In this document: positions 1 through 64,000 of the stretch, piece by piece | Numbering within the stretch: the first letter of the stretch is position 1 | Layout: each line of letters begins with the position of its first letter | Source: Eggerthella sp. | GTDB lineage: Bacteria; Actinomycetota; Coriobacteriia; Coriobacteriales; Eggerthellaceae | Direction: 5' to 3' | Assembly: GCA_030540085.1 (NCBI GenBank) | Contig: JAUNWY010000008.1 | Coordinates: forward strand, 1-64,000 | DNA length: 64,000 nt | Made by a program: the position numbers and the translations under genes | Notes under the pieces: generated by a model | Seen by the model: the letters and a program-made list of their open reading frames with translations, nothing else | What the model was told of the DNA's origin: nothing | Databases searched by the model: none

Positions 1-275
1 CTGCCCGGCCTTTCACGTCGGCGGTTCGCGGGCCGCGGGCCCGCGCACAGGCCGAACTGGCCGAACTGGCCTTGCGCCCTGCGGCCGGGTCTGGCTCGCT
101 TGCCGCATGCGCGGGCCTCTGCCACCTCGCTTGCGCCAGCCGCGCCCTACGCCCGCGCCGCGCCCATCGCCGCCGTTGCCCACGCTGCCGCCTTCATCGC
201 TGTCGTCGCATTCCGCCATCCGCGTCCCGTACCGCCGCAAACGAGCGGAACCGTGCAGCCAACTCAATGCGGGCA
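1..275. other. GC-rich stretch with no supportable gene
   Basis: This left edge is very GC-rich and low in complexity, with a short tandem of a 9-base unit (GGCCGAACT) near positions 53-75. Open frames exist on both strands, but they are Arg/Gly/Ala-rich, have no ribosome binding site, and one of them runs through the tyrS terminator. I see no recognisable gene and treat it as intergenic or the edge of something outside the window. Confidence 0.4.
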
Positions 276-307
276 TAAAAATGGGATCCCCAAACGGGGA
301 TCCCATT
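276..307 (-). terminator. Rho-independent terminator of tyrS
   Basis: A perfect 12-bp stem (280-291 with 296-307) closes a four-base loop. Read on the minus strand it is followed by TTTTA. It lies about 90 bases past the tyrS stop codon. Confidence 0.85.
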
Positions 308-363
308 AAAAAGCTCTTTGGTTTTGCCGAGTGCCTGCCCGGCGCCCTGCAGCCCTTACGGTG

Positions 364-435
364 AGCGAACGAACTTGCGCTTTCCTACCTGGAAGAATTA
401 CACCAAGCGAACGAACTTGCGCTTTCCTACCTGGA
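364..435. repeat. Direct duplication of the tyrS 3' end
   Basis: Thirty identical bases occur at 364-393 and 406-435, a period of 42 bases. The second copy encodes the last residues of TyrS (VGKRKFVR). The first lies just past the stop codon at 398-400. The 12-base spacer contains the stop. The period is a whole number of codons. Confidence 0.9.
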
Positions 436-1609
436 TAACAGCACCCGTCAGGGCTTCGGGAGCTACGTTGTAGGCCTTAGCCGCAACAGCTTCGCCGTTG
501 ATCTTCACACCGCCCTGGTCGATCATGCGACGGGCATCACCGGTGGATTTCGTAAGCCCGGAATCGGCAATGAGCTTCGCCAGATACACCATGCCCTCTT
601 CGTTAGGAGTAAGGTCGGCAGCAAACTCGGGGATATCTTCTGGAACCTCATGCTGCTTGAACTGACGATCGAAAGCAGCCTCGGCTTCCTTTGCGGCTTC
701 CTCGTCATAGTAAGCCGCAACAATGTTCTGAGCCAAATCGCGCTTGCAGCGATTCGGATGAATCTCTTCGGCTGCCAAGCCCTTTTCGATGGCATCAATC
801 TGGTCTACCGGCACGGTGGAAGCCAGGCGGTAGTACTTCACCATCAATTCATCGGGAATAGACATTACCTTGCCGAACATATCATTAGGAGCATCAGTAA
901 GGCCGATGTAGTTGCCGTAGCTCTTGGACATCTTCTTAACGCCATCGGTACCCTCCAGCAAAGGAAGCGTCAGGCACACCTGGGGCTCCATGCCCATCTT
1001 TTCCATAAGCTCACGACCAGCAAGCAAGTTGAACAGCTGGTCGGTACCGCCCAGCTCAACATCTGCCTTGATAACCACAGAGTCATATGCCTGCATGATG
1101 GGATACAGGAACTCGTGGAGGCTGATTGGCAGCTCGGACGTGTAGCGGTTATGGAAGTCATCGCGCTCGAGAATGCGAGCAACGGTGAAGTTGGAAGCGA
1201 TCTTCAGAAGGTCTTCCATACCCAAGGAAAGAATCCATTCGGAGTTGTAACGAAGGGTGGTCTTTTCGGGATCAAGTACCTTAAAGGCCTGGTCAACGTA
1301 AGTCTGGGCATTTTCCTTGATCTGTTCACGCGTAAGCTGAGGGCGCGTGGAGTTACGGCCGGAAGGGTCGCCGATAAGGGCGGTTCCGTCGCCAATAATA
1401 AGGGTAACCTGATGACCCAGATCCTGGAACTGGCGCAGCTTGTGCAACGGAACAGCATGGCCAAGATGGATATCGGGAGCCGTAGGGTCTACACCCAGCT
1501 TGATGTTCAGCGGCTTACCGCGCTTAAGTTTGTCCATGAGGGCCTTCTCAGGCACGATCTGAGCGGCGCCGGACTGGATAATATGAAACTGCTCTTCAGG
1601 TGAAATCAT
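398..1609 (-). CDS. tyrS: Tyrosyl-tRNA synthetase
   Basis: Charges tRNA-Tyr with tyrosine in the cytoplasm. The 403-residue product has the class I signature HLGHAVPL near residue 48 and KKMSKSYGNYIG near residue 227. An S4-type RNA-binding domain at the C-terminus contains RRMIDQGGVKINGEAV. Length is normal for the bacterial TyrRS subfamily with HxGH. The start is an ATG with AAGAGG eight bases upstream. No T-box motif was found in the short upstream gap, unlike pheS. The gene ends in a sequence that is repeated just downstream. Confidence 0.97.
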   Translation of the reverse strand: MISPEEQFHIIQSGAAQIVPEKALMDKLKRGKPLNIKLGVDPTAPDIHLGHAVPLHKLRQFQDLGHQVTLIIGDGTALIGDPSGRNSTRPQLTREQIKENAQTYVDQAFKVLDPEKTTLRYNSEWILSLGMEDLLKIASNFTVARILERDDFHNRYTSELPISLHEFLYPIMQAYDSVVIKADVELGGTDQLFNLLAGRELMEKMGMEPQVCLTLPLLEGTDGVKKMSKSYGNYIGLTDAPNDMFGKVMSIPDELMVKYYRLASTVPVDQIDAIEKGLAAEEIHPNRCKRDLAQNIVAAYYDEEAAKEAEAAFDRQFKQHEVPEDIPEFAADLTPNEEGMVYLAKLIADSGLTKSTGDARRMIDQGGVKINGEAVAAKAYNVAPEALTGAVIQVGKRKFVRLV

Positions 1610-1772
1610 GATTCCTCTTTCTAGCGTATGGCGAAGATTCTAGCACAGGGAAGTCGGCTGCGTTTTCCTGCAGCCGTCCTTAACGCTGCGTAGGGGCAAG
1701 AGCTGCACGTATGCTTTCCGCGCGCATTCTGTGCACAAGTGCGCCCTTGCGTTTTTCATCTTGCCCAAGCAC

Positions 1773-4298
1773 CTACGAAACACCACGGAACAAATGACCC
1801 GACGTTGCGCCTTCAGCCTTGGCAACCTTGTTGCCATCCTTCTGGGCGATATCGCGAGCGCGAACAGCGCGGGCAACCTTTTCGGTGGTTTCCTTCACGT
1901 TCATAAGCGTTGTGTCAACCAATACCGTCGAAACGCCCGCCCCAATGATCTCGGGCATCAAGTGGGCAACGTCCATCTGCACTGCGTTGTACAAATGGCT
2001 GCGACCGGTGCAGTCGGTGATCACCGGCATCTCATAACCCTTGCGGTCTTTCAGGTAATGGGGGCTCTTGCGGCGAGCGCACTCAGCGCACTTCTGATTG
2101 CAGGGGCCCTGACTCATAAGCAAGCAGTGCTCGGTAACCATGAGTTCGGTCTGCCCCATGATGGTAAGACCCAAAGGCATAGGAGCCATATCGCCCAGCT
2201 CCTCGATCTGCACCAGAGAAAGTTCAGGAGAGAGCCATACACGCTGCGCGCCAAGATCAGCCATGGCCTGCAGATCGAGCTTATTGGTAACGGGAATATG
2301 CGGGCCAACTTCAGGAGCGGCACCCATTTCCGTAGCGTGGAGAAGCTGACCAAGGTTTTCAACCATAACCGGCTTATCAGCCTTTACGCGTTTCCAGATA
2401 TCGAAGCCGTTGCGCTTCTCTTCATCGAACATCTGCGAAACGGTAGGCAGCACCGGAATGCACTGCTTGGGATATCCGGCTTGCTCGGCAGTATCGGAAA
2501 GCTGACCCGCGATAACAGCCTCTCCGCGACGGTAATTTGCTGCGGGCACGTAAATCAGGTCGGCGCCAGCGCGCTTTGCGGCGCGGGCACATGCGGGATT
2601 CGTTGCCAAAACCGCAACCTTGCACCAACCCTTACGAACAACGGGAGCGAAGGAGCGACCAGGCGTACGCTCAAGTTTACGAGCATGATACTGCGCAAGA
2701 ATAGCCCCTTGCAGTTCTTCAGCAGCGCGGGCGCGCAGCTTATGCAGCACTGAAAAGCCCATGCCTACGCCTTCATCCATGTCGATCTCAAGCGAGGAAA
2801 GGCAGAACGGCGTGGTTCCCATGCGGTCGATATGCTCGCGCACCTCTTCTTCAGTGATGGCTTTGGTGCGCGCAGCCTCCACTTCAGGGCCTTCGACAGT
2901 AACGCTCACATTGCCGGCGTCCGCCGTAAAGGTGAGCAAGGCGGGCTGCCCAATATGCAATTCAGCGTGCGCGCTCACAGCAACAGAGGGAAGCTTATCG
3001 TCGTCTACAAAGGCAGCCTCAGCATTACGCACGCGGAACACGCGGTCCCCCTTGCCCACAGCACGCTCTACCGGGAAAAAGACACGACCCGCTCGATCGG
3101 TTTTGAACTCGCCGATGGCATGAACGAAATGACCGCGATTGGTCCAGAATTCGATCAGGTCGCCAGCATGAAGCTCGGTTTCGGGATCGATGAATACCAG
3201 GCCTTCACGCACCTTTGCAACACGGCCAACAAACACACCGCGATTGTTCGGACGTCCATAGCTCATGATCTCGTTGCCGCGCTTGCCCTTCAGGTAAGCC
3301 GTGGTAAATCCGCGAGAGAAAGCCTCGGAAAGAGTGTTCATCTCTTCTTCGCTTGCGCGAAGCTCTGGAGCATCGGATGCAACAACGGAATCGATGCCGT
3401 CACGGGCAACAGCCGCTTCAACGCGATCGATAACCGCACGGTACACTCCCACAACAGCCTGTACATATTCAGGCGATTTCATGCGGCCCTCGATTTTCAG
3501 AGAAGCCACGCCTGCCTGTAAAAGTTCGGGAATAAGATTTACCGTACACAGATCTTTCGGGGAAAGCAGATGCTCACCTGGGGCATCGAGGGTCTTGCGC
3601 AGGGCGCGATTGTGCAGCTCATATGGCAAGCGGCACGCCTGGGCACAGCGACCGCGATTGGCGGAACGGCCACCCACCAGCGAAGACATGAAACACTGGC
3701 CCGAATAGCAAATGCACAAGGCACCATGGGCAAACGACTCAAGCTCAACACCAAGCTCTTCCGCGAGCTCATGTAAACGAGCAATTTCGGTTAACGAAAG
3801 CTCACGGGCAAGCGTCACCCGCGTGGCGCCCAGCGCAGCCGCCGCACGCAAGCCGTCTTCATCATGAATGTTCATCTGAGTGGATACATGAACCTCCACA
3901 TCAGGCATGATGCGTGAAAGCTCGATAGAAATGCCGATATCCTGCACGATAAAGGCATCAACGCCGCAGCGATAAGCCTGGCGGGCAAGCTCCAAAGCAT
4001 CGGGAAGTTCTGAGGGCAGCACTACGGTGTTCAGCGTAAGGTAGATCTTCACACCGCGCAGGTGCGCATAATCGCAAGCTTCCGCCAGGTTTTCAAGCGA
4101 GAAATTATCGGCACCTCGACGGGCGTTGAAGTGGCCAGCGCCCAGATATACCGCGTCGGCACCGGCTTTTACGGCTGCATGTAGGCACTCCATGTTGCCA
4201 GCGGGGGCCAAAAGCTCCACATTCTTCGAGCAAGGAATAGCCATCATGCCAGCATCGAGCTGCATATCGGCTTCCTTGTTCATAGTTTCGTTAGTCAT
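1773..4298 (-). CDS. Double-domain U32 family protein (RlhA/TrhP type)
   Basis: An 841-residue member of peptidase family U32. The family signature ESFAHGALCICYSGQCFMSS is at residues 187-206. A central DUF3656-like region (about 390-560) follows. The C-terminal part looks like a second U32-type barrel and carries a cysteine cluster, CNQKCAECARR, near residue 730. Characterised relatives (E. coli RlhA, TrhP/YegQ) install 5-hydroxycytidine in 23S rRNA or 5-hydroxyuridine in tRNA, and the cysteines suggest an Fe-S cluster. Calling it a protease would follow the old family name only. The ATG has AAGGACGAAGG just upstream. It stands alone between terminators. Confidence 0.85.
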   Translation of the reverse strand: MTNETMNKEADMQLDAGMMAIPCSKNVELLAPAGNMECLHAAVKAGADAVYLGAGHFNARRGADNFSLENLAEACDYAHLRGVKIYLTLNTVVLPSELPDALELARQAYRCGVDAFIVQDIGISIELSRIMPDVEVHVSTQMNIHDEDGLRAAAALGATRVTLARELSLTEIARLHELAEELGVELESFAHGALCICYSGQCFMSSLVGGRSANRGRCAQACRLPYELHNRALRKTLDAPGEHLLSPKDLCTVNLIPELLQAGVASLKIEGRMKSPEYVQAVVGVYRAVIDRVEAAVARDGIDSVVASDAPELRASEEEMNTLSEAFSRGFTTAYLKGKRGNEIMSYGRPNNRGVFVGRVAKVREGLVFIDPETELHAGDLIEFWTNRGHFVHAIGEFKTDRAGRVFFPVERAVGKGDRVFRVRNAEAAFVDDDKLPSVAVSAHAELHIGQPALLTFTADAGNVSVTVEGPEVEAARTKAITEEEVREHIDRMGTTPFCLSSLEIDMDEGVGMGFSVLHKLRARAAEELQGAILAQYHARKLERTPGRSFAPVVRKGWCKVAVLATNPACARAAKRAGADLIYVPAANYRRGEAVIAGQLSDTAEQAGYPKQCIPVLPTVSQMFDEEKRNGFDIWKRVKADKPVMVENLGQLLHATEMGAAPEVGPHIPVTNKLDLQAMADLGAQRVWLSPELSLVQIEELGDMAPMPLGLTIMGQTELMVTEHCLLMSQGPCNQKCAECARRKSPHYLKDRKGYEMPVITDCTGRSHLYNAVQMDVAHLMPEIIGAGVSTVLVDTTLMNVKETTEKVARAVRARDIAQKDGNKVAKAEGATSGHLFRGVS

Positions 4299-4327
4299 AC
4301 CTTCGTCCTTAAACCTCTTGATAAGGC

Positions 4328-4362
4328 AAGAAAACGGCCATCATCGAGCATGATGGCCGTTT
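4328..4362 (-). terminator. Terminator of the lipoprotein gene
   Basis: A perfect 13-bp stem (4332-4344 with 4350-4362) with a five-base loop, followed on the minus strand by TTTTCTT. It ends the transcript of the gene at 4388-4879. Confidence 0.85.
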
Positions 4363-4387
4363 CACTACATTGCTATGCCGCACTCCG

Positions 4388-4879
4388 CTAGGCGGATTCG
4401 GCCTTGCTGTCCGCATCCTGCAGAGCCTTGATGCCTGCATCGTAATGGGACTGGATTTCAGCCATACGGCTATCGTAGTCAGCGCCACTGGGAGCTACGC
4501 CGCTTGTAGGAGCCTTAACATCTTCATACAGCTTGACATAGCTCGAAAGCGCGGTTTGTAGTTCCTTGGCACCGTTCACATACGATGAATGGATGTCACC
4601 CATGGCATCGGGAACAGAAAGGCCTTCAAGGTCAGACACGCACTGGTCGACCGCAGAAAGCTGAGCGGAAAGGGAAACCACTTCGCCATCCTTCACCGCT
4701 TCGGAGAAGGCGCCCATATTCGTGTTCAGGGTTTCCATGATGGTGTTAACCGAAGACATGTACTGACGGTTCTGCGTTTGGGCATCCGTCTGCTCATTGT
4801 TGCTTGCGCAGCCAACAAGCGCCGCCAAACAGGCAAGGCAGAATGCCGCAATTACCAGAAAACGTGCTTTCGTTTTCAT
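4388..4879 (-). CDS. Small secreted lipoprotein of unknown function
   Basis: A 163-residue protein with a lipoprotein signal peptide: MKTKAR, a hydrophobic stretch, then the lipobox LVGC with the lipidated Cys near residue 24. The rest is soluble and alpha-helical in character, with conserved-looking runs such as YVNGAKELQTALSSYVKLYE. It resembles small extracytoplasmic four-helix proteins, but I do not recognise a family. The frame is open further upstream, to 5026. The ATG at 4879 is preferred because GGAAGG lies seven bases before it and the signal peptide begins there. It lies downstream of the penicillin-binding-protein gene, separated from it by a terminator. Confidence 0.8.
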   Translation of the reverse strand: MKTKARFLVIAAFCLACLAALVGCASNNEQTDAQTQNRQYMSSVNTIMETLNTNMGAFSEAVKDGEVVSLSAQLSAVDQCVSDLEGLSVPDAMGDIHSSYVNGAKELQTALSSYVKLYEDVKAPTSGVAPSGADYDSRMAEIQSHYDAGIKALQDADSKAESA

Positions 4880-5012
4880 AAGATCCTTCCGAGTAAAAAA
4901 CCAGCAAAGCCATGGGGCTTTGCATTCCCTACTATTAAAAACGCTCTTTGTCACCTGCGCGCTTGCGTTTGACGTTCTACCCGAAGAATCCACAGCCTGT
5001 CGTTGTTTCGGC

Positions 5013-5048
5013 AAACAAAAAGGCACACCCCCTTCGGGATGCGCCTTT
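5013..5048 (-). terminator. Terminator of the penicillin-binding protein gene
   Basis: A 13-bp stem with two G-U pairs when read as minus-strand RNA (arms ending at 5019 and 5048), followed by TTTTTGTTT. It begins six bases past the stop codon of the gene at 5054. Confidence 0.75.
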
Positions 5049-5053
5049 AAAAG

Positions 5054-7252
5054 TTAATCTTCTCCGGTGCCGCCAGAGCCGGTGCCACCTGTGCCTCCGG
5101 TGCCGCCGCCAGAGCCAGAGCCTCCGGTGCCGCCGCTCGAGCCGCCGCTGCTGCCGCCGCTTGAGCCGCCGCTGCTGGAGCCAGAGCCCGAACCTGTACC
5201 ACTTCCGCCACTCGGCGTACCGCCGCTAGGGGTAGCGGCTCCCTTTTCGGGTTCGTTAGTGCCTGGTTGCCCATTGTTCGTGGTATCGGAAGCCGACGTG
5301 CCGTCCGTCATCTCCGTATCGCCTTCGTGCTCAGGGGAAGAACCAGTGCTTCCGCTACCATTGCCGAAGTCCGTTGTGTTGTAGGTGAGCTTCGTATCGG
5401 ACGTCGGGAACTGCTCAATGGGCTGGCCCGCAAGAATCTGACTCATAAAGTTGCCGTACACGCCATCGCACGCAACCGAAGAAGGCATGCGCACCTCGTC
5501 GCGGCCACCGATCCATACTGCGGTGGAAAGCTGCGGGGTGATGCCGCAGAACCACTTATCGCGCCAATTTTCGGAAGTACCCGTTTTACCTGCTACCGGC
5601 TGCCCGTTGCTGATGTTTGCGCCACGGCCAGTACCATTGGTAACAACGCCCTTCATAACATCGGTTGCAGCCTGGGTGAGCGCCGTATCAAGGACCTTTT
5701 CGCCCTTGGTGTCGGCCTGGAAGATGGTGATGCCGTCGGAATCCTTAATGGATTCGATACATACCGCTTCGCGCTTGGTGCCGCCATTGGCAATGGTGGC
5801 GTACGCTTGGGCCATTTCGCGCACCGTAACCTCTTCGGAGCCCAACGTGATAGAAGGATAGGCGTCCAGTTCGGATTCGATGCCGCATTTCTTTGCCATG
5901 TCCGCAACCTTCTCAGGACCAATTTCGGTACACAGCTCGGCAAAACCGGTGTTAGAGGAAACGGCGAAGGCGCTTCTAATAGAACGCGTGCCGTAGTCGG
6001 TACCGCCGTAGTTCTCTACCTGCCAACCGTTGATATTCACATGGCCAGCGCAGTTAAGGTTGGTTTCAGGCGAAACTCCTTCGTTCAAAGCAGCAAGCAA
6101 AGTGAACGTCTTGAAGGAAGAACCTGGCTGACGTTTCGCCTGCGTTGCCAAGTTGAATTCATTGGTGTCGTAGTCGCGTCCGCCGATAAGGGCCTTGATA
6201 TAGCCGGTGTCAGGGTCAACGGAAACCAACGCGAGCTCCAGATTATCGGAGAGGGACTTCATCTTCGCATCGGCAGCGGATTCTGCTGCTTCTTGAATGG
6301 CGGGGTCAAGCGTAGTGACAACCGTCATACCGCCCTTGAATACCTCGTCGGTCGAATAGTCCTTCAAAAGCGTTTCGCGAACATAGCTGGTGAAGTACTT
6401 GTACTTGTACATGCCGTCGCCGGTGCTTACCTCGGAAACGTTCAGGTTCAGGTCTTCGGCCTGCGCCGCATCGTGCTCTTCTTGGGTGATTACGCCATTG
6501 GTGAGCATGCGGTCAAGAACCAAGTTGCGACGGTTCTTGCAGTTTTCGGGGTTGTCGATGGGGTTGTTGTACGTAGGCGACTGGGGGATGCCGATAAGCG
6601 TTGCCGCCTGAGCGATGGTGAGGTCTTTCGCATCCTTGTTGTAGTAGCGCTGGGCGGCAGCCTGAATACCATAGGCGCCCTGGCCATAGTTAATGGTGTT
6701 CAGGTACATCTGAAGGATTTCGTCCTTGGAGTACGATTCCTCCAGCTTAATGGCGATATACGCTTCGCGAACCTTACGCTTCAACGTAGATTCCGTAGCC
6801 TCATCGGCCAAGATGGTATTTCGCACGAACTGCTGTGTAATGGTTGAAGCGCCTTCGTGGCCGGTATGGGTAACGTTCACCCAAACCGCGCGGGCAATAC
6901 CTAACACGTCGATGCCGTTATGCTGGTAGAAACGTTCGTCTTCCGTAGCAACCGTGCCCTTGGTTACATAGGTACCCATTTCGTCGAGATCGATGGGGTC
7001 ACGGTTCTCAAGGTAAAACTCAGCCAGCAGCGTTGTGCCGTCGTTAGCGTATACCTTGGTTTTCTCAGCATAGTTGTAAGCAGAAGCATCGTTGTAGTCG
7101 GGCAAGTCCTGCAACCAGACGGTGCACATCACAACTACAACGATGCAGCAGGTAACAAGCGCGCCCAAGATAACAGCACCCGCAACACCAAGCCTTAAAC
7201 CTGCTTTTTCCTGGCGAGCACCGTGCTTGCTTTTTCTAGCTCGTGAAGCCAT
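5054..7252 (-). CDS. Class A penicillin-binding protein (PBP1 type)
   Basis: A bifunctional peptidoglycan glycosyltransferase/transpeptidase anchored by one N-terminal membrane helix (residues 20-48). The GT51 domain shows the catalytic EDERF at 104-108, GASTITQQ near 134 and KVREAYIAIKLE near 160. The transpeptidase domain has S378-x-x-K381, S432-S-N434 and KTG at 556-558. Length (732) fits family members. The last 90 or so residues are an acidic then Gly/Ser/Thr-rich tail with repeated GGS and GGT units, a low-complexity extracellular tail often seen in Gram-positive PBPs. The start is an ATG with GGAGG just upstream. Confidence 0.95.
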   Translation of the reverse strand: MASRARKSKHGARQEKAGLRLGVAGAVILGALVTCCIVVVVMCTVWLQDLPDYNDASAYNYAEKTKVYANDGTTLLAEFYLENRDPIDLDEMGTYVTKGTVATEDERFYQHNGIDVLGIARAVWVNVTHTGHEGASTITQQFVRNTILADEATESTLKRKVREAYIAIKLEESYSKDEILQMYLNTINYGQGAYGIQAAAQRYYNKDAKDLTIAQAATLIGIPQSPTYNNPIDNPENCKNRRNLVLDRMLTNGVITQEEHDAAQAEDLNLNVSEVSTGDGMYKYKYFTSYVRETLLKDYSTDEVFKGGMTVVTTLDPAIQEAAESAADAKMKSLSDNLELALVSVDPDTGYIKALIGGRDYDTNEFNLATQAKRQPGSSFKTFTLLAALNEGVSPETNLNCAGHVNINGWQVENYGGTDYGTRSIRSAFAVSSNTGFAELCTEIGPEKVADMAKKCGIESELDAYPSITLGSEEVTVREMAQAYATIANGGTKREAVCIESIKDSDGITIFQADTKGEKVLDTALTQAATDVMKGVVTNGTGRGANISNGQPVAGKTGTSENWRDKWFCGITPQLSTAVWIGGRDEVRMPSSVACDGVYGNFMSQILAGQPIEQFPTSDTKLTYNTTDFGNGSGSTGSSPEHEGDTEMTDGTSASDTTNNGQPGTNEPEKGAATPSGGTPSGGSGTGSGSGSSSGGSSGGSSGGSSGGTGGSGSGGGTGGTGGTGSGGTGED

Positions 7253-7365
7253 CGAACCTCCCTAAATATAGTTCTCTGCATTTTATCACGCTTGCCGTTG
7301 CCGCCACCAATCTGCACAAACCATGAATCTTGAATGGGAACAGAGCTATGAAAAAATCAATGCAA

Positions 7366-7398
7366 CAAGAAAGCCGCAGCGCCTATGCGCTGCGGCTT
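7366..7398 (-). terminator. Terminator of argH
   Basis: A perfect 12-bp stem (7371-7382 with 7387-7398) and a CTAT loop. The minus-strand RNA continues TTTCTTG. A TTTT on the plus side makes it look usable in both directions, but no plus-strand gene ends here. Confidence 0.8.
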
Positions 7399-7426
7399 TT
7401 CAATTGATTGCTTGGGGAATTCGCTA

Positions 7427-8815
7427 CTAAGCGAGATTCTTGTCTTCTGCCAGCTTTGCGGCACCGAGCTCGATCTGCTCAGCAACTACGCTGTTGCCGG
7501 TTCCGCCGTAAGTAGTACGGGCGGCAACGATAGATTCGAGGTCAAGAGCCTCGGTGATGTCGGCCTCGAAGAGATCGGATGCTTCCTTGAAATCCTCCAG
7601 GCTCAAATCATCCAGGTCGCAACCGCGCTTGTCGCACAGAAGAACCAGATGACCCACGATTTCATGAGCCTTGCGGAAGGGCAGGCCCTTCTTGGCCAGG
7701 TAGTCGGCAACATCGGTTGCAGCAAGGTAGCCCTTCTTCGACTGAGCGCGCATTGCATCAGCATTCACCTTCATGGTGGAGATCATGCCCTCCATGCAAA
7801 CCAAACAGTCATGCAGGGTTTTGCAGGCGTCCATTACGCCTTCCTTGTCTTCCTGAAGGTCTTTGTTGTAGGCCAAAGGAAGGCTCTTCATGGTGGTGAG
7901 CAGCGCCATGAGGTCGCCCACTACGCGACCGGACTTGCCACGGATAAGCTCGGCAAAGTCGGGGTTCTTCTTCTGGGGCATGATGGACGAACCCGTAGAG
8001 TACTCGTCTGCCAAGGTGATGAAGCCGAACTCGGACGTGGACCACAAGATGATTTCCTCGGAAAGGCGAGAAAGGTGGATCATGGCAACCGAGCAGGCAT
8101 AGTCGAGGTCAAGCAGGAAGTCGCGATCGGATACCGCGTCAAGGGAATTGGGGATCATATGACCAAAGCCCAGTTCGTCAGTGGTTTTCTGACGATCGAG
8201 CGGGTACGTGGTGCCAGCAAGTGCCGCAGAACCCAAAGGATTGGCGTTAGCGGCATCGAATGCCTGCTTCAAGCGAGCGAAGTCGCGGGTGAACATCCAG
8301 TAGTAAGCCATGAAATGGTGCGAAAGGAGCACGGGCTGAGCATGCTGCATATGGGTATAGCCAGGCAGGATGGTGCCCATATTCTTGCGAGCAGCCTCAA
8401 TGAGCGTCTCACGCATGGCGTTCACGTCTGCCATGAGCTCGGAAGCAAGCTCCTTGGCATACAGACGAGTGTCAGTGATTACCTGATCGTTGCGGCTACG
8501 ACCGGTGTGCAGACGAGCGCCCGCATCGCCGATGTTCTGGGTAAGCACCTTTTCCACGGACATGTGGATGTCTTCATCGTTGATGTCGAAGGTGAAGTTG
8601 CCCTCTTCGATGGTCTTTTCGATGTCGGTCAGGCCCGCAACGATGTCTTCGGCGTCTTTTTCAGAAATTACGCCCTGAGCTGCCAACATGCGTGCATGAG
8701 CGCGGGAGCCGGCAATATCCTGATGATACATTGCCTTATCAACCGGAAGGGATGCACCGAACTCCTGCGTGAATTCGCTTACACCCTTTTCAAAACGTCC
8801 AGACCACAACGCCAT
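7427..8815 (-). CDS. argH: Argininosuccinate lyase
   Basis: Splits argininosuccinate into arginine and fumarate, the last step of arginine synthesis. The 462-residue product has the fumarase/lyase signature GSSIMPQKKNPD and the N-terminal LWSGRFEKG typical of ArgH. The ATG at 8815 has AAGG and GGAG-like bases upstream. The gene is separated from argG by a restriction-modification pair, so it is probably transcribed from its own promoter in 8816-8951 and not from the argC promoter. Confidence 0.97.
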   Translation of the reverse strand: MALWSGRFEKGVSEFTQEFGASLPVDKAMYHQDIAGSRAHARMLAAQGVISEKDAEDIVAGLTDIEKTIEEGNFTFDINDEDIHMSVEKVLTQNIGDAGARLHTGRSRNDQVITDTRLYAKELASELMADVNAMRETLIEAARKNMGTILPGYTHMQHAQPVLLSHHFMAYYWMFTRDFARLKQAFDAANANPLGSAALAGTTYPLDRQKTTDELGFGHMIPNSLDAVSDRDFLLDLDYACSVAMIHLSRLSEEIILWSTSEFGFITLADEYSTGSSIMPQKKNPDFAELIRGKSGRVVGDLMALLTTMKSLPLAYNKDLQEDKEGVMDACKTLHDCLVCMEGMISTMKVNADAMRAQSKKGYLAATDVADYLAKKGLPFRKAHEIVGHLVLLCDKRGCDLDDLSLEDFKEASDLFEADITEALDLESIVAARTTYGGTGNSVVAEQIELGAAKLAEDKNLA

Positions 8816-8951
8816 AATATGAGCTCCTAACCTTAAAGAACTGCGCCCTATACGAGTATTGCTTGATTAACGTTCCAATAATAACAAAACAGGACCCTTC
8901 CCTCTTTACGAAGGAAAGGCTCTGAATGCCCGCTTTTTCAGGGGAGGCGAT

Positions 8952-9971
8952 TTACTCGTCTACCGTTCCATACAAAATGATTGATTCCAACTCATCTGAA
9001 ATCCACTCAGGCTCATCAATGCGGAGAGACTGATCGGCCTCGCATAAGGCGATTCTTTCGTTGTATTTCCGAATAAGCCGAGCTACGCCACGACGAATGC
9101 CGCTTGTACTGAAGCCTGAAATTTCTTCGATATTCGTTCCGACAAAAGTTTCTATGCTCTGAACTCCAACTTTGCCATCCAGCCCCTCGGACTTGAACAA
9201 GCCCGAGGCAAACGAAACCTCAGAAGCTGGAACAAGAACCACTGACCTGTAGCCATTTCTGTCGTTCTCGATAACACGATTTATCAGCTTAGCAGAGGGC
9301 GATACCGTAACATGAAATGCCGTATTCCCTAATTGGAAGTCACCTTGCCTGCCCGTCTGTACGTCAGCTGCATTTGCATTATCCATTCCGACAAACGCAT
9401 CCGGAAACCGTAAAGTCAACTTCGCCCCAACAAGATGCTGGGCAACAGCGCCCGTAGGTTTATCGTTCCTGCTCTTCGCGACTTCAAAAATATCGTCCAC
9501 AATCTTCGACACAGGTTTTGAGGGGTCAATAGGAACCTGCAAACATTTCTTATCGAAAAAATCTTTTCCGATACACTTTACAAAATACCTCTGCAAAGAG
9601 GTCGCCGCTGCTTCCCTGCATTCGGGACTGTTTCCAGCATCCCCCAACGCGTCATTAATTAGTGCCGCAAGCTCAATAGCCTGCTTCAATGTGCCCCTGG
9701 AAGTTCTTCCTCCCTCTGACGTAAAAGGCCTATTTTCGCCATTGTCAATCAGAACTTTTCTTACAAAAGACCCGCTTAAACCTCTAACTTGGCTGCCGTT
9801 TTTGGTACTGACATTCTCAGTTGTAAGGGGATAGTTCCGTTTCAAAAGCTCCGCGACCGCTATCCCCGCCGTCATTACATTGGTATTGACTCTCCCTTTT
9901 TTACGGTGAGACTCATACCATTGCTCCGCAATATCGTTCAATAAGGACACCTGATCAGCATACTTCCGCAT
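8952..9971 (-). CDS. Putative type II restriction endonuclease (DUF4928-like)
   Basis: A 339-residue protein that overlaps the end of the cytosine methyltransferase gene by 17 bases, the usual arrangement of a restriction-modification pair. I recognise it as resembling the DUF4928 group found beside C5 methyltransferases; this is by eye and not searched. A possible nuclease core is D...GDFQLGNTAFHVTVSP near residues 205-225, where HVT takes the place of the usual ExK of PD-(D/E)xK enzymes. The N-terminal part is helical (SLLNDIAEQWYESHRKKGR). Base composition is clearly more AT-rich than the arg genes on both sides, which suggests transfer. Role inferred from position. Confidence 0.6.
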   Translation of the reverse strand: MRKYADQVSLLNDIAEQWYESHRKKGRVNTNVMTAGIAVAELLKRNYPLTTENVSTKNGSQVRGLSGSFVRKVLIDNGENRPFTSEGGRTSRGTLKQAIELAALINDALGDAGNSPECREAAATSLQRYFVKCIGKDFFDKKCLQVPIDPSKPVSKIVDDIFEVAKSRNDKPTGAVAQHLVGAKLTLRFPDAFVGMDNANAADVQTGRQGDFQLGNTAFHVTVSPSAKLINRVIENDRNGYRSVVLVPASEVSFASGLFKSEGLDGKVGVQSIETFVGTNIEEISGFSTSGIRRGVARLIRKYNERIALCEADQSLRIDEPEWISDELESIILYGTVDE

Positions 9972-11097
9972 TGACCTCGACTCCTTCGTCTTCCGAAATC
10001 AAGGACGGCAACACAGCCACCCTTAGAAGCCAATTAACAACAGGGACAGCGACAGCATCTCCAAACGCATACTGTATCTTCGACTCGCTAAATCCGTCTG
10101 TCTTGTATTTACTAGCTCCTTGGAGCTTTGCGTATTCATTGCCAGTCATCCAACGAATACGAACATTATTCTTCCCTAGAAAAACTACAGCCTGTTTAGA
10201 TGAGCCACCTCGCGCTGTCCTCAGGCAACCAGCAATATCGTCATTTCGAACCTCCCAAACAGGCTTTCCATTACGCGTTCGCCTGTAAGCCGTCCGAGCC
10301 ACGATTTTGCTGCCTTTTTTCATCTCCCGAAAACGAATCAGCTGACTCTCGCTTAGGGAATCGACAAACCTTTCCACACGCTCCTCATCCCACCAGCGTG
10401 CATCACTTTCGTTGACTTTATCCGTTATCTCCGTAAAGCCAGAGACCATCAATTCTGGCAATCCTGGTAAAGGCGTTACATGCGTCTTCAAAGAAGAATC
10501 CATATGTATCCAACGAAGTTTATCGGGCCGAGCAGAAGCATCCAAACGCCCTTCACCAATAGGGTTGAGCAAGCCAACGACAAACATTCTTGGCCTTGAC
10601 TGAGGAAGCCATCGCCTAGCATTCAGCTCAAAAGAATCAACCGAATAACCAAGATTGTTAAAGCATTCAACGACCTTCCTATAGTCTTCTCCATTATGTG
10701 ATGTAGCAAGGCCACAAACGTTTTCAAGAATCAAAGCCCTGGGCTTTCTTTCGCCCATGCCCCTGACAGCATCAATGAAGCCAAAGAAGGCTTTCGATTC
10801 AGAACCACGGGAAAGCCCCTCCCTTTTACCCGCAAGAGAGAGATTGGTGCAAGGACTCGAAGCCCATGCGATATCGGCAGACGGAATATCAAGTGGATTT
10901 AAGTTGAATACGTCATCGCAAATCAGGTGCTCCCCGCCCCATTGCTGCCGGTATAGCATGCACTTGGTTTTATCAATGTCGTTCGCCCAAATGGTCTTAA
11001 CCCCTGCTTGGGCCATGCCGGCTCGCGCAAGTCCAATGCCAGAAAAAAACTCAATTGCCGTCTTTGGAGCAGAAATATCTATAACTTTGTTTTTCAC
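9955..11097 (-). CDS. DNA (cytosine-5) methyltransferase
   Basis: Methylates cytosine at C5 in DNA using S-adenosylmethionine. Over 380 residues the ordered motifs are: I, FFSGIGLARAG at 17-27; IV, SPCTNLS with catalytic Cys83; VI, ENV at 125-127; VIII, QSRPR at 166-170; and IX/X, YAKLQG and FGDAVAVPV near the end. The catalytic motif reads PCT in place of the common PCQ. The frame opens at a TTG at 11121, but the GTG at 11097 is chosen because GGAAGGAG ends eight bases before it. The target-recognition region (about 200-300) gives no clear specificity. AT-richer than the flanking arg genes. Confidence 0.92.
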   Translation of the reverse strand: MKNKVIDISAPKTAIEFFSGIGLARAGMAQAGVKTIWANDIDKTKCMLYRQQWGGEHLICDDVFNLNPLDIPSADIAWASSPCTNLSLAGKREGLSRGSESKAFFGFIDAVRGMGERKPRALILENVCGLATSHNGEDYRKVVECFNNLGYSVDSFELNARRWLPQSRPRMFVVGLLNPIGEGRLDASARPDKLRWIHMDSSLKTHVTPLPGLPELMVSGFTEITDKVNESDARWWDEERVERFVDSLSESQLIRFREMKKGSKIVARTAYRRTRNGKPVWEVRNDDIAGCLRTARGGSSKQAVVFLGKNNVRIRWMTGNEYAKLQGASKYKTDGFSESKIQYAFGDAVAVPVVNWLLRVAVLPSLISEDEGVEVNAEVC

Positions 11098-11247
11098 GTA
11101 ATTCGCTCCTTCCAATAGCAATAGCTACTATATCGAACATTTGTACTTAAATCTATCAAAGCAGCATTAGATATATCGTTTTTCGCGCAAACGATAATCC
11201 CTTCAAGCCTAATCAATGCCTAGGTGCAGTTCCGCTAGAAAAAGAGG

Positions 11248-11294
11248 AACAAAAAGGGGCAAGGCATCGGCCTTCACGCCATGCCTTGCCCTTT
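11248..11294 (-). terminator. Terminator after argG
   Basis: An 11-bp perfect core (GGGCAAGGCAT with ATGCCTTGCCC) extended by AAAGG on the left, spanning 11253-11294. The minus strand continues TTTTTGTT. It separates argG transcription from the methyltransferase gene. Confidence 0.8.
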
Positions 11295-11349
11295 GGGGTT
11301 TCCCTGCGCCGTCAGAATCGCGCGCAGCGTCATCACGGTTTAAGCGAAC

Positions 11350-11376
11350 ATTGCGCTGTTCATAGAACAGCGCAAT
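11350..11376 (-). other. Perfect hairpin at the argG stop
   Basis: An 11-bp perfect stem with a five-base loop begins three bases after the argG stop codon. There is no T-run, so it may protect the 3' end or assist the terminator at 11248-11294. Confidence 0.6.
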
Positions 11377-11379
11377 CGA

Positions 11380-12603
11380 TTATTCGCCGTCGGTAACACC
11401 CTGCTCGCGGCGGTTCTTAGCCCAAACCTTGGTGGACAGGCCGTACAGGTCGATGAAGCCCTTAGCGGCCTTGTGGTTGAAGGTGTCAGCTGCATCGTAG
11501 GTAGCCAGACCGTAATCGTAGAGGCTGAAGTCGGACTTGCGGCCGGTAACGGTGCAGTTGCCCTTGTAGAACTTCAGGCGAACGGTACCGGTTACGCACT
11601 GCTGAGTGGTTGCCATGAAAGCATCGACAGCATGCTTGAGGGGGCTGAACCACTGGCCGTTGTACACCATGGTTGCCCAGTCATGCTCGAGGTGCAGCTT
11701 ATAGCGCAGAACCTCGCGCTCGAGGCACATGTCCTCGAGGCCACGGTGAGCAACGATCAGAGCCAGAGCACCGGGAGCTTCGTAGCATTCACGGCTCTTA
11801 ACGCCGATCATACGGTTCTCGATCATGTCGATGCGGCCAAAGCCGTTAGCGCCAGCGATCTGGTTCATCTTTGCGATGATGTCCAGGTAGCTCATCTGCT
11901 CGCCGTCGATAGCAACAGGCAGACCAGCCTTGAACTCAACCTCGATCTCGGTAGCCTCTTCAGGAGCCTTTTCGGGATCGGTGGTCATGGTGTAGATGTC
12001 CAGCGGAGGACGGTTCATCGGGTCTTCCAAAACGCCGCACTCGATTGCGCGGCCCCACAGGTTGTCGTCGATGGAGTAAGGCTTGCTCTTGGTGGTAGGA
12101 ACGGTAACGCCATGAGCCTCTGCCCAGTCCATTTCCTCCTGGCGAGTGTGCATATCCCACTCGCGAACGGGAGCAATGATTTCCAGCGTAGGATCAAGAG
12201 CCTGGATGGAGGTCTCGAAACGAACCTGGTCGTTGCCCTTGCCCGTGCAGCCGTGAGCAACGTACTTGGCGCCGTACTTATGAGCGGTATCTACCAGGTA
12301 CTTGGAAATCAGCGGACGAGAAAGAGCGGAAACCAGTGGGTACTTGTTCTCAAAATTGGCGTTGGCATAGAGGGCCTTGGACAGGTAGTCTGCGGCAAAG
12401 TCTTCGCGCATGTCGGCGATGATGCAGTCAATTGCACCCGTTTCCAGAGCGCGCTGCTTAACCTGCTCGAGACCTTCGTGCTCCTGGCCAACTTCGCCTA
12501 CTACGGCAATAACGTCAAGGTTCTTTTCGTCCTGCAGCCACTTGATGCAGACGCTGGTGTCCAGGCCACCAGAATATGCGAGTACGCACTTATCCTTTGC
12601 CAT
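11380..12603 (-). CDS. argG: Argininosuccinate synthase
   Basis: Joins citrulline and aspartate with ATP to form argininosuccinate. The 407-residue product begins MAKDKCVLAYSGGLDTSVC, containing the PP-loop SGGLDTS, and has HGCTGKGNDQVRFE further in, the usual ArgG signature. The frame is open to 12636, but the ATG at 12603 matches the family start and has AAAGG upstream. The extra upstream codons (MNNCQVKGIKE) include a stretch TGAATAATTGCCA that loosely resembles an arginine operator half-site; this is weak. It follows argD by 89 bases. Confidence 0.96.
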   Translation of the reverse strand: MAKDKCVLAYSGGLDTSVCIKWLQDEKNLDVIAVVGEVGQEHEGLEQVKQRALETGAIDCIIADMREDFAADYLSKALYANANFENKYPLVSALSRPLISKYLVDTAHKYGAKYVAHGCTGKGNDQVRFETSIQALDPTLEIIAPVREWDMHTRQEEMDWAEAHGVTVPTTKSKPYSIDDNLWGRAIECGVLEDPMNRPPLDIYTMTTDPEKAPEEATEIEVEFKAGLPVAIDGEQMSYLDIIAKMNQIAGANGFGRIDMIENRMIGVKSRECYEAPGALALIVAHRGLEDMCLEREVLRYKLHLEHDWATMVYNGQWFSPLKHAVDAFMATTQQCVTGTVRLKFYKGNCTVTGRKSDFSLYDYGLATYDAADTFNHKAAKGFIDLYGLSTKVWAKNRREQGVTDGE

Positions 12604-12692
12604 TTCCTTAATACCTTTCACTTGGCAATTATTCATTATTTCAAGCCCACAGAGGGGCGCAGGGAAGGCTTGCGCCTTCCCGAAGTTTTAAG

Positions 12693-13919
12693 CTATTCGC
12701 GAACCGCAGCGATCATGCCAGGCAGTGCATCGATAAGCTTGTCGATCTCGTTTTCGGTAACGATCAACGGAGGCAGGAAGCGCAGCGTATTGCTGCCAGT
12801 TGCGTTCAGCAAGAAGCCCTCTTCCAGGCCCTGAGCTACAACCTTGTGAGCGTCGATACCCTCTTCCAAGTCGACGCCGAGCATAAGACCCATGCCGCGG
12901 ACCTCGGTGACGCCTTCAACCTGAGCAAGCTTCTCGGCGAAGTAGTCGCCCACTTCGGTTACGCGATCGTCGTAATGGCCGCGCGAAAGCGTTGCAAGCG
13001 TTGCGTGAGCAGCAGCCATAGCCAGGTTGCTACCACCGAAAGTAGAGCCATGGTCGCCCGGCTCGAATGCTTCTGCAACCTCGATGCGGGCAGCGCATGC
13101 GCCCATGGGGAAGCCGGAAGCGATGCCCTTTGCCATGGTGATGATGTCGGGAGTGATACCCAGGTTCTGGAAAGCGAAGGGGAATTCGCCGCAGCGGAAG
13201 ATGCCCGACTGAACCTCGTCAACAATGAGAAGCAGGCCGTTCTTGCGGCAGAACTGCGCAACATCGTAGAGGGTATCAGGATCCCAGGGATATACGCCCG
13301 TCTCGCCCTGAACAGGCTCGATCATAACAGCGCAAACATCTGCCAAGTTGCTGTAAACCGCCTGATGAAGCGCGTTCAAGTCGTTCATAGGCACATGCAT
13401 GAAGCCGCCCGGCAAAGGCTGGAAGGCTTCCTGCTTTGCGGGCTGTGCCGTAGCGGCAAGCGTAGCCAGGGTGCGGCCGTGGAAGCTGCGATCCATCGTG
13501 ATGATGGTCTGTCCGCCGCCGCCCATCTTCTTGGAGTACAGACGCGCAAGCTTAATGGCGCATTCGTTGGCCTCTGCACCGGAATTGGCGAAGAATACCG
13601 GCCAAGGAGCGCGGAAGAACTTGGGCACGCATACATTCAGCATGTCGGAGAGGAGCTTTGCAACTTCACCGCGCTGCTCAATGTAGTAGTAGTTGCTAAC
13701 GTGAATGAGCTTGGCAGCCTGATCCTGAATGGCGCGCACAACGGCAGGATGGCAGTGGCCCAGGCTATCTACGCCGATGCCAGCAATAAAGTCGAGGTAG
13801 GTTTTGCCCTCGTCGTCTTTAACTTCCATGCCAGAGCCTTCGACCAGCAGCACCGGCTTGCGAGCGAAGGTATGCATGACGAAATGGTCGTCGAGCTTCT
13901 TTGCTTCTTCAAAACTCAT
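12693..13919 (-). CDS. argD: Acetylornithine aminotransferase
   Basis: A PLP enzyme that transaminates N-acetylglutamate semialdehyde to N-acetylornithine. The 408-residue class III aminotransferase has LDFIAGIGVDSLGHCHP near residue 42, FANSGAEANECAIKLAR near residue 110, and the PLP lysine in TMAKGIASGFPMGA. The start ATG has GAAAGGAA just upstream. A 112-base gap separates it from argB, while argG follows closely. Its place between argB and argG supports the arginine role over related ornithine or GABA aminotransferases. Confidence 0.95.
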   Translation of the reverse strand: MSFEEAKKLDDHFVMHTFARKPVLLVEGSGMEVKDDEGKTYLDFIAGIGVDSLGHCHPAVVRAIQDQAAKLIHVSNYYYIEQRGEVAKLLSDMLNVCVPKFFRAPWPVFFANSGAEANECAIKLARLYSKKMGGGGQTIITMDRSFHGRTLATLAATAQPAKQEAFQPLPGGFMHVPMNDLNALHQAVYSNLADVCAVMIEPVQGETGVYPWDPDTLYDVAQFCRKNGLLLIVDEVQSGIFRCGEFPFAFQNLGITPDIITMAKGIASGFPMGACAARIEVAEAFEPGDHGSTFGGSNLAMAAAHATLATLSRGHYDDRVTEVGDYFAEKLAQVEGVTEVRGMGLMLGVDLEEGIDAHKVVAQGLEEGFLLNATGSNTLRFLPPLIVTENEIDKLIDALPGMIAAVRE

Positions 13920-14031
13920 GGTGTTCCTTTCTTTGCGGATGGGAATCGACGCAAACGTTTCCGGGCGCCGAAGCCCATCCGTTCATTTTACGAGTTTGGG
14001 GGTTTAGCGAATACCCCACGCATGGTGTTTT

Positions 14032-14976
14032 CTACAAGTTCTCACTTAAGCGAGAAGCCAAGATGCCCAACGGGCGCATCTCTTCTTTGGAGAATTCCAC
14101 CGTGTCGTCGTAGATCAGAGTGCCCGCACCGCTTGAGGTAAGCAGCTCCACCAAAATCGAATGGGGCTTGGTGCCGTTGACGATGTGCGCACGCGGCACG
14201 CCGCCTTCGATGGCTTCCACACACGACTGGAGTTTGGGAATCATTCCGCTGCTTACGCTGCCCGATTCCAGCATTTCGCGCGTTTCCCTTACCGTCATCT
14301 GGGAAATGAGCGAGCTCTTATCCGAGAAGTCTTCGTAGAAGCCATCAACGTCGGTGAGGAAGATGATCTTATGGGCGCCAATGGCAGAAGCGATTGCGCA
14401 TGCCGCAGCGTCTGCATTGATGTTGTAGGAACCGCCGTCATCGCCCTTTCCTACCGAAGCGATAATAGGCACATAATCAGAAGCGATGAGCGCATTGATG
14501 TAAGCGGGGTTCACTTCAGTGACCGTGCCCACACGGCCCAGCTCGGGGCTGCGCTGCTCGGCAATGATGGTTCCAGCGTCGGTTCCGTTTACGCCTACAG
14601 CCAGGTTGCCATGCTCATTCATGGCAAGAACCAGCTCTTCGTTCACCTTGCCCACCAAGGTCATCTTCACAACGTCCATGGCTTCGTCGGAAGTAACGCG
14701 CTGACCGTCCTTGAATTCAACATCGATGCCGAATTTGTCCATGTTCTTGTTGATGGCAGCACCGCCGCCATGGACAATAACGGGATTGACGCCCATGATC
14801 TTCAGCATGACGATATCGCTCATCACGGCATTGCGCAGCTCGGGGTCAACCATGGCGGCGCCGCCGTATTTGATGAGGATAGTCTTGCCCGTAGCATTCT
14901 TAATCCACGGGAATGCCTCAATAAGAACCTCAGCAGTGTGAGAAGAAGTTATCTTTCGGTCTCTTGCGTATTTCAT
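14032..14976 (-). CDS. argB: Acetylglutamate kinase
   Basis: Phosphorylates N-acetylglutamate. The 314-residue protein has the amino-acid-kinase motifs KTILIKYGGAAM near residue 30, VIVHGGG near 70 and VGVNGTDAG near 125. It carries about 25 extra residues before the core (ending TAEVLIEAFPWIKNATG), like the N-terminal helix of arginine-inhibited kinases. Feedback inhibition by arginine is therefore likely, an inference from family knowledge. The ATG overlaps the argJ stop by four bases (ATGA), so translation is probably coupled. Confidence 0.96.
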   Translation of the reverse strand: MKYARDRKITSSHTAEVLIEAFPWIKNATGKTILIKYGGAAMVDPELRNAVMSDIVMLKIMGVNPVIVHGGGAAINKNMDKFGIDVEFKDGQRVTSDEAMDVVKMTLVGKVNEELVLAMNEHGNLAVGVNGTDAGTIIAEQRSPELGRVGTVTEVNPAYINALIASDYVPIIASVGKGDDGGSYNINADAAACAIASAIGAHKIIFLTDVDGFYEDFSDKSSLISQMTVRETREMLESGSVSSGMIPKLQSCVEAIEGGVPRAHIVNGTKPHSILVELLTSSGAGTLIYDDTVEFSKEEMRPLGILASRLSENL

Positions 14977-16229
14977 GAACGGTAGTCTCCATTAATCGAA
15001 ACGTATTCGTGGGAAAAGTCGCAGGTCCACACGGTGGTTTCCGCATCGCCTGCACCAAGGTTTGCCTCAAGCACAATCTCGTCGGCCTCGAAACGTCGCA
15101 GCGCCTCTTCCTCGCTAAAGGGAACGGGGAGGCCACCACGCAGAACAGGCATGCCCATGATGTCGATATCGACGTTTTCTTGGGCGAACTTTGCACCAGA
15201 GCGACCCAGGGCACCGGCGATTCGGCCCCAGTTGGCGTCATGCCCGTAGATGGCGGTTTTCACCAACGGCGAATTCGCTACAGTGCGCGCAGCCAAATCG
15301 GCTTCCGCATCATTTGCAGCGCCACGCACCGTAACGGTTACCAACTTCGTGGCGCCCTCGCCGTCGCTCGCCATCTTGCGAGCGAGCTTCTGGGTTACGG
15401 CATTAAGCGCCTGGCAGAACTCGGCATACAGCACGCTACCCTCCCCCGCCAAGGGAGCAGACGCAGCAGCTGCCTTGCCGGAAGCGAACAGGACACAGGT
15501 ATCGTTGGTGGAAGTGTCGCCGTCCACGGTTACCTTGTTGAAGCTCTGATTTACCGCCGAAGATAGAGCCCTGTGTAACAACGCTGCAGGGATGGGGGCA
15601 TCGGTGGTGAGTACCGAAATCATGGTGGCCATGTTCGGCATGATCATGCCCGAACCCTTCGCCATGCCGCCAACGGTAAATGTACAGCCGGCGTATTCAG
15701 CATCGGCAGTTTCGAAGGAAACAGCAGCCTCTTTCGAAACGGTGTCAGTGGTCATGATGGCGCGAGCAGCGCTGTTGCCCGTGGTTTCGCCGAGAATGTC
15801 GTGCAGCGCAGGAACGCCGGTTTCGAAGGGGACAATATCCAGCTGCTGACCGATGATGCCCGTCGAGGCAACCAGCACGTCTTCGGGCATGCAGCCGACC
15901 GTCGAGGCAACGATGCCGGCAGTCTTACGGGCGTTTTCGAGCCCGACCGACCCAGTTGCAGCGTTGGCGATGCCGGAGTTGATCACCATAGCGCGAGCAA
16001 AGCCGTAACCGACCCCGTCAAGGTGTTCGCGGGAAACGGTTACCGGAGCCGCGCAGAACACGTTCTGGGTAAATACTCCAGCAGCAGGGCACAGTTCGTC
16101 CGCCTCGATCAATGCCATGTCAAGGCGGTTGGGGTCATCGCGGAAACCGGCATGGATGCCACCGGCGCGAAAGCCCTTGGCGGACGAGACGCCACCGTTT
16201 TCGATGGTGATCAGGTTCGCTTTAGTCAT
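14973..16229 (-). CDS. argJ: Glutamate N-acetyltransferase (ornithine acetyltransferase)
   Basis: Transfers acetyl from N-acetylornithine to glutamate, making the pathway cyclic. The 418-residue precursor normally cuts itself before a Thr; that site is visible as MPNMATMISVLTTDA, with Thr after Ala as nucleophile. The DGDTSTNDTC motif is also present. The frame is open to 16307. The ATG at 16229 is chosen because AGGAG lies nine bases upstream and the protein then begins MTKANLITIENGGV, which fits the family. Eleven bases follow argC. No argA is seen in the cluster, and none is needed if ArgJ recycles acetyl groups. Confidence 0.95.
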   Translation of the reverse strand: MTKANLITIENGGVSSAKGFRAGGIHAGFRDDPNRLDMALIEADELCPAAGVFTQNVFCAAPVTVSREHLDGVGYGFARAMVINSGIANAATGSVGLENARKTAGIVASTVGCMPEDVLVASTGIIGQQLDIVPFETGVPALHDILGETTGNSAARAIMTTDTVSKEAAVSFETADAEYAGCTFTVGGMAKGSGMIMPNMATMISVLTTDAPIPAALLHRALSSAVNQSFNKVTVDGDTSTNDTCVLFASGKAAAASAPLAGEGSVLYAEFCQALNAVTQKLARKMASDGEGATKLVTVTVRGAANDAEADLAARTVANSPLVKTAIYGHDANWGRIAGALGRSGAKFAQENVDIDIMGMPVLRGGLPVPFSEEEALRRFEADEIVLEANLGAGDAETTVWTCDFSHEYVSINGDYRS

Positions 16230-16240
16230 ATTTTTCACTC

Positions 16241-17296
16241 CTAAGAGGGATTGGCAACAGTATCGATCGCCGTAGCCTCGGGAAGGCCACAGACGATATT
16301 TGCACATTGAACTGCCTGACCAGCCGCGCCTTTAACGATATTGTCAATAGCGCAGGTGGCAACAACGCAGCCAAGATCAGCATTATAGGCGACGCCTACA
16401 TGCGCACGATTCGTGCCTACAACCGAAGAGGTTTTAGGCTGCTGGCCCAAAGGCAACACGGTGACGAACGGCGAGTTTGCGTAGGCGTCGCAGTATCGTC
16501 GATGAATCGACTCAACGGTTTCGTTTCGCTGAGCCTCCTGGGTGAGCTGGATGGTTACCGTGGAAAGAAGGCCGCGGGTTGCAGGGGCCAAATGAGGCGT
16601 GAACACCAAGCGACCCTCGATGCCCAGAATCTGCTCGATTTCAGGAGTATGGCGATGGCTGGCAACGCCATAAGCCTCCAAGTTTTCGTTGGCAGAAACA
16701 AAATGGGTGCGTGCCGTAGCGCTGCGACCAGCGCCGGAAACGCCCGAGATTGCATCGGCAACCACGATGCCTTCGGAAAGGGCAATGGCGGGAGCCGCAG
16801 CAAGAGAAGTAGCGGTTGGGTAGCAGCCTGCACAAGCCACCAAGACAGATTCGCCGTTAGCGTGACGCTCGGCAGCGGCGTTCAGCTCTTCGCGATTCAG
16901 TTCTGGCTGGCCAAAAGCGGCAGTAGCAAGAAGATCGGGCGAGGTGTGCTGCACCTTGTACCATTTTTCGTAGGTTTCCTGGCTGCGCAAGCGATAGTCG
17001 GCAGAAAGATCAACCACCGTGACGCCCGAGTCGAGAAGACCAGGGGCGGATTTCATGGCAACCGTATGAGGCGTGGCAAGGAAAACCACATCGCAGTTGA
17101 ACAGCTCGGCATTGTCATGGCGAGAGAAAGCCAGATCGGTTACACCGGAAAACGCCGGATACACGCTTGCGAGGGTTGCGCCTTCATCGGAATTGGAAGT
17201 AATAACACGCAGATCGAATTCAGGGTGTCGCAGCACGATGCGCACCAGCTCTGCTCCTGCATATCCGGCTGCGCCTACGATACCGACCTTCAACAT
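16241..17296 (-). CDS. argC: N-acetyl-gamma-glutamyl-phosphate reductase
   Basis: NADPH-dependent reduction of N-acetylglutamyl phosphate to the semialdehyde. The 351-residue product has the Rossmann start KVGIVGAAGYAGAELVRI and the active-site cysteine in CAGCYPTATS near residue 160. It is the first gene of the arginine operon, with AGAAGG upstream of the ATG. The upstream region 17297-17400 contains a small hairpin (CCTGT/ACAGG), but I could not identify a convincing arginine-repressor box. Confidence 0.96.
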   Translation of the reverse strand: MLKVGIVGAAGYAGAELVRIVLRHPEFDLRVITSNSDEGATLASVYPAFSGVTDLAFSRHDNAELFNCDVVFLATPHTVAMKSAPGLLDSGVTVVDLSADYRLRSQETYEKWYKVQHTSPDLLATAAFGQPELNREELNAAAERHANGESVLVACAGCYPTATSLAAAPAIALSEGIVVADAISGVSGAGRSATARTHFVSANENLEAYGVASHRHTPEIEQILGIEGRLVFTPHLAPATRGLLSTVTIQLTQEAQRNETVESIHRRYCDAYANSPFVTVLPLGQQPKTSSVVGTNRAHVGVAYNADLGCVVATCAIDNIVKGAAGQAVQCANIVCGLPEATAIDTVANPS

Positions 17297-17611
17297 TTCG
17301 CTGAGCCTTCTTTCGATCTAATCGCCCAACGCGGATGCCCGCGCGAGTTCTTTTAATGAAACACCCTGTACTACAGGTTTCTTTAGGGTACTCCAATTCT
17401 GCCAGCTAGGTAACCCTCTCCACAAAAGTATGGAACGGAACTGCGGGCAATAACAACGAGTTCGCGCCGAACAACAACAAGGAAAGCGCGATGCAACAGC
17501 ATCGGGGGCATGCGGGGTGGAGTACGAGTTGGAGCGCGGCAAGGGAATGCGCCGCTCCCGCGCTGCCCCGAGCCCGCTCCAGAAACCCAAAAACAAAATT
17601 GCGGCCCAAAT
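17297..17611. other. Intergenic region upstream of argC
   Basis: This holds the presumed argC promoter. A small hairpin, CCTGT-ACT-ACAGG, sits near 17369-17381, set inside GAAA/TTTC arms. Open frames here are short, Cys/Arg/Ser-rich and lack ribosome binding sites. No further gene is seen. Confidence 0.4.
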
Positions 17612-17752
17612 TGCAACTTTTTTGCGATTAAGGATTGTTGCGTGACCCCCGATCGCGGGCTGGGACTCGAAAATGCAGGAAATCAGCCGCGAAAAGGAGC
17701 CATTCCCGCTTTGCGGGGATGGGAAAGAGTCCGTAATCGCAAAAAAGTTGCA
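17612..17752. repeat. 141-bp inverted-repeat element, copy A
   Basis: Perfect 19-base inverted repeats at 17612-17630 and 17734-17752 enclose 103 bases that can pair further (GGACTC with GAGTCC). The end sequences resemble those of the element at 57771-57898: the shared pattern is TCC, one base, TAATCG, one base, AAAA, then TGCAG a few bases later. No coding capacity is evident. Confidence 0.75.
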
Positions 17753-17894
17753 GAAAAGCCGGGATTTTTGTTTTCACGCTAGGAGAATCGCTGCAACGAG
17801 GCGGATCCTGCGAAAAACATGCAGAATCCCAGCGACGAAAAAGACTGGCGAAAAACGCACGGACACAGCGGCGGGACAAATTACGCATAAGACG

Positions 17895-17932
17895 CACGGG
17901 ACCCAGCCCCGACGATGGGGCTGGGTCCCGTG
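17895..17932 (-). terminator. Terminator of panE
   Basis: A perfect 16-bp GC-rich stem (17895-17910 with 17917-17932) begins 20 bases past the panE stop. The tail (CGTCTT on the minus strand) is poor in T, so termination may be partial. Confidence 0.65.
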
Positions 17933-17952
17933 AAAGAAAGGCGTAAGCAGAG

Positions 17953-18888
17953 CTACTTATTCACGTACTCGCGAATGTAGCGCTCGATACCCGTCACGCA
18001 GGCAACAAGCGTTTCATTCACAGGCGTGGGCACGTTGCACTTGGCGCCCTGCGCCACAACGGCACCATTGATAACACCCACTTCCGTAGGGCGATGCTTT
18101 TCAAGGCTTTGGAGAATAGACGGCTTGAAGCTCTTCGGCAATCCGACGCGCGCCAGTTCAAGCACGTCCATGGGATCGGAATAAGTCAGCTTCACGCCAG
18201 CCGCCTTGGCAACGTCCATGCCCTCCTGAACAGCAGCGCAAGCGCAAGCCACCAGCTTTTCTTCTGCGTACATATCGCCATAAGGCAAATGAGTGATGCC
18301 GCACACCGCACCCGTGGCAACATTGACCAGAAGCTTGTCCCAGATAACACCCATGATGTTGTCGGAAACGATGCAGTGCATGCCCGCCCCATCGAACGCA
18401 GCGCCGATGGCGCGAGTGCGCTCGGTTACGCTGCCGTCAAGCTCGCCGATAAAGGTATCCTTGCCAGGAATGGTGGCCTGAACGCGGCCTGGCTCCAGCA
18501 ACATTCCACCGATATAGGTTTTGCCGCCGATAACATGCTCGGCACCGACGCAATCGCACAACACGTCTTCTGCGCCAAGTCCGTTCTGCAGCGACATCAC
18601 CGTGGTGTTGGGGCCAACAAGCTCGCGGCCCTCTTCCATGGTCTTGGCGGTGTCGAACGCCTTGCACAAAACAATGACCAGGTCGCACGCACCGATACCA
18701 TCTGGCGTGGTATGACCCGAAAGCCTCACGGTTTCCTCTCCTGTAGGCGTTACCATGACCAGGCCTTTTTCATTGATGGCATTCATGTGCGGAGCGCGCC
18801 CCACGAAATGAACCTCATTGCCAGCTTTCGCCAGCGCACCGCCGATGGTGCTTCCCAGCGAGCCAGCCCCTAAAATGCAAACCTTCAT
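17953..18888 (-). CDS. Ketopantoate reductase family protein (PanE/ApbA)
   Basis: A 311-residue NADPH-dependent 2-hydroxyacid dehydrogenase. It has the Rossmann motif ILGAGSLGSTIGGALAKAG at the N-terminus and the family motifs WDKLLVNVATGAV and PSILQSLEKHRPTEV, with NGAVV near the C-terminal helices. PanE itself reduces 2-dehydropantoate for pantothenate/CoA synthesis, but the family contains many paralogs acting on other 2-oxo acids. Its neighbours here are a VOC protein and a MaoC hydratase, not pan genes, so a catabolic 2-oxo acid substrate is possible. Confidence 0.8.
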   Translation of the reverse strand: MKVCILGAGSLGSTIGGALAKAGNEVHFVGRAPHMNAINEKGLVMVTPTGEETVRLSGHTTPDGIGACDLVIVLCKAFDTAKTMEEGRELVGPNTTVMSLQNGLGAEDVLCDCVGAEHVIGGKTYIGGMLLEPGRVQATIPGKDTFIGELDGSVTERTRAIGAAFDGAGMHCIVSDNIMGVIWDKLLVNVATGAVCGITHLPYGDMYAEEKLVACACAAVQEGMDVAKAAGVKLTYSDPMDVLELARVGLPKSFKPSILQSLEKHRPTEVGVINGAVVAQGAKCNVPTPVNETLVACVTGIERYIREYVNK

Positions 18889-19131
18889 TGCTTCCCCCTA
18901 GTTAAACAAATTCAATATCCCCCAACAGGCGCAGCAAAACGCTGCGCCAAGGCGATGCAGCGTAACCGTAGACGGCGGCGCCTTGCCGACTGATGCGAGC
19001 AGAGAAACGCCCCTCTAAGCGTTAAGGCGAGTGCGGCTTCCGCCCACCATGTACCGACTCTCCTACTTTCGCTCGTTGAGCTCGACAGCCAACAAGGTCG
19101 CCGCGGACGGCAACACCCCCACCAGCCGCGG

Positions 19132-19479
19132 CTACTGCCGCTCGTTAATTTCGATGGTTAAACCGAACGGCGCAACAAACCAATTGCGAGGCTTACCTTC
19201 AGCCTGCCTCACACCGGGCTGAGCGTACACCGCTTCCAGAAGAGCGTCCACATCGTCGGCAACCAAACCAATGTGGGAGACATCGCCCGAATAGGCGCCG
19301 CTGCCCGCTTCGTCTCGCTGAAGTTGAATGCCGCCCACCCATGCCTGATTCAAAGGCAACTCGCCCGACGCCGGGTCGGTCAAAGTGATTTCCATACCCA
19401 TCACGTCGGTGAAAAACGCGAGCGCCGCCTCGAAGTCGCGAACCTTTACCGCAACATGCTCAACACACGGAGCCGCCAT
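19132..19479 (-). CDS. VOC (glyoxalase-like) family protein
   Basis: A 115-residue vicinal-oxygen-chelate fold protein. The N-terminus, CVEHVAVKVRDFEAALAFF, is the usual first beta-alpha unit with a metal-ligand His. A later HIGLVADDVDALLEAVY gives the second module, and the protein ends PFGLTIEINER, with a metal-ligand Glu expected. Relatives include glyoxalase I, methylmalonyl-CoA epimerase and fosfomycin-resistance proteins; the substrate cannot be read from the sequence. One base separates it from the MaoC gene upstream, so they form an operon. Confidence 0.8.
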   Translation of the reverse strand: MAAPCVEHVAVKVRDFEAALAFFTDVMGMEITLTDPASGELPLNQAWVGGIQLQRDEAGSGAYSGDVSHIGLVADDVDALLEAVYAQPGVRQAEGKPRNWFVAPFGLTIEINERQ

Positions 19480-19480
19480 G

Positions 19481-19915
19481 TTATTCGCCTTCCACTTCGA
19501 AGAACTTCAAAATATGCGTCGCTACGCACACCACCGTGCCGTCCTGGTTGGTAACAACCACATCGGCGTACGTTTTCATGGCAGCCTCGTCCACCTCTTT
19601 CACGGTATAGGTCGCCGTAAGGGTATCGCCAAAATACACGGGCGCCGTAAAACGCAAATGATCGTATCCGTACGACGCACTGGGAATGGGAGACTCATAC
19701 TTTTGCTGGATGAGGGTCGAAGCCGTGCTGCCAAAAGCAAAAGTAAGCACGCCATGCACGATGCGCGTTCCATACTTCGTGGTTTTCATAAACGCCTCGT
19801 TGAAGTGCATCTGGCTGTAATCGCCTGTGATGCCGCCGAACTGATATACATCAGATTCACTAACCGTCTTCGTGAACGAACAGCTGTTACCAACTTCCAA
19901 AGGTACCTTAGTCAT
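19481..19915 (-). CDS. MaoC-like enoyl-CoA hydratase
   Basis: A 144-residue hotdog-fold protein of the (R)-specific hydratase type. The hydratase-2 signature is recognisable around residues 26-51 as FGGITGDYSQMHFNEAFM, with the catalytic Asp and His, followed by the downstream IVHG. It would add water to an acyl-CoA double bond. The ATG has AAGGGGAT upstream. It is the first gene of an operon with the VOC gene and faces the LysR regulator at 20242, which may control it. Confidence 0.85.
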   Translation of the reverse strand: MTKVPLEVGNSCSFTKTVSESDVYQFGGITGDYSQMHFNEAFMKTTKYGTRIVHGVLTFAFGSTASTLIQQKYESPIPSASYGYDHLRFTAPVYFGDTLTATYTVKEVDEAAMKTYADVVVTNQDGTVVCVATHILKFFEVEGE

Positions 19916-20241
19916 TGCCGATCCCCTTCCTTCTGGCTGCCTTTTTCTTTAGGCGAATGCGGCGTTTCGTTGCCCTTCGGACCAGCTAGTGTTTGGTCAG
20001 GGTTCCCGCTTGGCAATCTGGCCCAAACAACGAAACGCCGCAATTGGCCCTCGCGCAAAACAAGCAACCAATGCGCAAACAATTCCCCGCGAAACCCTTT
20101 GATCTCGCAAGAAAAACGGTACTCCACTTAAGCTTTTACGTCTGCTGCAAAGTATTGGCAGAAGCTGCGCTAATATATGAGCAGGATTCATGATTTCGCA
20201 TATGCCCATTTCACAGGCGCACCCTAAAAGGAGATGGCACG
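19916..20241. promoter_or_regulatory. Divergent promoter region, MaoC gene and LysR gene
   Basis: A 326-base region between two divergent genes, the classic place for a LysR-type regulator to bind. AAAAGGAGAT is the ribosome binding site of the LysR gene. I did not find a clear T-N11-A palindrome by eye. Confidence 0.4.
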
Positions 20242-21165
20242 ATGAACCTCGCTCAACTTACCTATTTCTGCCACTTGGCAAAAACCGAGCACTACACGCG
20301 CTCGGCGGAAAGCCTCCATGTCTCGCAATCGGCCCTCTCCCACTCCATTTCCTCTCTGGAAAAGGAACTCGGATGCCGATTGTTCCGCAAGACGGGACGC
20401 AACGTGCAGCTCACCGACGACGGGCGAATATTCCTGAAGTATGTTTCAGAGGGGCTTGCCTCCATCGACAGAGGCATTGCTGAGCTCGACCGCAGAAGCA
20501 ACGGCCTTTCCGGATCCATCAACGTAGGCGCTATCGCAACGGTACGATCAGGCTATTTACCTGCTGCAATGCAGGACTTTCGCTCTCAATTTGGAGACAA
20601 AACCGAGTTTCATGTATTGCAGGGCGAAACAGCGCCTTTGAACCAAAAGCTTGAGCAGGGTGTATGCGACCTGGTAATTGCAGGGCCCGTCCATAAACCA
20701 GGAATCACCTGCACCACGCTCTTTCATCAGCGCTTGGTGGTAGCGTTGCGTCGCGACCACCCGCTAGCGGCGCTCAAAAAAGTGCGTTACGAAAACTTGA
20801 TTGGCCATACCGTGATCACCTATAGGCGCGGCATAGCTTGCGGAGAAACCCTCGAAGCATTCCTGCAAGAAACCAATGCGCCCCTTAGCAAGCTGACGCT
20901 GGTGCGCAACTATGAAGACGAGGTGATCCTGGGAGCGCTCGCCGTGCATGAATCAAGCGTGGCTCTAACCATGCTCACTTCAAATTTGGCACCCAACCCC
21001 GACATGGTTATCTTGCCGCTCGACGTGGAAGGAGCCGAAGAGTTCTATCCCATTTCGCTCACCCGTCGCGAAGGCGACGCGCTAAACCCCGCCACGCAAG
21101 CGTTCATCGACTATCTGCTTTCGTTCGAGGCCCCCGCCTACGAACGGAGCGACTTCATTGCTTAA
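20242..21165 (+). CDS. LysR-type transcriptional regulator
   Basis: A 307-residue DNA-binding regulator. The N-terminal helix-turn-helix is typical (FCHLAKTEHYTRSAESLHVS, then ALSHSISSLEKELGCRLF). The C-terminal effector domain resembles the CynR/CbbR fold, with GAIATVRSGYLPAAMQDF and a late FYPISLTRREG. The ATG follows AAAAGGAGATGGCACG. It is divergent from the MaoC-VOC operon and convergent with nadE, so the MaoC operon is the likely target. The last codons (SDFIA) are imperfectly repeated 70 bases downstream. Confidence 0.92.
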   Translation: MNLAQLTYFCHLAKTEHYTRSAESLHVSQSALSHSISSLEKELGCRLFRKTGRNVQLTDDGRIFLKYVSEGLASIDRGIAELDRRSNGLSGSINVGAIATVRSGYLPAAMQDFRSQFGDKTEFHVLQGETAPLNQKLEQGVCDLVIAGPVHKPGITCTTLFHQRLVVALRRDHPLAALKKVRYENLIGHTVITYRRGIACGETLEAFLQETNAPLSKLTLVRNYEDEVILGALAVHESSVALTMLTSNLAPNPDMVILPLDVEGAEEFYPISLTRREGDALNPATQAFIDYLLSFEAPAYERSDFIA

Positions 21166-21243
21166 AGCGCCAATTCTGGCATCGCTGGGACTACCATATT
21201 ACCTTGCCCGCAAACGAAGCAACTTCATTGCTCGCGACTCAAT

Positions 21244-23160
21244 TTACGGCCGAAGCGTTTCCACTTCCTTGATCCATGCGCTCGCGCAAGCATCAGAAGG
21301 CATGCGCAGATCGCCTCGCGGAGACACCGCAACACTGCCCACCTTGGGGCCGTCAGGCAAACACGAACGCTTGAACTGCTGCGAGAAGAAACGCCAATAG
21401 AATGTGCGCAACCACTTCAGAATGGTTTCGTTGCTGTAGCGCCCCGCAAAAGCCTCCTTGGCAACGCGATAGATCTTCGCAGGAGGAAAGCACATGCGAA
21501 GCATCTGATACAGGAAGAAATCATGCAGCTCATACGGCCCTACCAAGTCTTCCGTCTTCTGAGAGATGGCGCCGTCTTCTGGAGGAAGAAGTTCTGGGCT
21601 CACCGGCGTATCGAGCACGTCATATAGAACCCCCGCAAGCACTTCATCGGCGCTCGTGTCGGCATAGTGGCGAACCAAATGGCGCACAAGCGTTTTGGGG
21701 ACCGAGGCATTCACCGCATACATGGACATATGGTCGCCATTGTAAGTAGCCCAACCCAGGGCAAGCTCGGAAAGATCGCCGGTGCCTATAACGAAGCCAT
21801 TTGCCTGATTGGCAATGTCCATCAGGATCTGCGTGCGCTCGCGTGCCTGGCTGTTTTCGTACGTCACATCGTGGATCGACGCATCATGCTCAATATCAGC
21901 AAAATGCTGCATTACCGCCTTGGCGATGGAAACTTCCTTGAACGTGGCGCCCAAGCTTTTAATCATGGCAACAGCATTGTTGTAAGTGCGGTCGGTGGTG
22001 CCGAAACCCGGCATGGTTACCGCAACGATGCCCTTGCGGGACAGTCCAAGCATGTCGAAGGCACGCGCCGTCACCAGCAGCGCCAAAGTTGAATCCAAGC
22101 CGCCGGAAATACCAACCACAGCACTTTTCGCATGCGTATGAGCCAGGCGCTTCTTCAGGCCCAGCGCTTGAATGTTCAGGATCTCCTCGCAGCGATCGGA
22201 AAGCTGATCTGCATTGGAGGGAACGAACGGATCCGCGTCAAAGAAGCGCACCAGCTTCATTTCTTCCTCGGCCAAAGCGAAGGAGATTTCGCGGTACTCC
22301 CCCGCATCAGCTGCGGGGAACGTGCTCATACGACGGCGTTCCGAAGCAAGACGCTGTACATCGATAGTAGCCACCTTGATCTCGTTTTCAAACGTGGCCG
22401 ATTCCGCCAGCACGGTGCCATTTTCGGCAATAAGGTTCTGCCCGCCGAACACCAAATCGGTAGTAGATTCGCCCTCCCCAGCTGTAGCGTACAGATAGGC
22501 ACACACCAAACGGGCAGACTGACCAGCTACCAAATCACGACGGTAGCTTCCCTTCCCCACCATTTCATCGCTGGCGGAAAGGTTGCAGATCACGCTAGCC
22601 CCCGCCAACGCATGATGCACGCTGGGCGGATTGGGGACCCACAAGTCTTCGCATATTTCAGCGGCAACACAAAGATCCGCCACGTTCTCGCAAGAAAACA
22701 GCAGGTTGGTACCAACGGGCACCTCTTCGCCGCCGAACTGGACCATGCCCATATCGGCAGCCCCGGACGTAAAGTGGCGCGTTTCGTAGAACTCGTTATA
22801 AGCAGGCAGGTTCACCTTGGGAACAAAGCCCAGCACCTTGCCGCGGCACAGCATGGCAGCAACGTTCAGCAGCTTCCCCGCCACACGAAGGGGCATTCCT
22901 ACCGCAATAAGGGCATCCACCTGGCGTGATTCTTCCGCAATAACGGAAAGGGCCGCCTCTGCCTCGTCGAGCAATTTCGTCTGCCAAAACAAATCGCTGC
23001 AGGTATAGCCCGTAATGCACAGCTCGGGAAGCACCATTACCTTCGCATGCGCTGCGGCCATTTCGTTGATGCATGCAAGAATCGCCTGAGCGTTGGCTTC
23101 GCAATCGGCGACGGCAACCTGAGGCGTTGCCGCAGCAACCGTGATGAACCCGTCTTTCAT
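21244..23160 (-). CDS. nadE: Glutamine-dependent NAD synthetase
   Basis: Amidates nicotinic acid adenine dinucleotide to NAD, using ammonia from glutamine. The 638-residue protein has an N-terminal nitrilase-type glutaminase domain: [18 protein letters not shown] with the catalytic Glu, the lysine region [19 protein letters not shown], and cysteine in [10 protein letters not shown]. An NAD synthetase domain follows, with the PP-loop [10 protein letters not shown] near residue 340. Length fits the long, glutamine-using form. The ATG has GGAGG upstream. It converges with the LysR gene. Confidence 0.95.
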
Positions 23161-23269
23161 AAACCCTCCTCAAGGGACACACCAAAGCAGGTGCGCGTAT
23201 CGTTCCTTGCAATTATAAGGTCGGGAAGGCATGGCCAACTTCACTTTCCCGCTCGTAATCACTTTGGAA

Positions 23270-23305
23270 CAAAAATACGCCCGCAGGAACAACCTGCAGG
23301 CGTAT
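23270..23305 (-). terminator. Terminator of the nitroreductase gene
   Basis: A 13-position stem with one mismatch (23275-23287 with 23293-23305) and an AACAA loop, followed on the minus strand by TTTTTGTT. It lies about 75 bases beyond the stop. Confidence 0.85.
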
Positions 23306-23378
23306 CCAAAAACGCGAATAAGACATTTGGCTTATTTTCCTACTCCCCGAAAAAGAGAAGCGGCATCTGATGCCTCGC

Positions 23379-23954
23379 TTAGCGAATTACGTAACGGGCG
23401 CCCTTCTGCTTGATAGGCCTCGGCTCCATGTCGGCATACCCCAGAACAATAGCGCCAACCAGCTTGCCGTGATCGGTTGCAAAATGGCTGCCCAAGGCGT
23501 TGCCTGCGCGTACCACCGCTTCGACCCAGCATGTTGCAATACCCTTGTCGTATGCGGCAAGGCACATGTTTTCCATGGCGGCGGCAACACTCTCAATGCA
23601 GCTCGGGAGAATCTCGTCAGAGTAATTTGGCTTGTTCAAGAAGGCCAGAATAATGGTCTGCGAACCGCCCATTGCCGACATGAATTCCATGGTTTCCTCT
23701 ACCACTTCAGGGTTGTTTTTGAAGCGCGCCTCAAGTTCCTTGCGGTGAGAAAATGCCGTAGTTCCTAGTTCCGAGAACAGGTAAGCAAGATCTTCCTTTT
23801 TGGTAAGAGCTACAAAATACCACGGCTGCAAGTTCTGCGCCGAAGGAGCACAAAGGCCAGCTTGGATAATCTCTTCAAGATCTTCTTTCGGGATCGGATC
23901 AGGCTTGAACTTCCTAACGCTGCGCCTACCCTTGATTGCCTCCATCAACTCCAT
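23379..23954 (-). CDS. Nitroreductase family flavoprotein
   Basis: A 191-residue FMN-dependent reductase of the nitroreductase fold. The start MELMEAIKGRRSVRKF contains the phosphate-binding RRSVRKF, and LCAPSAQNLQPWYFV follows. A GIATCWVEAVVRAG segment and the C-terminal LGYADMEPRP complete the fold. Such enzymes reduce nitroaromatics, quinones or flavins; the natural substrate is not evident. The frame is open to 24041. The ATG at 23954 has AAAGGA nine bases upstream and matches the family start. Its stop-side terminator is clear. Confidence 0.88.
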   Translation of the reverse strand: MELMEAIKGRRSVRKFKPDPIPKEDLEEIIQAGLCAPSAQNLQPWYFVALTKKEDLAYLFSELGTTAFSHRKELEARFKNNPEVVEETMEFMSAMGGSQTIILAFLNKPNYSDEILPSCIESVAAAMENMCLAAYDKGIATCWVEAVVRAGNALGSHFATDHGKLVGAIVLGYADMEPRPIKQKGARYVIR

Positions 23955-24080
23955 CTCAATCATTCCTTTCTGCGCTTTCGCGCTCCCCTTCACAAGATTG
24001 ATTTCGCTGCGCCGCCGGGCCCCCACGCCCAGCAAACGCAACCCCTCCTGAAAAACCGCTAGTATGCGGCGTTTTCTGCT

Positions 24081-24971
24081 CTATAAAAAACGCTGAACCT
24101 CCGCCAGCAACGGGATAGGCGCTTCCTCGGGAATAAAATGACCGCAAGGAAGGGCACGCCCCTGCACGTTCGTACAGAACCTAAGCCAGCACTGCAGCGG
24201 GCTGAAGAACTTTTCCACCAAACCGTTCGCTCCCCACAACACCAGTGTTTCAGCGGTAATTTTCTTGCCCGCATCAAGGTCTTCCTTGTCAAGGAAGCGG
24301 TCGATGCATTCGCCGGCACGATATTCTTCGCAAATAGCATGGATACATTCCACGTTGTAATGGCGCAGGTATTCGTCGTATACCTCTTGCGGGAAAGCCT
24401 CAGAGGAGGTGTCGTTTTCCGAGTTGTAGCGCCCAATGTGCAGGGCATTGCGGAAGTACATCTTGCGGCTTGAAAGGATAAGGTCTTCCGGGAACGGTTC
24501 ATCCTGCGTAAGCAGATACCAATGGAATAGCGCCTTTGCGAACTCCGCCGAGCTTAAGGCATACATGTCATACGTCGAAACGATATCGAGAAGCACTAGC
24601 TTATTGACTACTTCCGGATGATCGAGCGCCATTCGGTATGCAACACGGGCACCACGGTCGTGCCCCATAACGGAATAGCAGTCGAACCCCAACTCGCCCA
24701 TCACGGCAATGCAGTCTTCAGCCATGATGCGTTTCGAATAGGTGCTGTGATCAGGCAAGCCTTCAGGCTTGTCGCTATCGCCATAGCCGCGCAGATCACA
24801 CATGACCACGATAAAACGATGAGCTAAATCCCCTGCAACCTTATGCCACATAAGATAGGTTTCGGGATGCCCATGAAGCAGGAGAAGGGGCTCGCCTTCT
24901 CCCATAACTACCGCGTGAATGGTTACACCGTTTACCCCTTGGATAAAACGATGCGTTGCTGTTTCAAACAT
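24081..24971 (-). CDS. Alpha/beta hydrolase, haloacetate (fluoroacetate) dehalogenase type
   Basis: A 296-residue alpha/beta hydrolase with an Asp nucleophile (GHDRGARVAYRM, Asp105). Against my recollection of the residues of the Rhodopseudomonas RPA1163 fluoroacetate dehalogenase, every catalytic position is present. The triad is Asp105, Asp129 and His278. The carboxylate-binding pair is Arg106 and Arg109. The halide pocket is His150, Trp151 and Tyr217. Spacing is constant except for one three-residue insertion. The HAICEEYRAG and GHFIPEEAP segments are also as in that family. The expected reaction is hydrolysis of a C-halogen bond in a small 2-haloacid; an epoxide hydrolase is the alternative. 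The ATG at 24971 has GGGGGA upstream. A palindromic operator candidate lies 60 bases before the start. Confidence 0.82.
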   Translation of the reverse strand: MFETATHRFIQGVNGVTIHAVVMGEGEPLLLLHGHPETYLMWHKVAGDLAHRFIVVMCDLRGYGDSDKPEGLPDHSTYSKRIMAEDCIAVMGELGFDCYSVMGHDRGARVAYRMALDHPEVVNKLVLLDIVSTYDMYALSSAEFAKALFHWYLLTQDEPFPEDLILSSRKMYFRNALHIGRYNSENDTSSEAFPQEVYDEYLRHYNVECIHAICEEYRAGECIDRFLDKEDLDAGKKITAETLVLWGANGLVEKFFSPLQCWLRFCTNVQGRALPCGHFIPEEAPIPLLAEVQRFL

Positions 24972-25030
24972 AAGGTCCCCCAACCCTTAAGCTTGTTGCG
25001 ATCGCGCTCATAGATAATCCCCATTAACCA

Positions 25031-25042
25031 TGAACGTGTTCA
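25031..25042. promoter_or_regulatory. Operator-like palindrome upstream of the hydrolase gene
   Basis: TGAACGTGTTCA, a GAAC-N2-GTTC palindrome. On the minus strand it follows a TATACT -10-like hexamer by eight bases. It is the same motif found at 27196, 29232 and 51673. Confidence 0.5.
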
Positions 25043-25060
25043 ATTAGAAGTATACTCCGC

Positions 25061-25093
25061 AAAATGGAACAGGACATCCGAAGATGTCCTGTT
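25061..25093 (-). terminator. Terminator of the ubiD-ubiX transcript
   Basis: A perfect 11-bp stem (25068-25078 with 25083-25093). The minus-strand loop is TTCG closed by C-G, a stable tetraloop, and CCATTTTG follows. It lies about 45 bases past the ubiX stop. Confidence 0.8.
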
Positions 25094-25136
25094 TAATCAA
25101 CTCTTTAGATAGAAAAGGCCGAAAAGCCAGCAAACC

Positions 25137-25697
25137 CTAGCTCCAACGCTCGAAGGGCGGGTAGTTCAACCCGAATCGATCGAATATCTTGCCAATAAGC
25201 TGGTCTTCCATATCGTCGATAGTTTGCGGGTTGTGATAGTACGTCATCATCGGAGGCATCAGCGTTATGCCGGGAACACTTGCCAGCTGCGCCAGATTGC
25301 GCAAATGGATAGCGTTCATCGGCGTTTCACGCGCGACCAAAACCAACGGTCGCTGCTCCTTCAACGTAACATCCGCCGCGCGAAGCAATAGGTTATCGCT
25401 ATAGCCGCTTGCAATGCCCGCAACCGTTTTCATGCTGCAGGGAATAATAACCATGCCTTCGGTTTTGAACGTACCGCTCGCAATCGATTCGCCCAAAGAA
25501 GCATTGCTATGCACATAATCAGCCATGGCAAGCGCCTTATCGAAAAGCTCGGGCTCTTCATAGCTTGCCGTGAGCCTCCCGCTGTCGGTAACCACCACAT
25601 GTACTTCGCATTCGGTGTACTGCTTGAGCTGGCTTATGAAGCGACAAGCCAGGTGCGTGCCGCTTGCACCGCTTATTCCAACAACAATGCGCTTCAC
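25137..25697 (-). CDS. Flavin prenyltransferase, UbiX/LpdB type
   Basis: Makes the prenylated FMN cofactor needed by UbiD-type decarboxylases. The 186-residue protein has the Rossmann-like VGISGASGTHLACRF, the central IIPCSMKTVAGIASGYSDNLL and the conserved LVLVARETPMNAIHLRN. It ends MIGKIFDRFG-like, as family members do. It starts three bases after the ubiD stop, so the two are co-translated. Pairing with an LpdC-like UbiD suggests a dedicated cofactor supplier for aromatic-acid decarboxylation, not ubiquinone synthesis. Confidence 0.94.
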   Translation of the reverse strand: MKRIVVGISGASGTHLACRFISQLKQYTECEVHVVVTDSGRLTASYEEPELFDKALAMADYVHSNASLGESIASGTFKTEGMVIIPCSMKTVAGIASGYSDNLLLRAADVTLKEQRPLVLVARETPMNAIHLRNLAQLASVPGITLMPPMMTYYHNPQTIDDMEDQLIGKIFDRFGLNYPPFERWS

Positions 25698-25700
25698 GCC

Positions 25701-27179
25701 CTACTCCTCGAAATCAGGCAGCCAATGCTTAGGATCCACTTCCTTGAACTGGCAACGCTGGAAGCGATCTTTCTGGCTGTACGGCACCGTGCAATCGAAA
25801 ATGACCTTGCAGGCAATGCCGTGGTCGCGAATCGAAGGCGAACAGGTTGGGTCGTTTGACGGATCAAGCGGATGGCAGCGAACGCCAGGAATGGTGACGA
25901 TGTCCATATCGCCCTGGAAACGCGTGTTCATCGCCCACAGCACGTCTTTGATGTCGAAGGGGTCAACGTCTTCATCAACCAGGAACACATGCTTCAATTC
26001 GCTGAACGCAGAGAAAGCCAACAGGGCCATTTGGCGCTGACGACCCTCGTCGGAAGGCATGCTCTTCTTAATCTGAAGCACCGCCATGTACTTGCCGCCA
26101 CCAGGCGTTGCGCAATACACGTTCTGCAAACGGCCAGGCATGGCCTTTTCAACCATTTGGATGATGCTTGCCTCAGTGGGAATGCCCGCCATGCTTACGT
26201 GCTCTTCGGAAGGGCCGATGCAGGTTTGCATAATGGGATTCTTGCGCGTGGTTACCGCCTTGACCTTGATGACAGGCAGTTCGGATACGGCAGGACCGGT
26301 ATAGCCTGGGAATTCGGGCATAGCCTTGCCCGAATGAGTATTTTGGTCTTCGGCAACGCGCTTTCCAGGCAGCAACTCGCCTTCAATAACGTATTCAGCA
26401 TTGGCAATGCAGCGTTCCTCGATGGTAAGGCACTTTGCCATGCGAACAGGCTTTCCGCGCAGAGCACCAGCAACGTTGAGCTCGTCGTAGCCCAAAGGCG
26501 TGGTAGGCGGCTCAAAGCAGGTTGCCAATTCAATGGCGGGGTCTACGCCAATGCTGATAGAAATCGGAAGCGGCTTGCCCAGCGCTTCAGCCTTTTCGTA
26601 GAACGCGCCGATATGACGAGCGCCAGGAACCATGTAGATGGAAATCTCATCAGGACCCTGTAAACACAGACGGTGGATGGTGATGTCGGAAACGTGCGTT
26701 TCTGGGTCGGATGCGTAGCACATGCCCAAAGTGATATACGGTCCCGCATCTTCTGGTGTATTGGTGGGCGCCGGAACAAGCTTGCGCACATCGAAGCCTT
26801 CTTCGGTGGCAAGGTGCACCACTTCTCGGCATACCGCCTCTTCTTCAGGTACCTCAACGGGCGGCACAGGGTTCAATACCGCTTCGTTGAGCATGAAACC
26901 CAAGCGCTTTGGGTCTGCGTCGAGCAGCTTCGCCACCCTATCGCGACTTGCCAGCAAGCCAATAGCAACACGTGCATCAGGGTGGCCCTTGATGTTATTG
27001 AATACCATGGCTGGGCCTTCTTGCGTGGGACGGGGCACCGTACCGCCTGCGCCGACGTGGCGATACACGCCGCACAACTCGGCCTCAGGGTCTACCTCGA
27101 CGTCGGTTTCCACCAGCTGACCAGGGATCCCACGCAGAAACTCAAGTGCGCTGCGAAGATCGTCAACGTTATTACTCAT
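25701..27179 (-). CDS. UbiD-family decarboxylase, gallate/protocatechuate (LpdC) type
   Basis: A prenyl-FMN-dependent non-oxidative decarboxylase of 492 residues. Long stretches match what I recall of Lactobacillus plantarum gallate decarboxylase LpdC: ETDVEVDPEAELCGVYR, VPRPTQEGPAMVFNNIKG, APTNTPEDAGPYIT, ARHIGAF, FEPPTTPLGYDELNVAGA and GPSEEHVSMAGIPTEASI. TGKAMPEFPGY-like and VDEDVD motifs are also present. The expected substrates are hydroxylated benzoates such as gallate or protocatechuate. The frame is open to 27401 through a repeat element. The ATG at 27179 is chosen because GGAGGAGGGAG lies just upstream. A TATAAT box and an operator-like palindrome precede it. Confidence 0.9.
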   Translation of the reverse strand: MSNNVDDLRSALEFLRGIPGQLVETDVEVDPEAELCGVYRHVGAGGTVPRPTQEGPAMVFNNIKGHPDARVAIGLLASRDRVAKLLDADPKRLGFMLNEAVLNPVPPVEVPEEEAVCREVVHLATEEGFDVRKLVPAPTNTPEDAGPYITLGMCYASDPETHVSDITIHRLCLQGPDEISIYMVPGARHIGAFYEKAEALGKPLPISISIGVDPAIELATCFEPPTTPLGYDELNVAGALRGKPVRMAKCLTIEERCIANAEYVIEGELLPGKRVAEDQNTHSGKAMPEFPGYTGPAVSELPVIKVKAVTTRKNPIMQTCIGPSEEHVSMAGIPTEASIIQMVEKAMPGRLQNVYCATPGGGKYMAVLQIKKSMPSDEGRQRQMALLAFSAFSELKHVFLVDEDVDPFDIKDVLWAMNTRFQGDMDIVTIPGVRCHPLDPSNDPTCSPSIRDHGIACKVIFDCTVPYSQKDRFQRCQFKEVDPKHWLPDFEE

Positions 27180-27195
27180 AGGTTCTCCCTCCTCC

Positions 27196-27221
27196 AGAAC
27201 ATGTTCACAATTATAAGGGAA
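27196..27221 (-). promoter_or_regulatory. ubiD promoter -10 box with operator-like palindrome
   Basis: On the minus strand, CTTATAATTG is followed at once by TGAACATGTTCT (27196-27207, a GAAC-N2-GTTC palindrome), then the ribosome binding site. The site would cover the transcription start, as a repressor operator does. Confidence 0.55.
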
Positions 27222-27247
27222 TAGCCCACTTGTCATTAGCAAGGAAC

Positions 27248-27378
27248 TGGGAATATAGGGACAGGTCCCTATATTCCCACCAAGGCATAGCGCGCAAAGC
27301 AAGAGCCCACTTGCGTAGATGATTGCAAGCAGGCTCTCTTCGTTAGGTGGGAAAATGGGACCTGTCCCTATATTCCCA
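27248..27378. repeat. 131-bp REPIN/MITE-like element, copy 1
   Basis: Bounded by TGGGAATATAGGGACAGGTC at the left (arm 27248-27279) and its inverted copy at the right (27348-27378). Each arm is itself partly palindromic. The interior has a hairpin (GAGCC..CTTGC with GCAAG..GGCTC). It has the same length and arm sequence as the element at 34732-34862. It sits between the transporter terminator and the ubiD promoter. Confidence 0.88.
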
Positions 27379-27413
27379 AAAAAAGAACCCAGAGCGTGCA
27401 CTCTGGGTTCTTT
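27376..27413 (-). terminator. Terminator of the membrane transporter gene
   Basis: A perfect 13-bp stem (27382-27394 with 27401-27413) with a CGTGCA loop and a minus-strand run of seven T. The run overlaps the edge of the repeat element. Confidence 0.9.
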
Positions 27414-27463
27414 CAGGTTTGAAGCCTTTAGCTCCGAGTTTTAGACGTTTCCGTCAGGTGAGG

Positions 27464-28918
27464 CTATTTTTCCTCGTCCTGAAGCTTACCAGCCTTAGCG
27501 GCCTCCAAGCGAGCATGGAGTGCAACCAGCTGGCGCTCAGTCTCTTCATCCTCGATGCGCTGCAGTTCCTTGTTGTAGGCGTAGTCTGCGCGGATCTTGT
27601 CGTTGTCGGAGATGAGCAGGTAGAGGACGATTGCGGCAAGGAAGCCGACGCCACCGCCGCGGGCCACGATGAAGCCTGCGATCATGCCTGTCATGCCCTT
27701 GTCAAGGTCGTCGCGAACCAGACCGAATGCGATCTGCGAGCAGAGCCAGCCCTGGATGAGCAGTACAACTACGAGGAGTGCTGCAGATGCTGCAAGGGAT
27801 GCCTCATACAGAGGATAGACGAACAAACCAAGTACGGTGAACAGCAGGTTGGTACCGGAACCATCGTAGATGGAGTCCATGCCCTGGCGACCGGACTGCT
27901 TATAGCGAGCATAGGTAGCTACGCAGTAAGGAGCGGACAGCGGGCCTGCGAGTGCAGGATAAGGAGCGAACAGGGACAGGATTACATTACGAATACCGCA
28001 GATGACGTTGGTACGGTTCGGGTCGAACTCGATGTACTCGTCGTCGCGAGCTGCCTGGAGACCAAGCTGTTGAACGGTTACGAAGTCGCCGTATGCGATA
28101 ACCCATGCGACCACTGCGTAGGGCAGAGCCGCGATCCAAACGCCGGGATCAGTAGCAAAGCCGATGAACAGAGGCGAAACAACTGCGAACAGGCCCATGA
28201 AGTCAGGAACCTTGATGATCTCGCCGGACCACTGGAAGTTGAACTCGCCAGCGACGCCGCCTGCGATAAGCAGTGCGATAACAGCCCAAAGGAAGCTGTA
28301 GTTGCCGAGGATGGCAACGAACCTGTTGGTGTCCATGTACTTACGTACGCGCTTGGAGAACATGAGCATGAATACAACTACCAAGCCGCAGAGGCAGCCA
28401 ACGGTAACGGTGTCGATAGCGCCGCCGGTCTTCAGGCGAACGGCTACGGCGTTAACGCCAGCGCCCATTACGATACCAGCCTTGATGGCGGGAGGTACCA
28501 GAGTGTTGAGCTTCTTGGATAGGCCTGTTGCACCTAATACAATAAATAGGATGCCTAATTCAAGCTGAATACATGTCAGCATCTGCAATCGAGCAACGCC
28601 TGGGTCGAGCGATTCCAGGAACACGACGATAATTGCCATTGCCGGGGTGATCCAACCGCAAATGGAAGGCTCACCAAGCAGCCAGTTCAGGGTGTACATT
28701 GCCGTTTCAAATACAACCAGTGCCCAAGCCACTGCAGGGTCGAGACCCAAAGAAGTAATAAGAACAGCCAGAGCGCCGTACGAAGTACAAGCATTCATCA
28801 GGCCGGTTACTACTTCAGGTGGTGAGATCTTGAAGTGAATGAACGGAAGACGAATACGGAATAGGCCAACTTTCCAACATGGCTGAATACCACCGTATTC
28901 ACGCTTTAGCATAGCCAT
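27464..28918 (-). CDS. Polytopic membrane transporter, SLC23/SLC26-like
   Basis: A 484-residue integral membrane protein with about 12 to 14 hydrophobic segments and a charged helical C-terminal tail. It looks like a member of the nucleobase/anion (SLC23-SLC26) fold, with paired repeats such as GWITPAMAIIVVFLESLDPG and PPAIKAGIVMGAGVNAVAVR in the first half; DUF3360 proteins are an alternative. The substrate is not evident. Its position beside ubiD/ubiX, and a shared operator-like motif in its upstream region, make uptake of an aromatic acid a reasonable guess. It ends at a strong terminator, so it is not co-transcribed with ubiD. The ATG follows GAGAGGGG. Confidence 0.72.
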   Translation of the reverse strand: MAMLKREYGGIQPCWKVGLFRIRLPFIHFKISPPEVVTGLMNACTSYGALAVLITSLGLDPAVAWALVVFETAMYTLNWLLGEPSICGWITPAMAIIVVFLESLDPGVARLQMLTCIQLELGILFIVLGATGLSKKLNTLVPPAIKAGIVMGAGVNAVAVRLKTGGAIDTVTVGCLCGLVVVFMLMFSKRVRKYMDTNRFVAILGNYSFLWAVIALLIAGGVAGEFNFQWSGEIIKVPDFMGLFAVVSPLFIGFATDPGVWIAALPYAVVAWVIAYGDFVTVQQLGLQAARDDEYIEFDPNRTNVICGIRNVILSLFAPYPALAGPLSAPYCVATYARYKQSGRQGMDSIYDGSGTNLLFTVLGLFVYPLYEASLAASAALLVVVLLIQGWLCSQIAFGLVRDDLDKGMTGMIAGFIVARGGGVGFLAAIVLYLLISDNDKIRADYAYNKELQRIEDEETERQLVALHARLEAAKAGKLQDEEK

Positions 28919-29231
28919 CGCTTAGCCCCTCTCTCCTCTTGCGCATCCCTGCGCAAAAATAAAATCGACCATCTTTCTCCTCCTTCTTTGATTGCATCAG
29001 GCTCACACGTGCACGCTTGCTTACCTAACGCCTTCAACCAATCGGGAAAAGAATTGGAGAGAGTTCTGCTTCACTTGGCTGTTAGAGCTTTTAGCCCCAA
29101 AGGCTAAGCCAAACGGAAATCCCAACTTCCCCCGATCCCTTGAAGATGGTCCCTACTACGAACTATTGCGCCTTGTGCCCGATCCCCCGATGGGCGGCGC
29201 TTAGGTTCAATTGCGATTATTCTCCATTAGA

Positions 29232-29263
29232 TGAACATGTTCTAATTGATTGCGAACGTGTTT
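29232..29263. promoter_or_regulatory. Operator-like palindrome pair between transporters
   Basis: TGAACATGTTCT at 29232-29243 is a full GAAC-N2-GTTC palindrome. GAACGTGTTT at 29254-29263 is a near match, about two helical turns away. It may control either flanking transporter. Confidence 0.45.
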
Positions 29264-29494
29264 TACATAGCTCAGGCGAATGATATTCACTGAAGTTATG
29301 CAAAACGCTCTATCCATCACCCAAATCCACATTTTCACCCCTCAATATCTCTGACATGCGGCGTTACCGTTCTGTCAACCGATTAATGCAAATCGCATCC
29401 ATTGCGAAAGCAAATGAAACCCCACAATCTATTGATTTCCGTTGGTTTCATCGTTTTTCGCACACTTACCGTTTCCTTCTTGACGCAAATAAGC

Positions 29495-29528
29495 AAGATC
29501 CCGTAACTTTTCCCGAGGATCTTTTTTT
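29495..29528 (+). terminator. Leader terminator-like hairpin before the first ArsB/NhaD gene
   Basis: A 7-bp perfect stem (AAGATCC with GGATCTT) is followed directly by a T-run on the plus strand, 120 bases before the start codon. It could be an attenuator or the end of a short RNA from the divergent region. Confidence 0.5.
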
Positions 29529-29648
29529 GGAGTCGGTACGCCAGAGTGGGGCGTTGCTTAGCGCAATGGACGTGTGTTACCCGGGACTCTGTGCTTCAAG
29601 ACGAGAATTCGCATCTGTTCCACCTATATAAGAGAGGAGCACTACGGA

Positions 29649-30935
29649 ATGATCGCCTTAACTACCGCTCAGATCATCGCGATTGTCATCTTCGTCGTCG
29701 TGATGGCACTCATCATTTCCGAAAAAGTGCATCGCACCACCGCCGCGCTTGCAGGCGCGGTAGCCCTAATCCTTTCGGGGGTTCTTACCTTCGATAACGG
29801 AGTAGAGCACATCGACTTCGGAACGCTTGGCGTTCTGGTTGGCATGATGATCTTCGTTGCCGTCGTTAAGAACTCGGGCATCTTCGAGTACCTGGCAATT
29901 AGAGCTGCCAAATTGGCGAAGGGCAATCCCTGGATAATCATGGTGTTGTTCTGCCTTATCACCGCTGTTCTTTCCGCGTTCCTGGACAACGTCACCACCG
30001 TTTTGCTTATCGGCCCTGTTACCTACACCGTTTGCAAGATGCTGGAGATCAACCCCATTCCGTTCTTCCTGACGGAAATCATTTCTTCGAACGTTGGTGG
30101 CACCGCAACACTCATCGGCGATCCGCCGAACATCATGATCGGCTCTGCTACGGGCCTTACGTTCTTCGACTTCTTGGCAATCAATGGCCCTGCTGTACTT
30201 ATCATCCTGCTTGTTTCCCTGCTGATGTTCTACGTAATGTACGGCAAGAAGATGGGCGTATCCGCTGAAAAGCAGGCCTCGGTTATGCAGCTGCACGCCC
30301 ATGAGGCCATCAAGAGCCAGACGCTGTTCAAGAAGAGTGTTGTAATGATCGCCCTGGTTGCGCTTGCCTTTGTAGTACACGGTGCACTGCACATCGAACC
30401 GAGCGTTGTTGCCCTTACCGCAGCAGCCATCATGTTGCTCATCGGCAAATCCGACGTAGAGCACACACTCATGGACGTTGAGTGGGCCACCATCGGCTTC
30501 TTCGCTGGCTTGTTCGTGGTTGTTGGCGGCCTCGCCGAAACCGGCGTTATCGAAATGATGGCCTACGCGCTGATCGACATCACCGGCGGCGACATGATGA
30601 TTACCATCATCGTGCTGGTATGGGCATCGGCCATCATCTCTTCCTTCCTGGATAACATCCCGCTGGTTGCCACCCTTATCCCCATCATCACCACGATGGA
30701 GGCAACGGGCATGGATGTAACGCCTTTGTGGTGGGCAGTGTCCCTCGGCGCCTGCATCGGCGGCATCGGCACGCTCATCGGCGCTTCTGCCAACGTGGTT
30801 CTGGCGGGCATCTCCGGCAAGTACGGCCACCCCATCACCTTCATGGACTACACCAAGGTTGGCTTCCCCATGATGTTGGTATTCACCGCCATCAGCTGCG
30901 TTTACCTGGTACTCCGCTTCTGCGTATTCGTCTAG
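29649..30935 (+). CDS. ArsB/NhaD-type ion transporter, copy 1
   Basis: A 428-residue membrane protein of the ion-transporter superfamily that includes ArsB, NhaD and the P-protein. Family features are LAGAVALILSGVL near the start, the signature LIGDPPNIMIGSA near residue 155 and a second-half AIISSFLDNIPLVATLIP. About 11 to 12 membrane segments are present. The transported ion cannot be told from sequence; Na+/H+ exchange and oxyanion export are both known in the family. The frame opens at 29574, but the ATG at 29649 follows AGAGGAG and starts at the first membrane segment. It is nearly identical in layout to the next gene. Confidence 0.88.
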   Translation: MIALTTAQIIAIVIFVVVMALIISEKVHRTTAALAGAVALILSGVLTFDNGVEHIDFGTLGVLVGMMIFVAVVKNSGIFEYLAIRAAKLAKGNPWIIMVLFCLITAVLSAFLDNVTTVLLIGPVTYTVCKMLEINPIPFFLTEIISSNVGGTATLIGDPPNIMIGSATGLTFFDFLAINGPAVLIILLVSLLMFYVMYGKKMGVSAEKQASVMQLHAHEAIKSQTLFKKSVVMIALVALAFVVHGALHIEPSVVALTAAAIMLLIGKSDVEHTLMDVEWATIGFFAGLFVVVGGLAETGVIEMMAYALIDITGGDMMITIIVLVWASAIISSFLDNIPLVATLIPIITTMEATGMDVTPLWWAVSLGACIGGIGTLIGASANVVLAGISGKYGHPITFMDYTKVGFPMMLVFTAISCVYLVLRFCVFV

Positions 30936-30996
30936 CATCTGGCACCCTGCCGTAGCACACGGCAAGAACGCCCGCAACATCGCATACGCATAGCAC

Positions 30997-31026
30997 AGGA
31001 CCCCGCTTCGGCGGGGTCCTTTTTTT
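30997..31026 (+). terminator. Terminator of ArsB/NhaD copy 1
   Basis: A perfect 10-bp stem AGGACCCCGC/GCGGGGTCCT with a TTCG loop, followed by TTTTTT. It is almost the same sequence as the terminator at 32612. Confidence 0.95.
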
Positions 31027-31255
31027 GTGAATGAATCACCCACTAAATGCCAATCGTTGTTCGCGACCATTTGATGAACGCGTTATTGACGCTTAAATTG
31101 CCTAGCCGTACCCTTTCTATAAGGGAAGTCCGATGCTCATTAGGAGGCCAATGGCCTTCTTTTGTTTTATTGCATCGGTTGTGGGGGGCTACACTTCCCG
31201 CAAGAGAGAAGGTCCGTTTCCCCAGGGAAACGGGGTTAAGTTAGGAGTGGTGTAT

Positions 31256-32539
31256 ATGCCTGAATTCACTACACCGCAGATCATTTCAATAGTGATCTTC
31301 ATTGTGGTGTTCGCGCTGATCATCTCGGAAAAGGTCCACCGTACGGTCGCCGCGCTTGCGGGCGCCGTTGTGCTCATCCTGACGGGTATCCTCAGTTTTG
31401 ATACCGGCATGGAGCACATCGACTTCGGCACGCTGGGCGTCTTGGTAGGCATGATGATATTCGTTGCCGTAGTTAAGAATTCAGGCATATTCGAATACAT
31501 CGCTATTCGAACAGCGAAGATAGCGAAGGGCAACCCATGGGTAATCATGGTGCTGTTTTGTATTATCACCGCTGTTCTTTCCGCGTTTTTGGACAACGTC
31601 ACCACGGTATTGCTTATCGGCCCCGTTACCTTCACGGTTTGCAAGATGCTCGAGTTGAGCCCCGTACCGTTCTTCATCACTGAGATCATGGCCTCCAACA
31701 TCGGCGGCACGGCAACGCTCATCGGCGACCCGCCGAACATCATGATCGGCTCCGCCGCCCACCTGACGTTCATGGACTTCCTGGTATTCAACGGTCCCGC
31801 CATTGTTGTAATCATGGTTGTTGCCATTGCCATCTTCTATGTGATGTACGGTCGCAACATGGGCGCTTCCGCCGAACAGCAAGCCTCCATCATGCAGCTC
31901 CACGCTCATGAAGCTATCAAGGATAAGTCGCTCTTCAATAAGAGTGTTGTAATGATTGCCCTGGTTGCCGTCGCTTTTGTATGCCACAGCATGGTGGGCG
32001 TCGAACCGAGCGTTGTTGCCCTTACCGCAGCTGCCATCATGCTGCTTATCAGCCGCGCAGAGGTAGAGAAAATCCTGCTTGACGTTGAATGGGCAACTAT
32101 CGGCTTCTTCGCTGGCCTGTTTATCGTAGTTGGCGGCTTGGCAGAAACCGGCGTTATCAATATGCTCGCCAATGGCCTTATCGATATCACCGGCGGCGAT
32201 ATGCTTATCACCATCATCGTGCTGGTATGGGCATCGGCAATCATCTCTTCCTTCCTGGACAACATCCCCATGGTTGCTACGCTTATCCCGATTCTGATTG
32301 CCATGGAGTCTACCGGCGTCGACGTTATGCCTTATTGGTGGGCTATTTCCCTGGGTGCCTGCATCGGCGGCATCGGCACGCTCATCGGCGCTTCCGCGAA
32401 CGTAGTGCTTTCAGGTATGTCCGGACGCTATGGCTACCCCATCAGCTTCATGGACTACACCAAGGTTGGCTTCCCGCTGATGCTGGTCTTCACCGCTATC
32501 AGCTGCGCATGGCTCCTGATCCGCTTCTGCGTGTTCTAA
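31256..32539 (+). CDS. ArsB/NhaD-type ion transporter, copy 2
   Basis: A 427-residue paralog of the preceding gene, with the same motifs (LIGDPPNIMIGSA, AIISSFLDNIPMVATLIP) at the same positions. Much of the protein is identical, and the differences look conservative. The tandem arrangement, the matching terminators and similar TTGACGC promoter elements point to duplication of a whole transcription unit. The frame opens at 31133. The ATG at 31256 is preferred, with AGGAG eight bases upstream. A partial palindrome, TGAACGCGTTAT (31075-31086), lies just before a TTGACG element in its leader. Confidence 0.88.
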   Translation: MPEFTTPQIISIVIFIVVFALIISEKVHRTVAALAGAVVLILTGILSFDTGMEHIDFGTLGVLVGMMIFVAVVKNSGIFEYIAIRTAKIAKGNPWVIMVLFCIITAVLSAFLDNVTTVLLIGPVTFTVCKMLELSPVPFFITEIMASNIGGTATLIGDPPNIMIGSAAHLTFMDFLVFNGPAIVVIMVVAIAIFYVMYGRNMGASAEQQASIMQLHAHEAIKDKSLFNKSVVMIALVAVAFVCHSMVGVEPSVVALTAAAIMLLISRAEVEKILLDVEWATIGFFAGLFIVVGGLAETGVINMLANGLIDITGGDMLITIIVLVWASAIISSFLDNIPMVATLIPILIAMESTGVDVMPYWWAISLGACIGGIGTLIGASANVVLSGMSGRYGYPISFMDYTKVGFPLMLVFTAISCAWLLIRFCVF

Positions 32540-32611
32540 GATTTCAGCTGCTTAGCACATATGCAAACCGCTTAGGTTTTGCCGTAATCTGACGAAGCAA
32601 GCATGACCACA

Positions 32612-32640
32612 AGGACCCCGCTTCTGCGGGGTCCTTTTTT
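32612..32640 (+). terminator. Terminator of ArsB/NhaD copy 2
   Basis: A perfect 10-bp stem AGGACCCCGC/GCGGGGTCCT with a TTCT loop and a run of T. Confidence 0.95.
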
Positions 32641-32776
32641 GCCTGCAGGCAGGGAGTCGATTCCCCCTGTAGCGATGTTATTGCGGCACTTTTTAGCACG
32701 ATGCAGGTATTGAGCTTCCAAGCTGCGCGCAAGCAGGTACACTAGCTGCTAACACTTTTATTGAAAGGAACCCATT

Positions 32777-33205
32777 ATGAGCAATGAAGGTAAGCGCGTT
32801 CGCACCCACTACACCGGCACGTTCGACGACGGCACGGTATTCGACTCTTCCGTTGAGCGCGGCGAGCCCCTTGAATTCGTATGCATGGCAGGCCAGATGA
32901 TCCCTGGCTTTGACGCTGCTGTGAAGGAAATGGAAGTTGGCGAAACCAAGAACGTTCACCTGCCCGCATCCGAAGCATATGGCGAGCATGACGAACAGCT
33001 GGTTCAGACCATCCCCACCGCCCAGATCCCTGGCGCCGAAGACCTCCCTGTTGGCCAGCGCATCTACCTCCAGGGCCCTGGCGGTCAGCCCATCCCTGCC
33101 CTGGTTGTTGAGGTTACCGATGAAACCGTAACCTTCGACCTGAACCATGAAATGGCAGGCAAGGACCTTAACTTCGAGATCACCCTTGTTGAGGTCGTCG
33201 AATAA
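32777..33205 (+). CDS. FKBP-type peptidyl-prolyl isomerase, SlyD-like
   Basis: A 142-residue folding helper that isomerises prolyl bonds. The FKBP half-domains flank an inserted IF domain. VRTHYTGTFDDGTVFDSS and GQMIPGFDAAVKEMEVGE come first, then ASEAYGEHDEQLVQTIP and the insert, and the C-terminal strand GKDLNFEITLVEV completes the fold. It lacks the His-rich metal-binding tail of E. coli SlyD. The ATG has GAAAGGAA upstream. It stands alone, with two hairpins after it. Confidence 0.95.
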   Translation: MSNEGKRVRTHYTGTFDDGTVFDSSVERGEPLEFVCMAGQMIPGFDAAVKEMEVGETKNVHLPASEAYGEHDEQLVQTIPTAQIPGAEDLPVGQRIYLQGPGGQPIPALVVEVTDETVTFDLNHEMAGKDLNFEITLVEVVE

Positions 33206-33230
33206 AACTGGCAATATGCCACGTTACAAG

Positions 33231-33299
33231 AAACGGGAGCGCTTTGAGCTCCCGTTTTCTTATTGAAAGAAGGTTCGCGCAGGCGAACCTTCTTGTTTA
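33231..33299 (+). terminator. Tandem hairpin terminator of the FKBP gene
   Basis: The first hairpin has a perfect 10-bp stem (33231-33240 with 33248-33257) and then TTTTCTTA. The second has a perfect 12-bp stem (33267-33278 with 33283-33294) and then GTTTATT. Two hairpins in series may serve as a primary and a backup terminator. Confidence 0.85.
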
Positions 33300-33431
33300 T
33301 TGACGCAATGATCACCCACGGAAACAGTCAGATGCGTTGTCGGCCCAACGGGCGCAATGGACTGCAGCAAACGCAACTTGGGCAACGCTGCTAAAGATGG
33401 CACCAAATCTAGCTCAGGCAACGCGAATAAA

Positions 33432-33479
33432 TAAAAAAGCCCGAGATGCGCGCCAGCATTGCCGCACGCATCTCGGGCT
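33432..33479 (-). terminator. Terminator of the thioesterase gene
   Basis: A perfect 13-bp stem (33438-33450 with 33467-33479) around a 16-base loop. The minus strand continues TTTTTTATTTATT. Confidence 0.9.
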
Positions 33480-33500
33480 AAAAAACGTTCGAAAGAAAAA

Positions 33501-33875
33501 TTATTTCTTCTTGCCGTACATGGTCATCTGAGAAACATTGAACAACTCGCCATCGGACTCGCGGTATTGCTCGACCTTCCATTGGGAAATGCGACCGCCA
33601 GCGCGAATAGGCGTTGCCACCGTTTTCACCGTGTCGCCCGCCTTCACGGGAAGGAGATGGGTGCTGGAAACCTCGACGCCCAGAAAGAACATCTTGTCGT
33701 TGTCATAATGGTCGGTGCAGCACTGGCTTGCAGCGTTTTCAGCCAAAGCAGCGCTGATGCCACCATGCAGCACGCCATGAGGCTGAAGCATGTTTTCGGT
33801 AACCAGCATACGCGTAACGTACTTGTCGGGCGTGCTTTCAACAAGCTCAATACCCAGAAGATCAGAAAGTGCCAT
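33501..33875 (-). CDS. Hotdog-fold acyl-CoA thioesterase (PaaI type)
   Basis: A 124-residue thioesterase. The key segment MLQPHGVLHGGISAALAENAAS near residue 30 is the PaaI/DHNA-CoA thioesterase signature, with the catalytic acidic residue in the central helix. A second strand region, FFLGVEVSSTHLLPVKAGD, follows. Substrates in the family include phenylacetyl-CoA and 1,4-dihydroxy-2-naphthoyl-CoA. No menaquinone gene is adjacent, so the substrate is open. The ATG has GGAGGGG upstream. Confidence 0.9.
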   Translation of the reverse strand: MALSDLLGIELVESTPDKYVTRMLVTENMLQPHGVLHGGISAALAENAASQCCTDHYDNDKMFFLGVEVSSTHLLPVKAGDTVKTVATPIRAGGRISQWKVEQYRESDGELFNVSQMTMYGKKK

Positions 33876-33962
33876 AGGGCTCCCCTCCTCGAAGCAAAAT
33901 ACTGCTACGTATTATCGCATGTTGCCCACAGCGAAAAACGATTCCCTTGGTTAACCTACCCA

Positions 33963-34637
33963 TTACGGCAGTTTTGAGGAAATGGACTTAGCTTCTTCGT
34001 GTGCCTGGGCCAAGCCCTCCGCCTTCACCTTTTCGAACTGGGCCCTTACGTCTTCAAGCTCTTCCTTGGCGGCGGCAAGCTCCAGTTCTTTTTCCCTTAC
34101 CGCTTCCTGGAGCAAACGCTGATCGCGCTGGATGGGCAACTCGTCGTCTTCGGGTTTCGGATGGTTGTCGAAATAGCCCGTTTGGCCGCGCACGTTCCAA
34201 GCACAAGCAGCATAGGCGAGCACCACAATGAGAGAGAAGACCATGGCAGGGTCAACCTGTCCCATCGACCATGCGCTGACAACCTGCCATACCGACAGCA
34301 GTGCCGTAAGAAATGCCGACCAGAAGAACAACGTGATCCGTCGCGGGTCGTGAGCGCCCCATAGCCCGGACAGGGCAATGATCAAGTTGAATACGCCGCT
34401 GAGCACCGTGGAACCGCCAAACGTGATATTGGGAACGAGCTCGGTCGGATCGAACAGGCCAATAGAGCGAATAGTAAGAAAGCCAGCGCCTACTGCAATT
34501 TCCAACAACGCCCAGACAAGGTAGATCAAACACAGGATACGCGTACGGGTTTGCCATATGGTATAGGGAGTTCCATCTGCGGAAATGCGCACTTTCTTTT
34601 GACGTTTCTTCTTTTCAGCAAGCTCTTCTCGAACCAC
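33963..34637 (-). CDS. Four-helix membrane protein with coiled-coil tail, unknown
   Basis: A 224-residue protein I do not recognise. A basic N-terminus (EKKKRQKKVRISADG) leads into four hydrophobic segments at roughly residues 28-55, 70-95, 102-122 and 130-150. A cytoplasmic, strongly charged coiled-coil tail follows (RDQRLLQEAVREKELELAAA and onward). The frame opens at a GTG at 34652. The GTG at 34637 is chosen because AAGGGGAG sits just before it. It shares the strand and a short gap with the thioesterase gene, but no functional link is evident. Confidence 0.75.
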   Translation of the reverse strand: MVREELAEKKKRQKKVRISADGTPYTIWQTRTRILCLIYLVWALLEIAVGAGFLTIRSIGLFDPTELVPNITFGGSTVLSGVFNLIIALSGLWGAHDPRRITLFFWSAFLTALLSVWQVVSAWSMGQVDPAMVFSLIVVLAYAACAWNVRGQTGYFDNHPKPEDDELPIQRDQRLLQEAVREKELELAAAKEELEDVRAQFEKVKAEGLAQAHEEAKSISSKLP

Positions 34638-34731
34638 AAACTCCCCTTCCACTGTTCTTGCCCATGATAGCGCATGGAAACCACCGCCTCACTTGCGCTT
34701 CCTTCGAAGTTCCGCAGATGTAAGAAAGAAC

Positions 34732-34862
34732 TGGGAATATAGGGACAGGTCCCATTTTCCCACCCAAGAAAAAGGCCTCGCTTGCAGCAAAACACGCAAG
34801 CGAGGCCCTGCCTCTGTTCGCTAAAACCAACTGGGAAAATGGGACCTGTCCCTATATTCCCA
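34732..34862. repeat. 131-bp REPIN/MITE-like element, copy 2
   Basis: Perfect 31-base inverted repeats (34732-34762 and 34832-34862) begin TGGGAATATAGGGACAGGTC. The interior holds a perfect 12-bp hairpin. AGAAC occurs on both flanks and may be a target-site duplication. It has the same length and arm sequence as 27248-27378. Confidence 0.92.
34769..34807 (-). terminator. Terminator of pheST inside the repeat element
   Basis: A perfect 12-bp stem (34774-34785 with 34796-34807) followed on the minus strand by TTTTTCTT. It lies about 65 bases past the pheT stop, inside the 131-bp element. Confidence 0.85.
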
Positions 34863-34872
34863 AGAACAAGAG

Positions 34873-37344
34873 CTATCCTCGAACTTCAGCACCCGTAGCG
34901 CCGCATACCTTCTTGATAAGGCGTGCATGCTGCTTATCCACCTCTTCAGTGGTAAGCGTACGATCAGCGGCACGATATTCGAGTGCATACGCCATCGACT
35001 TCTTGCCGGCGCCCACGCGCTTTTCATCGCGATACACGTCGAAGAGCTGAGCAGAAGCAAGAAGCTTGCCGCCCGCAGAGCTGATGCAACGAGAAAGCTT
35101 TTCATGCGTAACCTCTTCGTCAACCACGAAGGCAACGTCCATGGTTACCGCAGGGAACACCGGCACATCAACGTAGTCGCGAGCAGGACGGGCAGCCTTG
35201 ATCAGGGCATCAAGATCGAGCTCGAATGCAACGATGGGAGCCTGAGCCTCAAAAGCCTCTGCCGCCATAGGATGGATTTCTCCAACCCAGCCAAGCACGG
35301 TGCCGCCGGAAAGAACCTGTGCAGCACGTCCGGGCTGCAGATGGGGAGCCTCTTCTGCGGAAAGGGCCTTGAAGCGAGGCTTCGGGATGGCCAATTCGCG
35401 AATAAGGTTTTCGATAACGCCCTTGCCATCGAAGAAATCGAAGGCCACGGTCTTGCGATTCCAGGCATCGTCGCCCATTCCACCAGCCATAACAGCGGCA
35501 AGACGCTGGCGCTCCTTGGGCTTCTTGTGACCCTCAGCACCGAAGAACACCACGCCAGTTTCGTAGAGCTGAACGTTATGAACGCCACGGGACTGGTTGT
35601 AAGCAACACTGCGCATAAGGCCGGGGATGATGGACTGGCGCATAACCGACTGCTCGGCATTGAGCGGGTTCAGCAGCTCAACGGGAACGCCCATGCCCTC
35701 GGTGGACATACGCAGCTGCTCGAGCTCGTGCGGGTCAGCGAACGAATACGTCATGGTCTCGTTCAGGCCCGATGCACGCATGGTGTCGTTAACCACGTCG
35801 AGCGTGCGCTGAGCCTCAGTGCGAACGCCGAAGCGACCGCGACCACCAGGCAAGGTAGGCTCAATGCGATCCATGCCGTACAGGCGCAGAACCTCTTCGT
35901 ACAGATCGATTTCACGCGGAAGGTCGGGGCGGAAGGTGGGAGCCGTAACCTCAAGGACGTTCTCGGCTTCGCCGTCTTCAACCTTGCAGCCCAAACGACC
36001 CAGAATGTCCACGATGAACTCGCGGGGAATCTGGGCGCCCATCATGCCGTTGAAACGATCGATGCGGAACTGCAGGTGGAACTCTTCCGACTTCACCGGC
36101 CATACGTCGATGATGCCGTTTTCGTTTCCTTCGGCATAGCTTACGGTACCGCCCGAAACGGCAGCGATAAGGGCAGCAGCGGCGGCAGAGCGCTCTTCGA
36201 TGCCATGATCATCTACGCCACGCTCATAACGCATGGAGCTTTCGGAGATAAGCCCGAGGTTGCGGCTGGTGCGGCTGGTGCGGCCAGCTTCAAACGTAGC
36301 CGTTTCCAGCAAAACGTCGGTGGTTTCTTCCGTAACCTCGGTTGCCAGGCCGCCCATAACGCCAGCCAAGGCAACTGCGCCCTGGTCGGGCGTTGCGATA
36401 ACCGTCATATCGGACGTGAGCACGCGCTCTTCGCCGTCGAGCGTAGTAAGCTTTTCGCCTTCCTCGGCAGCGCGAACAACGATGTTCGCCTTGCCTTCGG
36501 CGTTCTTCAGCTTGTCCAAGTCGAAGGCATGGAGCGGCTGACCGAACAGGAACAGGATGTAGTTGGTTACGTCAACGATGTTGTTGATGGAACGCTGACC
36601 GATAGCAGCCAAGCGCTCCACCATCCAGTCGGGGCTAGGGCCTACCTTGCAGCCGCGGATAACGCGAGCGGTATAGCGAGAGCAGCGGGTTTCGTCGGCG
36701 ATGGAAACGCTCACCTCGGAATCAAGGGCGGCGGCATCCTTGTTAAGCTCAAGCTTGCCTGCCATCTCGGCCAAGGGGCTCGTGTAGGGCTCCTGGTACA
36801 TAGCTCCCACTTCGCGAGCCATGCCCACCATGGAAAGGCAGTCGGGGCGGTTCGGGGTGATTTCCAAATCGAGCACCGTATCGGACATCTTCAGGTAATC
36901 GGCAATGGGCTGGCCGGTAGGAGCATCGTCGGGAAGCACCCAAATGCCATCGTGCTCGTTACCCATGCCCAGCTCGCGCTGAGAGCAGCACATACCGCAG
37001 CTCGTAACGCCGCGCAGCTTCGACTTCTTAATCTTGAAGTCGCCAGGGAGCACCGCGCCGATGGTGGCAACGGGAACCTTGATTCCAGCAGCGATGTTGG
37101 GAGCGCCGCATACGATCTGCACGGGCTCTTCCGCACCAACATCTACCGTGGTTACGTGCATATGATCGCTGTCGGGGTGATCGACGCAGGTGAGCACATG
37201 GCCGACGACAACGCCGTCGAACACATCGCCGGTGCGCTCCACGCCTTCAACGCCCGTACCGGTAAGGTCTAAGCGATCGCAGAATTCTTTGATGTCCTGC
37301 GGGACCTCAACATAATCAGAAAGCCATTTCAAAGATACTTTCAT
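34873..37344 (-). CDS. pheT: Phenylalanyl-tRNA synthetase beta subunit
   Basis: Large subunit of the alpha2-beta2 PheRS. The 823-residue protein begins MKVSLKWLSDYVEVPQD and carries the N-terminal EMAP/OB tRNA-binding domain (about 40-150, with CGAPNIAAG and CCSQRELGM). B3/B4 editing and B5 domains follow. The C-terminal anticodon-binding ferredoxin-like domain contains VPVFPAVTMDVAFVVDEEV. The ATG has AAAGAG upstream. It lies about 210 bases downstream of pheS and is under the same T-box. Confidence 0.97.
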   Translation of the reverse strand: MKVSLKWLSDYVEVPQDIKEFCDRLDLTGTGVEGVERTGDVFDGVVVGHVLTCVDHPDSDHMHVTTVDVGAEEPVQIVCGAPNIAAGIKVPVATIGAVLPGDFKIKKSKLRGVTSCGMCCSQRELGMGNEHDGIWVLPDDAPTGQPIADYLKMSDTVLDLEITPNRPDCLSMVGMAREVGAMYQEPYTSPLAEMAGKLELNKDAAALDSEVSVSIADETRCSRYTARVIRGCKVGPSPDWMVERLAAIGQRSINNIVDVTNYILFLFGQPLHAFDLDKLKNAEGKANIVVRAAEEGEKLTTLDGEERVLTSDMTVIATPDQGAVALAGVMGGLATEVTEETTDVLLETATFEAGRTSRTSRNLGLISESSMRYERGVDDHGIEERSAAAAALIAAVSGGTVSYAEGNENGIIDVWPVKSEEFHLQFRIDRFNGMMGAQIPREFIVDILGRLGCKVEDGEAENVLEVTAPTFRPDLPREIDLYEEVLRLYGMDRIEPTLPGGRGRFGVRTEAQRTLDVVNDTMRASGLNETMTYSFADPHELEQLRMSTEGMGVPVELLNPLNAEQSVMRQSIIPGLMRSVAYNQSRGVHNVQLYETGVVFFGAEGHKKPKERQRLAAVMAGGMGDDAWNRKTVAFDFFDGKGVIENLIRELAIPKPRFKALSAEEAPHLQPGRAAQVLSGGTVLGWVGEIHPMAAEAFEAQAPIVAFELDLDALIKAARPARDYVDVPVFPAVTMDVAFVVDEEVTHEKLSRCISSAGGKLLASAQLFDVYRDEKRVGAGKKSMAYALEYRAADRTLTTEEVDKQHARLIKKVCGATGAEVRG

Positions 37345-37554
37345 GTTTGTCTCTTTCTAGTTAGAACTATTCAAACAACCAAGAGTCCTTGGTTGAAACA
37401 AAGTCAGCGAGGGCAATTATGGCGAGTGCAGCTGGCGTGAGGGAGGGCGCTACGCGTACGGCGTACGTGAAGCCCTCCTGCAGCGCCAGATGTGCCGCCA
37501 TAATTGGCCGCAGCGTCGGCTTGTGCGTTGGCCGACAGGCCGACGCAACTCAAT

Positions 37555-38637
37555 TTAGAACTGACGCAAGAAGCGCATATCGCCTTCCAGCAGCATTCGG
37601 AGGTCGGGTACGTTGTACTTCAGGCAAGCTACGCGTTCCACGCCCACGCCAAAGGCGAAGCCGGAATACACTTCAGGGTCGATGCCGGACATGCGCAGAA
37701 CGTTCGGGTCAACCATGCCGCAGCCCAGAATCTCCAACCAACCAGTGCCCTTGCACATGCGGCAACGCTCGCCGTCGTGCAGGTGGCCGGTACCACCGCA
37801 TACGCCGCAGCTGACGTCGGCTTCAGCGGAAGGCTCGGTGAACGGGAAGAAGTGCGCACGGAAGCGAGTCTTGCGATCGGGACCGAACATTTGCTTGCAG
37901 AAGTATTCGAGCGTGCCCTTCAGGTCGCCGAAGGTGATGTTCTTGTCTACCACCAGGCCTTCGCACTGCGTGAACTGGGGAAGGTGCGAAGGGTCAGCAA
38001 CGTCGCGACGGTACACCTTGCCAGGGGCAATGATGTAAATAGGAAGATCCTGGTCTTCCATAACGTGAACCTGAACGCCGGAAGTCTGGGTGCGCAGCAG
38101 CACGTCGGACTCGCCGCGGACATTCGACTGCTCGCCCGAAAGGTCACGCACATAGAACGTATCCTGCATGGAGCGGCTGGGGTGATCGGCAGGAGCATTC
38201 AGCGCCGTGAAGTTGTACCAGTCGGTTTCGACTTCAGGGCCGGTTGCAACGGTGTAGCCAAGACCCAGGAAGATCTCGGAGATTTCATCGGAAATAGCGT
38301 TGATCAGGTGACGCGTGCCCATCTGCTGGGAGCGGCCGGGCAACGTGATGTCGATGGCATCGGCTTCCATGCGAGCCTCGAGCTCTGCATGGGCAAGTTC
38401 GCGCTTCTTGGCTTCCAGCGCTGCCTCGATTTCATTGCGGGCGGCGTTTACCGTCTTGCCCACTTCAGCACGATGCTCTTTGGCAACCTGGCCCATAGCG
38501 CGCAGGTAGCCGGTAAGCGTACCGGATTTGCCCACAACCTCTACGCGGATTTTCTCCAGCGCATCGGTGTTAGGCACTTTGCCGATAGCAGAAAGCGTAT
38601 CGGCATGCAGGGACTTGATATCGTCGATAACTGACAT
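37555..38637 (-). CDS. pheS: Phenylalanyl-tRNA synthetase alpha subunit
   Basis: Catalytic subunit of PheRS. The 360-residue protein has an N-terminal coiled-coil, then the class II motifs: motif 2 around VYRRDVADPSHLPQFTQCEG and motif 3 in SGFAFGVGVERVACLKY. GGTGHLHDGERCRMCKGTGW is a Cys-rich insert before motif 3. The frame is open to 38799 through the T-box terminator. The ATG at 38637 is the right start, with AAAGG upstream and the family-typical MSVIDDIKSLHADTL. Confidence 0.96.
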   Translation of the reverse strand: MSVIDDIKSLHADTLSAIGKVPNTDALEKIRVEVVGKSGTLTGYLRAMGQVAKEHRAEVGKTVNAARNEIEAALEAKKRELAHAELEARMEADAIDITLPGRSQQMGTRHLINAISDEISEIFLGLGYTVATGPEVETDWYNFTALNAPADHPSRSMQDTFYVRDLSGEQSNVRGESDVLLRTQTSGVQVHVMEDQDLPIYIIAPGKVYRRDVADPSHLPQFTQCEGLVVDKNITFGDLKGTLEYFCKQMFGPDRKTRFRAHFFPFTEPSAEADVSCGVCGGTGHLHDGERCRMCKGTGWLEILGCGMVDPNVLRMSGIDPEVYSGFAFGVGVERVACLKYNVPDLRMLLEGDMRFLRQF

Positions 38638-38699
38638 TCCTTGCAACCTTTCTTCAACTTCCGCGGGAACGCCGCCCAAGGAAAGCGTTCCCAGCACAT

Positions 38700-38960
38700 A
38701 AAAAAGAGCCCTTCTCGTCTTGGTAAATCCAAGGACGAGAAGGGCTCTCGCGGTACCACCCTGGTTGATGCTGTCCGGCAAACCCGCACAAGCACCCACT
38801 TATGCCGCTCTGTAACGGGAGCTCCCGTCGGGGCTAATAACATCCATGGCAGAGCCACCCTGCTTTTACTCCGATGCTGGTGAAGGGAATCGCACTGCAC
38901 GCTTGCTGGAGCCTTTCAGCCTAGGGCCCCTCTCTGTGAGCTTGCGGTATAGCACTGCGC
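38700..38960 (-). promoter_or_regulatory. T-box riboswitch (phenylalanine) upstream of pheST
   Basis: On the minus strand, the T-box core AGGGTGGTACCGCG is at 38749-38762. It is followed directly by a terminator hairpin with a stem of about 20 bp (38705-38748) and six T. Upstream, GGCTGAAAGGCTCC resembles a stem I feature. A TTC triplet at 38882-38884, inside CCCTTCACC, is a candidate Phe specifier. Uncharged tRNA-Phe would favour the antiterminator and switch on pheS and pheT. The 5' limit and the specifier are inferred. Confidence 0.92.
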
Positions 38961-39107
38961 TGTCTTCGTCATCGCATATGCTGGGAAGTATAGCATTTCA
39001 TAGCGCGCACCCTCATGAAAGCCATAAAACTTGCGCTTGAACACGGCAGGGGCAAAGCCATGCACTCGACCAGGTACACAGAAAAGCCGCAAGCTTGCCG
39101 CCATGAG

Positions 39108-40898
39108 CTACGAGCTTTGCTGCTGGGCAACCAATTCGCGAAGGCGGGCGCTGGATCGATCCAGCTTTTCGGCCGCAACCACAATACGCCTTCCTTCTTC
39201 TTCTGGATCAGCGCGCTCCTTCTTGCTCGGACGCCGCATCAAAACGCGTCGCAGCTCGGCAGCGTCGGCTTTCACCTGCTTTTTCTCTGATTTCTCGAGC
39301 TGTTTCCCCGCCGCAGAAAGCGCTGAGTCCACTTCAGAAAGGAGCTTTTCGGCGCGCTGACGCACCTCCATGGTGGCGCGACGGAACTCGTCTTCCTCGG
39401 CATATTCCTCGGCGTCGTTGATAGCTTGCTGCACTTCGTCGTCAGACATGCGGTCGGAGTCGTCAATGGTGATCGACTGCTCTTTTCCCGTGTCCAAGTC
39501 CTTAGCGGAAACGGTGAGGATGCCGTTAGCGTCGATATCGAAGGTCACTTCAATTTGCGGAACCCCCGCAGGCGCACGTTTGATGCCCTTCAAGCGGAAG
39601 GTGCCAATAGCCTTGTTGTCCTTGGCCATAGGACGCTCGCCCTGCAAAACTTTGATCTCAACGCTGGTCTGGAAAGATGCCGCCGTGCTAAACGTCTTGG
39701 AATAATGCACGGGAAGCGTGGAATTGCGCTCTACCAGGCGCGTTGCCACGCCGCCCACCGTTTCGATGGAAAGCGAAAGCGGCGTTACGTCGAGCAGCAG
39801 CAAGCTGTTTGAGCGAACGATGCCCGTAGTAGCGCCAGAAAGCGTATCGCCCTGAATGGCGGCTCCCGTTGCCACGCATTCGTCGGGGTTGACCGACGCA
39901 GAAGGTTCTTTGCCCGTAATGCGACGTACATGCTCCTGAACAGCAGGAATGCGCGTCGAACCGCCTACCAGCAAAACGCAGCCAAGCTCAGATGAGGCAA
40001 TGCCCGCGTCGTCGAGTGCCATGCGAACAGGAGCCGTGGTGCGTTCCACCAAATCACGTGTCATCTGCTCAAATTCGGCACGGGTAACCGTCATATCCAA
40101 ATGAACAGGGCCCTGTGAATTCTGAGAAATAAATGGCAGGTTAATCTGGGTGGAAAACCCTGCAGAAAGCTCCTTTTTGGCCTGCTCGGCCGCCTCCATC
40201 ACACGCTGCATAGCCATAGCGTTGCGGTGCAGGTCTTCACCCTGTTCGCGCTTGAATTCCTGAACAATATGGTCCACCAAACGCTCGTCGAAATCGTCGC
40301 CGCCCAAATGGTTATCGCCCGATGTTGCCAAAACCTCGATAACGTCATCGCCGATCTCGATGATGGAAACATCGAATGTGCCGCCACCCAGGTCATACAC
40401 CATGACCTTCTGAGGCGTGCCGTTATCCAGGCCGTATGCCAGCGCAGCGCTTGTGGGCTCATTGATAATACGCAGCACATTCAAGCCGGCAATACGACCT
40501 GCATCTTTGGTTGCCTGGCGCTGCGAATCGTCGAAATAAGCAGGTACCGTGATAACGGCATCGGTAACATCCCTACCCAGATACTGCTCGGCATCTCGGC
40601 GCATTTTACGCAGGATCATGGCAGAGATTTCCTGGGGAGTGAACGACTTCCCGTCCACGCGGGTTTTCCACTTACTGCCCATATGACGCTTAACCGAAGA
40701 AATTGTTCGATCGGGATTTACCACCGCTTGCCGCTGAGCGATGCTGCCCACCAAGCGTTCGCCTTCCTTCGAAAAGGCCACCACGCTGGGCGTGGTTCGC
40801 TCCCCTTCTGCATTGGGGATAATGGTTACGCGGCCGCCCTCCATAGCTGCCATGCAACTATTGGTGGTACCAAGATCGATTCCTATTGTCGCACCCAT
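39108..40898 (-). CDS. Hsp70 (DnaK-type) chaperone, short C-terminus
   Basis: A 596-residue ATP-driven chaperone. The actin-like ATPase domain has [13 protein letters not shown] at the start, [21 protein letters not shown] and [13 protein letters not shown]. The linker and substrate domain follow ([18 protein letters not shown]-like order). The lid is shortened and ends in a charged helix ([13 protein letters not shown]), without the usual Gly/Met-rich tail and acidic end. No grpE or hrcA is near. A J-domain gene lies upstream on the same strand. It may be a second, specialised DnaK and not the housekeeping one. The ATG at 40898 has AAGGAGG upstream; the frame is open to 41009. Confidence 0.9.
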
Positions 40899-41105
40899 AT
40901 GGGTCCTCCTTATTTGTTTACCTCTTCCGTAAAACGCCGAGAGAGCACATGCATCAGCCCGCCCCGAAGGATCAGGCTTTTGTCGAGCCACGCTGGACGC
41001 TCGGCACAATCAAGCTATTTCGAACCGCACTGGATACTCGGCCCAAGCCCTGTTGCGCAAACCACGTCATACAGCCGCCTTCTTCATTCCCTATCTGCAC
41101 AACAA

Positions 41106-41153
41106 CGAAAAAAGCGAAGCCCGTCAGGAGCATCGGCTCCCACAGCTTCGCTT
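41106..41153 (-). terminator. Terminator of the J-domain gene
   Basis: Outer stem AAGCGAAGC/GCTTCGCTT (41112-41120 with 41145-41153), with an inner GGAGC/GGCTCC-type hairpin. The minus strand continues TTTTTTCG. It separates the J-domain gene from the Hsp70 gene. Confidence 0.8.
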
Positions 41154-41161
41154 CTTGTTTG

Positions 41162-41956
41162 CTAGAAGTACACTCCACGCCCCATTGCCGCACAGGCATA
41201 CTGCGCCAAGCACAGCCCGCAGCAGATAAGGCCTGGATCCATAGCGCTTATGGTAAATCCGCGCTTGGTTCCTTCTTGCTGATAGGCCTGCCCGGCCATC
41301 TGGAACTGTTGATAGGCGCGACGATAGTCAGTATTGTTCGGATCGAGCTTAACCGCTTTGCGAATATGCTCAAGCGCAACCAACATATTGCCCGCGCCTT
41401 TGTTCGCAAGCGCGCTTAAGTAGTACCAGCGGGCATTACGCTCGGCGCTCACGACACTGCTCAGCAGCGAAAGGGCTTGATCGTATCGGCCGGCATTGAT
41501 GGCCTCAATGGCACTACGCACCGTAGCGCTGTCGGTCGCCGAAGCCTCAGGGTGAATAGGGGCAGAAGCACCGAAGCCTCCAAAGCCGAACAAATCCTCG
41601 AAATCGACCGTAGTCCAACCGTAAGGTCCTTGCGACTGATAACCGCCCTGACCCTGTTGGCCAGCACCCGTGTACGATCCACGCGTGTAGGGGTTACCCG
41701 CAAAAGGATTTCCCTGGCCCTGATAGCCTGCACCCGCGCCGCTCGCCGCAGCGCGCGCATCACTGGCTGCATACTTTTCAGGATTGATTATGCGGTCGTA
41801 GGCCTCGTTGACCTCATTCATGCGCTCGGCGGCCTTGGGGTCGTTGGGGTTCAAGTCGGGATGATTCTCTCGCGCCTTTTTGCGATAGGCCTTCTTGACT
41901 TCATCCGCCGACGCACTAGGGCTTACGCCCAGAACCTCGTATGGGTTCTTAACCAT
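41162..41956 (-). CDS. J-domain co-chaperone with C-terminal repeat region
   Basis: A 264-residue protein with an N-terminal J domain (residues 4-68) holding the HPD motif in [11 protein letters not shown], so it should stimulate an Hsp70 ATPase. It lacks the zinc fingers and CTD of DnaJ proper. A Gly/Gln/Tyr-rich linker (about 75-120) leads to a helical region with tetratricopeptide-like character ([16 protein letters not shown] and onward). The last 20 residues have a [15 protein letters not shown] cysteine cluster, possibly membrane-associated or metal-binding. Its first eight bases overlap the end of the upstream gene. Confidence 0.85.
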
Positions 41957-42827
41957 GTTCTACCTTGCTCTCTTCTGCGTTGTAGCGTTGCCATATTCCG
42001 GAATACAACACGCTGCGCAGCACATGCACATCGCGCTCCAACGGCAAACGCTCAAACGCATCGGCTGTAGCTGCAGCAAGAAGCTCCAAGTCTTCACGAA
42101 ACTCTTCGATCGAACGACCGGAAGAAGAAAAAGGATTGTAGCTTCCCGTCTCTTGATCTTGCCGCAGATCCATTACGGCATCCATGACATAGACGAATTT
42201 TCCCAATCTCGCACCAAAACGCCGCAAATCCGTTGCCCAAAAGTCATCCTTGTAGGCAAACAGGTTTCCCAAGAGGATTCCAAAACGATTCGCTGCTGCA
42301 TCGGGGTTCAACGCCCCGCCCGCCAAGCAGCTCTCGGGAGTCTGAGGGCCATCGCTTTCGCCCAGCGCCACCTCTTCTATGGAATGGATATCCGCCATGG
42401 CGTCTTCTATGGTTTGGCATGCTTGGGGTATGCAGCGCTTCGCCTTGCGGTACGGTATCTCCAGCGCCACCGCAGCTGCCCTTGCCTTGGCAGAATGCTC
42501 ATCACGCCAATCATCCAAACACTTGTGGTACGCCATGGCAACGCTAAGATCCGCTGCATAATCAGTAAATTCCGACTGAGCCACCTGCCGCGGCTGAAGC
42601 GGATGCACGGGGCAACGCTTTTGCAAAGCATGCTCTTCCGGCTCGTACAGCGAACCTAAAACCATAGCCAGAAACGTCATGTCGTAGGAAACAGCCAAGC
42701 GGCACCGTTGCCCATAACGAGCGCGGATCGATCGGCATACGCCACAGTACACCGCATGATAGCGAAGCCTCTCTTCTTCGCCCAAGCTTTCCAGATTGGG
42801 AAGAATATAGCCAAACACCCAGATCAC
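41949..42827 (-). CDS. DUF5685-like protein
   Basis: A 292-residue protein that resembles the DUF5685 family: an N-terminal FGYILPN, then [18 protein letters not shown] with paired cysteines, and a long helical body with CLDDWRDE and [18 protein letters not shown]. The function is unknown. Family members often sit beside J-domain genes, as here. The called start is a GTG whose GTGA overlaps the stop of the 37-codon ORF upstream, with AAAGG five bases before it. A second GTG three codons later (giving MFGY) better fits the family start, so the start is uncertain. Confidence 0.75.
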
Positions 42828-42937
42828 TCGGCCTTTCTGGGGTCTTTAACCAGAGCCGCAAACAACAAAGCAACTGCGGCAAGACCAAACAAGAAGGGCG
42901 CTACTCCCGTACCTGTTGCTTTCAGCGTATCGGCCAT
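42824..42937 (-). CDS. 37-residue ORF shaped like a cell-wall sorting signal
   Basis: MADT is followed by LKATG, a hydrophobic stretch (VAPFLFGLAAVALLFAALV) and a short charged end (KDPRKAE). This is the layout of an LPxTG sortase signal, with Lys in place of Pro, but without any preceding protein. Its ATG is one base after the hisI stop. Its TGA overlaps the GTG of the next gene by four bases, which suggests translational coupling. No good ribosome binding site is seen. It could be a small membrane protein or a relic. Confidence 0.45.
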   Translation of the reverse strand: MADTLKATGTGVAPFLFGLAAVALLFAALVKDPRKAE

Positions 42938-42938
42938 G

Positions 42939-43277
42939 CTAGAAAGACCGATAGAAACAGGTGGTTTCCCCCGTATGGCAGGCAGGGCCTGCAGGGTTTA
43001 CTAGGGCGAGCAAGGTGTCGGCATCGCAATCGTAACGAAGCTCAACCAACTTCTGTGTGTTGCCCGATTCTTCGCCCTTATGCCAGAATTTCTGACGGCT
43101 ACGCGACCAAAACCAGGTTGTGCCCTGGCTGATGGTGCGGTGCACCGCTTCTTCGTTCATCCAAGCCATCATCAGCACTTCGCGCGTTTGCTCGTCCTGG
43201 ACGATGCACGGGATAAGCCCATCGGCGTTATAGGTAAGATCCTCAACCTGCAGCGCGGCGGTTTCACGTTCGTTCAT
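42939..43277 (-). CDS. hisI: Phosphoribosyl-AMP cyclohydrolase
   Basis: Opens the purine ring of phosphoribosyl-AMP, the third step of histidine synthesis. The 112-residue single-domain protein has [34 protein letters not shown] and the zinc site in [11 protein letters not shown], with [17 protein letters not shown] at the end. There is no fused HisE domain. The frame is open to 43361. The ATG at 43277 has GAAAGGG upstream. It is the last his gene of the cluster. Confidence 0.95.
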
Positions 43278-43440
43278 GGTGGCCCTTTCGTCGTGCGCGG
43301 CTCTGCGCATGCTTCCTTTTATCACCTGCAAGGGTGGCACAACTAAACCATCAAAGAGCAAAAGAGCAAACGAGTTCCATAGTGCGCAAACCCAATATCA
43401 CTGCCGTCACACTATTCAGCAGCAAAACACCTTGTCGTAA

Positions 43441-43962
43441 TCATTCGGTGACGAATCGGTAGAACACTCCGCGCACGCCCCAATCGCTAATGCTGGTAGC
43501 ACCAAACGCACGCCATGTTGCGGGGCTTAAATCGAGCGCACGGCCCAACGGCGCCAAAGCACCTGTATCGGTAACCTTCGCTTCCACCGTTTTGCCTGCA
43601 TAGAAAATCTCAATGCTGCAACCTAGAAGATCCTTGTTTTCCTGTGGCACTGCAACGGTTAGGGAATAGTTGTTCAAAGGTATACCTGAGGCTGTTTCGT
43701 CCCATCCATCGTTGGTTTCAAGACTGTAAGCAGAAGCCAAGCCTTCCGACCACCCATCACCTTCGGGGCGCAATTGCTGCAGCTCCTGAAACTGCACCGG
43801 GTCTTGATCTTCCACACAAAGAGGAAGATCGTCGGCCGGTTTGGCAGCAGGCAGAATCGCCACAACGGTCAGCACCACCAACGCCACGATAGCACCGAAG
43901 AAAACCAGGAAGCGAGTTTGCTGAGAGCGGATGGCGGCAGCGCTTTTCCTTCGCGTGGGCAT
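43441..43962 (-). CDS. Membrane-anchored RlpA/3D-type double-psi barrel protein
   Basis: A 173-residue protein with one N-terminal membrane helix (residues 17-38) and an extracellular domain. That domain resembles a double-psi beta-barrel: ASAYSLETNDGWDETASG, then VEAKVTDTGALAPLGRALDL and SPATWRAFGAT. The Asp in KVTDTG and the DLSPATWRAFG motif recall RlpA and the 3D domain of resuscitation factors, which act on peptidoglycan. It begins one base after the hisF stop, so it is embedded in the histidine operon with no obvious biosynthetic role. Confidence 0.72.
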   Translation of the reverse strand: MPTRRKSAAAIRSQQTRFLVFFGAIVALVVLTVVAILPAAKPADDLPLCVEDQDPVQFQELQQLRPEGDGWSEGLASAYSLETNDGWDETASGIPLNNYSLTVAVPQENKDLLGCSIEIFYAGKTVEAKVTDTGALAPLGRALDLSPATWRAFGATSISDWGVRGVFYRFVTE

Positions 43963-43963
43963 C

Positions 43964-44728
43964 TTAGAGCCTTACGGGAATCCCCTGGGAGCGCATATAT
44001 TCTTTCACTTCACGGATGGTGAGCTCGCCGAAATGGAAGACGCTTGCCGCCAACACAGCATCGGCTTCGCCTTCGATGATGCCTTCGGCAAAGTGCTCAA
44101 GCTTGCCAACGCCGCCAGAAGCAATAACGGGAATGTTCACTGCACGGGAAACTGCTCGCGTGAGCGCCAGGTCGAAGCCGTCTTTGCTGCCATCGCGATC
44201 CATGCTGGTAAGAAGGATTTCACCTGCGCCGCGGCGTGCCGCTTCGGCAGCCCACTCGACAGCGTCGAGGCCCGTGTTCTTGCGGCCGCCATGCACATAC
44301 ACTTCCCACTTGTTGGGATTGCCAGGAACCTGCTTGGCGTCAATGGCGCACAGGATAGCCTGCGTGCCGAATGCCGCAGCCGCTTTTGTGATGAGCGTGG
44401 GGTCGGCAATAGCGGCGGAATTCACAGAAACCTTGTCGGCACCAGCGGCAATCATAGTGCGAATGTCTTCCACACTGCGGAACCCGCCACCCACACAGTA
44501 AGGCAAATGCAGCTCTTCGCTTGCGCGGCTTGCCATATCCACCGTGGTTGCACGGCCCTCGTGTGTTGCCGTGATATCCAGGAAGATAACCTCATCGGCA
44601 CGTTGCTCGTCATAGCGCTGAGCCAACTCGATAGGGTCGCCCGCATCGCGCAGGTTGACGAAGTTAACGCCCTTCACCACGCGGCCGTCTTTAACATCCA
44701 TGCACGGTATTACACGCTTCGTAAGCAT
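43964..44728 (-). CDS. hisF: Imidazole glycerol phosphate synthase, cyclase subunit
   Basis: Uses ammonia from HisH to convert PRFAR to imidazole glycerol phosphate and AICAR. The 254-residue TIM barrel starts [20 protein letters not shown] with the catalytic Asp11, and has the second catalytic Asp in [29 protein letters not shown] binds phosphate. The frame is open to 44779. The ATG at 44728 has AAAGGAA upstream. A 227-base gap lies between it and hisA. Confidence 0.97.
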
Positions 44729-44955
44729 TAGTTTCCTTTCTTGTGGCCTTATCGACTGATTTGCCGCCCGGCAGGGCAAAGTTAGTCAAAGCAGGTTGCG
44801 GGGTGCCTTGCGGGTAAGCGAGAGCGCTCGCCGTTTCAAGCTTTCCATTTTTTAAGTTGAACGGCGGAACGGAGCGCATAGCGAGCAACGCGAGCGGTAG
44901 CGGAGTGGGCGGCTCGAATACCCATCGGACAACGCGAGCACCGAACGGATGGGCC

Positions 44956-45675
44956 TTAGCCGCAGAGCTTCGCGGCCTCTTCGACGCTCAACGAGCCTTC
45001 ATACACCGCGCGACCTGCGATAACACCTTCGATAGAATCGGCAACGGAAGCCAGATTCCTTACGTCTTCGATGCTTGCTACACCGCCCGACGCAATAACA
45101 GGATTGCCGAACACGCGCGCAACCTCGACATAGCGAGCTGCATCAATGCCCGTCTGCATGCCATCACGAGAAATATCGGTATACACCAGGTGCTTGAAAC
45201 CGAGCTTGCCCATTTCGGCAATAAGCTCTTCGGCGGGGACGCCTGCGCCTTCGCGCCAACCAGCCACGGCCACTTCGCCGTTCTTCGCATCAATGCCCGC
45301 AGTAAGCATATCGGGATACTTGGCCAAAGCAGCTTTCGCGAATTCAGGGTCGGTCACCAACGTAGTGCCCAACACCACGCGCGAGACGCCGGCCTCAGCC
45401 AAACGATCAATGGTTTCAAGGCTGCGGATACCGCCGCCCACTTCAATCTTCAAGCCGGTTTCCTTAATGATGCGCTCGATGATATCGATGTTTTCAGGCA
45501 CACCGCTTCGGGCTCCGTCGAGATCGACCACGTGAATCCAACGCGCACCCTGTTCCTTAAAGAGGGCAGCCTGAGCTGCAGGGTCATCGTTGTATACGGT
45601 TACCGCGTTATAGTCGCCCTTTGCCAGGCGAACCGCCTTACCGCCCAAAATATCAATAGCAGGAAGAATATCCAT
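44956..45675 (-). CDS. hisA: ProFAR isomerase
   Basis: Amadori isomerisation of ProFAR to PRFAR. The 239-residue TIM barrel has catalytic Asp8 in DILPAIDILGGKAVRLAKGD, the second Asp in VYTDISRDGMQTG and IASGGVASIEDV for phosphate binding. It is paralogous to HisF and shares its order of phosphate loops. No TrpF-like residues are evident, although many actinobacteria use a dual PriA; this could be tested by looking for trpF elsewhere. AAAGGAA precedes the ATG. Confidence 0.95.
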   Translation of the reverse strand: MDILPAIDILGGKAVRLAKGDYNAVTVYNDDPAAQAALFKEQGARWIHVVDLDGARSGVPENIDIIERIIKETGLKIEVGGGIRSLETIDRLAEAGVSRVVLGTTLVTDPEFAKAALAKYPDMLTAGIDAKNGEVAVAGWREGAGVPAEELIAEMGKLGFKHLVYTDISRDGMQTGIDAARYVEVARVFGNPVIASGGVASIEDVRNLASVADSIEGVIAGRAVYEGSLSVEEAAKLCG

Positions 45676-45748
45676 GATGTTCCTTTCGCAGAGGCCCAGT
45701 TCGTTCGATTCAACCGGGCAAACCTAGGCAGGTCTTTGCCGATGCTCC

Positions 45749-46414
45749 CTATTTGTTGGCTTCAACAACTTTCAGAAAGTTTGCCAACACCTTGGCGCCG
45801 GCATCCGATGACTTTTCCGGATGGAATTGAACGCCGAATACCTTCCCCTTCTGCACTGCGCACGGAAACGTTACCGAGTGCTTGGTGGTGGCAACGGCGC
45901 ATTCGTTTTCAGGAGCAATGTAGCTATGCGTGAAATAGAAGTACTCACCTGAGGCAATGCCATCGAACAGGGGGCACTCGGCAGTGAATTCAACGGAGTT
46001 CCAACCCACATGGGGCACTTTGTACAGCACACCCTGAGCATCCTTGGAAGGCATGCGAACCACGGTGCCAGAAACCACTCCCAGCCCGACGGGAAGGCTG
46101 GGATCTCCCACAGCTCCGTCGACGCCTGGACCAGCTGCGCCTTCCACGCCCGCCTCAAACAGCAAGTGCTCACCTAGGCAAATACCCAAAAAGGGTTTCC
46201 CGGCGGCAATGGCATCGCGCACCGCTTCCATCTGACCCGATTCCACCATATGCTGAGAAGCATCGGCGAACGAGCCTACGCCAGGCAGCACTACCGCATC
46301 GGCAGCTCGGATAATCTCAGGGTTGTCGGTGATGTGAGCATCACCACCTACCGCCTGAAGCCCGCGTTCGACGCTCTTCAAATTTCCCTTGCAATAATCA
46401 ACAACGGCAATCAT
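45749..46414 (-). CDS. hisH: Imidazole glycerol phosphate synthase, glutaminase subunit
   Basis: Supplies ammonia to HisF. The 221-residue class I glutamine amidotransferase has the nucleophile Cys in LGICLGEHLLFE, and FGVQFHPEKSSDAG with the catalytic His and Glu. It begins MIAVVDYCKGNLKSVERGL, as usual. The residue after ICLG is Glu where most have Met-Gln. A small Gly/Pro-rich insert (EGAAGPGVDGAVGDPSLP) follows the nucleophile region. Neither should remove activity. Confidence 0.95.
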   Translation of the reverse strand: MIAVVDYCKGNLKSVERGLQAVGGDAHITDNPEIIRAADAVVLPGVGSFADASQHMVESGQMEAVRDAIAAGKPFLGICLGEHLLFEAGVEGAAGPGVDGAVGDPSLPVGLGVVSGTVVRMPSKDAQGVLYKVPHVGWNSVEFTAECPLFDGIASGEYFYFTHSYIAPENECAVATTKHSVTFPCAVQKGKVFGVQFHPEKSSDAGAKVLANFLKVVEANK

Positions 46415-46473
46415 CGGTTGCTTTCAGCCTTTCTGGTAGAAGAATCGAGAAACGGGGCTTGCACCCCAATTCC

Positions 46474-47073
46474 CTACAAAGAGCCCTTGGTGGAGGGAAG
46501 CTCGCCTGCAATGCGCGGGTTGATTTCGAGCGCTTGGCACATAGCGCGACCAACCGCTTTGAAACATGCTTCCACAATGTGATGGGCGTTTTCGCCAGCC
46601 ACCATGCGCACATGCAGCGTAACCTGCGCATTCGTCGCAAACGCAATGAAAAATTCCTTGGCAAGCGAGGTATCAAACGTACCGAGCAGGCACAACGGTA
46701 CATCGACGTCCCAATGCAACTGGCCCCTACCTGAAATATCAACAGCGGCAAGCACCAAGGTCTCGTCCATGGGAAGGTACTGGGAGGCAAAGCGTGTGAT
46801 GCCACGCTTTTCGCCCATAGCCTGGGCAAATGCCTTACCAAGAACGATTCCCACGTCTTCTACCGTATGATGGGCGTCTACTTCGATGTCGCCTTCGGCC
46901 TTGACGTTCAAATCGAACAAGCCATGGCGGCCGAATGCGTCGAGCATGTGATCGAAAAAGGCAACGCCCGTGTCGATGCTGGTTTTGCCCGTCCCATCAA
47001 TATCGAGCGAAAGCGCAATATCGGTTTCCTTGGTGGTGCGGGAAAGCTCCGCAACACGTTCTTCCTGAGCCAC
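46474..47073 (-). CDS. hisB: Imidazoleglycerol-phosphate dehydratase
   Basis: Dehydrates imidazole glycerol phosphate to imidazole acetol phosphate. The 199-residue protein is the monofunctional dehydratase with its two manganese-binding motifs, FFDHMLDAFGRHG and AHHTVEDVGIVLG, and ENAHHIVEACFKAVGRA repeating the pattern. It lacks a fused histidinol-phosphatase domain. It starts two bases after the hisC stop. Confidence 0.97.
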   Translation of the reverse strand: MAQEERVAELSRTTKETDIALSLDIDGTGKTSIDTGVAFFDHMLDAFGRHGLFDLNVKAEGDIEVDAHHTVEDVGIVLGKAFAQAMGEKRGITRFASQYLPMDETLVLAAVDISGRGQLHWDVDVPLCLLGTFDTSLAKEFFIAFATNAQVTLHVRMVAGENAHHIVEACFKAVGRAMCQALEINPRIAGELPSTKGSL

Positions 47074-47075
47074 CG

Positions 47076-48146
47076 CTAGCTCCTTTCGTTCAGAATCTCT
47101 GCCAATGCACCCAAGAACACCTGGTTTTCCTCAGGAGAACCAACGGAAACGCGCAGGCAGTTCTCCAGATACTGAGAGTGCGAGAAGTCGCGGATCAGCA
47201 CACCACGATCATAGAGCCCCCGCCAAATCTCGTCGGCATCAGCCACGCGGAACAGGACGTAATTCGAATCGGAATCGAACACAGTAACTCCAGGCATTTT
47301 TCCCAGCTCTTCGAGCAGCACGCCACGCTGCTCGATTATCTGGTTGATACCAGGCACAAACAGCGAACGGTTTCGGTACACCGCCGTAGCAATAGCCTGC
47401 GAAACGGAATCGACCGAATAGGGCTGGCGCACCTTCAAGAACTCGCGGATAACGCTGGCATTAGCCAACAGGTAGCCCATACGAACGCCTGCAAGGCTGA
47501 ATGCCTTTGAAAAGGTGCGCAAGATTACCAAGTTCTCATACTGGTCAAGGTACGGGCGCATCGAAAAACGACTGAACTCAAAATACGCCTCGTCAACCAT
47601 GATAAGAGCATCGGAGGAATCGAGCAGCTTCCTCAAAAACGTCTCGTTAGCCATCTTGCCAGTAGGGTTGTTAGGGCTGGTGATAACGGCAAAGTCGATG
47701 TCGCCTTCAGCCATGCGGGCAAGCACTGCTTCTTCGTCGATATCGAAGTTTTCCTTGCGAGGAACGTTCACCACCTTGGTGCCCGTAAGGCGCGCATTAG
47801 CCTCATACACCGAAAAGGTAGGCGGTACATTCAAGAAGGTACGCCCAGGGCCACCCCAGGTAAGCGCCAAGTTGAAGAGCAATTCGTCGCCGCCGTTACC
47901 CAGCAGCACATTCTCACGCGAAAGCCCGTTTGCCTCAGCAATCAGATCGCGCAGCTCATTGCCCAACGGATCAGGGTAACGATTGAAGGGAAAACCCTTC
48001 AGCGCTTTCCTGATTTCCAGCTGAACTTCCTCTGGGACGTTGCTGGGGTTTTCGTTGGCAGAAAGGTACTGCTTAGCAGGCAGGTACTTCGGATCGTAGG
48101 GCACAATGCCCGCAAGGTTCGGATGAGAGTTGCGTACGCCGTGCAT
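47076..48146 (-). CDS. hisC: Histidinol-phosphate aminotransferase
   Basis: A PLP enzyme that transaminates imidazole acetol phosphate. The 356-residue fold-type I protein has YLSANENPSNVPEEV at the start, the SPNNPTGKMAN loop, VDEAYFEF and the PLP lysine in LRTFSKAFSLAGVRMGY. Three bases after hisD and two before hisB show tight operon packing. Confidence 0.95.
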   Translation of the reverse strand: MHGVRNSHPNLAGIVPYDPKYLPAKQYLSANENPSNVPEEVQLEIRKALKGFPFNRYPDPLGNELRDLIAEANGLSRENVLLGNGGDELLFNLALTWGGPGRTFLNVPPTFSVYEANARLTGTKVVNVPRKENFDIDEEAVLARMAEGDIDFAVITSPNNPTGKMANETFLRKLLDSSDALIMVDEAYFEFSRFSMRPYLDQYENLVILRTFSKAFSLAGVRMGYLLANASVIREFLKVRQPYSVDSVSQAIATAVYRNRSLFVPGINQIIEQRGVLLEELGKMPGVTVFDSDSNYVLFRVADADEIWRGLYDRGVLIRDFSHSQYLENCLRVSVGSPEENQVFLGALAEILNERS

Positions 48147-48149
48147 GGG

Positions 48150-49493
48150 CTACTTCGCCTCCGCAGCGCCGTTAACCTCGCCAGCAGCCTGGGCATCCTC
48201 GAATGCCTGTTCAACCAGCTTGCGGCGCAGACGAACGCTCTGAGCGTGAGCCCAAAGCCCCTCGTGATCGGCCAGGGTGATAACAGCCTCAGAATCACGC
48301 ATCAAGGCAGCAGGAGAATACTGCAGCACGCTGCTCTTCTTCACGAACTCATCGACGGAAAGCGGGCTGGAGAAACGAGCCGTGCCGCCGGTGGGAAGCG
48401 TGTGGTTGGGGCCAGCAACGTAGTCGCCCACCGCCTCAGGCGTCCATTCGCCCAGGAAGATAGCGCCTGCATGGTGAATAGCGCCCAACAGCTCCATGGC
48501 ATTGGACAGGTGCAGCTCAAGGTGCTCAGGAGCAATGATGTTCACCGTGTTGAGGGCGGTTTCGGTATCGGGGCATACGATAATCAGGCCTTTATTGGTA
48601 AGGGAAGCCGTGGTGATTTCCGCACGCGTAGAACCCTCCATGTGTTTTTCGATAGCAGCCTCGACCGCATCGGCGTATTCGGAGCTGAAGGTTACCAGGT
48701 AGCAGCTGGCCAGCGGATCATGCTCGGCCTGCGCCATAAGATCGATGGCAACCAGCTCGGGCAGAGCGGTTTCATCGGCAACCACGCATACCTCAGAAGG
48801 GCCCGCGATCATGTCAATTCCCACATCACCGGAAACGAGCTTCTTCGCAGCGGCAACGAAGGCATTGCCAGGACCGGTGATCTTGTCTACCGGCTTGATG
48901 CTCTTGGTTCCGTATGCCAGCGCACCGATAGCCTGGGCGCCGCCTACGGCATAAATCTCGGTTACGCCCGCAACGCGGCAAGCTTCCAAAATGGCAGAAT
49001 CAAGAGAACCATCCTTCGTGGGCGGAGTTACGCACACGATGCGCTTCACGCCCGCAACGGAAGCGGGGATGGCGTTCATCAGAACCGAAGAAGGATACAG
49101 AGCACGACCGCCGGGAACGTAGATGCCCACCGAATCAAGCGGCTCCACCTTTGCGCCAACCAAAGCGCCATCTTCGCGCATGGTGAACCAACCCTGCTGC
49201 TTCTGACGCTCGTGGAAATCGCGGATCTGGGAAGCAGCCTTCTGGATGGCGGCGGCCACCTTCGGGTCAACCTTGGCAATAGCTTCGTCGATGGCTTCCT
49301 GCGAAACGCGGAACTCTTCCATTTCCACGCCGTCGAATTTGGCGGTGTACTCACGCAGGGCCTCGTCACCGCGCTTGCGCACATCCTCGACGATATTCGT
49401 TGCAGCAACCAGGGCATCGGCGTTGAAAGCACCAACGCGGTTGAGCATCTTCTCTTCGAAAACCTGACCGGGAGCAAGTTCGATTCTTCTCAT
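48150..49493 (-). CDS. hisD: Histidinol dehydrogenase
   Basis: Oxidises histidinol to histidine in two NAD-dependent steps. The 447-residue zinc enzyme has the signature IDMIAGPSEVCVVAD, GTKSIKPVDKITGPGN and the catalytic region IIAPEHLELHLSNA with Glu and His. GGTARFSSPLSVDEF near the end is also typical. The start ATG follows GGAGAAC, and hisZG ends three bases before. Confidence 0.97.
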   Translation of the reverse strand: MRRIELAPGQVFEEKMLNRVGAFNADALVAATNIVEDVRKRGDEALREYTAKFDGVEMEEFRVSQEAIDEAIAKVDPKVAAAIQKAASQIRDFHERQKQQGWFTMREDGALVGAKVEPLDSVGIYVPGGRALYPSSVLMNAIPASVAGVKRIVCVTPPTKDGSLDSAILEACRVAGVTEIYAVGGAQAIGALAYGTKSIKPVDKITGPGNAFVAAAKKLVSGDVGIDMIAGPSEVCVVADETALPELVAIDLMAQAEHDPLASCYLVTFSSEYADAVEAAIEKHMEGSTRAEITTASLTNKGLIIVCPDTETALNTVNIIAPEHLELHLSNAMELLGAIHHAGAIFLGEWTPEAVGDYVAGPNHTLPTGGTARFSSPLSVDEFVKKSSVLQYSPAALMRDSEAVITLADHEGLWAHAQSVRLRRKLVEQAFEDAQAAGEVNGAAEAK

Positions 49494-49496
49494 GGT

Positions 49497-51194
49497 TTAG
49501 TTCTCCTTCGTCTGGGAATAGAGCACGTCGGCAAGCTGGCCAACACGCGGATTGGTACGATACGAGCACGGGTTGGCGAAGAAACGAGCGGTGGAAGCAA
49601 GAACGTCGTCTACTACCACCAGGTTGTTCTCGCGAAGCGTAGTGCCCGTTGCGGTGATGTCGATGATGCGTTCGGCCATGCCGGTGATGGGGGCAAGCTC
49701 GATGTTTCCGTGGAGCTTCACGATTTCAACGGGCATGCCCATCTTGGCATAGTAGGAACGGGTGATGTTGGGATACTTCGTGGCAACGCGAATAGACCCC
49801 AGCTTGCGATAGCGGCTTTCCACCGCCTCGGTAGTGCCAGCCGATTCTGCCACCACGAAACGGCAGCCTCCGAACTTCAGGTCGGCGAGCTCGACAACGT
49901 CGGGTGATGCTTCGATAAGGGAGTCCTCGCCACAAATACCGCAATCAGCAGCACCCAACGCAACGAAAACCGGCGCATCGGTAGGACGCACGAACAGATA
50001 CTCCACGTCGCCATTGCGCAACATAAGGGTGCGCCCCGCATCTGCCAAACCCGTCACATCCAAGCCGGCAGCTTCGAGCGTAGCAATAGCATCATCTTTC
50101 AGCGAGCCCTTCGGCACGGCAATGCGCAAGGAACGCGTTGCCTCGGAAGACTCCAGCGCCGCCATTACCTGCTCCAGGTAGAATGCGAAGCCTGCAGCGG
50201 GAACCTTTTCGGCGCCGTACTGGGCGAGCAAGTTGTCGTAGCGGCCGCCACCACCCAAAGGCGAGCCCAGGCCGGGAGCGTATGCTTCGAACACCAGGCC
50301 CGTGTAATAGTCAAACGAGCTCATTACCGAGAAATCGATAAGGACCTTGCCCTCCAAGCCCGATTCGATCAGCGCGTTGTACACGCCTTCCAACTCACTG
50401 ATGCCGCGAGCGCAGCCCAACGGCTCGAGCATTGCACGCACCTGTGCAAGCTCGGCCTTTCCGCCACGCAAGCGGGAAAGAGAGAAGATGGCACGGGCAA
50501 TGGCGGGAACCACACGGCCGGGATTGGCGATGGCAGGGTCGGCCAACTTGAAGCGGGATTTGTCCTCCGCTTCGTTCGAACCGCCATTGGCGGCGCGCTC
50601 GGCAGCGGCAACAAGTTCTTCCAGGTACACGAAATTAGAGGTGTGGTAGGCCTGCATAACGGCAGTTTTCCACTGATCTGAAGCGCCGCTGGCATCAAGC
50701 AAATCACGCAGAACGCCTGCCGAACCCAAGGCGATGGTAAATGTTTCCAGACCGCATTCGGAAAGGGCGGAAGCCAACAGCGAGACCAATTCAACATCGG
50801 CTTCGCTCCCTGCCGCGCCAATGCACTCAGCGCCGCATTGCGTTAGTTCGCGAGCAGCGGCCTCTGCCGTCTTTTCTCGGAACACGCGCTGGGTGTAGCG
50901 CAAACGCAATGGCTGATCCTGAGCCACTCCGCGCGTTGCGCACATGCGGGCAATCTGCATGGTAACGTCGGGGCGCATGGCCAAAAGATCGCCGTGGGAA
51001 TCGAAAAATTTGAACGGGGCCTCGGGCACGTGGCCACCGGCCTCCATCACATCGAGCACTTCCAACGTGGGTGTTTCTACGGGACGATACCCTTTCTGCG
51101 CAAAGCAGGCACGGACCCGAGCCGTAAGATCTTCGCGGACAAGCGCCTCATCGCTCATCACATCACGAAAACCAACGGGAGTGATGTAGTTCAT
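49497..51194 (-). CDS. HisZ-HisG fusion: ATP phosphoribosyltransferase, regulatory plus catalytic
   Basis: The first step of histidine synthesis in one 565-residue chain. Residues 1 to about 348 are HisZ, a catalytically dead histidyl-tRNA synthetase relative (GFRDVMSDEALVREDL, LAMRPDVTMQIARM, GGGGRYDNLLAQYG). Residues about 355 to 565 are a short-form HisG (RIAVPKGSLKDDAI, the PRPP loop DITATGTTLRENNL at 512-525, and a C-terminus without the regulatory domain). HisG and HisZ are usually separate proteins that form a hetero-octamer. The frame is continuous across the junction. It heads the his operon. The ATG has AAGAAGGAAT upstream. Confidence 0.92.
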   Translation of the reverse strand: MNYITPVGFRDVMSDEALVREDLTARVRACFAQKGYRPVETPTLEVLDVMEAGGHVPEAPFKFFDSHGDLLAMRPDVTMQIARMCATRGVAQDQPLRLRYTQRVFREKTAEAAARELTQCGAECIGAAGSEADVELVSLLASALSECGLETFTIALGSAGVLRDLLDASGASDQWKTAVMQAYHTSNFVYLEELVAAAERAANGGSNEAEDKSRFKLADPAIANPGRVVPAIARAIFSLSRLRGGKAELAQVRAMLEPLGCARGISELEGVYNALIESGLEGKVLIDFSVMSSFDYYTGLVFEAYAPGLGSPLGGGGRYDNLLAQYGAEKVPAAGFAFYLEQVMAALESSEATRSLRIAVPKGSLKDDAIATLEAAGLDVTGLADAGRTLMLRNGDVEYLFVRPTDAPVFVALGAADCGICGEDSLIEASPDVVELADLKFGGCRFVVAESAGTTEAVESRYRKLGSIRVATKYPNITRSYYAKMGMPVEIVKLHGNIELAPITGMAERIIDITATGTTLRENNLVVVDDVLASTARFFANPCSYRTNPRVGQLADVLYSQTKEN

Positions 51195-51672
51195 ATTCCT
51201 TCTTCCCTAAACACATGCTATTCCTGAACGTTTGCATAACGCATTGGCTGAAAACCCAAGCGTCTTTGCCTGCAAGCAAAGCATATTGTTGTCAACCTAT
51301 TTATTATGCCCGCTCGCTGCCTCTCTGCGCTTGGCGCTTGGCATCTTTACAGGCATTTTACGGAAGCATTCCCCCTGAAACCATCGCGGCAACCAATGCC
51401 AGACGCATAGGGCGCACTATATGATTACAGTTAGGGCCCAGTGGCATTCGCCGTTCGGGCGAGTGCTGCAACAATCCGCCATTCAGGTGAACACCGCTGC
51501 ACCCGCGACCCAAGCGTCTGGCGTATCGGCTGCCAGCGACTAAGGGGGAACAACGTTTCCGTTGGTGGTACTTTACCACAGTAGAGCGCTAAAGCAATTA
51601 AATCATGTCAGTTTCACATTTCATAAAGAAAGTTACGCCACATCTTCACGCAAATTAGCTGATCAAGATTAC
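51195..51672. other. Leader/intergenic region upstream of hisZG, structured
   Basis: No gene is supported. A 9-bp inverted repeat, GCCAGACGC with GCGTCTGGC (51398-51406 and 51514-51522), encloses an inner hairpin (CGCC-GTTC-GGGCG type near 51450-51470). A 6-bp hairpin, GTGGTA/TACCAC, lies at 51565-51579. No T-box core or run of His codons was found. It may be an unrecognised regulatory leader of the his operon. Confidence 0.4.
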
Positions 51673-51708
51673 TGAACGCGTTCATTAATAGAGGAAAAGG
51701 CGTATAAT
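51673..51708 (+). promoter_or_regulatory. Promoter and operator-like palindrome of the stress-protein gene
   Basis: TGAACGCGTTCA (51673-51684) overlaps the likely -35 region. A perfect TATAAT -10 box is at 51703-51708. The palindrome is of the same GAAC-N2-GTTC type as those near ubiD. Confidence 0.6.
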
Positions 51709-51743
51709 CAAAGGCAATAACAGAGCCTGAGGGGGCGATTTAC

Positions 51744-52220
51744 ATGGGGTTCAAAAACATCCTCGTGCCGTACGACAATTCCGAGCACGCAAACAATGCA
51801 CTTAAAGAAGCCATTAACATGGCTAGCGAAAATCCCGAGGCCACAATCCATGTAGTTGAGGTTGTTGCTCCACCACAAGACCTGGTGTACAGCAGCATCA
51901 ATCAAACCGGATTCGGCATGGGCGTTTCGGTTGTAGCCAAGGGCGATTTTGCCAAAGTAGTCGAAGAGCGCAATGCCGAACAGGACAAGGAACTGCAGGA
52001 AACCATCGCCGATGTGGTTGAAGGCTTCCCCGGCACCCTTACCGCAGAAGTGGTCTTCGGCATCTACACCATCGAAACCATTATCGAAACGGCAAAGCAC
52101 TACGATTGCGACCTTATCGTTATGGGTTCACGAGGACTGGGTGCTATCCGAGGCGCAATCGGCTCGGTCAGCTACGGCGTGCTTCGCTCCGCCGAAATTC
52201 CTGTACTGGTGGTTAAGTAG
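51744..52220 (+). CDS. Universal stress protein (UspA family)
   Basis: A 158-residue nucleotide-binding stress protein. It starts FKNILVPYDNSEHANNALKEA and has the ATP-binding pattern G-x2-G-x9-G-S in MGSRGLGAIRGAIGSVSYGV, ending AEIPVLVVK, so ATP binding is likely. The role is unknown beyond survival under starvation or stress. The ATG has GAGGGGG upstream. It is divergent from hisZG. Confidence 0.95.
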   Translation: MGFKNILVPYDNSEHANNALKEAINMASENPEATIHVVEVVAPPQDLVYSSINQTGFGMGVSVVAKGDFAKVVEERNAEQDKELQETIADVVEGFPGTLTAEVVFGIYTIETIIETAKHYDCDLIVMGSRGLGAIRGAIGSVSYGVLRSAEIPVLVVK

Positions 52221-52274
52221 AAAATCGCTTACCCGCAAAGTCCATTTAAGGGCAGCAGCATCTAGCATATTCCG

Positions 52275-52318
52275 CGAGAAAGGGCGGCGAGAACAATCTC
52301 GCTGCTCTTTCTCGTTTT
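52275..52318 (+). terminator. Terminator of the stress-protein gene
   Basis: An imperfect long stem CGAGAAAG..GCGAG with CTCGC..CTTTCTCG, followed by TTTT on the plus strand. Confidence 0.8.
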
Positions 52319-52390
52319 AAGATTCAATGAGGGTTATGGGGAAATCAGCCCTCAGCGAACAGCCCGAACTTAAGCAAGCCAAATGCAAAC

Positions 52391-52453
52391 GGACCCGGAA
52401 CGAGCTACCATTCCGGGTCCTACACCAAAGGCTCGGCACAATGATGCCGAGCC
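52391..52453 (-). terminator. Two hairpins after the first symporter gene
   Basis: A 10-bp stem GGACCCGGAA/TTCCGGGTCC (52391-52420) and a 9-bp stem GGCTCGGCA/TGCCGAGCC (52430-52453). The first has GTTTGCATTT after it on the minus strand. They end the gene at 52479. Confidence 0.7.
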
Positions 52454-52478
52454 CGACTTAATTGTGCGAAGGGTTCAG

Positions 52479-53888
52479 CTACGCCAAGCCGAGCCAAGTT
52501 TGCATAGTGGGCGCCCAACCCGTGAAAAACACGATGAGGATCAGCGCAGGCACACCATACTTCACCCATAAGCGAGTCCACTTCGGGAATGCAATACCCT
52601 CGCCGCGATCAGCCTCTGCCATGAATTTATCCCAACCCCAGCCGCGCTTGGTGGTACAGAACAGCACGAAGAGCAAACAACCGATGGGCAGGATGTTGTT
52701 GGAAAGGATAAAGTCTTCCAACGACTGCACATCGCCGATGCCCGGCACCAGGAAATCAGACCAGATGTTGTAGCCAAACACGCACGGCAAGGAAAGAAGC
52801 GCCAAAATAGGTGCGTTGATTGCCACTGCACGCTTGCGGGAAATATCCCACTGATCCATGGTGAAGCGAAGAATCGCCTCAAACACGGCAATGACCGAAG
52901 AGAGCGCCGCAGCTGCAACAAAGAGGAAGAACAGCGTGCACCACAAATGGCCCAAAGGCATCTGCTCGAATACCGTAGGCAATGTGAGGAACACCAAACC
53001 AGGGCCAGCATCAGGGCTGATGCCATAAGCGAAGCAAGCTGGGAAGATGATAAGGCCCGCCATGATGGCAACCAAGGCATCAAGCAGGGCAACGTTTACC
53101 GCCTCACCCGTGAGCTTCCTATCGCGCGTCACATAGCTGCCGAAAATAGACATGGAGCCAACACCGATTGAGAGCATGAACATGGCCTGGCTCATTGCAG
53201 CGTAGACAATCTGGGGGAAGCTGGCATTGGGGTTGTTGAAGAGGTTGTCGAAGTTGGGCAGCAGGTAGAACTCCAATCCAGCCTGGCCACCTTCCAACGT
53301 AAGGGAGTGCACACACAGAAGAGCCATGATGACGAACAGCGCCGCCATCATCACCTTGGTAATACGCTCGACACCCTTCTGCACGCCCATGGCACACACG
53401 CCAAAACCGATAGCGGCAACCAAAAGCATCCAGCCTGTAAGCTCCATGGGGTTACCGAGCATCGATCCGAACACCATCGTGACATCTTCCGTGCCGTCGA
53501 ACGTGCCCATTGCCGCCTTCACAAAGTAGGCAATGGTCCAGCCACACACCACGGTGTAGAACATCATAAGCAGATAGCAGCCAACCAAACCAAGCCACTT
53601 GAAGCGATGCCACTTCGAGCCCTGCGGCTCCAGAGCCTCGTAGCTACGCGCTAGCGAACGGTAGCTGGCGCGACCCATAGCAAACTCCATCACCAGCAGC
53701 GGCACGCCAAGCACCACCAGGAAAAACAGGATGAGGAGAACGAATGCCGCACCGCCGTATTCGCCTGTGATGTAGGGGAAGCGCCAGATGTTGCCCAAGC
53801 CGATAGCGCAACCAGCGCTGATTAGAATGAACCCAAGGCGGCTTGAGAACTTCTCACGCCCTTCGTCTACGATTTCTTTATCTGCCAC
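52479..53888 (-). CDS. Sodium:neurotransmitter symporter family transporter, copy 1
   Basis: A 469-residue LeuT-fold transporter that moves an amino acid or amine with Na+. The first membrane helix has GCAIGLGNIWRFPYITGEYGG, with the unwound region that binds Na+ and substrate. About 11 to 12 helices follow, with the short loop FYLLPNFDNLFNNPN and a late GAGL-type helix. Substrate unknown. The frame is open to 53951. The GTG at 53888 is chosen because AGGAG lies eight bases before it and MADKEIVDEGREKFSSRLGF resembles the paralog start. It lies 111 bases downstream of its paralog. Confidence 0.9.
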   Translation of the reverse strand: MADKEIVDEGREKFSSRLGFILISAGCAIGLGNIWRFPYITGEYGGAAFVLLILFFLVVLGVPLLVMEFAMGRASYRSLARSYEALEPQGSKWHRFKWLGLVGCYLLMMFYTVVCGWTIAYFVKAAMGTFDGTEDVTMVFGSMLGNPMELTGWMLLVAAIGFGVCAMGVQKGVERITKVMMAALFVIMALLCVHSLTLEGGQAGLEFYLLPNFDNLFNNPNASFPQIVYAAMSQAMFMLSIGVGSMSIFGSYVTRDRKLTGEAVNVALLDALVAIMAGLIIFPACFAYGISPDAGPGLVFLTLPTVFEQMPLGHLWCTLFFLFVAAAALSSVIAVFEAILRFTMDQWDISRKRAVAINAPILALLSLPCVFGYNIWSDFLVPGIGDVQSLEDFILSNNILPIGCLLFVLFCTTKRGWGWDKFMAEADRGEGIAFPKWTRLWVKYGVPALILIVFFTGWAPTMQTWLGLA

Positions 53889-53999
53889 AGCAGTTTCTCC
53901 TCTGCTTTCAATTGCAATGTTCGAAGTATACGCTCTTGAACTCCAAGGCAAGAGTTCAAGTCGCCGAATCGTCTCGGCAGGTAAGAGCCGAGCGGCACG

Positions 54000-55430
54000 C
54001 TACATATTCAGCCAGAAAGTGATTTTGGGCACCCATCCTGCTACGAAAATAACGATGATCAGCAGCGGCACACCGTAACGAGTCCAAACGTACAGGAATT
54101 TCGGATACGCCATGCCCTCGCCTTCGTTGGCTTCAGCAAGGAAGTTCTTCCAACCCCAGCCGGAGCGGCGGGTACAGAACAGGGCGAATACCAAAGCGCC
54201 CAACACCAGGAAGTTGTTGGATACCAAGAAGTCCTCCAACGACTGGATGTCGCCGATGCCGGGAATCTGCACGCCCGACCATACAGAAAAGCCCAAAACG
54301 CACGGCAGGGAAAGCAACGCCAGCAAAGGCCCGTTGATGGCAACTGCTCGTTTGCGCGTGATATCCCACTGATCCATCGAAAAACGCAGAATGTTCTCGA
54401 AGACCGCGATAACGGTTGAAAGTGCTGCAAAGGCCATGCACAGGAAGAATATCGTTCCCCACAGCTGGCCGAGCGGCATTTGCTCAAACACAGCAGGCAA
54501 GGTAAGAAACACCAGGTCGGGACCAGCGTCGGGCGCAACGCCATAAGCGAAGCATGCGGGGAAGATGATAAGGCCCGCCATGATGGCAACCAAGGTATCC
54601 ATACCCGCAATACGCACCGCTTCGCCCGTAAGCTTGTTGTCGCGTCCGATATAGCTACCGAAGATGGACATGCCACCAATGCCAACGGAAAGCATGAAGA
54701 ACGCCTGACTCATTGCGGCATACAGGATTTCCGCGAAACTGGCGTTTGGATTGTTGAAGAGGTTGTCGAAATTGGGCAGCAGGTAGAATTCCAAACCCTC
54801 CTGGCCGCCTTCAAGAAGACACGAATGAACACAAAGGACAGCCATCAAAACAAACAGGGCGGCCATCATCACCTTGGTGATGCGCTCTACACCCTTCTGC
54901 ACGCCAGCTGCGCAGATCGCAAAACCGACCAGCGTTACCAGCAGCATCCATCCCGCCATTTCAATCGGGTCGCCGATCATGGAAGAAAAGACAGTGGGAA
55001 TATCATGCGTTCCGTCAAAGGTTCCTATGCCGGTTTTGAACAGGTAGGCAACCATCCAACCGCAAACGCTGGTGTAAAACATCATCAGGACGTAGTTGCC
55101 AACAAGGGTAAACCACTTGAACCAATGCCACTTTGAGCCACGCGGCTCCAGGGCATTGAAGCTTCGTGCCGTCGAGCGATGGCTTGCGCGCCCTACAGAA
55201 AACTCCATCACCAGCAGCGGGACGCCGAGTACCACCAGGAAGAGCAGGATCATCAGAACGAACGCGGCACCGCCGTATTGTCCCGTGATGTAGGGGAAGC
55301 GCCAGATATTGCCCAGACCGATAGCGCAGCCTGCGCTGATAAGCAGAAAGCCCAAACGGCTAGAGAAACCTTCGCGCCCTTGCCCGTCTACGGAAGAGCC
55401 CGTGTTGTCGGTAGTGTTCTGGCTGGCCAT
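54000..55430 (-). CDS. Sodium:neurotransmitter symporter family transporter, copy 2
   Basis: A 476-residue paralog of the next gene downstream, with the same GCAIGLGNIWRFPYITGQYGG helix 1 and nearly the same spacing throughout. It differs mainly at the N-terminus (DNTGSSVDGQGREGF) and in scattered loop residues, which could mean a different amino acid substrate. The tandem copies probably arose by duplication. AAAGGCAG precedes the ATG. Confidence 0.9.
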   Translation of the reverse strand: MASQNTTDNTGSSVDGQGREGFSSRLGFLLISAGCAIGLGNIWRFPYITGQYGGAAFVLMILLFLVVLGVPLLVMEFSVGRASHRSTARSFNALEPRGSKWHWFKWFTLVGNYVLMMFYTSVCGWMVAYLFKTGIGTFDGTHDIPTVFSSMIGDPIEMAGWMLLVTLVGFAICAAGVQKGVERITKVMMAALFVLMAVLCVHSCLLEGGQEGLEFYLLPNFDNLFNNPNASFAEILYAAMSQAFFMLSVGIGGMSIFGSYIGRDNKLTGEAVRIAGMDTLVAIMAGLIIFPACFAYGVAPDAGPDLVFLTLPAVFEQMPLGQLWGTIFFLCMAFAALSTVIAVFENILRFSMDQWDITRKRAVAINGPLLALLSLPCVLGFSVWSGVQIPGIGDIQSLEDFLVSNNFLVLGALVFALFCTRRSGWGWKNFLAEANEGEGMAYPKFLYVWTRYGVPLLIIVIFVAGWVPKITFWLNM

Positions 55431-55837
55431 GCAAGCTGCCTTTCTTGTCGTAAACGAAAACGGTTATGCCAAAAGACATAACCGTTCAATGATACGCGTT
55501 TTGTAACTAGAACAGGGTGTCAACCTCTCCCATTCGCATCCGCGGGCAAGCCAACGGCGTGCGGCCCTTCGCATCCGCGGGCAAACAGCTGATAGCTTCG
55601 GTGGTGCACATTCGGATGGCCGTCTGCCCCATACCACTCCAAGATCCGCTAAACAGACGCCTCGCCTCAGGGCATGAGCACACCCGCTCAAACCTAGCGG
55701 TTACGACACCTCTCCCTCAAATCAAACAACGCGTTCCCTCGAGGGCGACAGCATACACCGCCTCCTGAAGCGCAAACGCAAAGCGACAAGCACTATCAGC
55801 AGGCCACCACCAGCAGCCACTACCAACAGCCCCCTCG
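55431..55837. other. Intergenic region between recQ and the symporter genes
   Basis: A 407-base region holding the symporter promoter and the recQ end. A 17-base direct repeat (TTCGCATCCGCGGGCAA) occurs at 55533-55549 and 55568-55584. Otherwise only short Arg/Pro-rich frames are seen, and no gene. Confidence 0.5.
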
Positions 55838-57736
55838 CTAGGCGTTGATTTCGCGTAGGAACTCTTCGCCATACCGCTCGAGCTTCTTCTGCCCAACACC
55901 CTGAACATCCAGGAATTGGGCTTCGTCCTTCGGGCGGGCAAGGCACATGGCACGCAAAGCCGCATCCGAGAACACCACGTAGGGAGGCACGGTGGCTTCG
56001 GTTGCTATGCGCTTGCGCAAAGCGCGCAGACGCTCGAACAATTCAGCATCCATCGGATCAAGGCCTTCTGCAGCCTTCGCCTTTTTCGGCGCATCGGAGC
56101 CGACCGCACCGAAGGCGGCACTTGCCCCTTCAGCCCCTTTCAAACGCGTTATGCGCTCAGGCGGACGCTTCATGGCAAGCGAGAATTCAGGCACCGCAGC
56201 TTCGCGGGCGCGAACGCCCAAGCCGACGAGGGGATAGCGCCCCTCCCCTATCTGCAGGTAGCCTTCGCTTGCCAAGATTTCAATGATTTCTTTGATTCTT
56301 GCCGCCGAGTCGTCAGGCAAAGTGCCGTAAGTACGCGAGCTTTCCAGGCCGAACTCGAAAATGCGCTGGCTTCTGGAACCATGCAGCACATCAGCCACCA
56401 CGGATTTGCCGAAACGACCGCGCAATTCCTGAACACAGCGCATAACAGCGCGAGCCTGCAAGGTTACATCCAGCGCTTGATACGACCCCTCGCAATTGGA
56501 GCAATTGCCGCACTCCGCAGCAGATTCGTCCCCGAAATAATCCAGGATATGACCGCGCAAACAGCGCGTAGTAAGACAGTAGCCTGTCATGGCAGCCAGC
56601 AAGCGACGCTGCGAGGCACGCACCAATTCGCGCTCTTCGGGCGTAAGGGCCTCATTTTCCACTTCTTGCTCGATAAAGAATCGGCACGTGCCGATATCGC
56701 TGTCGTTCCACAGCAGCAAACACTCCGACGACTCGCCGTCGCGACCAGCACGACCCGCTTCCTGGTAATACGCCTCCAACGAACCAGGCATATTGTGGTG
56801 GATAACGTAGCGCACATTCGATTTGTCGATGCCCATGCCAAACGCATTGGTGGCAACCATGATGGGAGCGTCATCCAGCACAAACGCCTGTTGCGAATCG
56901 GTGCGCTCCTGAACCGAAAGGCCCGCATGGTAGCGAACCGCCTTCACGCCGGCTTCCACCAATGTCTCATGCACCTTTTCGACGTCTTTGCGCGTGGAGC
57001 AATACACAATGCCCGAGTCTTGCGGATGATTCAAAGCGTACGCAACAATACGCGCCAGCTTGCGCTTTGAGGGAAGCTGCTCAACAGCAAAGTGAAGGTT
57101 GGGGCGATCAAACCCGGTAACCACGGTAGCGGGTTCGTGCAAGCCCAACAGCGAAACGATGTCTTCGCGAACCTTCTCTGTTGCCGTTGCCGTAAGCGCC
57201 GCAACAATGGGACGTTTTGGCAGAGCGTCGATAAATTCACCTATTCCCAGGTAGGCAGGGCGAAAATCCTGCCCCCACTGCGAAACGCAATGGGCTTCAT
57301 CGATAGCGATTAGGGGAATGTTTGCCTGAGAGGCAAATTCGATGAATCGAGGATCGGCCAACCGTTCGGGAGCTACATACATGATGTCATAGGTACCCGC
57401 CAACGCACGGCGCATCACGGTACCTTGCTGACCAGGGGTGAGCGTAGAGTTCAAATACGAGCCACGCACACCAGCGTCAAGCAAGGCACGTACCTGGTCG
57501 CCCATAAGGGAAACCAAGGGCGACACTACCAGGGTCAAGCCCGGCAACACCACACCTGGTATTTGGTAGCAAATCGACTTGCCCGCACCCGTCGGCATCA
57601 CGCCCAGGCAATCACGCCCGGAAAGCACGGCTTCCACCAGAGTTTCCTGACCAGGGCGAAAGCCATCATAGCCGAAATGCTTTTTCAGCGCCGCACGGGC
57701 AGCATCCATTGCTCCCTCGCTCGATTCTTCGGTCAC
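55838..57736 (-). CDS. recQ: ATP-dependent DNA helicase RecQ
   Basis: A 3' to 5' DNA helicase in recombination and fork repair. Over 632 residues the order is: helicase motif I MPTGAGKSICYQIP, DEAHCVSQWGQDFRP (motif II and the RecQ loop), GMGIDKSNVRYVIH and QEAGRAGRDG (motif VI). The zinc region follows (CLTTRCLRGHILDYFGDE, then CGNCSNC), then the winged helix. An HRDC domain closes the protein (FERLRALRKRIATEATVPPY onward). The frame is open to 57778. The GTG at 57736 is chosen because GGAGG lies seven bases upstream. Confidence 0.94.
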   Translation of the reverse strand: MTEESSEGAMDAARAALKKHFGYDGFRPGQETLVEAVLSGRDCLGVMPTGAGKSICYQIPGVVLPGLTLVVSPLVSLMGDQVRALLDAGVRGSYLNSTLTPGQQGTVMRRALAGTYDIMYVAPERLADPRFIEFASQANIPLIAIDEAHCVSQWGQDFRPAYLGIGEFIDALPKRPIVAALTATATEKVREDIVSLLGLHEPATVVTGFDRPNLHFAVEQLPSKRKLARIVAYALNHPQDSGIVYCSTRKDVEKVHETLVEAGVKAVRYHAGLSVQERTDSQQAFVLDDAPIMVATNAFGMGIDKSNVRYVIHHNMPGSLEAYYQEAGRAGRDGESSECLLLWNDSDIGTCRFFIEQEVENEALTPEERELVRASQRRLLAAMTGYCLTTRCLRGHILDYFGDESAAECGNCSNCEGSYQALDVTLQARAVMRCVQELRGRFGKSVVADVLHGSRSQRIFEFGLESSRTYGTLPDDSAARIKEIIEILASEGYLQIGEGRYPLVGLGVRAREAAVPEFSLAMKRPPERITRLKGAEGASAAFGAVGSDAPKKAKAAEGLDPMDAELFERLRALRKRIATEATVPPYVVFSDAALRAMCLARPKDEAQFLDVQGVGQKKLERYGEEFLREINA

Positions 57737-57770
57737 CGAACATCCTCCAAAACAAAAATTAGAACTTTTT

Positions 57771-57898
57771 TGCATCAATTTTTCGATTAGGGACTGCCGA
57801 GCAGGCCCAAACCTCGGGAAAACCCCGCTGGAAGGACAAATTGTCCTCGATTTTGGCCAAAATCGAGCTTCCTGGAATCCCTAATCGAAAATGATGCA
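57771..57898. repeat. 128-bp inverted-repeat element, copy B
   Basis: Arms at 57771-57793 and 57878-57898 pair almost perfectly, with two extra bases on the left (core TTCGATTAGGGA). The interior has the palindromes CTCGATTTTGGCCAAAATCG and GGACAAATTGTCC. The ends resemble those of copy A at 17612. It lies just upstream of recQ. Confidence 0.7.
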
Positions 57899-57926
57899 GC
57901 AACACCGCTTTTTCTGTTTAAGCGCC

Positions 57927-57956
57927 AAGCGCCCGACCCAAACGGGCCGGGCGCTT
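57927..57956 (-). terminator. Possible terminator of gatB
   Basis: A stem of 13 positions with one mismatch (AAGCGCCCG..CCC with GGG..CGGGCGCTT) about 50 bases past the gatB stop. There is no T-run on the minus strand, so the assignment is weak. Confidence 0.45.
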
Positions 57957-58003
57957 GAAACGATGCGCTCATTTAGGCAACGCATCGCATTTATATAGCT
58001 TGG

Positions 58004-59596
58004 CTACGAAAGCTTCTGAGCAAGCAGCTGGTTGATAACCTTCGGGTTGCCCTGGCCTTTCATCTGCTTCATGCATTGGCCGACGAAGAAGCCCAGCAGG
58101 CCCGTTTTTCCTGCCTTATACTGTTCAACCTTGTCAGGGAAAGCAGCGAGCACGCCATCGACAACAGCCTCAATAGCACCCGTATCGGATACCTGCTTCA
58201 TGCCACGCTCTTCGATGATGACGGAAGGATCCTTGTCGTCTTCGAGCACGATGGCAAACACTTCCTTTGCCTGCTTGGAAGAAATGGTGTCTTCGGCGAG
58301 GAGCTTAACCAATTCCACTGCGCGTGCAGGCGAAAGAGCGGTTTGCGCCATATCCGAAACACCGTTGGCATTCGCATAAGCGGCAACATCATTGATGATG
58401 AGGTTTGCCAGAGGCTTGGCCAGCTTGTTCGAATCATTCGCTGCTTCAGCCATGCAGGCCTCGAAGAAATTCGAAGTGCTGCGATGCTCCACCAAGTGGC
58501 GAGCGTCGTAAGCGGAAAGACCGAACTCCGATTCGAAGCGCTTTGCCTTTTCGTCGGGAAGCTCGGGCAACTTAGCACGAACACCCTCGATGAATTCATC
58601 GGACAAGTCGTAGGGAGCCAGGTCGGGCTCAGGGAACAGGCGGTAGTCGTCTGCCGTTTCCTTCACACGCATAACGATGGTGCGTTTGGCGCTGGGGTCC
58701 CAATGGCGGGTTTCCTGGTAAATGATGCCGCCCTCTTCCAGAACCTCAGCCTGACGGCAGATCTCGTAAGCCAAGCCGTCGTGAAGGTTCTTGAAGGAGT
58801 TCATGTTCTTGAGCTCGGTCTTGGTGCCCAGCTCGGTAGAACCGCGGCGGCGCAGGGAAACGTTGCCGTCGCAACGCAGCGAGCCTTCCTCCATCGAGCA
58901 GTCGGAAATGCCGATGGCCAGATAAATCTGGCGAAGCTTCTGCATGAACAGACGAGCCTCTTCGGGCGTGCGAAGGTCGGGCTTGGTTACTAACTCGATA
59001 AGAGGCGTACCTGCACGGTTATAATCGACCAGCGAATGGGTAGCACCGGCAATACGACCTTCGCCGCCGCCGATGTGGATCATCTTGCCTGCGTCCTCTT
59101 CCATATGGATACGCTCGATGCCCACATGGGCAACGTAGCCATCTTCGGTGCGAGTAACGTTTGCTGCAGTGGTGCCTTCAGCGCCCTGCTCGCCTGGCTT
59201 CAAATCGCCCAGATCGATGCGCTCCTTGGCGGCAGCGCCATCAACATCCAAATCCAAATGACCGCGCATGCAGAAGGCAACGGGGCCTTGCGTGGTCTGG
59301 AAGTTCTTGGCCATATCGGGATACATGTAGTTCTTGCGGTAGAACATAGAGCGCTTCTCGATGTCGCAGTTGGTGGCCAGACCAGCCAACACGATAGATT
59401 CGATTGCCGCCTTGTTCGGCACTGGCAAAGCACCAGGCAAGCCGAGGCATACCGGGCAGGTATGCGTATTGGGCTCAGCGCCAAATTCGAGCTTGCAGCT
59501 GCAGAACATCTTGGTTTCAAGCGTGGTGAGCTCGGCATGGATTTCCAGGCCGATAACCGCTTCCCAATCTTCAAGTACTTGTTCGAGCTTCTTCAC
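58004..59596 (-). CDS. gatB: Asp/Glu-tRNA amidotransferase subunit B
   Basis: tRNA-binding and kinase subunit of GatCAB, which converts Glu-tRNA-Gln (or Asp-tRNA-Asn) to the amide form. The 530-residue protein has the N-terminal VIGLEIHAELTTLETKMFCS, the zinc-site CPVCLGLPGALPVPN, VDYNRAGTPLIELVTKPDLR and a C-terminal YqeY-like helical tail. Two bases separate it from gatA. AAAGG and GGATGG lie before the ATG. Confidence 0.97.
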   Translation of the reverse strand: MKKLEQVLEDWEAVIGLEIHAELTTLETKMFCSCKLEFGAEPNTHTCPVCLGLPGALPVPNKAAIESIVLAGLATNCDIEKRSMFYRKNYMYPDMAKNFQTTQGPVAFCMRGHLDLDVDGAAAKERIDLGDLKPGEQGAEGTTAANVTRTEDGYVAHVGIERIHMEEDAGKMIHIGGGEGRIAGATHSLVDYNRAGTPLIELVTKPDLRTPEEARLFMQKLRQIYLAIGISDCSMEEGSLRCDGNVSLRRRGSTELGTKTELKNMNSFKNLHDGLAYEICRQAEVLEEGGIIYQETRHWDPSAKRTIVMRVKETADDYRLFPEPDLAPYDLSDEFIEGVRAKLPELPDEKAKRFESEFGLSAYDARHLVEHRSTSNFFEACMAEAANDSNKLAKPLANLIINDVAAYANANGVSDMAQTALSPARAVELVKLLAEDTISSKQAKEVFAIVLEDDKDPSVIIEERGMKQVSDTGAIEAVVDGVLAAFPDKVEQYKAGKTGLLGFFVGQCMKQMKGQGNPKVINQLLAQKLS

Positions 59597-59598
59597 GG

Positions 59599-61092
59599 TT
59601 ATTCACCATCCTTTCCATCGGCAAATGCCGGAGCAACGGGAGCTGCGCCGTATACCATTTCGAGTGCGGCAGCAGCGCGCAGCATGTTTTCGTCCTTGAA
59701 AGCAGGGCTGATGAGCTGAACGCCCACAGGCATGCCAGAGTCGGCGCCCAAGCCAACAGGCATGCTCATGCCGCCGTTGCCAGCGATGTTGATGGAAATG
59801 GTGAACATATCGGAAAGGTACATCGAGGTGGGGTCTGCGATTTCACCGAACTTGAACGCGGTGCGCGGAGCAACCGGAGCGATGATGCAATCAACCTTTT
59901 CGTATGCTTTCACGTAGTCCTGGGTGATAAGGGTGCGAACCTGCTGAGCCGGGTAGTAGTACTTTTCGTATACGCCCGCGGAAAGCAGGTAGCTGCCCAA
60001 CATGATGCGGCGGCGCGCCTCAGGGCCGAAGCCAGCGGAGCGGGAAGCCTCATATTGATGCCCCAGGTCCTTGCAACCAGGCTCGCAGTAACCATAACGG
60101 ACGGAATCGAAACGAGCCAAGTTGGAGAACGCCTCGCAGGGGCCGAGCACATAGTATGCGCTCATTGCTGCCTGGGCATTGGGGAGCTCAACCTCTACGA
60201 TTTCCGCACCCATCTGACGAAGGTGCTCTACCGCCTCTTCGACCTTGGCACGAACCTCGGGAGCCAAGCCCTCTGCTTCCATAAAGGCAGGAACAACGCC
60301 GATGCGCATACCAGAAACACCTTCGGCAAGATTTGCCGTGAAATCGGTGGTTACCGGCTGGCTGGTGCAATCAAGCGGATCGTGGCCAGCAAGGGCGTTC
60401 ATGGCAAGAGCGGCGTCCTGAACGTTGCGAGCAAACGGGCCAACCTGATCAAGGGAGGAACCGAAGGCTACAACGCCGTAGCGGGAAACCACGCCATACG
60501 TCGGCTTCACGGCAACCGTGCCGCAGAAGCTGCCAGGCTGACGGATGGAACCGCCCGTATCAGAGCCCAGAGTTAGCGTTGCAAGACCAGCAGCCACTGC
60601 AGCAGAAGAGCCGCCAGAAGATCCGCCGGGCACACGCTCCAGATCCCACGGGTTGAAGGTACGGCCGAATGCCGAAGTTTCCGTGGAAGAGCCAAAGGCA
60701 AATTCGTCCATGTTGAGCTTGCCCAGCGGAATGCCACCAGCTTCGATGATCTTGCTTACGCACGTTGCGGTATAGGGCGAAACGTAGTTTTCCAGCATGA
60801 GGGAAGAGCAGGTGGTGTGAGTACCCTCCAGGTTCATGTTGTCCTTGAAAGCAACAGGCACGCCCGCCAACGGGCCAGCCTGGGCGATATCGCCCGCAGC
60901 AATGGCAGCGTCAACACGTGCCGCTGCCGCAAGGGCAGCTTCTTCGGTGGTTTCAAGGAAAGCATGTACCGCCTTGTCGGCAGAAGCGATGCGAGCCAAA
61001 GAGCTTTCTGCAACTTCCTTGGCGCTGAATTCTTTGGCGGTAAGGCCTGCCTGGATCTGAGCTACTGAAAGCTCTGCGAATGCTTGAGCCAC
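59599..61092 (-). CDS. gatA: Asp/Glu-tRNA amidotransferase subunit A
   Basis: Glutaminase subunit of GatCAB, releasing ammonia for transfer to the tRNA-bound acid. The 497-residue amidase-signature protein has the catalytic Lys in PVAFKDNMNLEGT, the Ser-cis-Ser-Lys core in PGGSSGGSSAAVAAGLA and the nucleophile Ser in GSDTGGSIRQPGSFCG. The start is a GTG overlapping the gatC stop by one base (TAGTG), so translation is coupled. Confidence 0.97.
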   Translation of the reverse strand: MAQAFAELSVAQIQAGLTAKEFSAKEVAESSLARIASADKAVHAFLETTEEAALAAAARVDAAIAAGDIAQAGPLAGVPVAFKDNMNLEGTHTTCSSLMLENYVSPYTATCVSKIIEAGGIPLGKLNMDEFAFGSSTETSAFGRTFNPWDLERVPGGSSGGSSAAVAAGLATLTLGSDTGGSIRQPGSFCGTVAVKPTYGVVSRYGVVAFGSSLDQVGPFARNVQDAALAMNALAGHDPLDCTSQPVTTDFTANLAEGVSGMRIGVVPAFMEAEGLAPEVRAKVEEAVEHLRQMGAEIVEVELPNAQAAMSAYYVLGPCEAFSNLARFDSVRYGYCEPGCKDLGHQYEASRSAGFGPEARRRIMLGSYLLSAGVYEKYYYPAQQVRTLITQDYVKAYEKVDCIIAPVAPRTAFKFGEIADPTSMYLSDMFTISINIAGNGGMSMPVGLGADSGMPVGVQLISPAFKDENMLRAAAALEMVYGAAPVAPAFADGKDGE

Positions 61093-61400
61093 TACTCGTC
61101 ACCTCCACCCAGAATTGCGGGAATAAGGAAGCTGCCATCCTGCTGCTTCGGTGCGTTTTCAAGGGCTACTTCCTGAGTGAAGCTTTCGCCCTCAACGTCT
61201 TCGCGCATAACGTTGGAAAGGTTTCCGATGGGATGGAAGGTGGGCTCTACGCCCTCCAAGTTGTATTCAGTGATAGGCTTCAGGCTTTCGATGATGTTGT
61301 TCAGGTCGACGGTCATTTCCGTAACCTCTTCATCGGTCAGCCCGATGCGTGCGTACGTGGCAATCCCGCGTACGTCCTTTTCGGTGAGATGCTGAGTCAT
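61092..61400 (-). CDS. gatC: Asp/Glu-tRNA amidotransferase subunit C
   Basis: Small subunit that holds GatA and GatB together. The 102-residue protein shows the family pattern VRGIATYARIGLTDEEV, then DLNNIIESLKPITEYNLEGV and VEPTFHPIGNLSNVMREDV. It is the first gene of the gatCAB operon, with GAAGGAAT upstream of the ATG. Confidence 0.95.
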   Translation of the reverse strand: MTQHLTEKDVRGIATYARIGLTDEEVTEMTVDLNNIIESLKPITEYNLEGVEPTFHPIGNLSNVMREDVEGESFTQEVALENAPKQQDGSFLIPAILGGGDE

Positions 61401-61716
61401 GGTATTCCTTCATCGTTTTTCATGCCAAAAATGGCACAACTCTAGAACGTTCCCATGATAGCAAACCACACCGCACAACTGTTGCAGCCAAACGTTTACG
61501 CAGGATACGTTCATCGAATGGAAAAAATGACAGCACGCAAGCGGGAGTCGGGCGGAAAACGCCCTTCGCCCAACTCCCGCACGGCAGTACGTCCTGACCA
61601 TCTGCCCATTAAGCCCATACGCAGGCAGGGCTGACGAAATCGGAAAACAAGAAAGCCGCCCAAGCGGGCGGCTTTCCGAATGCACTTAGTGCGAAATCAA
61701 CTGCTTCAGCAGATGA
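61401..61716 (-). other. Region between the reductase gene and gatC, two strong hairpins
   Basis: It contains the reductase terminator (61645-61675) and, further on, a second large hairpin (61541-61580, 14 positions with one mismatch, GC-rich). It must also hold the gatC promoter near the right end of the transcript start. No gene is seen. Confidence 0.55.
61645..61675 (-). terminator. Terminator of the flavin reductase gene
   Basis: A perfect 10-bp stem AAAGCCGCCC/GGGCGGCTTT (61652-61661 with 61666-61675) and an AAGC loop. The minus strand continues CTTGTTTT. Confidence 0.85.
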
Positions 61717-63831
61717 CTACATCTTCATAGCGGTGAGGTAACCGTCGCGAACGGCCTCGAGGAGACGCTTAAACTCAGGCGTACCGTAAGGATCGTTTGC
61801 TGCAACGCCTTCCCAATCGGTATGGGGAGATGCGTTACCGATGAGGTGCAGATGCTCTTCGCCGAGTACAGCCTTAACCTGCTCGTAGAGAGAAGTGTTA
61901 TCAACGCATACCGTGCCAGCGATGATGGTATCAGCGGGAACGGTGAATTCCTTGCCCTCAGCGTCTTCGCACAGAACGCCTTCGTCGGTGTAAGCCTTAA
62001 CCTTGGTGAGGGTAAGGATCTTAACGCCTTCCTTCTTGAGCTTGCGGAGCTCGGGGTTCTTGTCGATGATACCGATTTCAGCGCCAGCCTTCTTGGCGGA
62101 CTCGATAACGGTAACCTCGCGGCCCTCGTTCATGGAAGATGCAACCTCGATACCAGCGAAGCCGCCGCCGATAACAGCAAGACGCTTCTTAACCAGCAGG
62201 TGCGTACCGAGGCCCCACTTCATAAGGCCAAGGGGTGCGCCCAGGATGCCCATGCCGAAGCAGGACAGGCCCCACATAGCGCCCATGCCCGGGGTGTTCT
62301 TGCCCTCTACGAGCTCCTTCAGTGCGTGGGAGTCGATAACGTTCTTGCGGTTCTTGCCGGGAACGTCGGGGGAAGAGGTTTCGGGGCCTACAGCGAGGAT
62401 TACCTCGTCAGCGCCGAAGTCCTTGATGTAGTTGGCGTCAGCCTTGGTGTTCAGACGAACGTCGAGACCAAGACGCTTGATCTCGTTGTTGTACCAATCA
62501 ACCATCGGAGGAAGCTCTTCGTTCAGAACCTGAGCGAGGTTCAGAAGACCGCAAGCCTTCTTCTTCTGGTCAACAACGGTAACGTTCTTGAAGCCGCGCA
62601 GCTTGAGGTTGCGAGCAGCTTCCAGGCCGGAGGGGCCAGCACCAACGATGAGGATCTTCTTCTCAGCTTCTGCGCCGGATACCTTGTGGTCTTCGGGCTG
62701 ACCGAACTGAGAGAAGTATACGTTGGGGTTAACGGAGCACTTGCAGGGCTTGCCGATGAAGATGTTGTCCAGGCAGCGAGAGCAAACGATGCAGGGACGA
62801 ACTTCTTCGGAGCGACCCTCGGCAACCTTGATGCCGATTTCGGGCTCTGCAATCCAGTGACGAGCCATACCAGCTGCGTCGCCGGAGCCGTCAGCAAGGA
62901 TCTTCTCGCATACGTCGAGGTGGTTGATACGAGTGCCAGGGAAGCAAGGCAGAGAAGTGTACTTCTTAGCTTCCTTGGACAGGTAGATGAACTCACCTTC
63001 GGGAACGAGCTGGTTAGCAACAGGGCGAGGAGCCTCATGGAAGCCAGCCTGGATGGACCAAGCGTCGATGCCGTGAGCCTCTACAACCTCGATGACCTCC
63101 TTGAGGTCCTCAACGCGCTGGCCGCCAGGCATAAGGTCGTCTGCAGAGTAACGGACGAGGATCGGGTAATCTTCGCCGCACTGCTTGTGGATCTCGTCGA
63201 TGATGTCGGTGAGAAGCTTGCAGCGACCCTTGGTGTCTCCGCCGTACTCGTCGGTACGATGGTTGGAGTACTTGGAGATGAAGCGCATAACCATGTAGCC
63301 GATGCCTGCATGGATCTCGATGATATCGATGCCAGCCTTCTGGCAGCGCTTAGCAGCATCGCCGTACTGCTTTACAACGAGCTGGATCTCTTCCTTGGTG
63401 AATTCCTTTTCAGGCATGCCAACGAAGGGGCCGGAAGCAACGTCGATAGAAGGGGCATAGGAGTGAAGCTCGTCTTCACCCGTTGCACGCCACTCGTAGC
63501 AAAGCTGCAGCTGAGCAGCGAGCTTTGCGCCATGCTTGTGGCAAACCTCAGCGGTGCGGGTAAGGCCAGGGATGAAGCAGTCGTCCCAAACGCCTACAGC
63601 GCCGGTGGTGGTGTGGTACTTGGGGTGAGTGTCGAAAACGTCGCAAACGTAGCAAGAGCCGAGCTCGATCAGAGCGGCACCGCCCTTTGCGCGCTGCTCG
63701 TAAAAGTCTACGAGGTCATCGCCAACATGGTAGTTGTCGGTCTTTTCGATGGTCATTGGCAGCATGACAAAGCGATTTCGCAATTCCACGTTGCCGATCT
63801 TAAACGGCTTGTTCAGTAATTCGTACTTCAC
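61717..63831 (-). CDS. Old Yellow Enzyme-type NADH:flavin oxidoreductase with Fe-S and FAD domain
   Basis: A 704-residue reductase of the 2,4-dienoyl-CoA reductase/BaiCD/daidzein-reductase family. An FMN-binding TIM barrel comes first (PFKIGNVELRNRFVMLPM, with GYMVMRFISKYSNHRTDEYG near 190). A [4Fe-4S] motif follows (CIVCSRCLDNIFIGKPCKC). The C-terminal half is an FAD/NAD-binding module with ILIVGAGPSGLEAARNL and RLAVIGGGFAGIEVASSMNE. Related enzymes reduce enones, flavonoids, bile-acid intermediates or trimethylamine. The substrate here is unknown. It starts at an ATG with AAAGGGG upstream and ends at a strong terminator, so it is its own transcription unit. Confidence 0.88.
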   Translation of the reverse strand: MKYELLNKPFKIGNVELRNRFVMLPMTIEKTDNYHVGDDLVDFYEQRAKGGAALIELGSCYVCDVFDTHPKYHTTTGAVGVWDDCFIPGLTRTAEVCHKHGAKLAAQLQLCYEWRATGEDELHSYAPSIDVASGPFVGMPEKEFTKEEIQLVVKQYGDAAKRCQKAGIDIIEIHAGIGYMVMRFISKYSNHRTDEYGGDTKGRCKLLTDIIDEIHKQCGEDYPILVRYSADDLMPGGQRVEDLKEVIEVVEAHGIDAWSIQAGFHEAPRPVANQLVPEGEFIYLSKEAKKYTSLPCFPGTRINHLDVCEKILADGSGDAAGMARHWIAEPEIGIKVAEGRSEEVRPCIVCSRCLDNIFIGKPCKCSVNPNVYFSQFGQPEDHKVSGAEAEKKILIVGAGPSGLEAARNLKLRGFKNVTVVDQKKKACGLLNLAQVLNEELPPMVDWYNNEIKRLGLDVRLNTKADANYIKDFGADEVILAVGPETSSPDVPGKNRKNVIDSHALKELVEGKNTPGMGAMWGLSCFGMGILGAPLGLMKWGLGTHLLVKKRLAVIGGGFAGIEVASSMNEGREVTVIESAKKAGAEIGIIDKNPELRKLKKEGVKILTLTKVKAYTDEGVLCEDAEGKEFTVPADTIIAGTVCVDNTSLYEQVKAVLGEEHLHLIGNASPHTDWEGVAANDPYGTPEFKRLLEAVRDGYLTAMKM

Positions 63832-64000
63832 GTCGCAGCCCCTTTCCTAAGAACATAAGATGTGAACCTCTGAGAGCAGATTAGACATACCTGGCACAAT
63901 TCGTTTCCGAACATGAAAACGACGACCTCCCCCTTCTGGAAGCCGCCTACCCTACATGCAACGATCTATACCAGTGATGACCAATCGTGAGCACTCCTTC

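Follow-up and report, generated by a model that had tools for sequence, protein, structure and literature searches.

A predicted GAACRYGTTC operator, very probably confined to one Eggerthellaceae genus, and a candidate TetR regulator

In the gut, Eggerthellaceae convert drugs and phenolic plant compounds, and we found little literature on their gene regulation beyond the TM-LuxR activators. DadR, CadR and HcdR are 10-12-TM LuxR regulators of Coriobacteriia that act in small-molecule catabolism (PMC9734109). At the level of the DNA site, the closest described system is that of KstR, a TetR regulator of mycobacteria whose operator, TAGAAC-N2-GTTCTA, is intergenic, overlaps the -10 box and is often located between divergent genes, with double sites at one promoter; KstR is autoregulated and has dozens of catabolic targets (PMC1995591). 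In our search for the exact palindrome, this KstR paper was, among the papers listed, the only one treating a bacterial operator of such sequence.

The palindrome W-GAAC-RY-GTTC-W occurs at 25031-25042, 27196-27207 and 29232-29243 of the window (the whole stretch of 64,000 nucleotides analyzed), with GAACRYGTTC cores starting at 25032, 27197 and 29233. A scan of the sequence bore out these three copies, from which the sequence-only reading had proposed a co-regulated catabolic unit, and added one copy inside a gene (16056), one intergenic copy (51674) and one copy with a single mismatch (29254). The relevant features are:

16056-16065, no strand assigned: GAACACGTTC within a coding region (gene call)
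24081-24983, minus strand: alpha/beta hydrolase gene, downstream of operator 1 (Pfam Abhydrolase_1, 3.6e-21)
25032-25041, minus strand: putative operator 1, GAACACGTTC on this strand, intergenic, 7 nt after TATACT and 65 bp from the hydrolase start (gene call)
25049-25054, minus strand: -10-like TATACT of the hydrolase gene, ending 7 nt before operator 1 (sequence)
25137-25697, minus strand: ubiX, flavin prenyltransferase (VdcB/UbiX-like; PRK06029), directly 3' of ubiD
25701-27179, minus strand: ubiD, VdcC-like non-oxidative hydroxyarylic acid decarboxylase, 492 aa (UbiD_N, UbiD, UbiD_C)
27197-27206, minus strand: putative operator 2, GAACATGTTC, 3 nt after TATAAT and immediately 5' of the ubiD Shine-Dalgarno sequence
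27210-27215, minus strand: -10-like TATAAT of ubiD-ubiX, ending 3 nt before operator 2 (sequence)
27464-28918, minus strand: Xan_ur_permease-like transporter (Pfam, 27.3 bits against a cut-off of 27; no NCBIfam match)
29233-29242, no strand assigned: putative operator 3, GAACATGTTC, intergenic between the permease (minus) and CitMHS transporter (plus) genes
29254-29263, no strand assigned: one-mismatch copy GAACGTGTTT, 21 bp from operator 3
29574-30935, plus strand: CitMHS/ArsB-type transporter (Pfam CitMHS, 2.9e-94; likely start 29649 by gene call)
51674-51683, plus strand: further putative operator GAACGCGTTC, 65-69 bp 5' of a universal stress protein (USP) gene at 51744-52220

The window holds five exact GAACNNGTTC copies against 1.05 expected (maximum of four in 100 shuffles), the coding copy at 16056 probably being a chance occurrence. 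The clustering had been considered notable, but three sites in 4.2 kb are by themselves only mildly unusual, since any three of 27 random sites fall that close in about 5% of simulations.

The genes themselves are partly different from what had been proposed. The start of the hydrolase gene lies at 24983 (TTG) or 24971 (ATG), and its product reaches no NCBIfam cut-off, not even those of the haloalkane dehalogenase models, so that the gene previously called dehalogenase-like is a generic alpha/beta hydrolase. The UbiD protein, whose closest named relative is that of Anaerotardibacter muris, also from the Eggerthellaceae (81%), scores 476 bits with the VdcC profile, below its cut-off of 650; UbiX exceeds the PRK06029 cut-off (231.5 against 188 bits) and does not reach that of VdcB (229.6 against 290). 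The distances from operator 3, about 315 bp to the permease gene and about 400 bp to the CitMHS gene, make the regulated gene uncertain: the permease is a possible target and the CitMHS transporter the alternative. Two adjacent CitMHS/ArsB-like genes with very similar products lie at 29574-32539, apparently a tandem duplication.

A repeat of another sequence is also present in this region. GGGACCTGTCCCTATATTCCC appears as inverted pairs about 108 bp apart at 27249-27377 and 34733-34861, one of these copies being just 5' of the ubiD promoter, and has 51 genome matches with up to two mismatches against none for the reversed control, resembling a REPIN- or MITE-like element. Its GGGACCTGTCCC core is also found directly after ubiD in A. 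muris (L049:7478-7489), and the repeat may be common to both genera near the same gene.

Operators 1 and 2 had been described as following -10 boxes, the place of a repressor site. The minus-strand TATACT and TATAAT hexamers are indeed there, but a search with the sigma-70 consensus gives no promoter at either operator and no consensus -35, so that both promoters are read from the -10 hexamers alone. The spacing of 7 and 3 nt places the sites at or near the transcription start.

The main evidence that the palindrome is an operator comes from its distribution between intergenic and coding DNA. The window belongs to an Eggerthellaceae-like metagenome-assembled genome (G000; 1.56 Mb, 16 contigs, 80% complete), in which genes were called with a simple home-made codon-usage caller trained on the window, 82% of which is coding. 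Of the 49 copies of GAACNNGTTC in this genome, 27 have an RY centre. GAACRYGTTC is intergenic in 24/27 cases (binomial p ~2e-15 at an intergenic fraction of 0.18), against 9/22 for copies with other centres (Fisher p 6e-4); the motif is thus far from equally common inside genes, the observation that would have spoken against the proposed operator. Three further congeners (G001, G002 and G003), which together with G000 form our sample of the genus, gave 17/19, 10/14 and 5/5 intergenic sites, or 56/65 when the four genomes are pooled. In contrast, all 20 sites of a 3.4 Mb genome from another genus of the family are inside genes, which, as the caller is the same, speaks against a bias towards intergenic calls. 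The same holds for 20 of the 22 sites sampled in other genera at one genome per genus, the two intergenic ones being located before a ClpC-like gene in G027 and in G011. The difference between the genus and its relatives is therefore strong (56/65 vs 2/42; Fisher p 3e-18). A family-wide operator had seemed conceivable from raw counts, as 24 other genera have 147 WGAACRYGTTCW matches and 49 of the reversed control, yet the sites examined there are coding, and the reversed pattern is a poor control. Raw motif counts are thus misleading, and it is the intergenic/coding and outgroup tests that carry the claim. GAACRYGTTC, in most cases flanked by A or T at either end, is almost certainly a genuine operator, as predicted from these distributions, and as far as sampled it is very probably restricted to this Eggerthellaceae genus.

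The conservation of the sites points in the same direction. In seven orthologous promoters compared between two congeners, 8-10 of the 10 site bases are kept while the flanks are mostly 15-36% identical, with one promoter pair at 55%. These promoters precede genes for the USP, an EF-G-like factor, an OadA-like protein, a shikimate-dehydrogenase-like protein, a 135-aa protein, an MFS protein and a TetR regulator, and the site at 51674 is among those kept despite differing flanks, in G002. A 10-mer maintained while its surroundings drift resembles a bound site and speaks against a dispersed repeat. Beside the 51674 site, one frame (49497-51194) matches both a histidyl-tRNA-synthetase-like domain and HisG, an apparent fusion, and a similar-looking frame adjoins the same site in G002 (L154).

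Tandem copies of the palindrome are present at some promoters. Two operator-like copies stand side by side before the EF-G-like gene of G003 (L148:2003-2027), whose G002 orthologue is also preceded by the site. Three palindromes 11-12 bp apart are found at L022:2977-3010 and L027:2978-3010, near a DUF6282 gene and 5' of a gene for a 127-aa protein of unknown family; this arrangement possibly reflects cooperative binding.

The ubiD gene itself cannot be used in this comparison. A conserved motif upstream of orthologous ubiD genes had been suggested as support for the operator, and its lack as a refutation; taken literally, the lack is what is seen, as among 80 ubiD loci GAACRYGTTC occurs in 3 only, each time thousands of bases from ubiD. 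Moreover, no ubiD turned up in G001, G002 or G003, two of which are incomplete genomes, so that the ubiD-ubiX operon looks species-specific. Since ubiD was not found in the congeners and the motif is no operator in the other genera sampled, the orthologue comparison is unable to discriminate.

The genes beside the sites show how far the regulon could extend. In G000, they encode the alpha/beta hydrolase, UbiD-UbiX, the permease or CitMHS transporter, the USP, a sulfate permease, SNF and MFS transporters, a BD-FAE esterase, a pyrroline-5-carboxylate-reductase-like protein, UPF0261, an SDR, DUF6282, a metallo-beta-lactamase-fold protein, a CoA-transferase III, two TetR and one LysR regulators and a HypA-like protein. 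In the congeners, site neighbours include CoA-transferases, an acyl-CoA dehydrogenase, an AMP-binding ligase with an AMP-binding_C_2 domain, an aldehyde dehydrogenase, an FMN oxidoreductase, a transporter of the sodium:sulfate symporter family, the OadA-like and EF-G-like proteins, and genes preceding one that was judged AtpB-like by eye from sequence. The common theme is taking up and activating organic, aromatic and acyl-CoA compounds, along with some growth genes. The hydrolase, ubiD and transporter genes are therefore not singled out as the local unit that had been proposed: the ubiD cluster accounts for three out of about two dozen target units, and the predicted regulon is much larger than this cluster and apparently undescribed.

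The sequence-only reading had left the regulator of this operator unnamed; a candidate can now be put forward, a TetR gene with cysS on one side and a universal-stress-protein gene on the other:

G000:C9:43573-44190 plus a short N-terminal extension: candidate TetR regulator

The upstream gene was recognized as cysS by visual inspection of its sequence end, and the USP-like gene is downstream in both G000 and G003. TetR matches in the four congeners numbered 50, of which 45 were compared, and three of these have reciprocal best hits in all four genomes. The candidate is one of them (58-86%), with the TetR_N domain detected in its four orthologues at 3.1e-11 to 7.5e-12. Across 60 genomes of the family, the only other congener among them reaches 281 bits, and outside the genus the best match has 101 bits (34% identity), a coarse phylogenetic profile of presence in one genus and absence elsewhere. 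The site is also found 5' of the tetR ORF itself, as GAACATGTTC at 83 nt in G000 (exact), AAACACGTTC at 101 nt in G001 and AAACATGTTC at 103 nt in G002 (one mismatch each); G003 has no site before this gene. As the site also precedes other regulator genes, these copies are suggestive of autoregulation and not proof of it. The predicted structure (mean pLDDT 75) returned the TetR fold, with FadR proteins solved with acyl-CoA as the best matches at 20% identity or less, a ranking that is weak because TetR folds resemble each other and because of this mean pLDDT. In summary, the candidate is conserved in the four congeners, has no close match in the other family genomes sampled and has sites at its own promoter in three of the four, and the sites are themselves conserved, intergenic and genus-restricted; from such sequence evidence, the cysS-linked TetR is, somewhat above even chances, the protein that would read the operator.

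Other regulators were considered and rejected. The two other TetRs common to all four congeners have no exact or one-mismatch site upstream. TetR L193, picked out for its KstR-like recognition helix, lost its place as leading candidate because its sole reciprocal best hit is a 28% match in G003 and no exact site lies upstream. The LysR proteins L134 and L161 are 85% identical and have a site upstream in G001 and G002, with 30-39% identity to the five G000 LysRs compared. For TM-LuxR regulators, the genome contains only three GerE domains.

The best-surviving alternative accepts a real genus-wide operator but assigns it to a conserved regulator of another family (MarR, GntR, BlaI/CopY, XRE or ribbon-helix-helix), the cysS-linked tetR being merely one of its targets. 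Our regulator inventory covered the TetR, LysR and LuxR families, so that another family could supply the regulator; the sites precede several regulator genes (two TetR and one LysR in G000; LysR, TetR and ArsR-like in G001), and tandem copies 11-12 bp apart would also fit cooperative small dimers. Nevertheless, no other regulator gene was seen with a site in three of the four congeners, and the motif core equals that of a TetR operator, KstR. We consider this alternative a serious one, although clearly behind the cysS-linked TetR.

It is unlikely that the sites belong instead to several local TetR and LysR regulators sharing a short core, each controlling its own cluster with no global regulon. 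Several sites do share a divergent region with a TetR gene (L136, L137, L139 and L029), and about 7/17 LysR genes are within about 5 kb of a site. However, the recognition helices of those TetRs differ, and many conserved sites, such as those of the EF-G-like, USP and OadA-like genes, have no adjacent regulator. LysR sites are, in addition, usually longer than this palindrome (T-N11-A). Least probable by far, and largely refuted by the tests presented here, is that functionless short palindromes were raised by codon bias or AT-rich spacers: other genera do carry the pattern inside genes above the reversed control, so that raw counts mislead, and local clustering reaches p about 0.05, but the 24/27 intergenic placement, the favored RY centre, the orthologous promoters keeping the site in drifted flanks and its near absence from the intergenic DNA of relatives all argue against it.

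Returning to the cysS-linked TetR, we infer its identity as the regulator, the repression and the ligand as follows, an explanation that, taken as a whole, we favor by a small measure. GAACRYGTTC would be the operator of a genus-confined global regulator, with the palindrome of 10-12 bp bound by a TetR dimer. The spacing at the hydrolase and ubiD-ubiX promoters suggests that a bound site just after the -10 box would block RNA polymerase. A ligand would release the repressor, perhaps an acyl- or aryl-CoA thioester, a guess from KstR, FadR and the nature of the targets. The TetR would repress, besides its own gene, about two dozen transcription units through which organic acids, aromatics and acyl-CoA compounds are taken up and degraded, with ubiD-ubiX, the hydrolase and one transporter as three of them. 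Going further, a genus-specific TetR could have become a global regulator that links the catabolism of organic acids and aromatics with growth genes (the EF-G-like factor, ATP synthase and the universal stress protein), with species-specific genes such as ubiD-ubiX captured into its regulon; we put this forward tentatively, as rather less likely than not.

Compared with known systems, the adjacent UbiD (VdcC-like) and UbiX (VdcB-like) genes recall the VdcBCD/BsdBCD hydroxyarylic acid decarboxylases, although both proteins are below the Vdc cut-offs. Like the predicted regulon, the TM-LuxR regulators act on small-molecule catabolism in gut bacteria of this family, but there are three LuxR-type domains here and the palindrome is no operator in the other genera sampled. 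The FadR-type TetR repressors of Bacillus and Thermus, with acyl-CoA in their solved structures, are the best fold matches of the candidate, in spite of the low identity given above. The closest likeness is with KstR, as the core GAAC-N2-GTTC (with AAC-N2-GTT within it) is identical and mostly RY-centred. Intergenic sites, often between divergent genes, their place at the -10 box, dozens of catabolic targets, double sites and the predicted autoregulation are further parallels. In contrast to KstR, the outer T/A (TnnAACnnGTTnnA) is not enriched (T 33% and A 40% at position -2), the targets form no lipid or sterol cluster, and the organism belongs to a different class of Actinomycetota; the candidate matches KstR2 at 3e-7, with no KstR chain among its 60 best PDB matches. 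As a KstR regulon fails on the outer T/A and on an orthologous regulator, we file this system as a new TetR-type regulon, in which a defined operator, a candidate repressor and a listed set of targets make global control of catabolism directly testable.

Follow-up and report, generated by a model that had tools for sequence, protein, structure and literature searches.

An alpha/beta hydrolase of the fluoroacetate-dehalogenase family in an Eggerthella genome

An Eggerthella sp. assembly (GCA_030540085.1) encodes an alpha/beta hydrolase, here called P0001, that belongs to the fluoroacetate-dehalogenase (FAcD) family and carries eight active-site residues in register with those of the FAcD RPA1163. 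Residues, register, fold and family are observed directly; with the catalytic steps drawn from homology, P0001 is probably a cytosolic alpha-haloacid hydrolase, its cytosolic location likewise being that expected from its homologues. The closest relatives that we found lie in Oscillospiraceae and Eggerthellales, and within this small clade the halide pocket itself varies.

P0001 belongs to the FAcD family

The gene was found in the first 64,000 nucleotides of contig JAUNWY010000008.1, the whole stretch of DNA analysed, hereafter the window. Its reading frame is intact, with an ATG at 24971 and a stop that ends at 24081:

24081..24971, minus strand: hydrolase coding sequence, P0001, FAcD-family alpha/beta hydrolase, 296 aa (open reading frame, PDB sequence matches, structure model)

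The base composition of the gene is unremarkable (G+C 52.0%, against 55.1% for the window). Only general alpha/beta hydrolase profiles of Pfam and NCBIfam match P0001, among them Pfam Abhydrolase_1 at 76.4 bits. The silence of NCBIfam on the family is uninformative, because no NCBIfam FAcD model fires even on DehH1. The AlphaFold model, computed from an input alignment of 35 rows, has a pLDDT of 93.7 and a single poor loop at 181-188. The Pfam match, the model and its VIA-align superposition on FAcDs (Z 43-46, rmsd 1.1-1.6 A, 280-291 residues) agree on an alpha/beta hydrolase fold with a cap.

The initial annotation had read P0001 as a relative of the FAcDs, and sequence, structure and phylogeny all back that reading. 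A search of PDB sequences with P0001 returned 276 distinct sequences at E <= 0.001. The 22 that score highest, at 195-271 bits, are FAcDs or close kin of theirs, and a soluble epoxide hydrolase comes next at 116 bits. Alr0039/NOS0089 ranks first in the sequence search (271 bits) and in Foldseek (E 4.5e-37), followed in the Foldseek order by FAcD D4B (9c9f), RPA1163 and FA1, with DAR3835 also among the next matches. A tree that takes four remote hydrolases as its root sets the FAcD family (41 rows) apart on one side of a branch with 99/97 support, and P0001 groups there with the characterised FAcDs. It falls in a five-row clade supported at 100/99 in this rooted tree and at 100/100 in a second tree. 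Published FAcDs occupy several lineages around the P0001 clade in the rooted tree, and the position of the clade among them is weakly resolved.

The active-site residues are in register and characteristic of the family

All eight residues named in the initial annotation occur at the numbers given there, and the RPA1163 numbers that it gave (D110, R111, R114, D134, H155, W156, Y219 and H280) map to the 3r3u chain sequence at a constant offset. The codons, with roles assigned by alignment and from the relevant part of PMC11022551, are as follows:

24654..24659, minus strand: codons of Asp105 (nucleophile) and Arg106 (carboxylate binding)
24645..24647, minus strand: codon of Arg109 (carboxylate binding), from sequence and alignment
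24585..24587, minus strand: codon of Asp129 (triad acid), from sequence and alignment
24519..24524, minus strand: codons of His150 and Trp151 (halide pocket), from sequence and alignment
24321..24323, minus strand: codon of Tyr217 (halide pocket), from sequence and alignment
24138..24140, minus strand: codon of His278 (triad base), from sequence and alignment

An alignment out of register would have spoken against the proposal; phmmer instead pairs all eight residues with those of RPA1163 (232 bits, E 9.3e-68). The offset is 5 through Trp151/W156 and 2 from Tyr217/Y219, a net gain of three residues in the cap that agrees with the single insertion originally proposed. The Asp-His-Asp triad is thus present, with Asp105, His278 and Asp129 paired with D110, H280 and D134. 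So are the carboxylate-binding pair Arg106 and Arg109, which occur together in none of the four outgroup rows, and the halide pocket of His150, Trp151 and Tyr217.

The aligned sequences indicate that these eight residues are a signature of the FAcD family and so are not peculiar to P0001. P0001, Alr0039, RPA1163, FA1, DehH1, DAR3835 and 9c9f all share the complete set. Activity on fluoroacetate is listed for RPA1163, FA1, H-1, DAR3835 and NOS0089/Alr0039 in Table 2 of PMC11022551, and each of these five members has all eight residues. Among 88 rows (P0001, five earlier loci and 82 scan loci, with L032 and L039 identical in sequence), mostly the best-scoring relatives of a pattern-limited scan, 77 carry the complete set, nine are of a WW type and two of a QW type. 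With seven reference rows added and the duplicate removed, the counts become 82, 10 and 2 of 94. Most homologue rows are the best-scoring ones of that scan (80 genome loci), so these fractions are biased and are not natural frequencies. Among eight remote plasmid rows, the four outgroup rows included, only one has the whole set, and that row is annotated dehH.

The other seven plasmid rows are without the complete set. One of them is a FAcD-like homologue (L130, 3001-3801; 37% identity) encoded on plasmid pSCATT of Streptomyces cattleya, a species that PMC11022551 counts as a producer of fluoroacetate; in this protein one Arg and the Trp of the halide pocket are missing. The titles of PDB entries 4bat, 4bau and 4b9e, a relative from Pseudomonas aeruginosa filed as a putative epoxide hydrolase, describe a T131D mutant and bound MFA, which suggests that the triad Asp is absent from the wild-type protein.

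We further note a change in the loop that holds the gating Trp of RPA1163. The position of Trp185 corresponds to Tyr182 in the phmmer alignment or to Asn183 in the tree alignment, and the loop is poorly ordered in the model. Smaller residues at Trp185 let RPA1163 accept bulkier substrates, according to the section of PMC12955510 on this position. Because the loop of P0001 lacks Trp and is poorly ordered, the enzyme may take somewhat bulkier alpha-halo acids, and by analogy its substrate range can reasonably be guessed to be wider.

Closest relatives and sporadic distribution

Among the matches listed, the closest relatives come from metagenome-assembled genomes of an uncultured Oscillospiraceae member (75% identity), Lawsonibacter (67%) and an Eggerthellales member (52%); a further relative at 67% comes from another genome of the family to which the 75% one belongs. 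A second genome of the window's family (G188) encodes a protein identical to that of the Eggerthellales relative. His150 is replaced by Gln in all three Oscillospiraceae relatives (75, 67 and 67% identity) and retained in both Eggerthellales proteins, and L032, like P0001, keeps all eight residues. The halide pocket is thus not strictly conserved in P0001's own clade.

The gene is sporadic, occurring in two of 138 genomes of the window's family (its own counted), in two of 396 genomes of its class (E <= 1e-20) and in two of 400 genomes of the family of G425. Because P0001 lies near Oscillospiraceae proteins in the tree, this tree and the distribution suggest horizontal transfer between the Eggerthellales and Oscillospiraceae lineages. 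Phage records gave no match to the hydrolase gene region; viral contigs hold two relatives of P0001, at 47 and 41% identity. An empty-site comparison anchored on nadE used the one other genome of the genus in which NadE was matched (G003), where the nadE neighbours are unrelated to those in the window. The taxonomic affiliation of the carrier points to an anaerobic gut life style.

Predicted activity and alternative functions

The best prediction for P0001, which analogy with tested members makes probable, is that in vitro it hydrolyses fluoroacetate, chloroacetate or both; its natural substrate can only be guessed. The hallmark of an alpha/beta FAcD is the liberation of fluoride from fluoroacetate, which such enzymes usually prefer to chloroacetate. 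By homology, Arg106 and Arg109 would hold the substrate carboxylate and Asp105 would attack the alpha carbon in an SN2 reaction, with the leaving halide taken by His150, Trp151 and Tyr217. His278, aided by Asp129, would then activate water, and the glycolyl-enzyme ester would be hydrolysed to glycolate and halide. Several points count against this reading: the existence of close homologues with another residue set (the WW type, 10 of 94 rows), the Gln at position 150 in the three nearest relatives, the fluoride-handling genes that were looked for and not found, and a gene neighbourhood with no haloacid link.

The alternative that survives best, which we nonetheless consider unlikely, is that these gut bacteria have recruited the FAcD scaffold for another small carboxylate, leaving dehalogenation as a slow side activity. 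The Gln found for His150 in the Oscillospiraceae relatives, the altered cap loop without its gating Trp and the isolated, unconserved gene context would all fit such a change of function, as would the wide spread of the FAcD family in the face of scarce fluorinated natural products, as described in part of PMC11139923. Fluoride handling points the same way. In the window genome, which is 80% complete, we found no CrcB, no fluoride riboswitch and no fluoride-type CLC; its sole CLC protein has GGHFFP, where the fluoride-CLC motif given in PMC11139923 is GEVTP. Rfam gave no match in positions 17000-34000 of the window. CrcB is present in 88 of 137 family genomes, including the three other genomes of the genus, and in one of five carriers of the P0001 clade. 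The missing exporter and riboswitch argue weakly against heavy fluoride release. They are weak evidence because a genome at 80% completeness may miss genes. According to PMC12184663, exporters are also lacking within six genes of the HAD defluorinases published from the gut. Against recruitment, P0001 and L032 keep the full residue set, Trp151 included, and activity on fluoroacetate is found in tested members throughout the tree. In FA1, the halide-pocket Trp is described in PMC11022551 as needed for C-F but not for C-Cl cleavage.

Far less probable is a function as epoxide hydrolase, haloalkane dehalogenase or esterase, with nothing but the superfamily fold in common with the FAcDs. The profile matches are indeed general, and a group of near PDB matches (4b9a, Z 41.5) bears the title putative epoxide hydrolase. 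The entries 4b9e and 4bau, however, are named 'putative' and by their titles hold bound MFA. The best soluble epoxide hydrolase chain stays at 116 bits, below the 195-271 bits of the FAcD group, and a soluble epoxide hydrolase was rejected on this comparison. A haloalkane dehalogenase was set aside as well, the NCBIfam models giving 55.2, 43.6 and 40.2 bits where their cut-offs demand 241, 466 and 265. We also discarded an L-2-haloacid dehalogenase of the HAD superfamily: the listed Pfam and NCBIfam matches include no HAD model, and the structure model aligns with alpha/beta FAcDs over 1-296.

Genomic neighbourhood

Upstream of the hydrolase gene, positions 25137-28918 of the minus strand hold one run of genes for a UbiX flavin prenyltransferase, a UbiD-family decarboxylase (VdcC-like, 475 bits against a cut-off of 650) and a weakly matched permease of xanthine/uracil type, which judging by these matches is probably a hydroxyaryl acid decarboxylase module. 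Hairpins flank the hydrolase gene:

25068..25093, minus strand: 11-bp perfect hairpin with a UUCG loop (cUUCGg) between ubiX and the hydrolase gene; terminator-like, with a weak T tail
24091..24109, minus strand: terminator-like hairpin with a T run, overlapping the hydrolase gene end (consensus scan)

The first has a folding energy of -19.9 kcal/mol for a 71-nt stretch (z -3.16) and is absent from the list of the consensus terminator scan; that scan found 12 T-tailed hairpin sites where shuffles gave 7.3, and is thus weak evidence. The neighbours differ from the window's in all four relatives sampled (L037, L038/L127, L126 and L128), comprising a ParB gene (L126, L038), a sulphite/nitrite reductase (L037) and a HypB-like gene with a PLP enzyme gene (L128). 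No haloacid-linked neighbour of the hydrolase gene was found with Pfam and NCBIfam profiles.

The link to aromatic-acid decarboxylation drawn in the initial annotation therefore finds no support: given the hairpins and the different neighbours in relatives, the UbiD neighbourhood is most likely coincidental. That P0001 is an accessory enzyme of the UbiX/UbiD module is the least credible of the alternatives, suggested by the UbiX and VdcC-like matches next door and by the 165-base gap that separates the hydrolase start codon from the stop codon of ubiX on the same strand; the hairpin in that gap and the different neighbours in the four relatives sampled speak against it.

Other features deserve mention in their own right. 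In two Oscillospiraceae the FAcD-like gene stands divergently beside the ParB gene in a conserved place (L126, 7390-9296; L038, 5003-6888). In the window, positions 29640-30935 and 31250-32539 of the plus strand encode two similar, adjacent ion transporters of CitMHS/ArsB type, an apparent tandem duplication. The protein of 33501-33875 (minus strand) is, on its profile matches, most likely an ordinary PaaI-like 4HBT thioesterase; an FlK identity was rejected, the fluoroacetyl-CoA thioesterase model giving 21.6 bits, below its cut-off of 27, and the general 4HBT model 48.4.

Significance

The novelty originally assumed for defluorination in such a bacterium is reduced by published work. HAD enzymes of gut Coriobacteriia hydrolyse fluoroacetate in vitro, with no fluoride release detected from Gordonibacter cultures in the experiments that PMC12184663 describes. 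Fluoroacetate degradation is also published for anaerobic Synergistota of the rumen, whose route PMC12366334 describes as reductive. Fluoroacetate is also a product of 5-fluorouracil (PMC12184663, in the passage on this drug). Searches of the open-access literature listed no alpha/beta FAcD from either Eggerthellales or Oscillospiraceae. The new elements are this FAcD type in an Eggerthellales/Oscillospiraceae clade and the natural His/Gln pair.

If active, P0001 would represent a second hydrolytic defluorinase superfamily in gut Coriobacteriia and Bacillota, and the natural pair of His150 in P0001 and Gln150 in relatives 67-75% identical to it would probe the part of the halide-pocket histidine in C-F versus C-Cl cleavage. 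More tentatively, and with considerable doubt, Eggerthellales and Oscillospiraceae might share a horizontally spread clade of FAcD type, marked by a remodelled cap without Trp and by a halide pocket in which Gln has naturally replaced His. In the anaerobic gut its enzymes would hydrolyse the C-F or C-Cl bonds of alpha-halo acids that come from the diet or from drugs. Such a route would be distinct both from the reductive one of Synergistota and from the HAD enzymes of Gordonibacter.

Comparison with known systems

Alr0039/NOS0089 of Nostoc (PDB 3QYJ) is the closest match in fold (Foldseek rank 1) and has all eight residues at 45% identity to P0001. The cap loop of P0001 is longer and Trp-less by comparison, and Leu replaces Ile at the position of RPA1163 I253. 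Alr0039/NOS0089 is active on both fluoroacetate and difluoroacetate, as tabulated in PMC11022551 (Table 2). RPA1163 of Rhodopseudomonas palustris (3R3U) has the eight residues too, in register, at 42% identity and Z 43-45, whereas P0001 has three more residues in the cap, His for F40, Ala for K152 and, by alignment, Tyr or Asn for W185.

FAcD D4B of Delftia acidovorans D4B (9C9F), which we take to be DeHa4 of the gut-defluorinase study, has all eight residues at 46% identity and, like P0001, is without Trp at the W185 position; its source is a Delftia strain, unlike the presumed gut-anaerobe host of P0001. DehH1 (H-1) of Delftia acidovorans also has all eight residues, at 40% identity. Its gene lies on the conjugative plasmid pUO1 near transposase genes and a crcB about 1.2 kb away, a setting that the P0001 gene does not share. 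The putative acyltransferase 4NVR of Salmonella enterica, a WW-type protein, shares the fold (Z 45.0) and seven of the eight residues but has Trp at the position of His150. Finally, the HAD-type gut defluorinases, as presented in part of PMC12184663, carry out the reaction predicted for P0001 in hosts that include Coriobacteriia, but belong to an unrelated superfamily.
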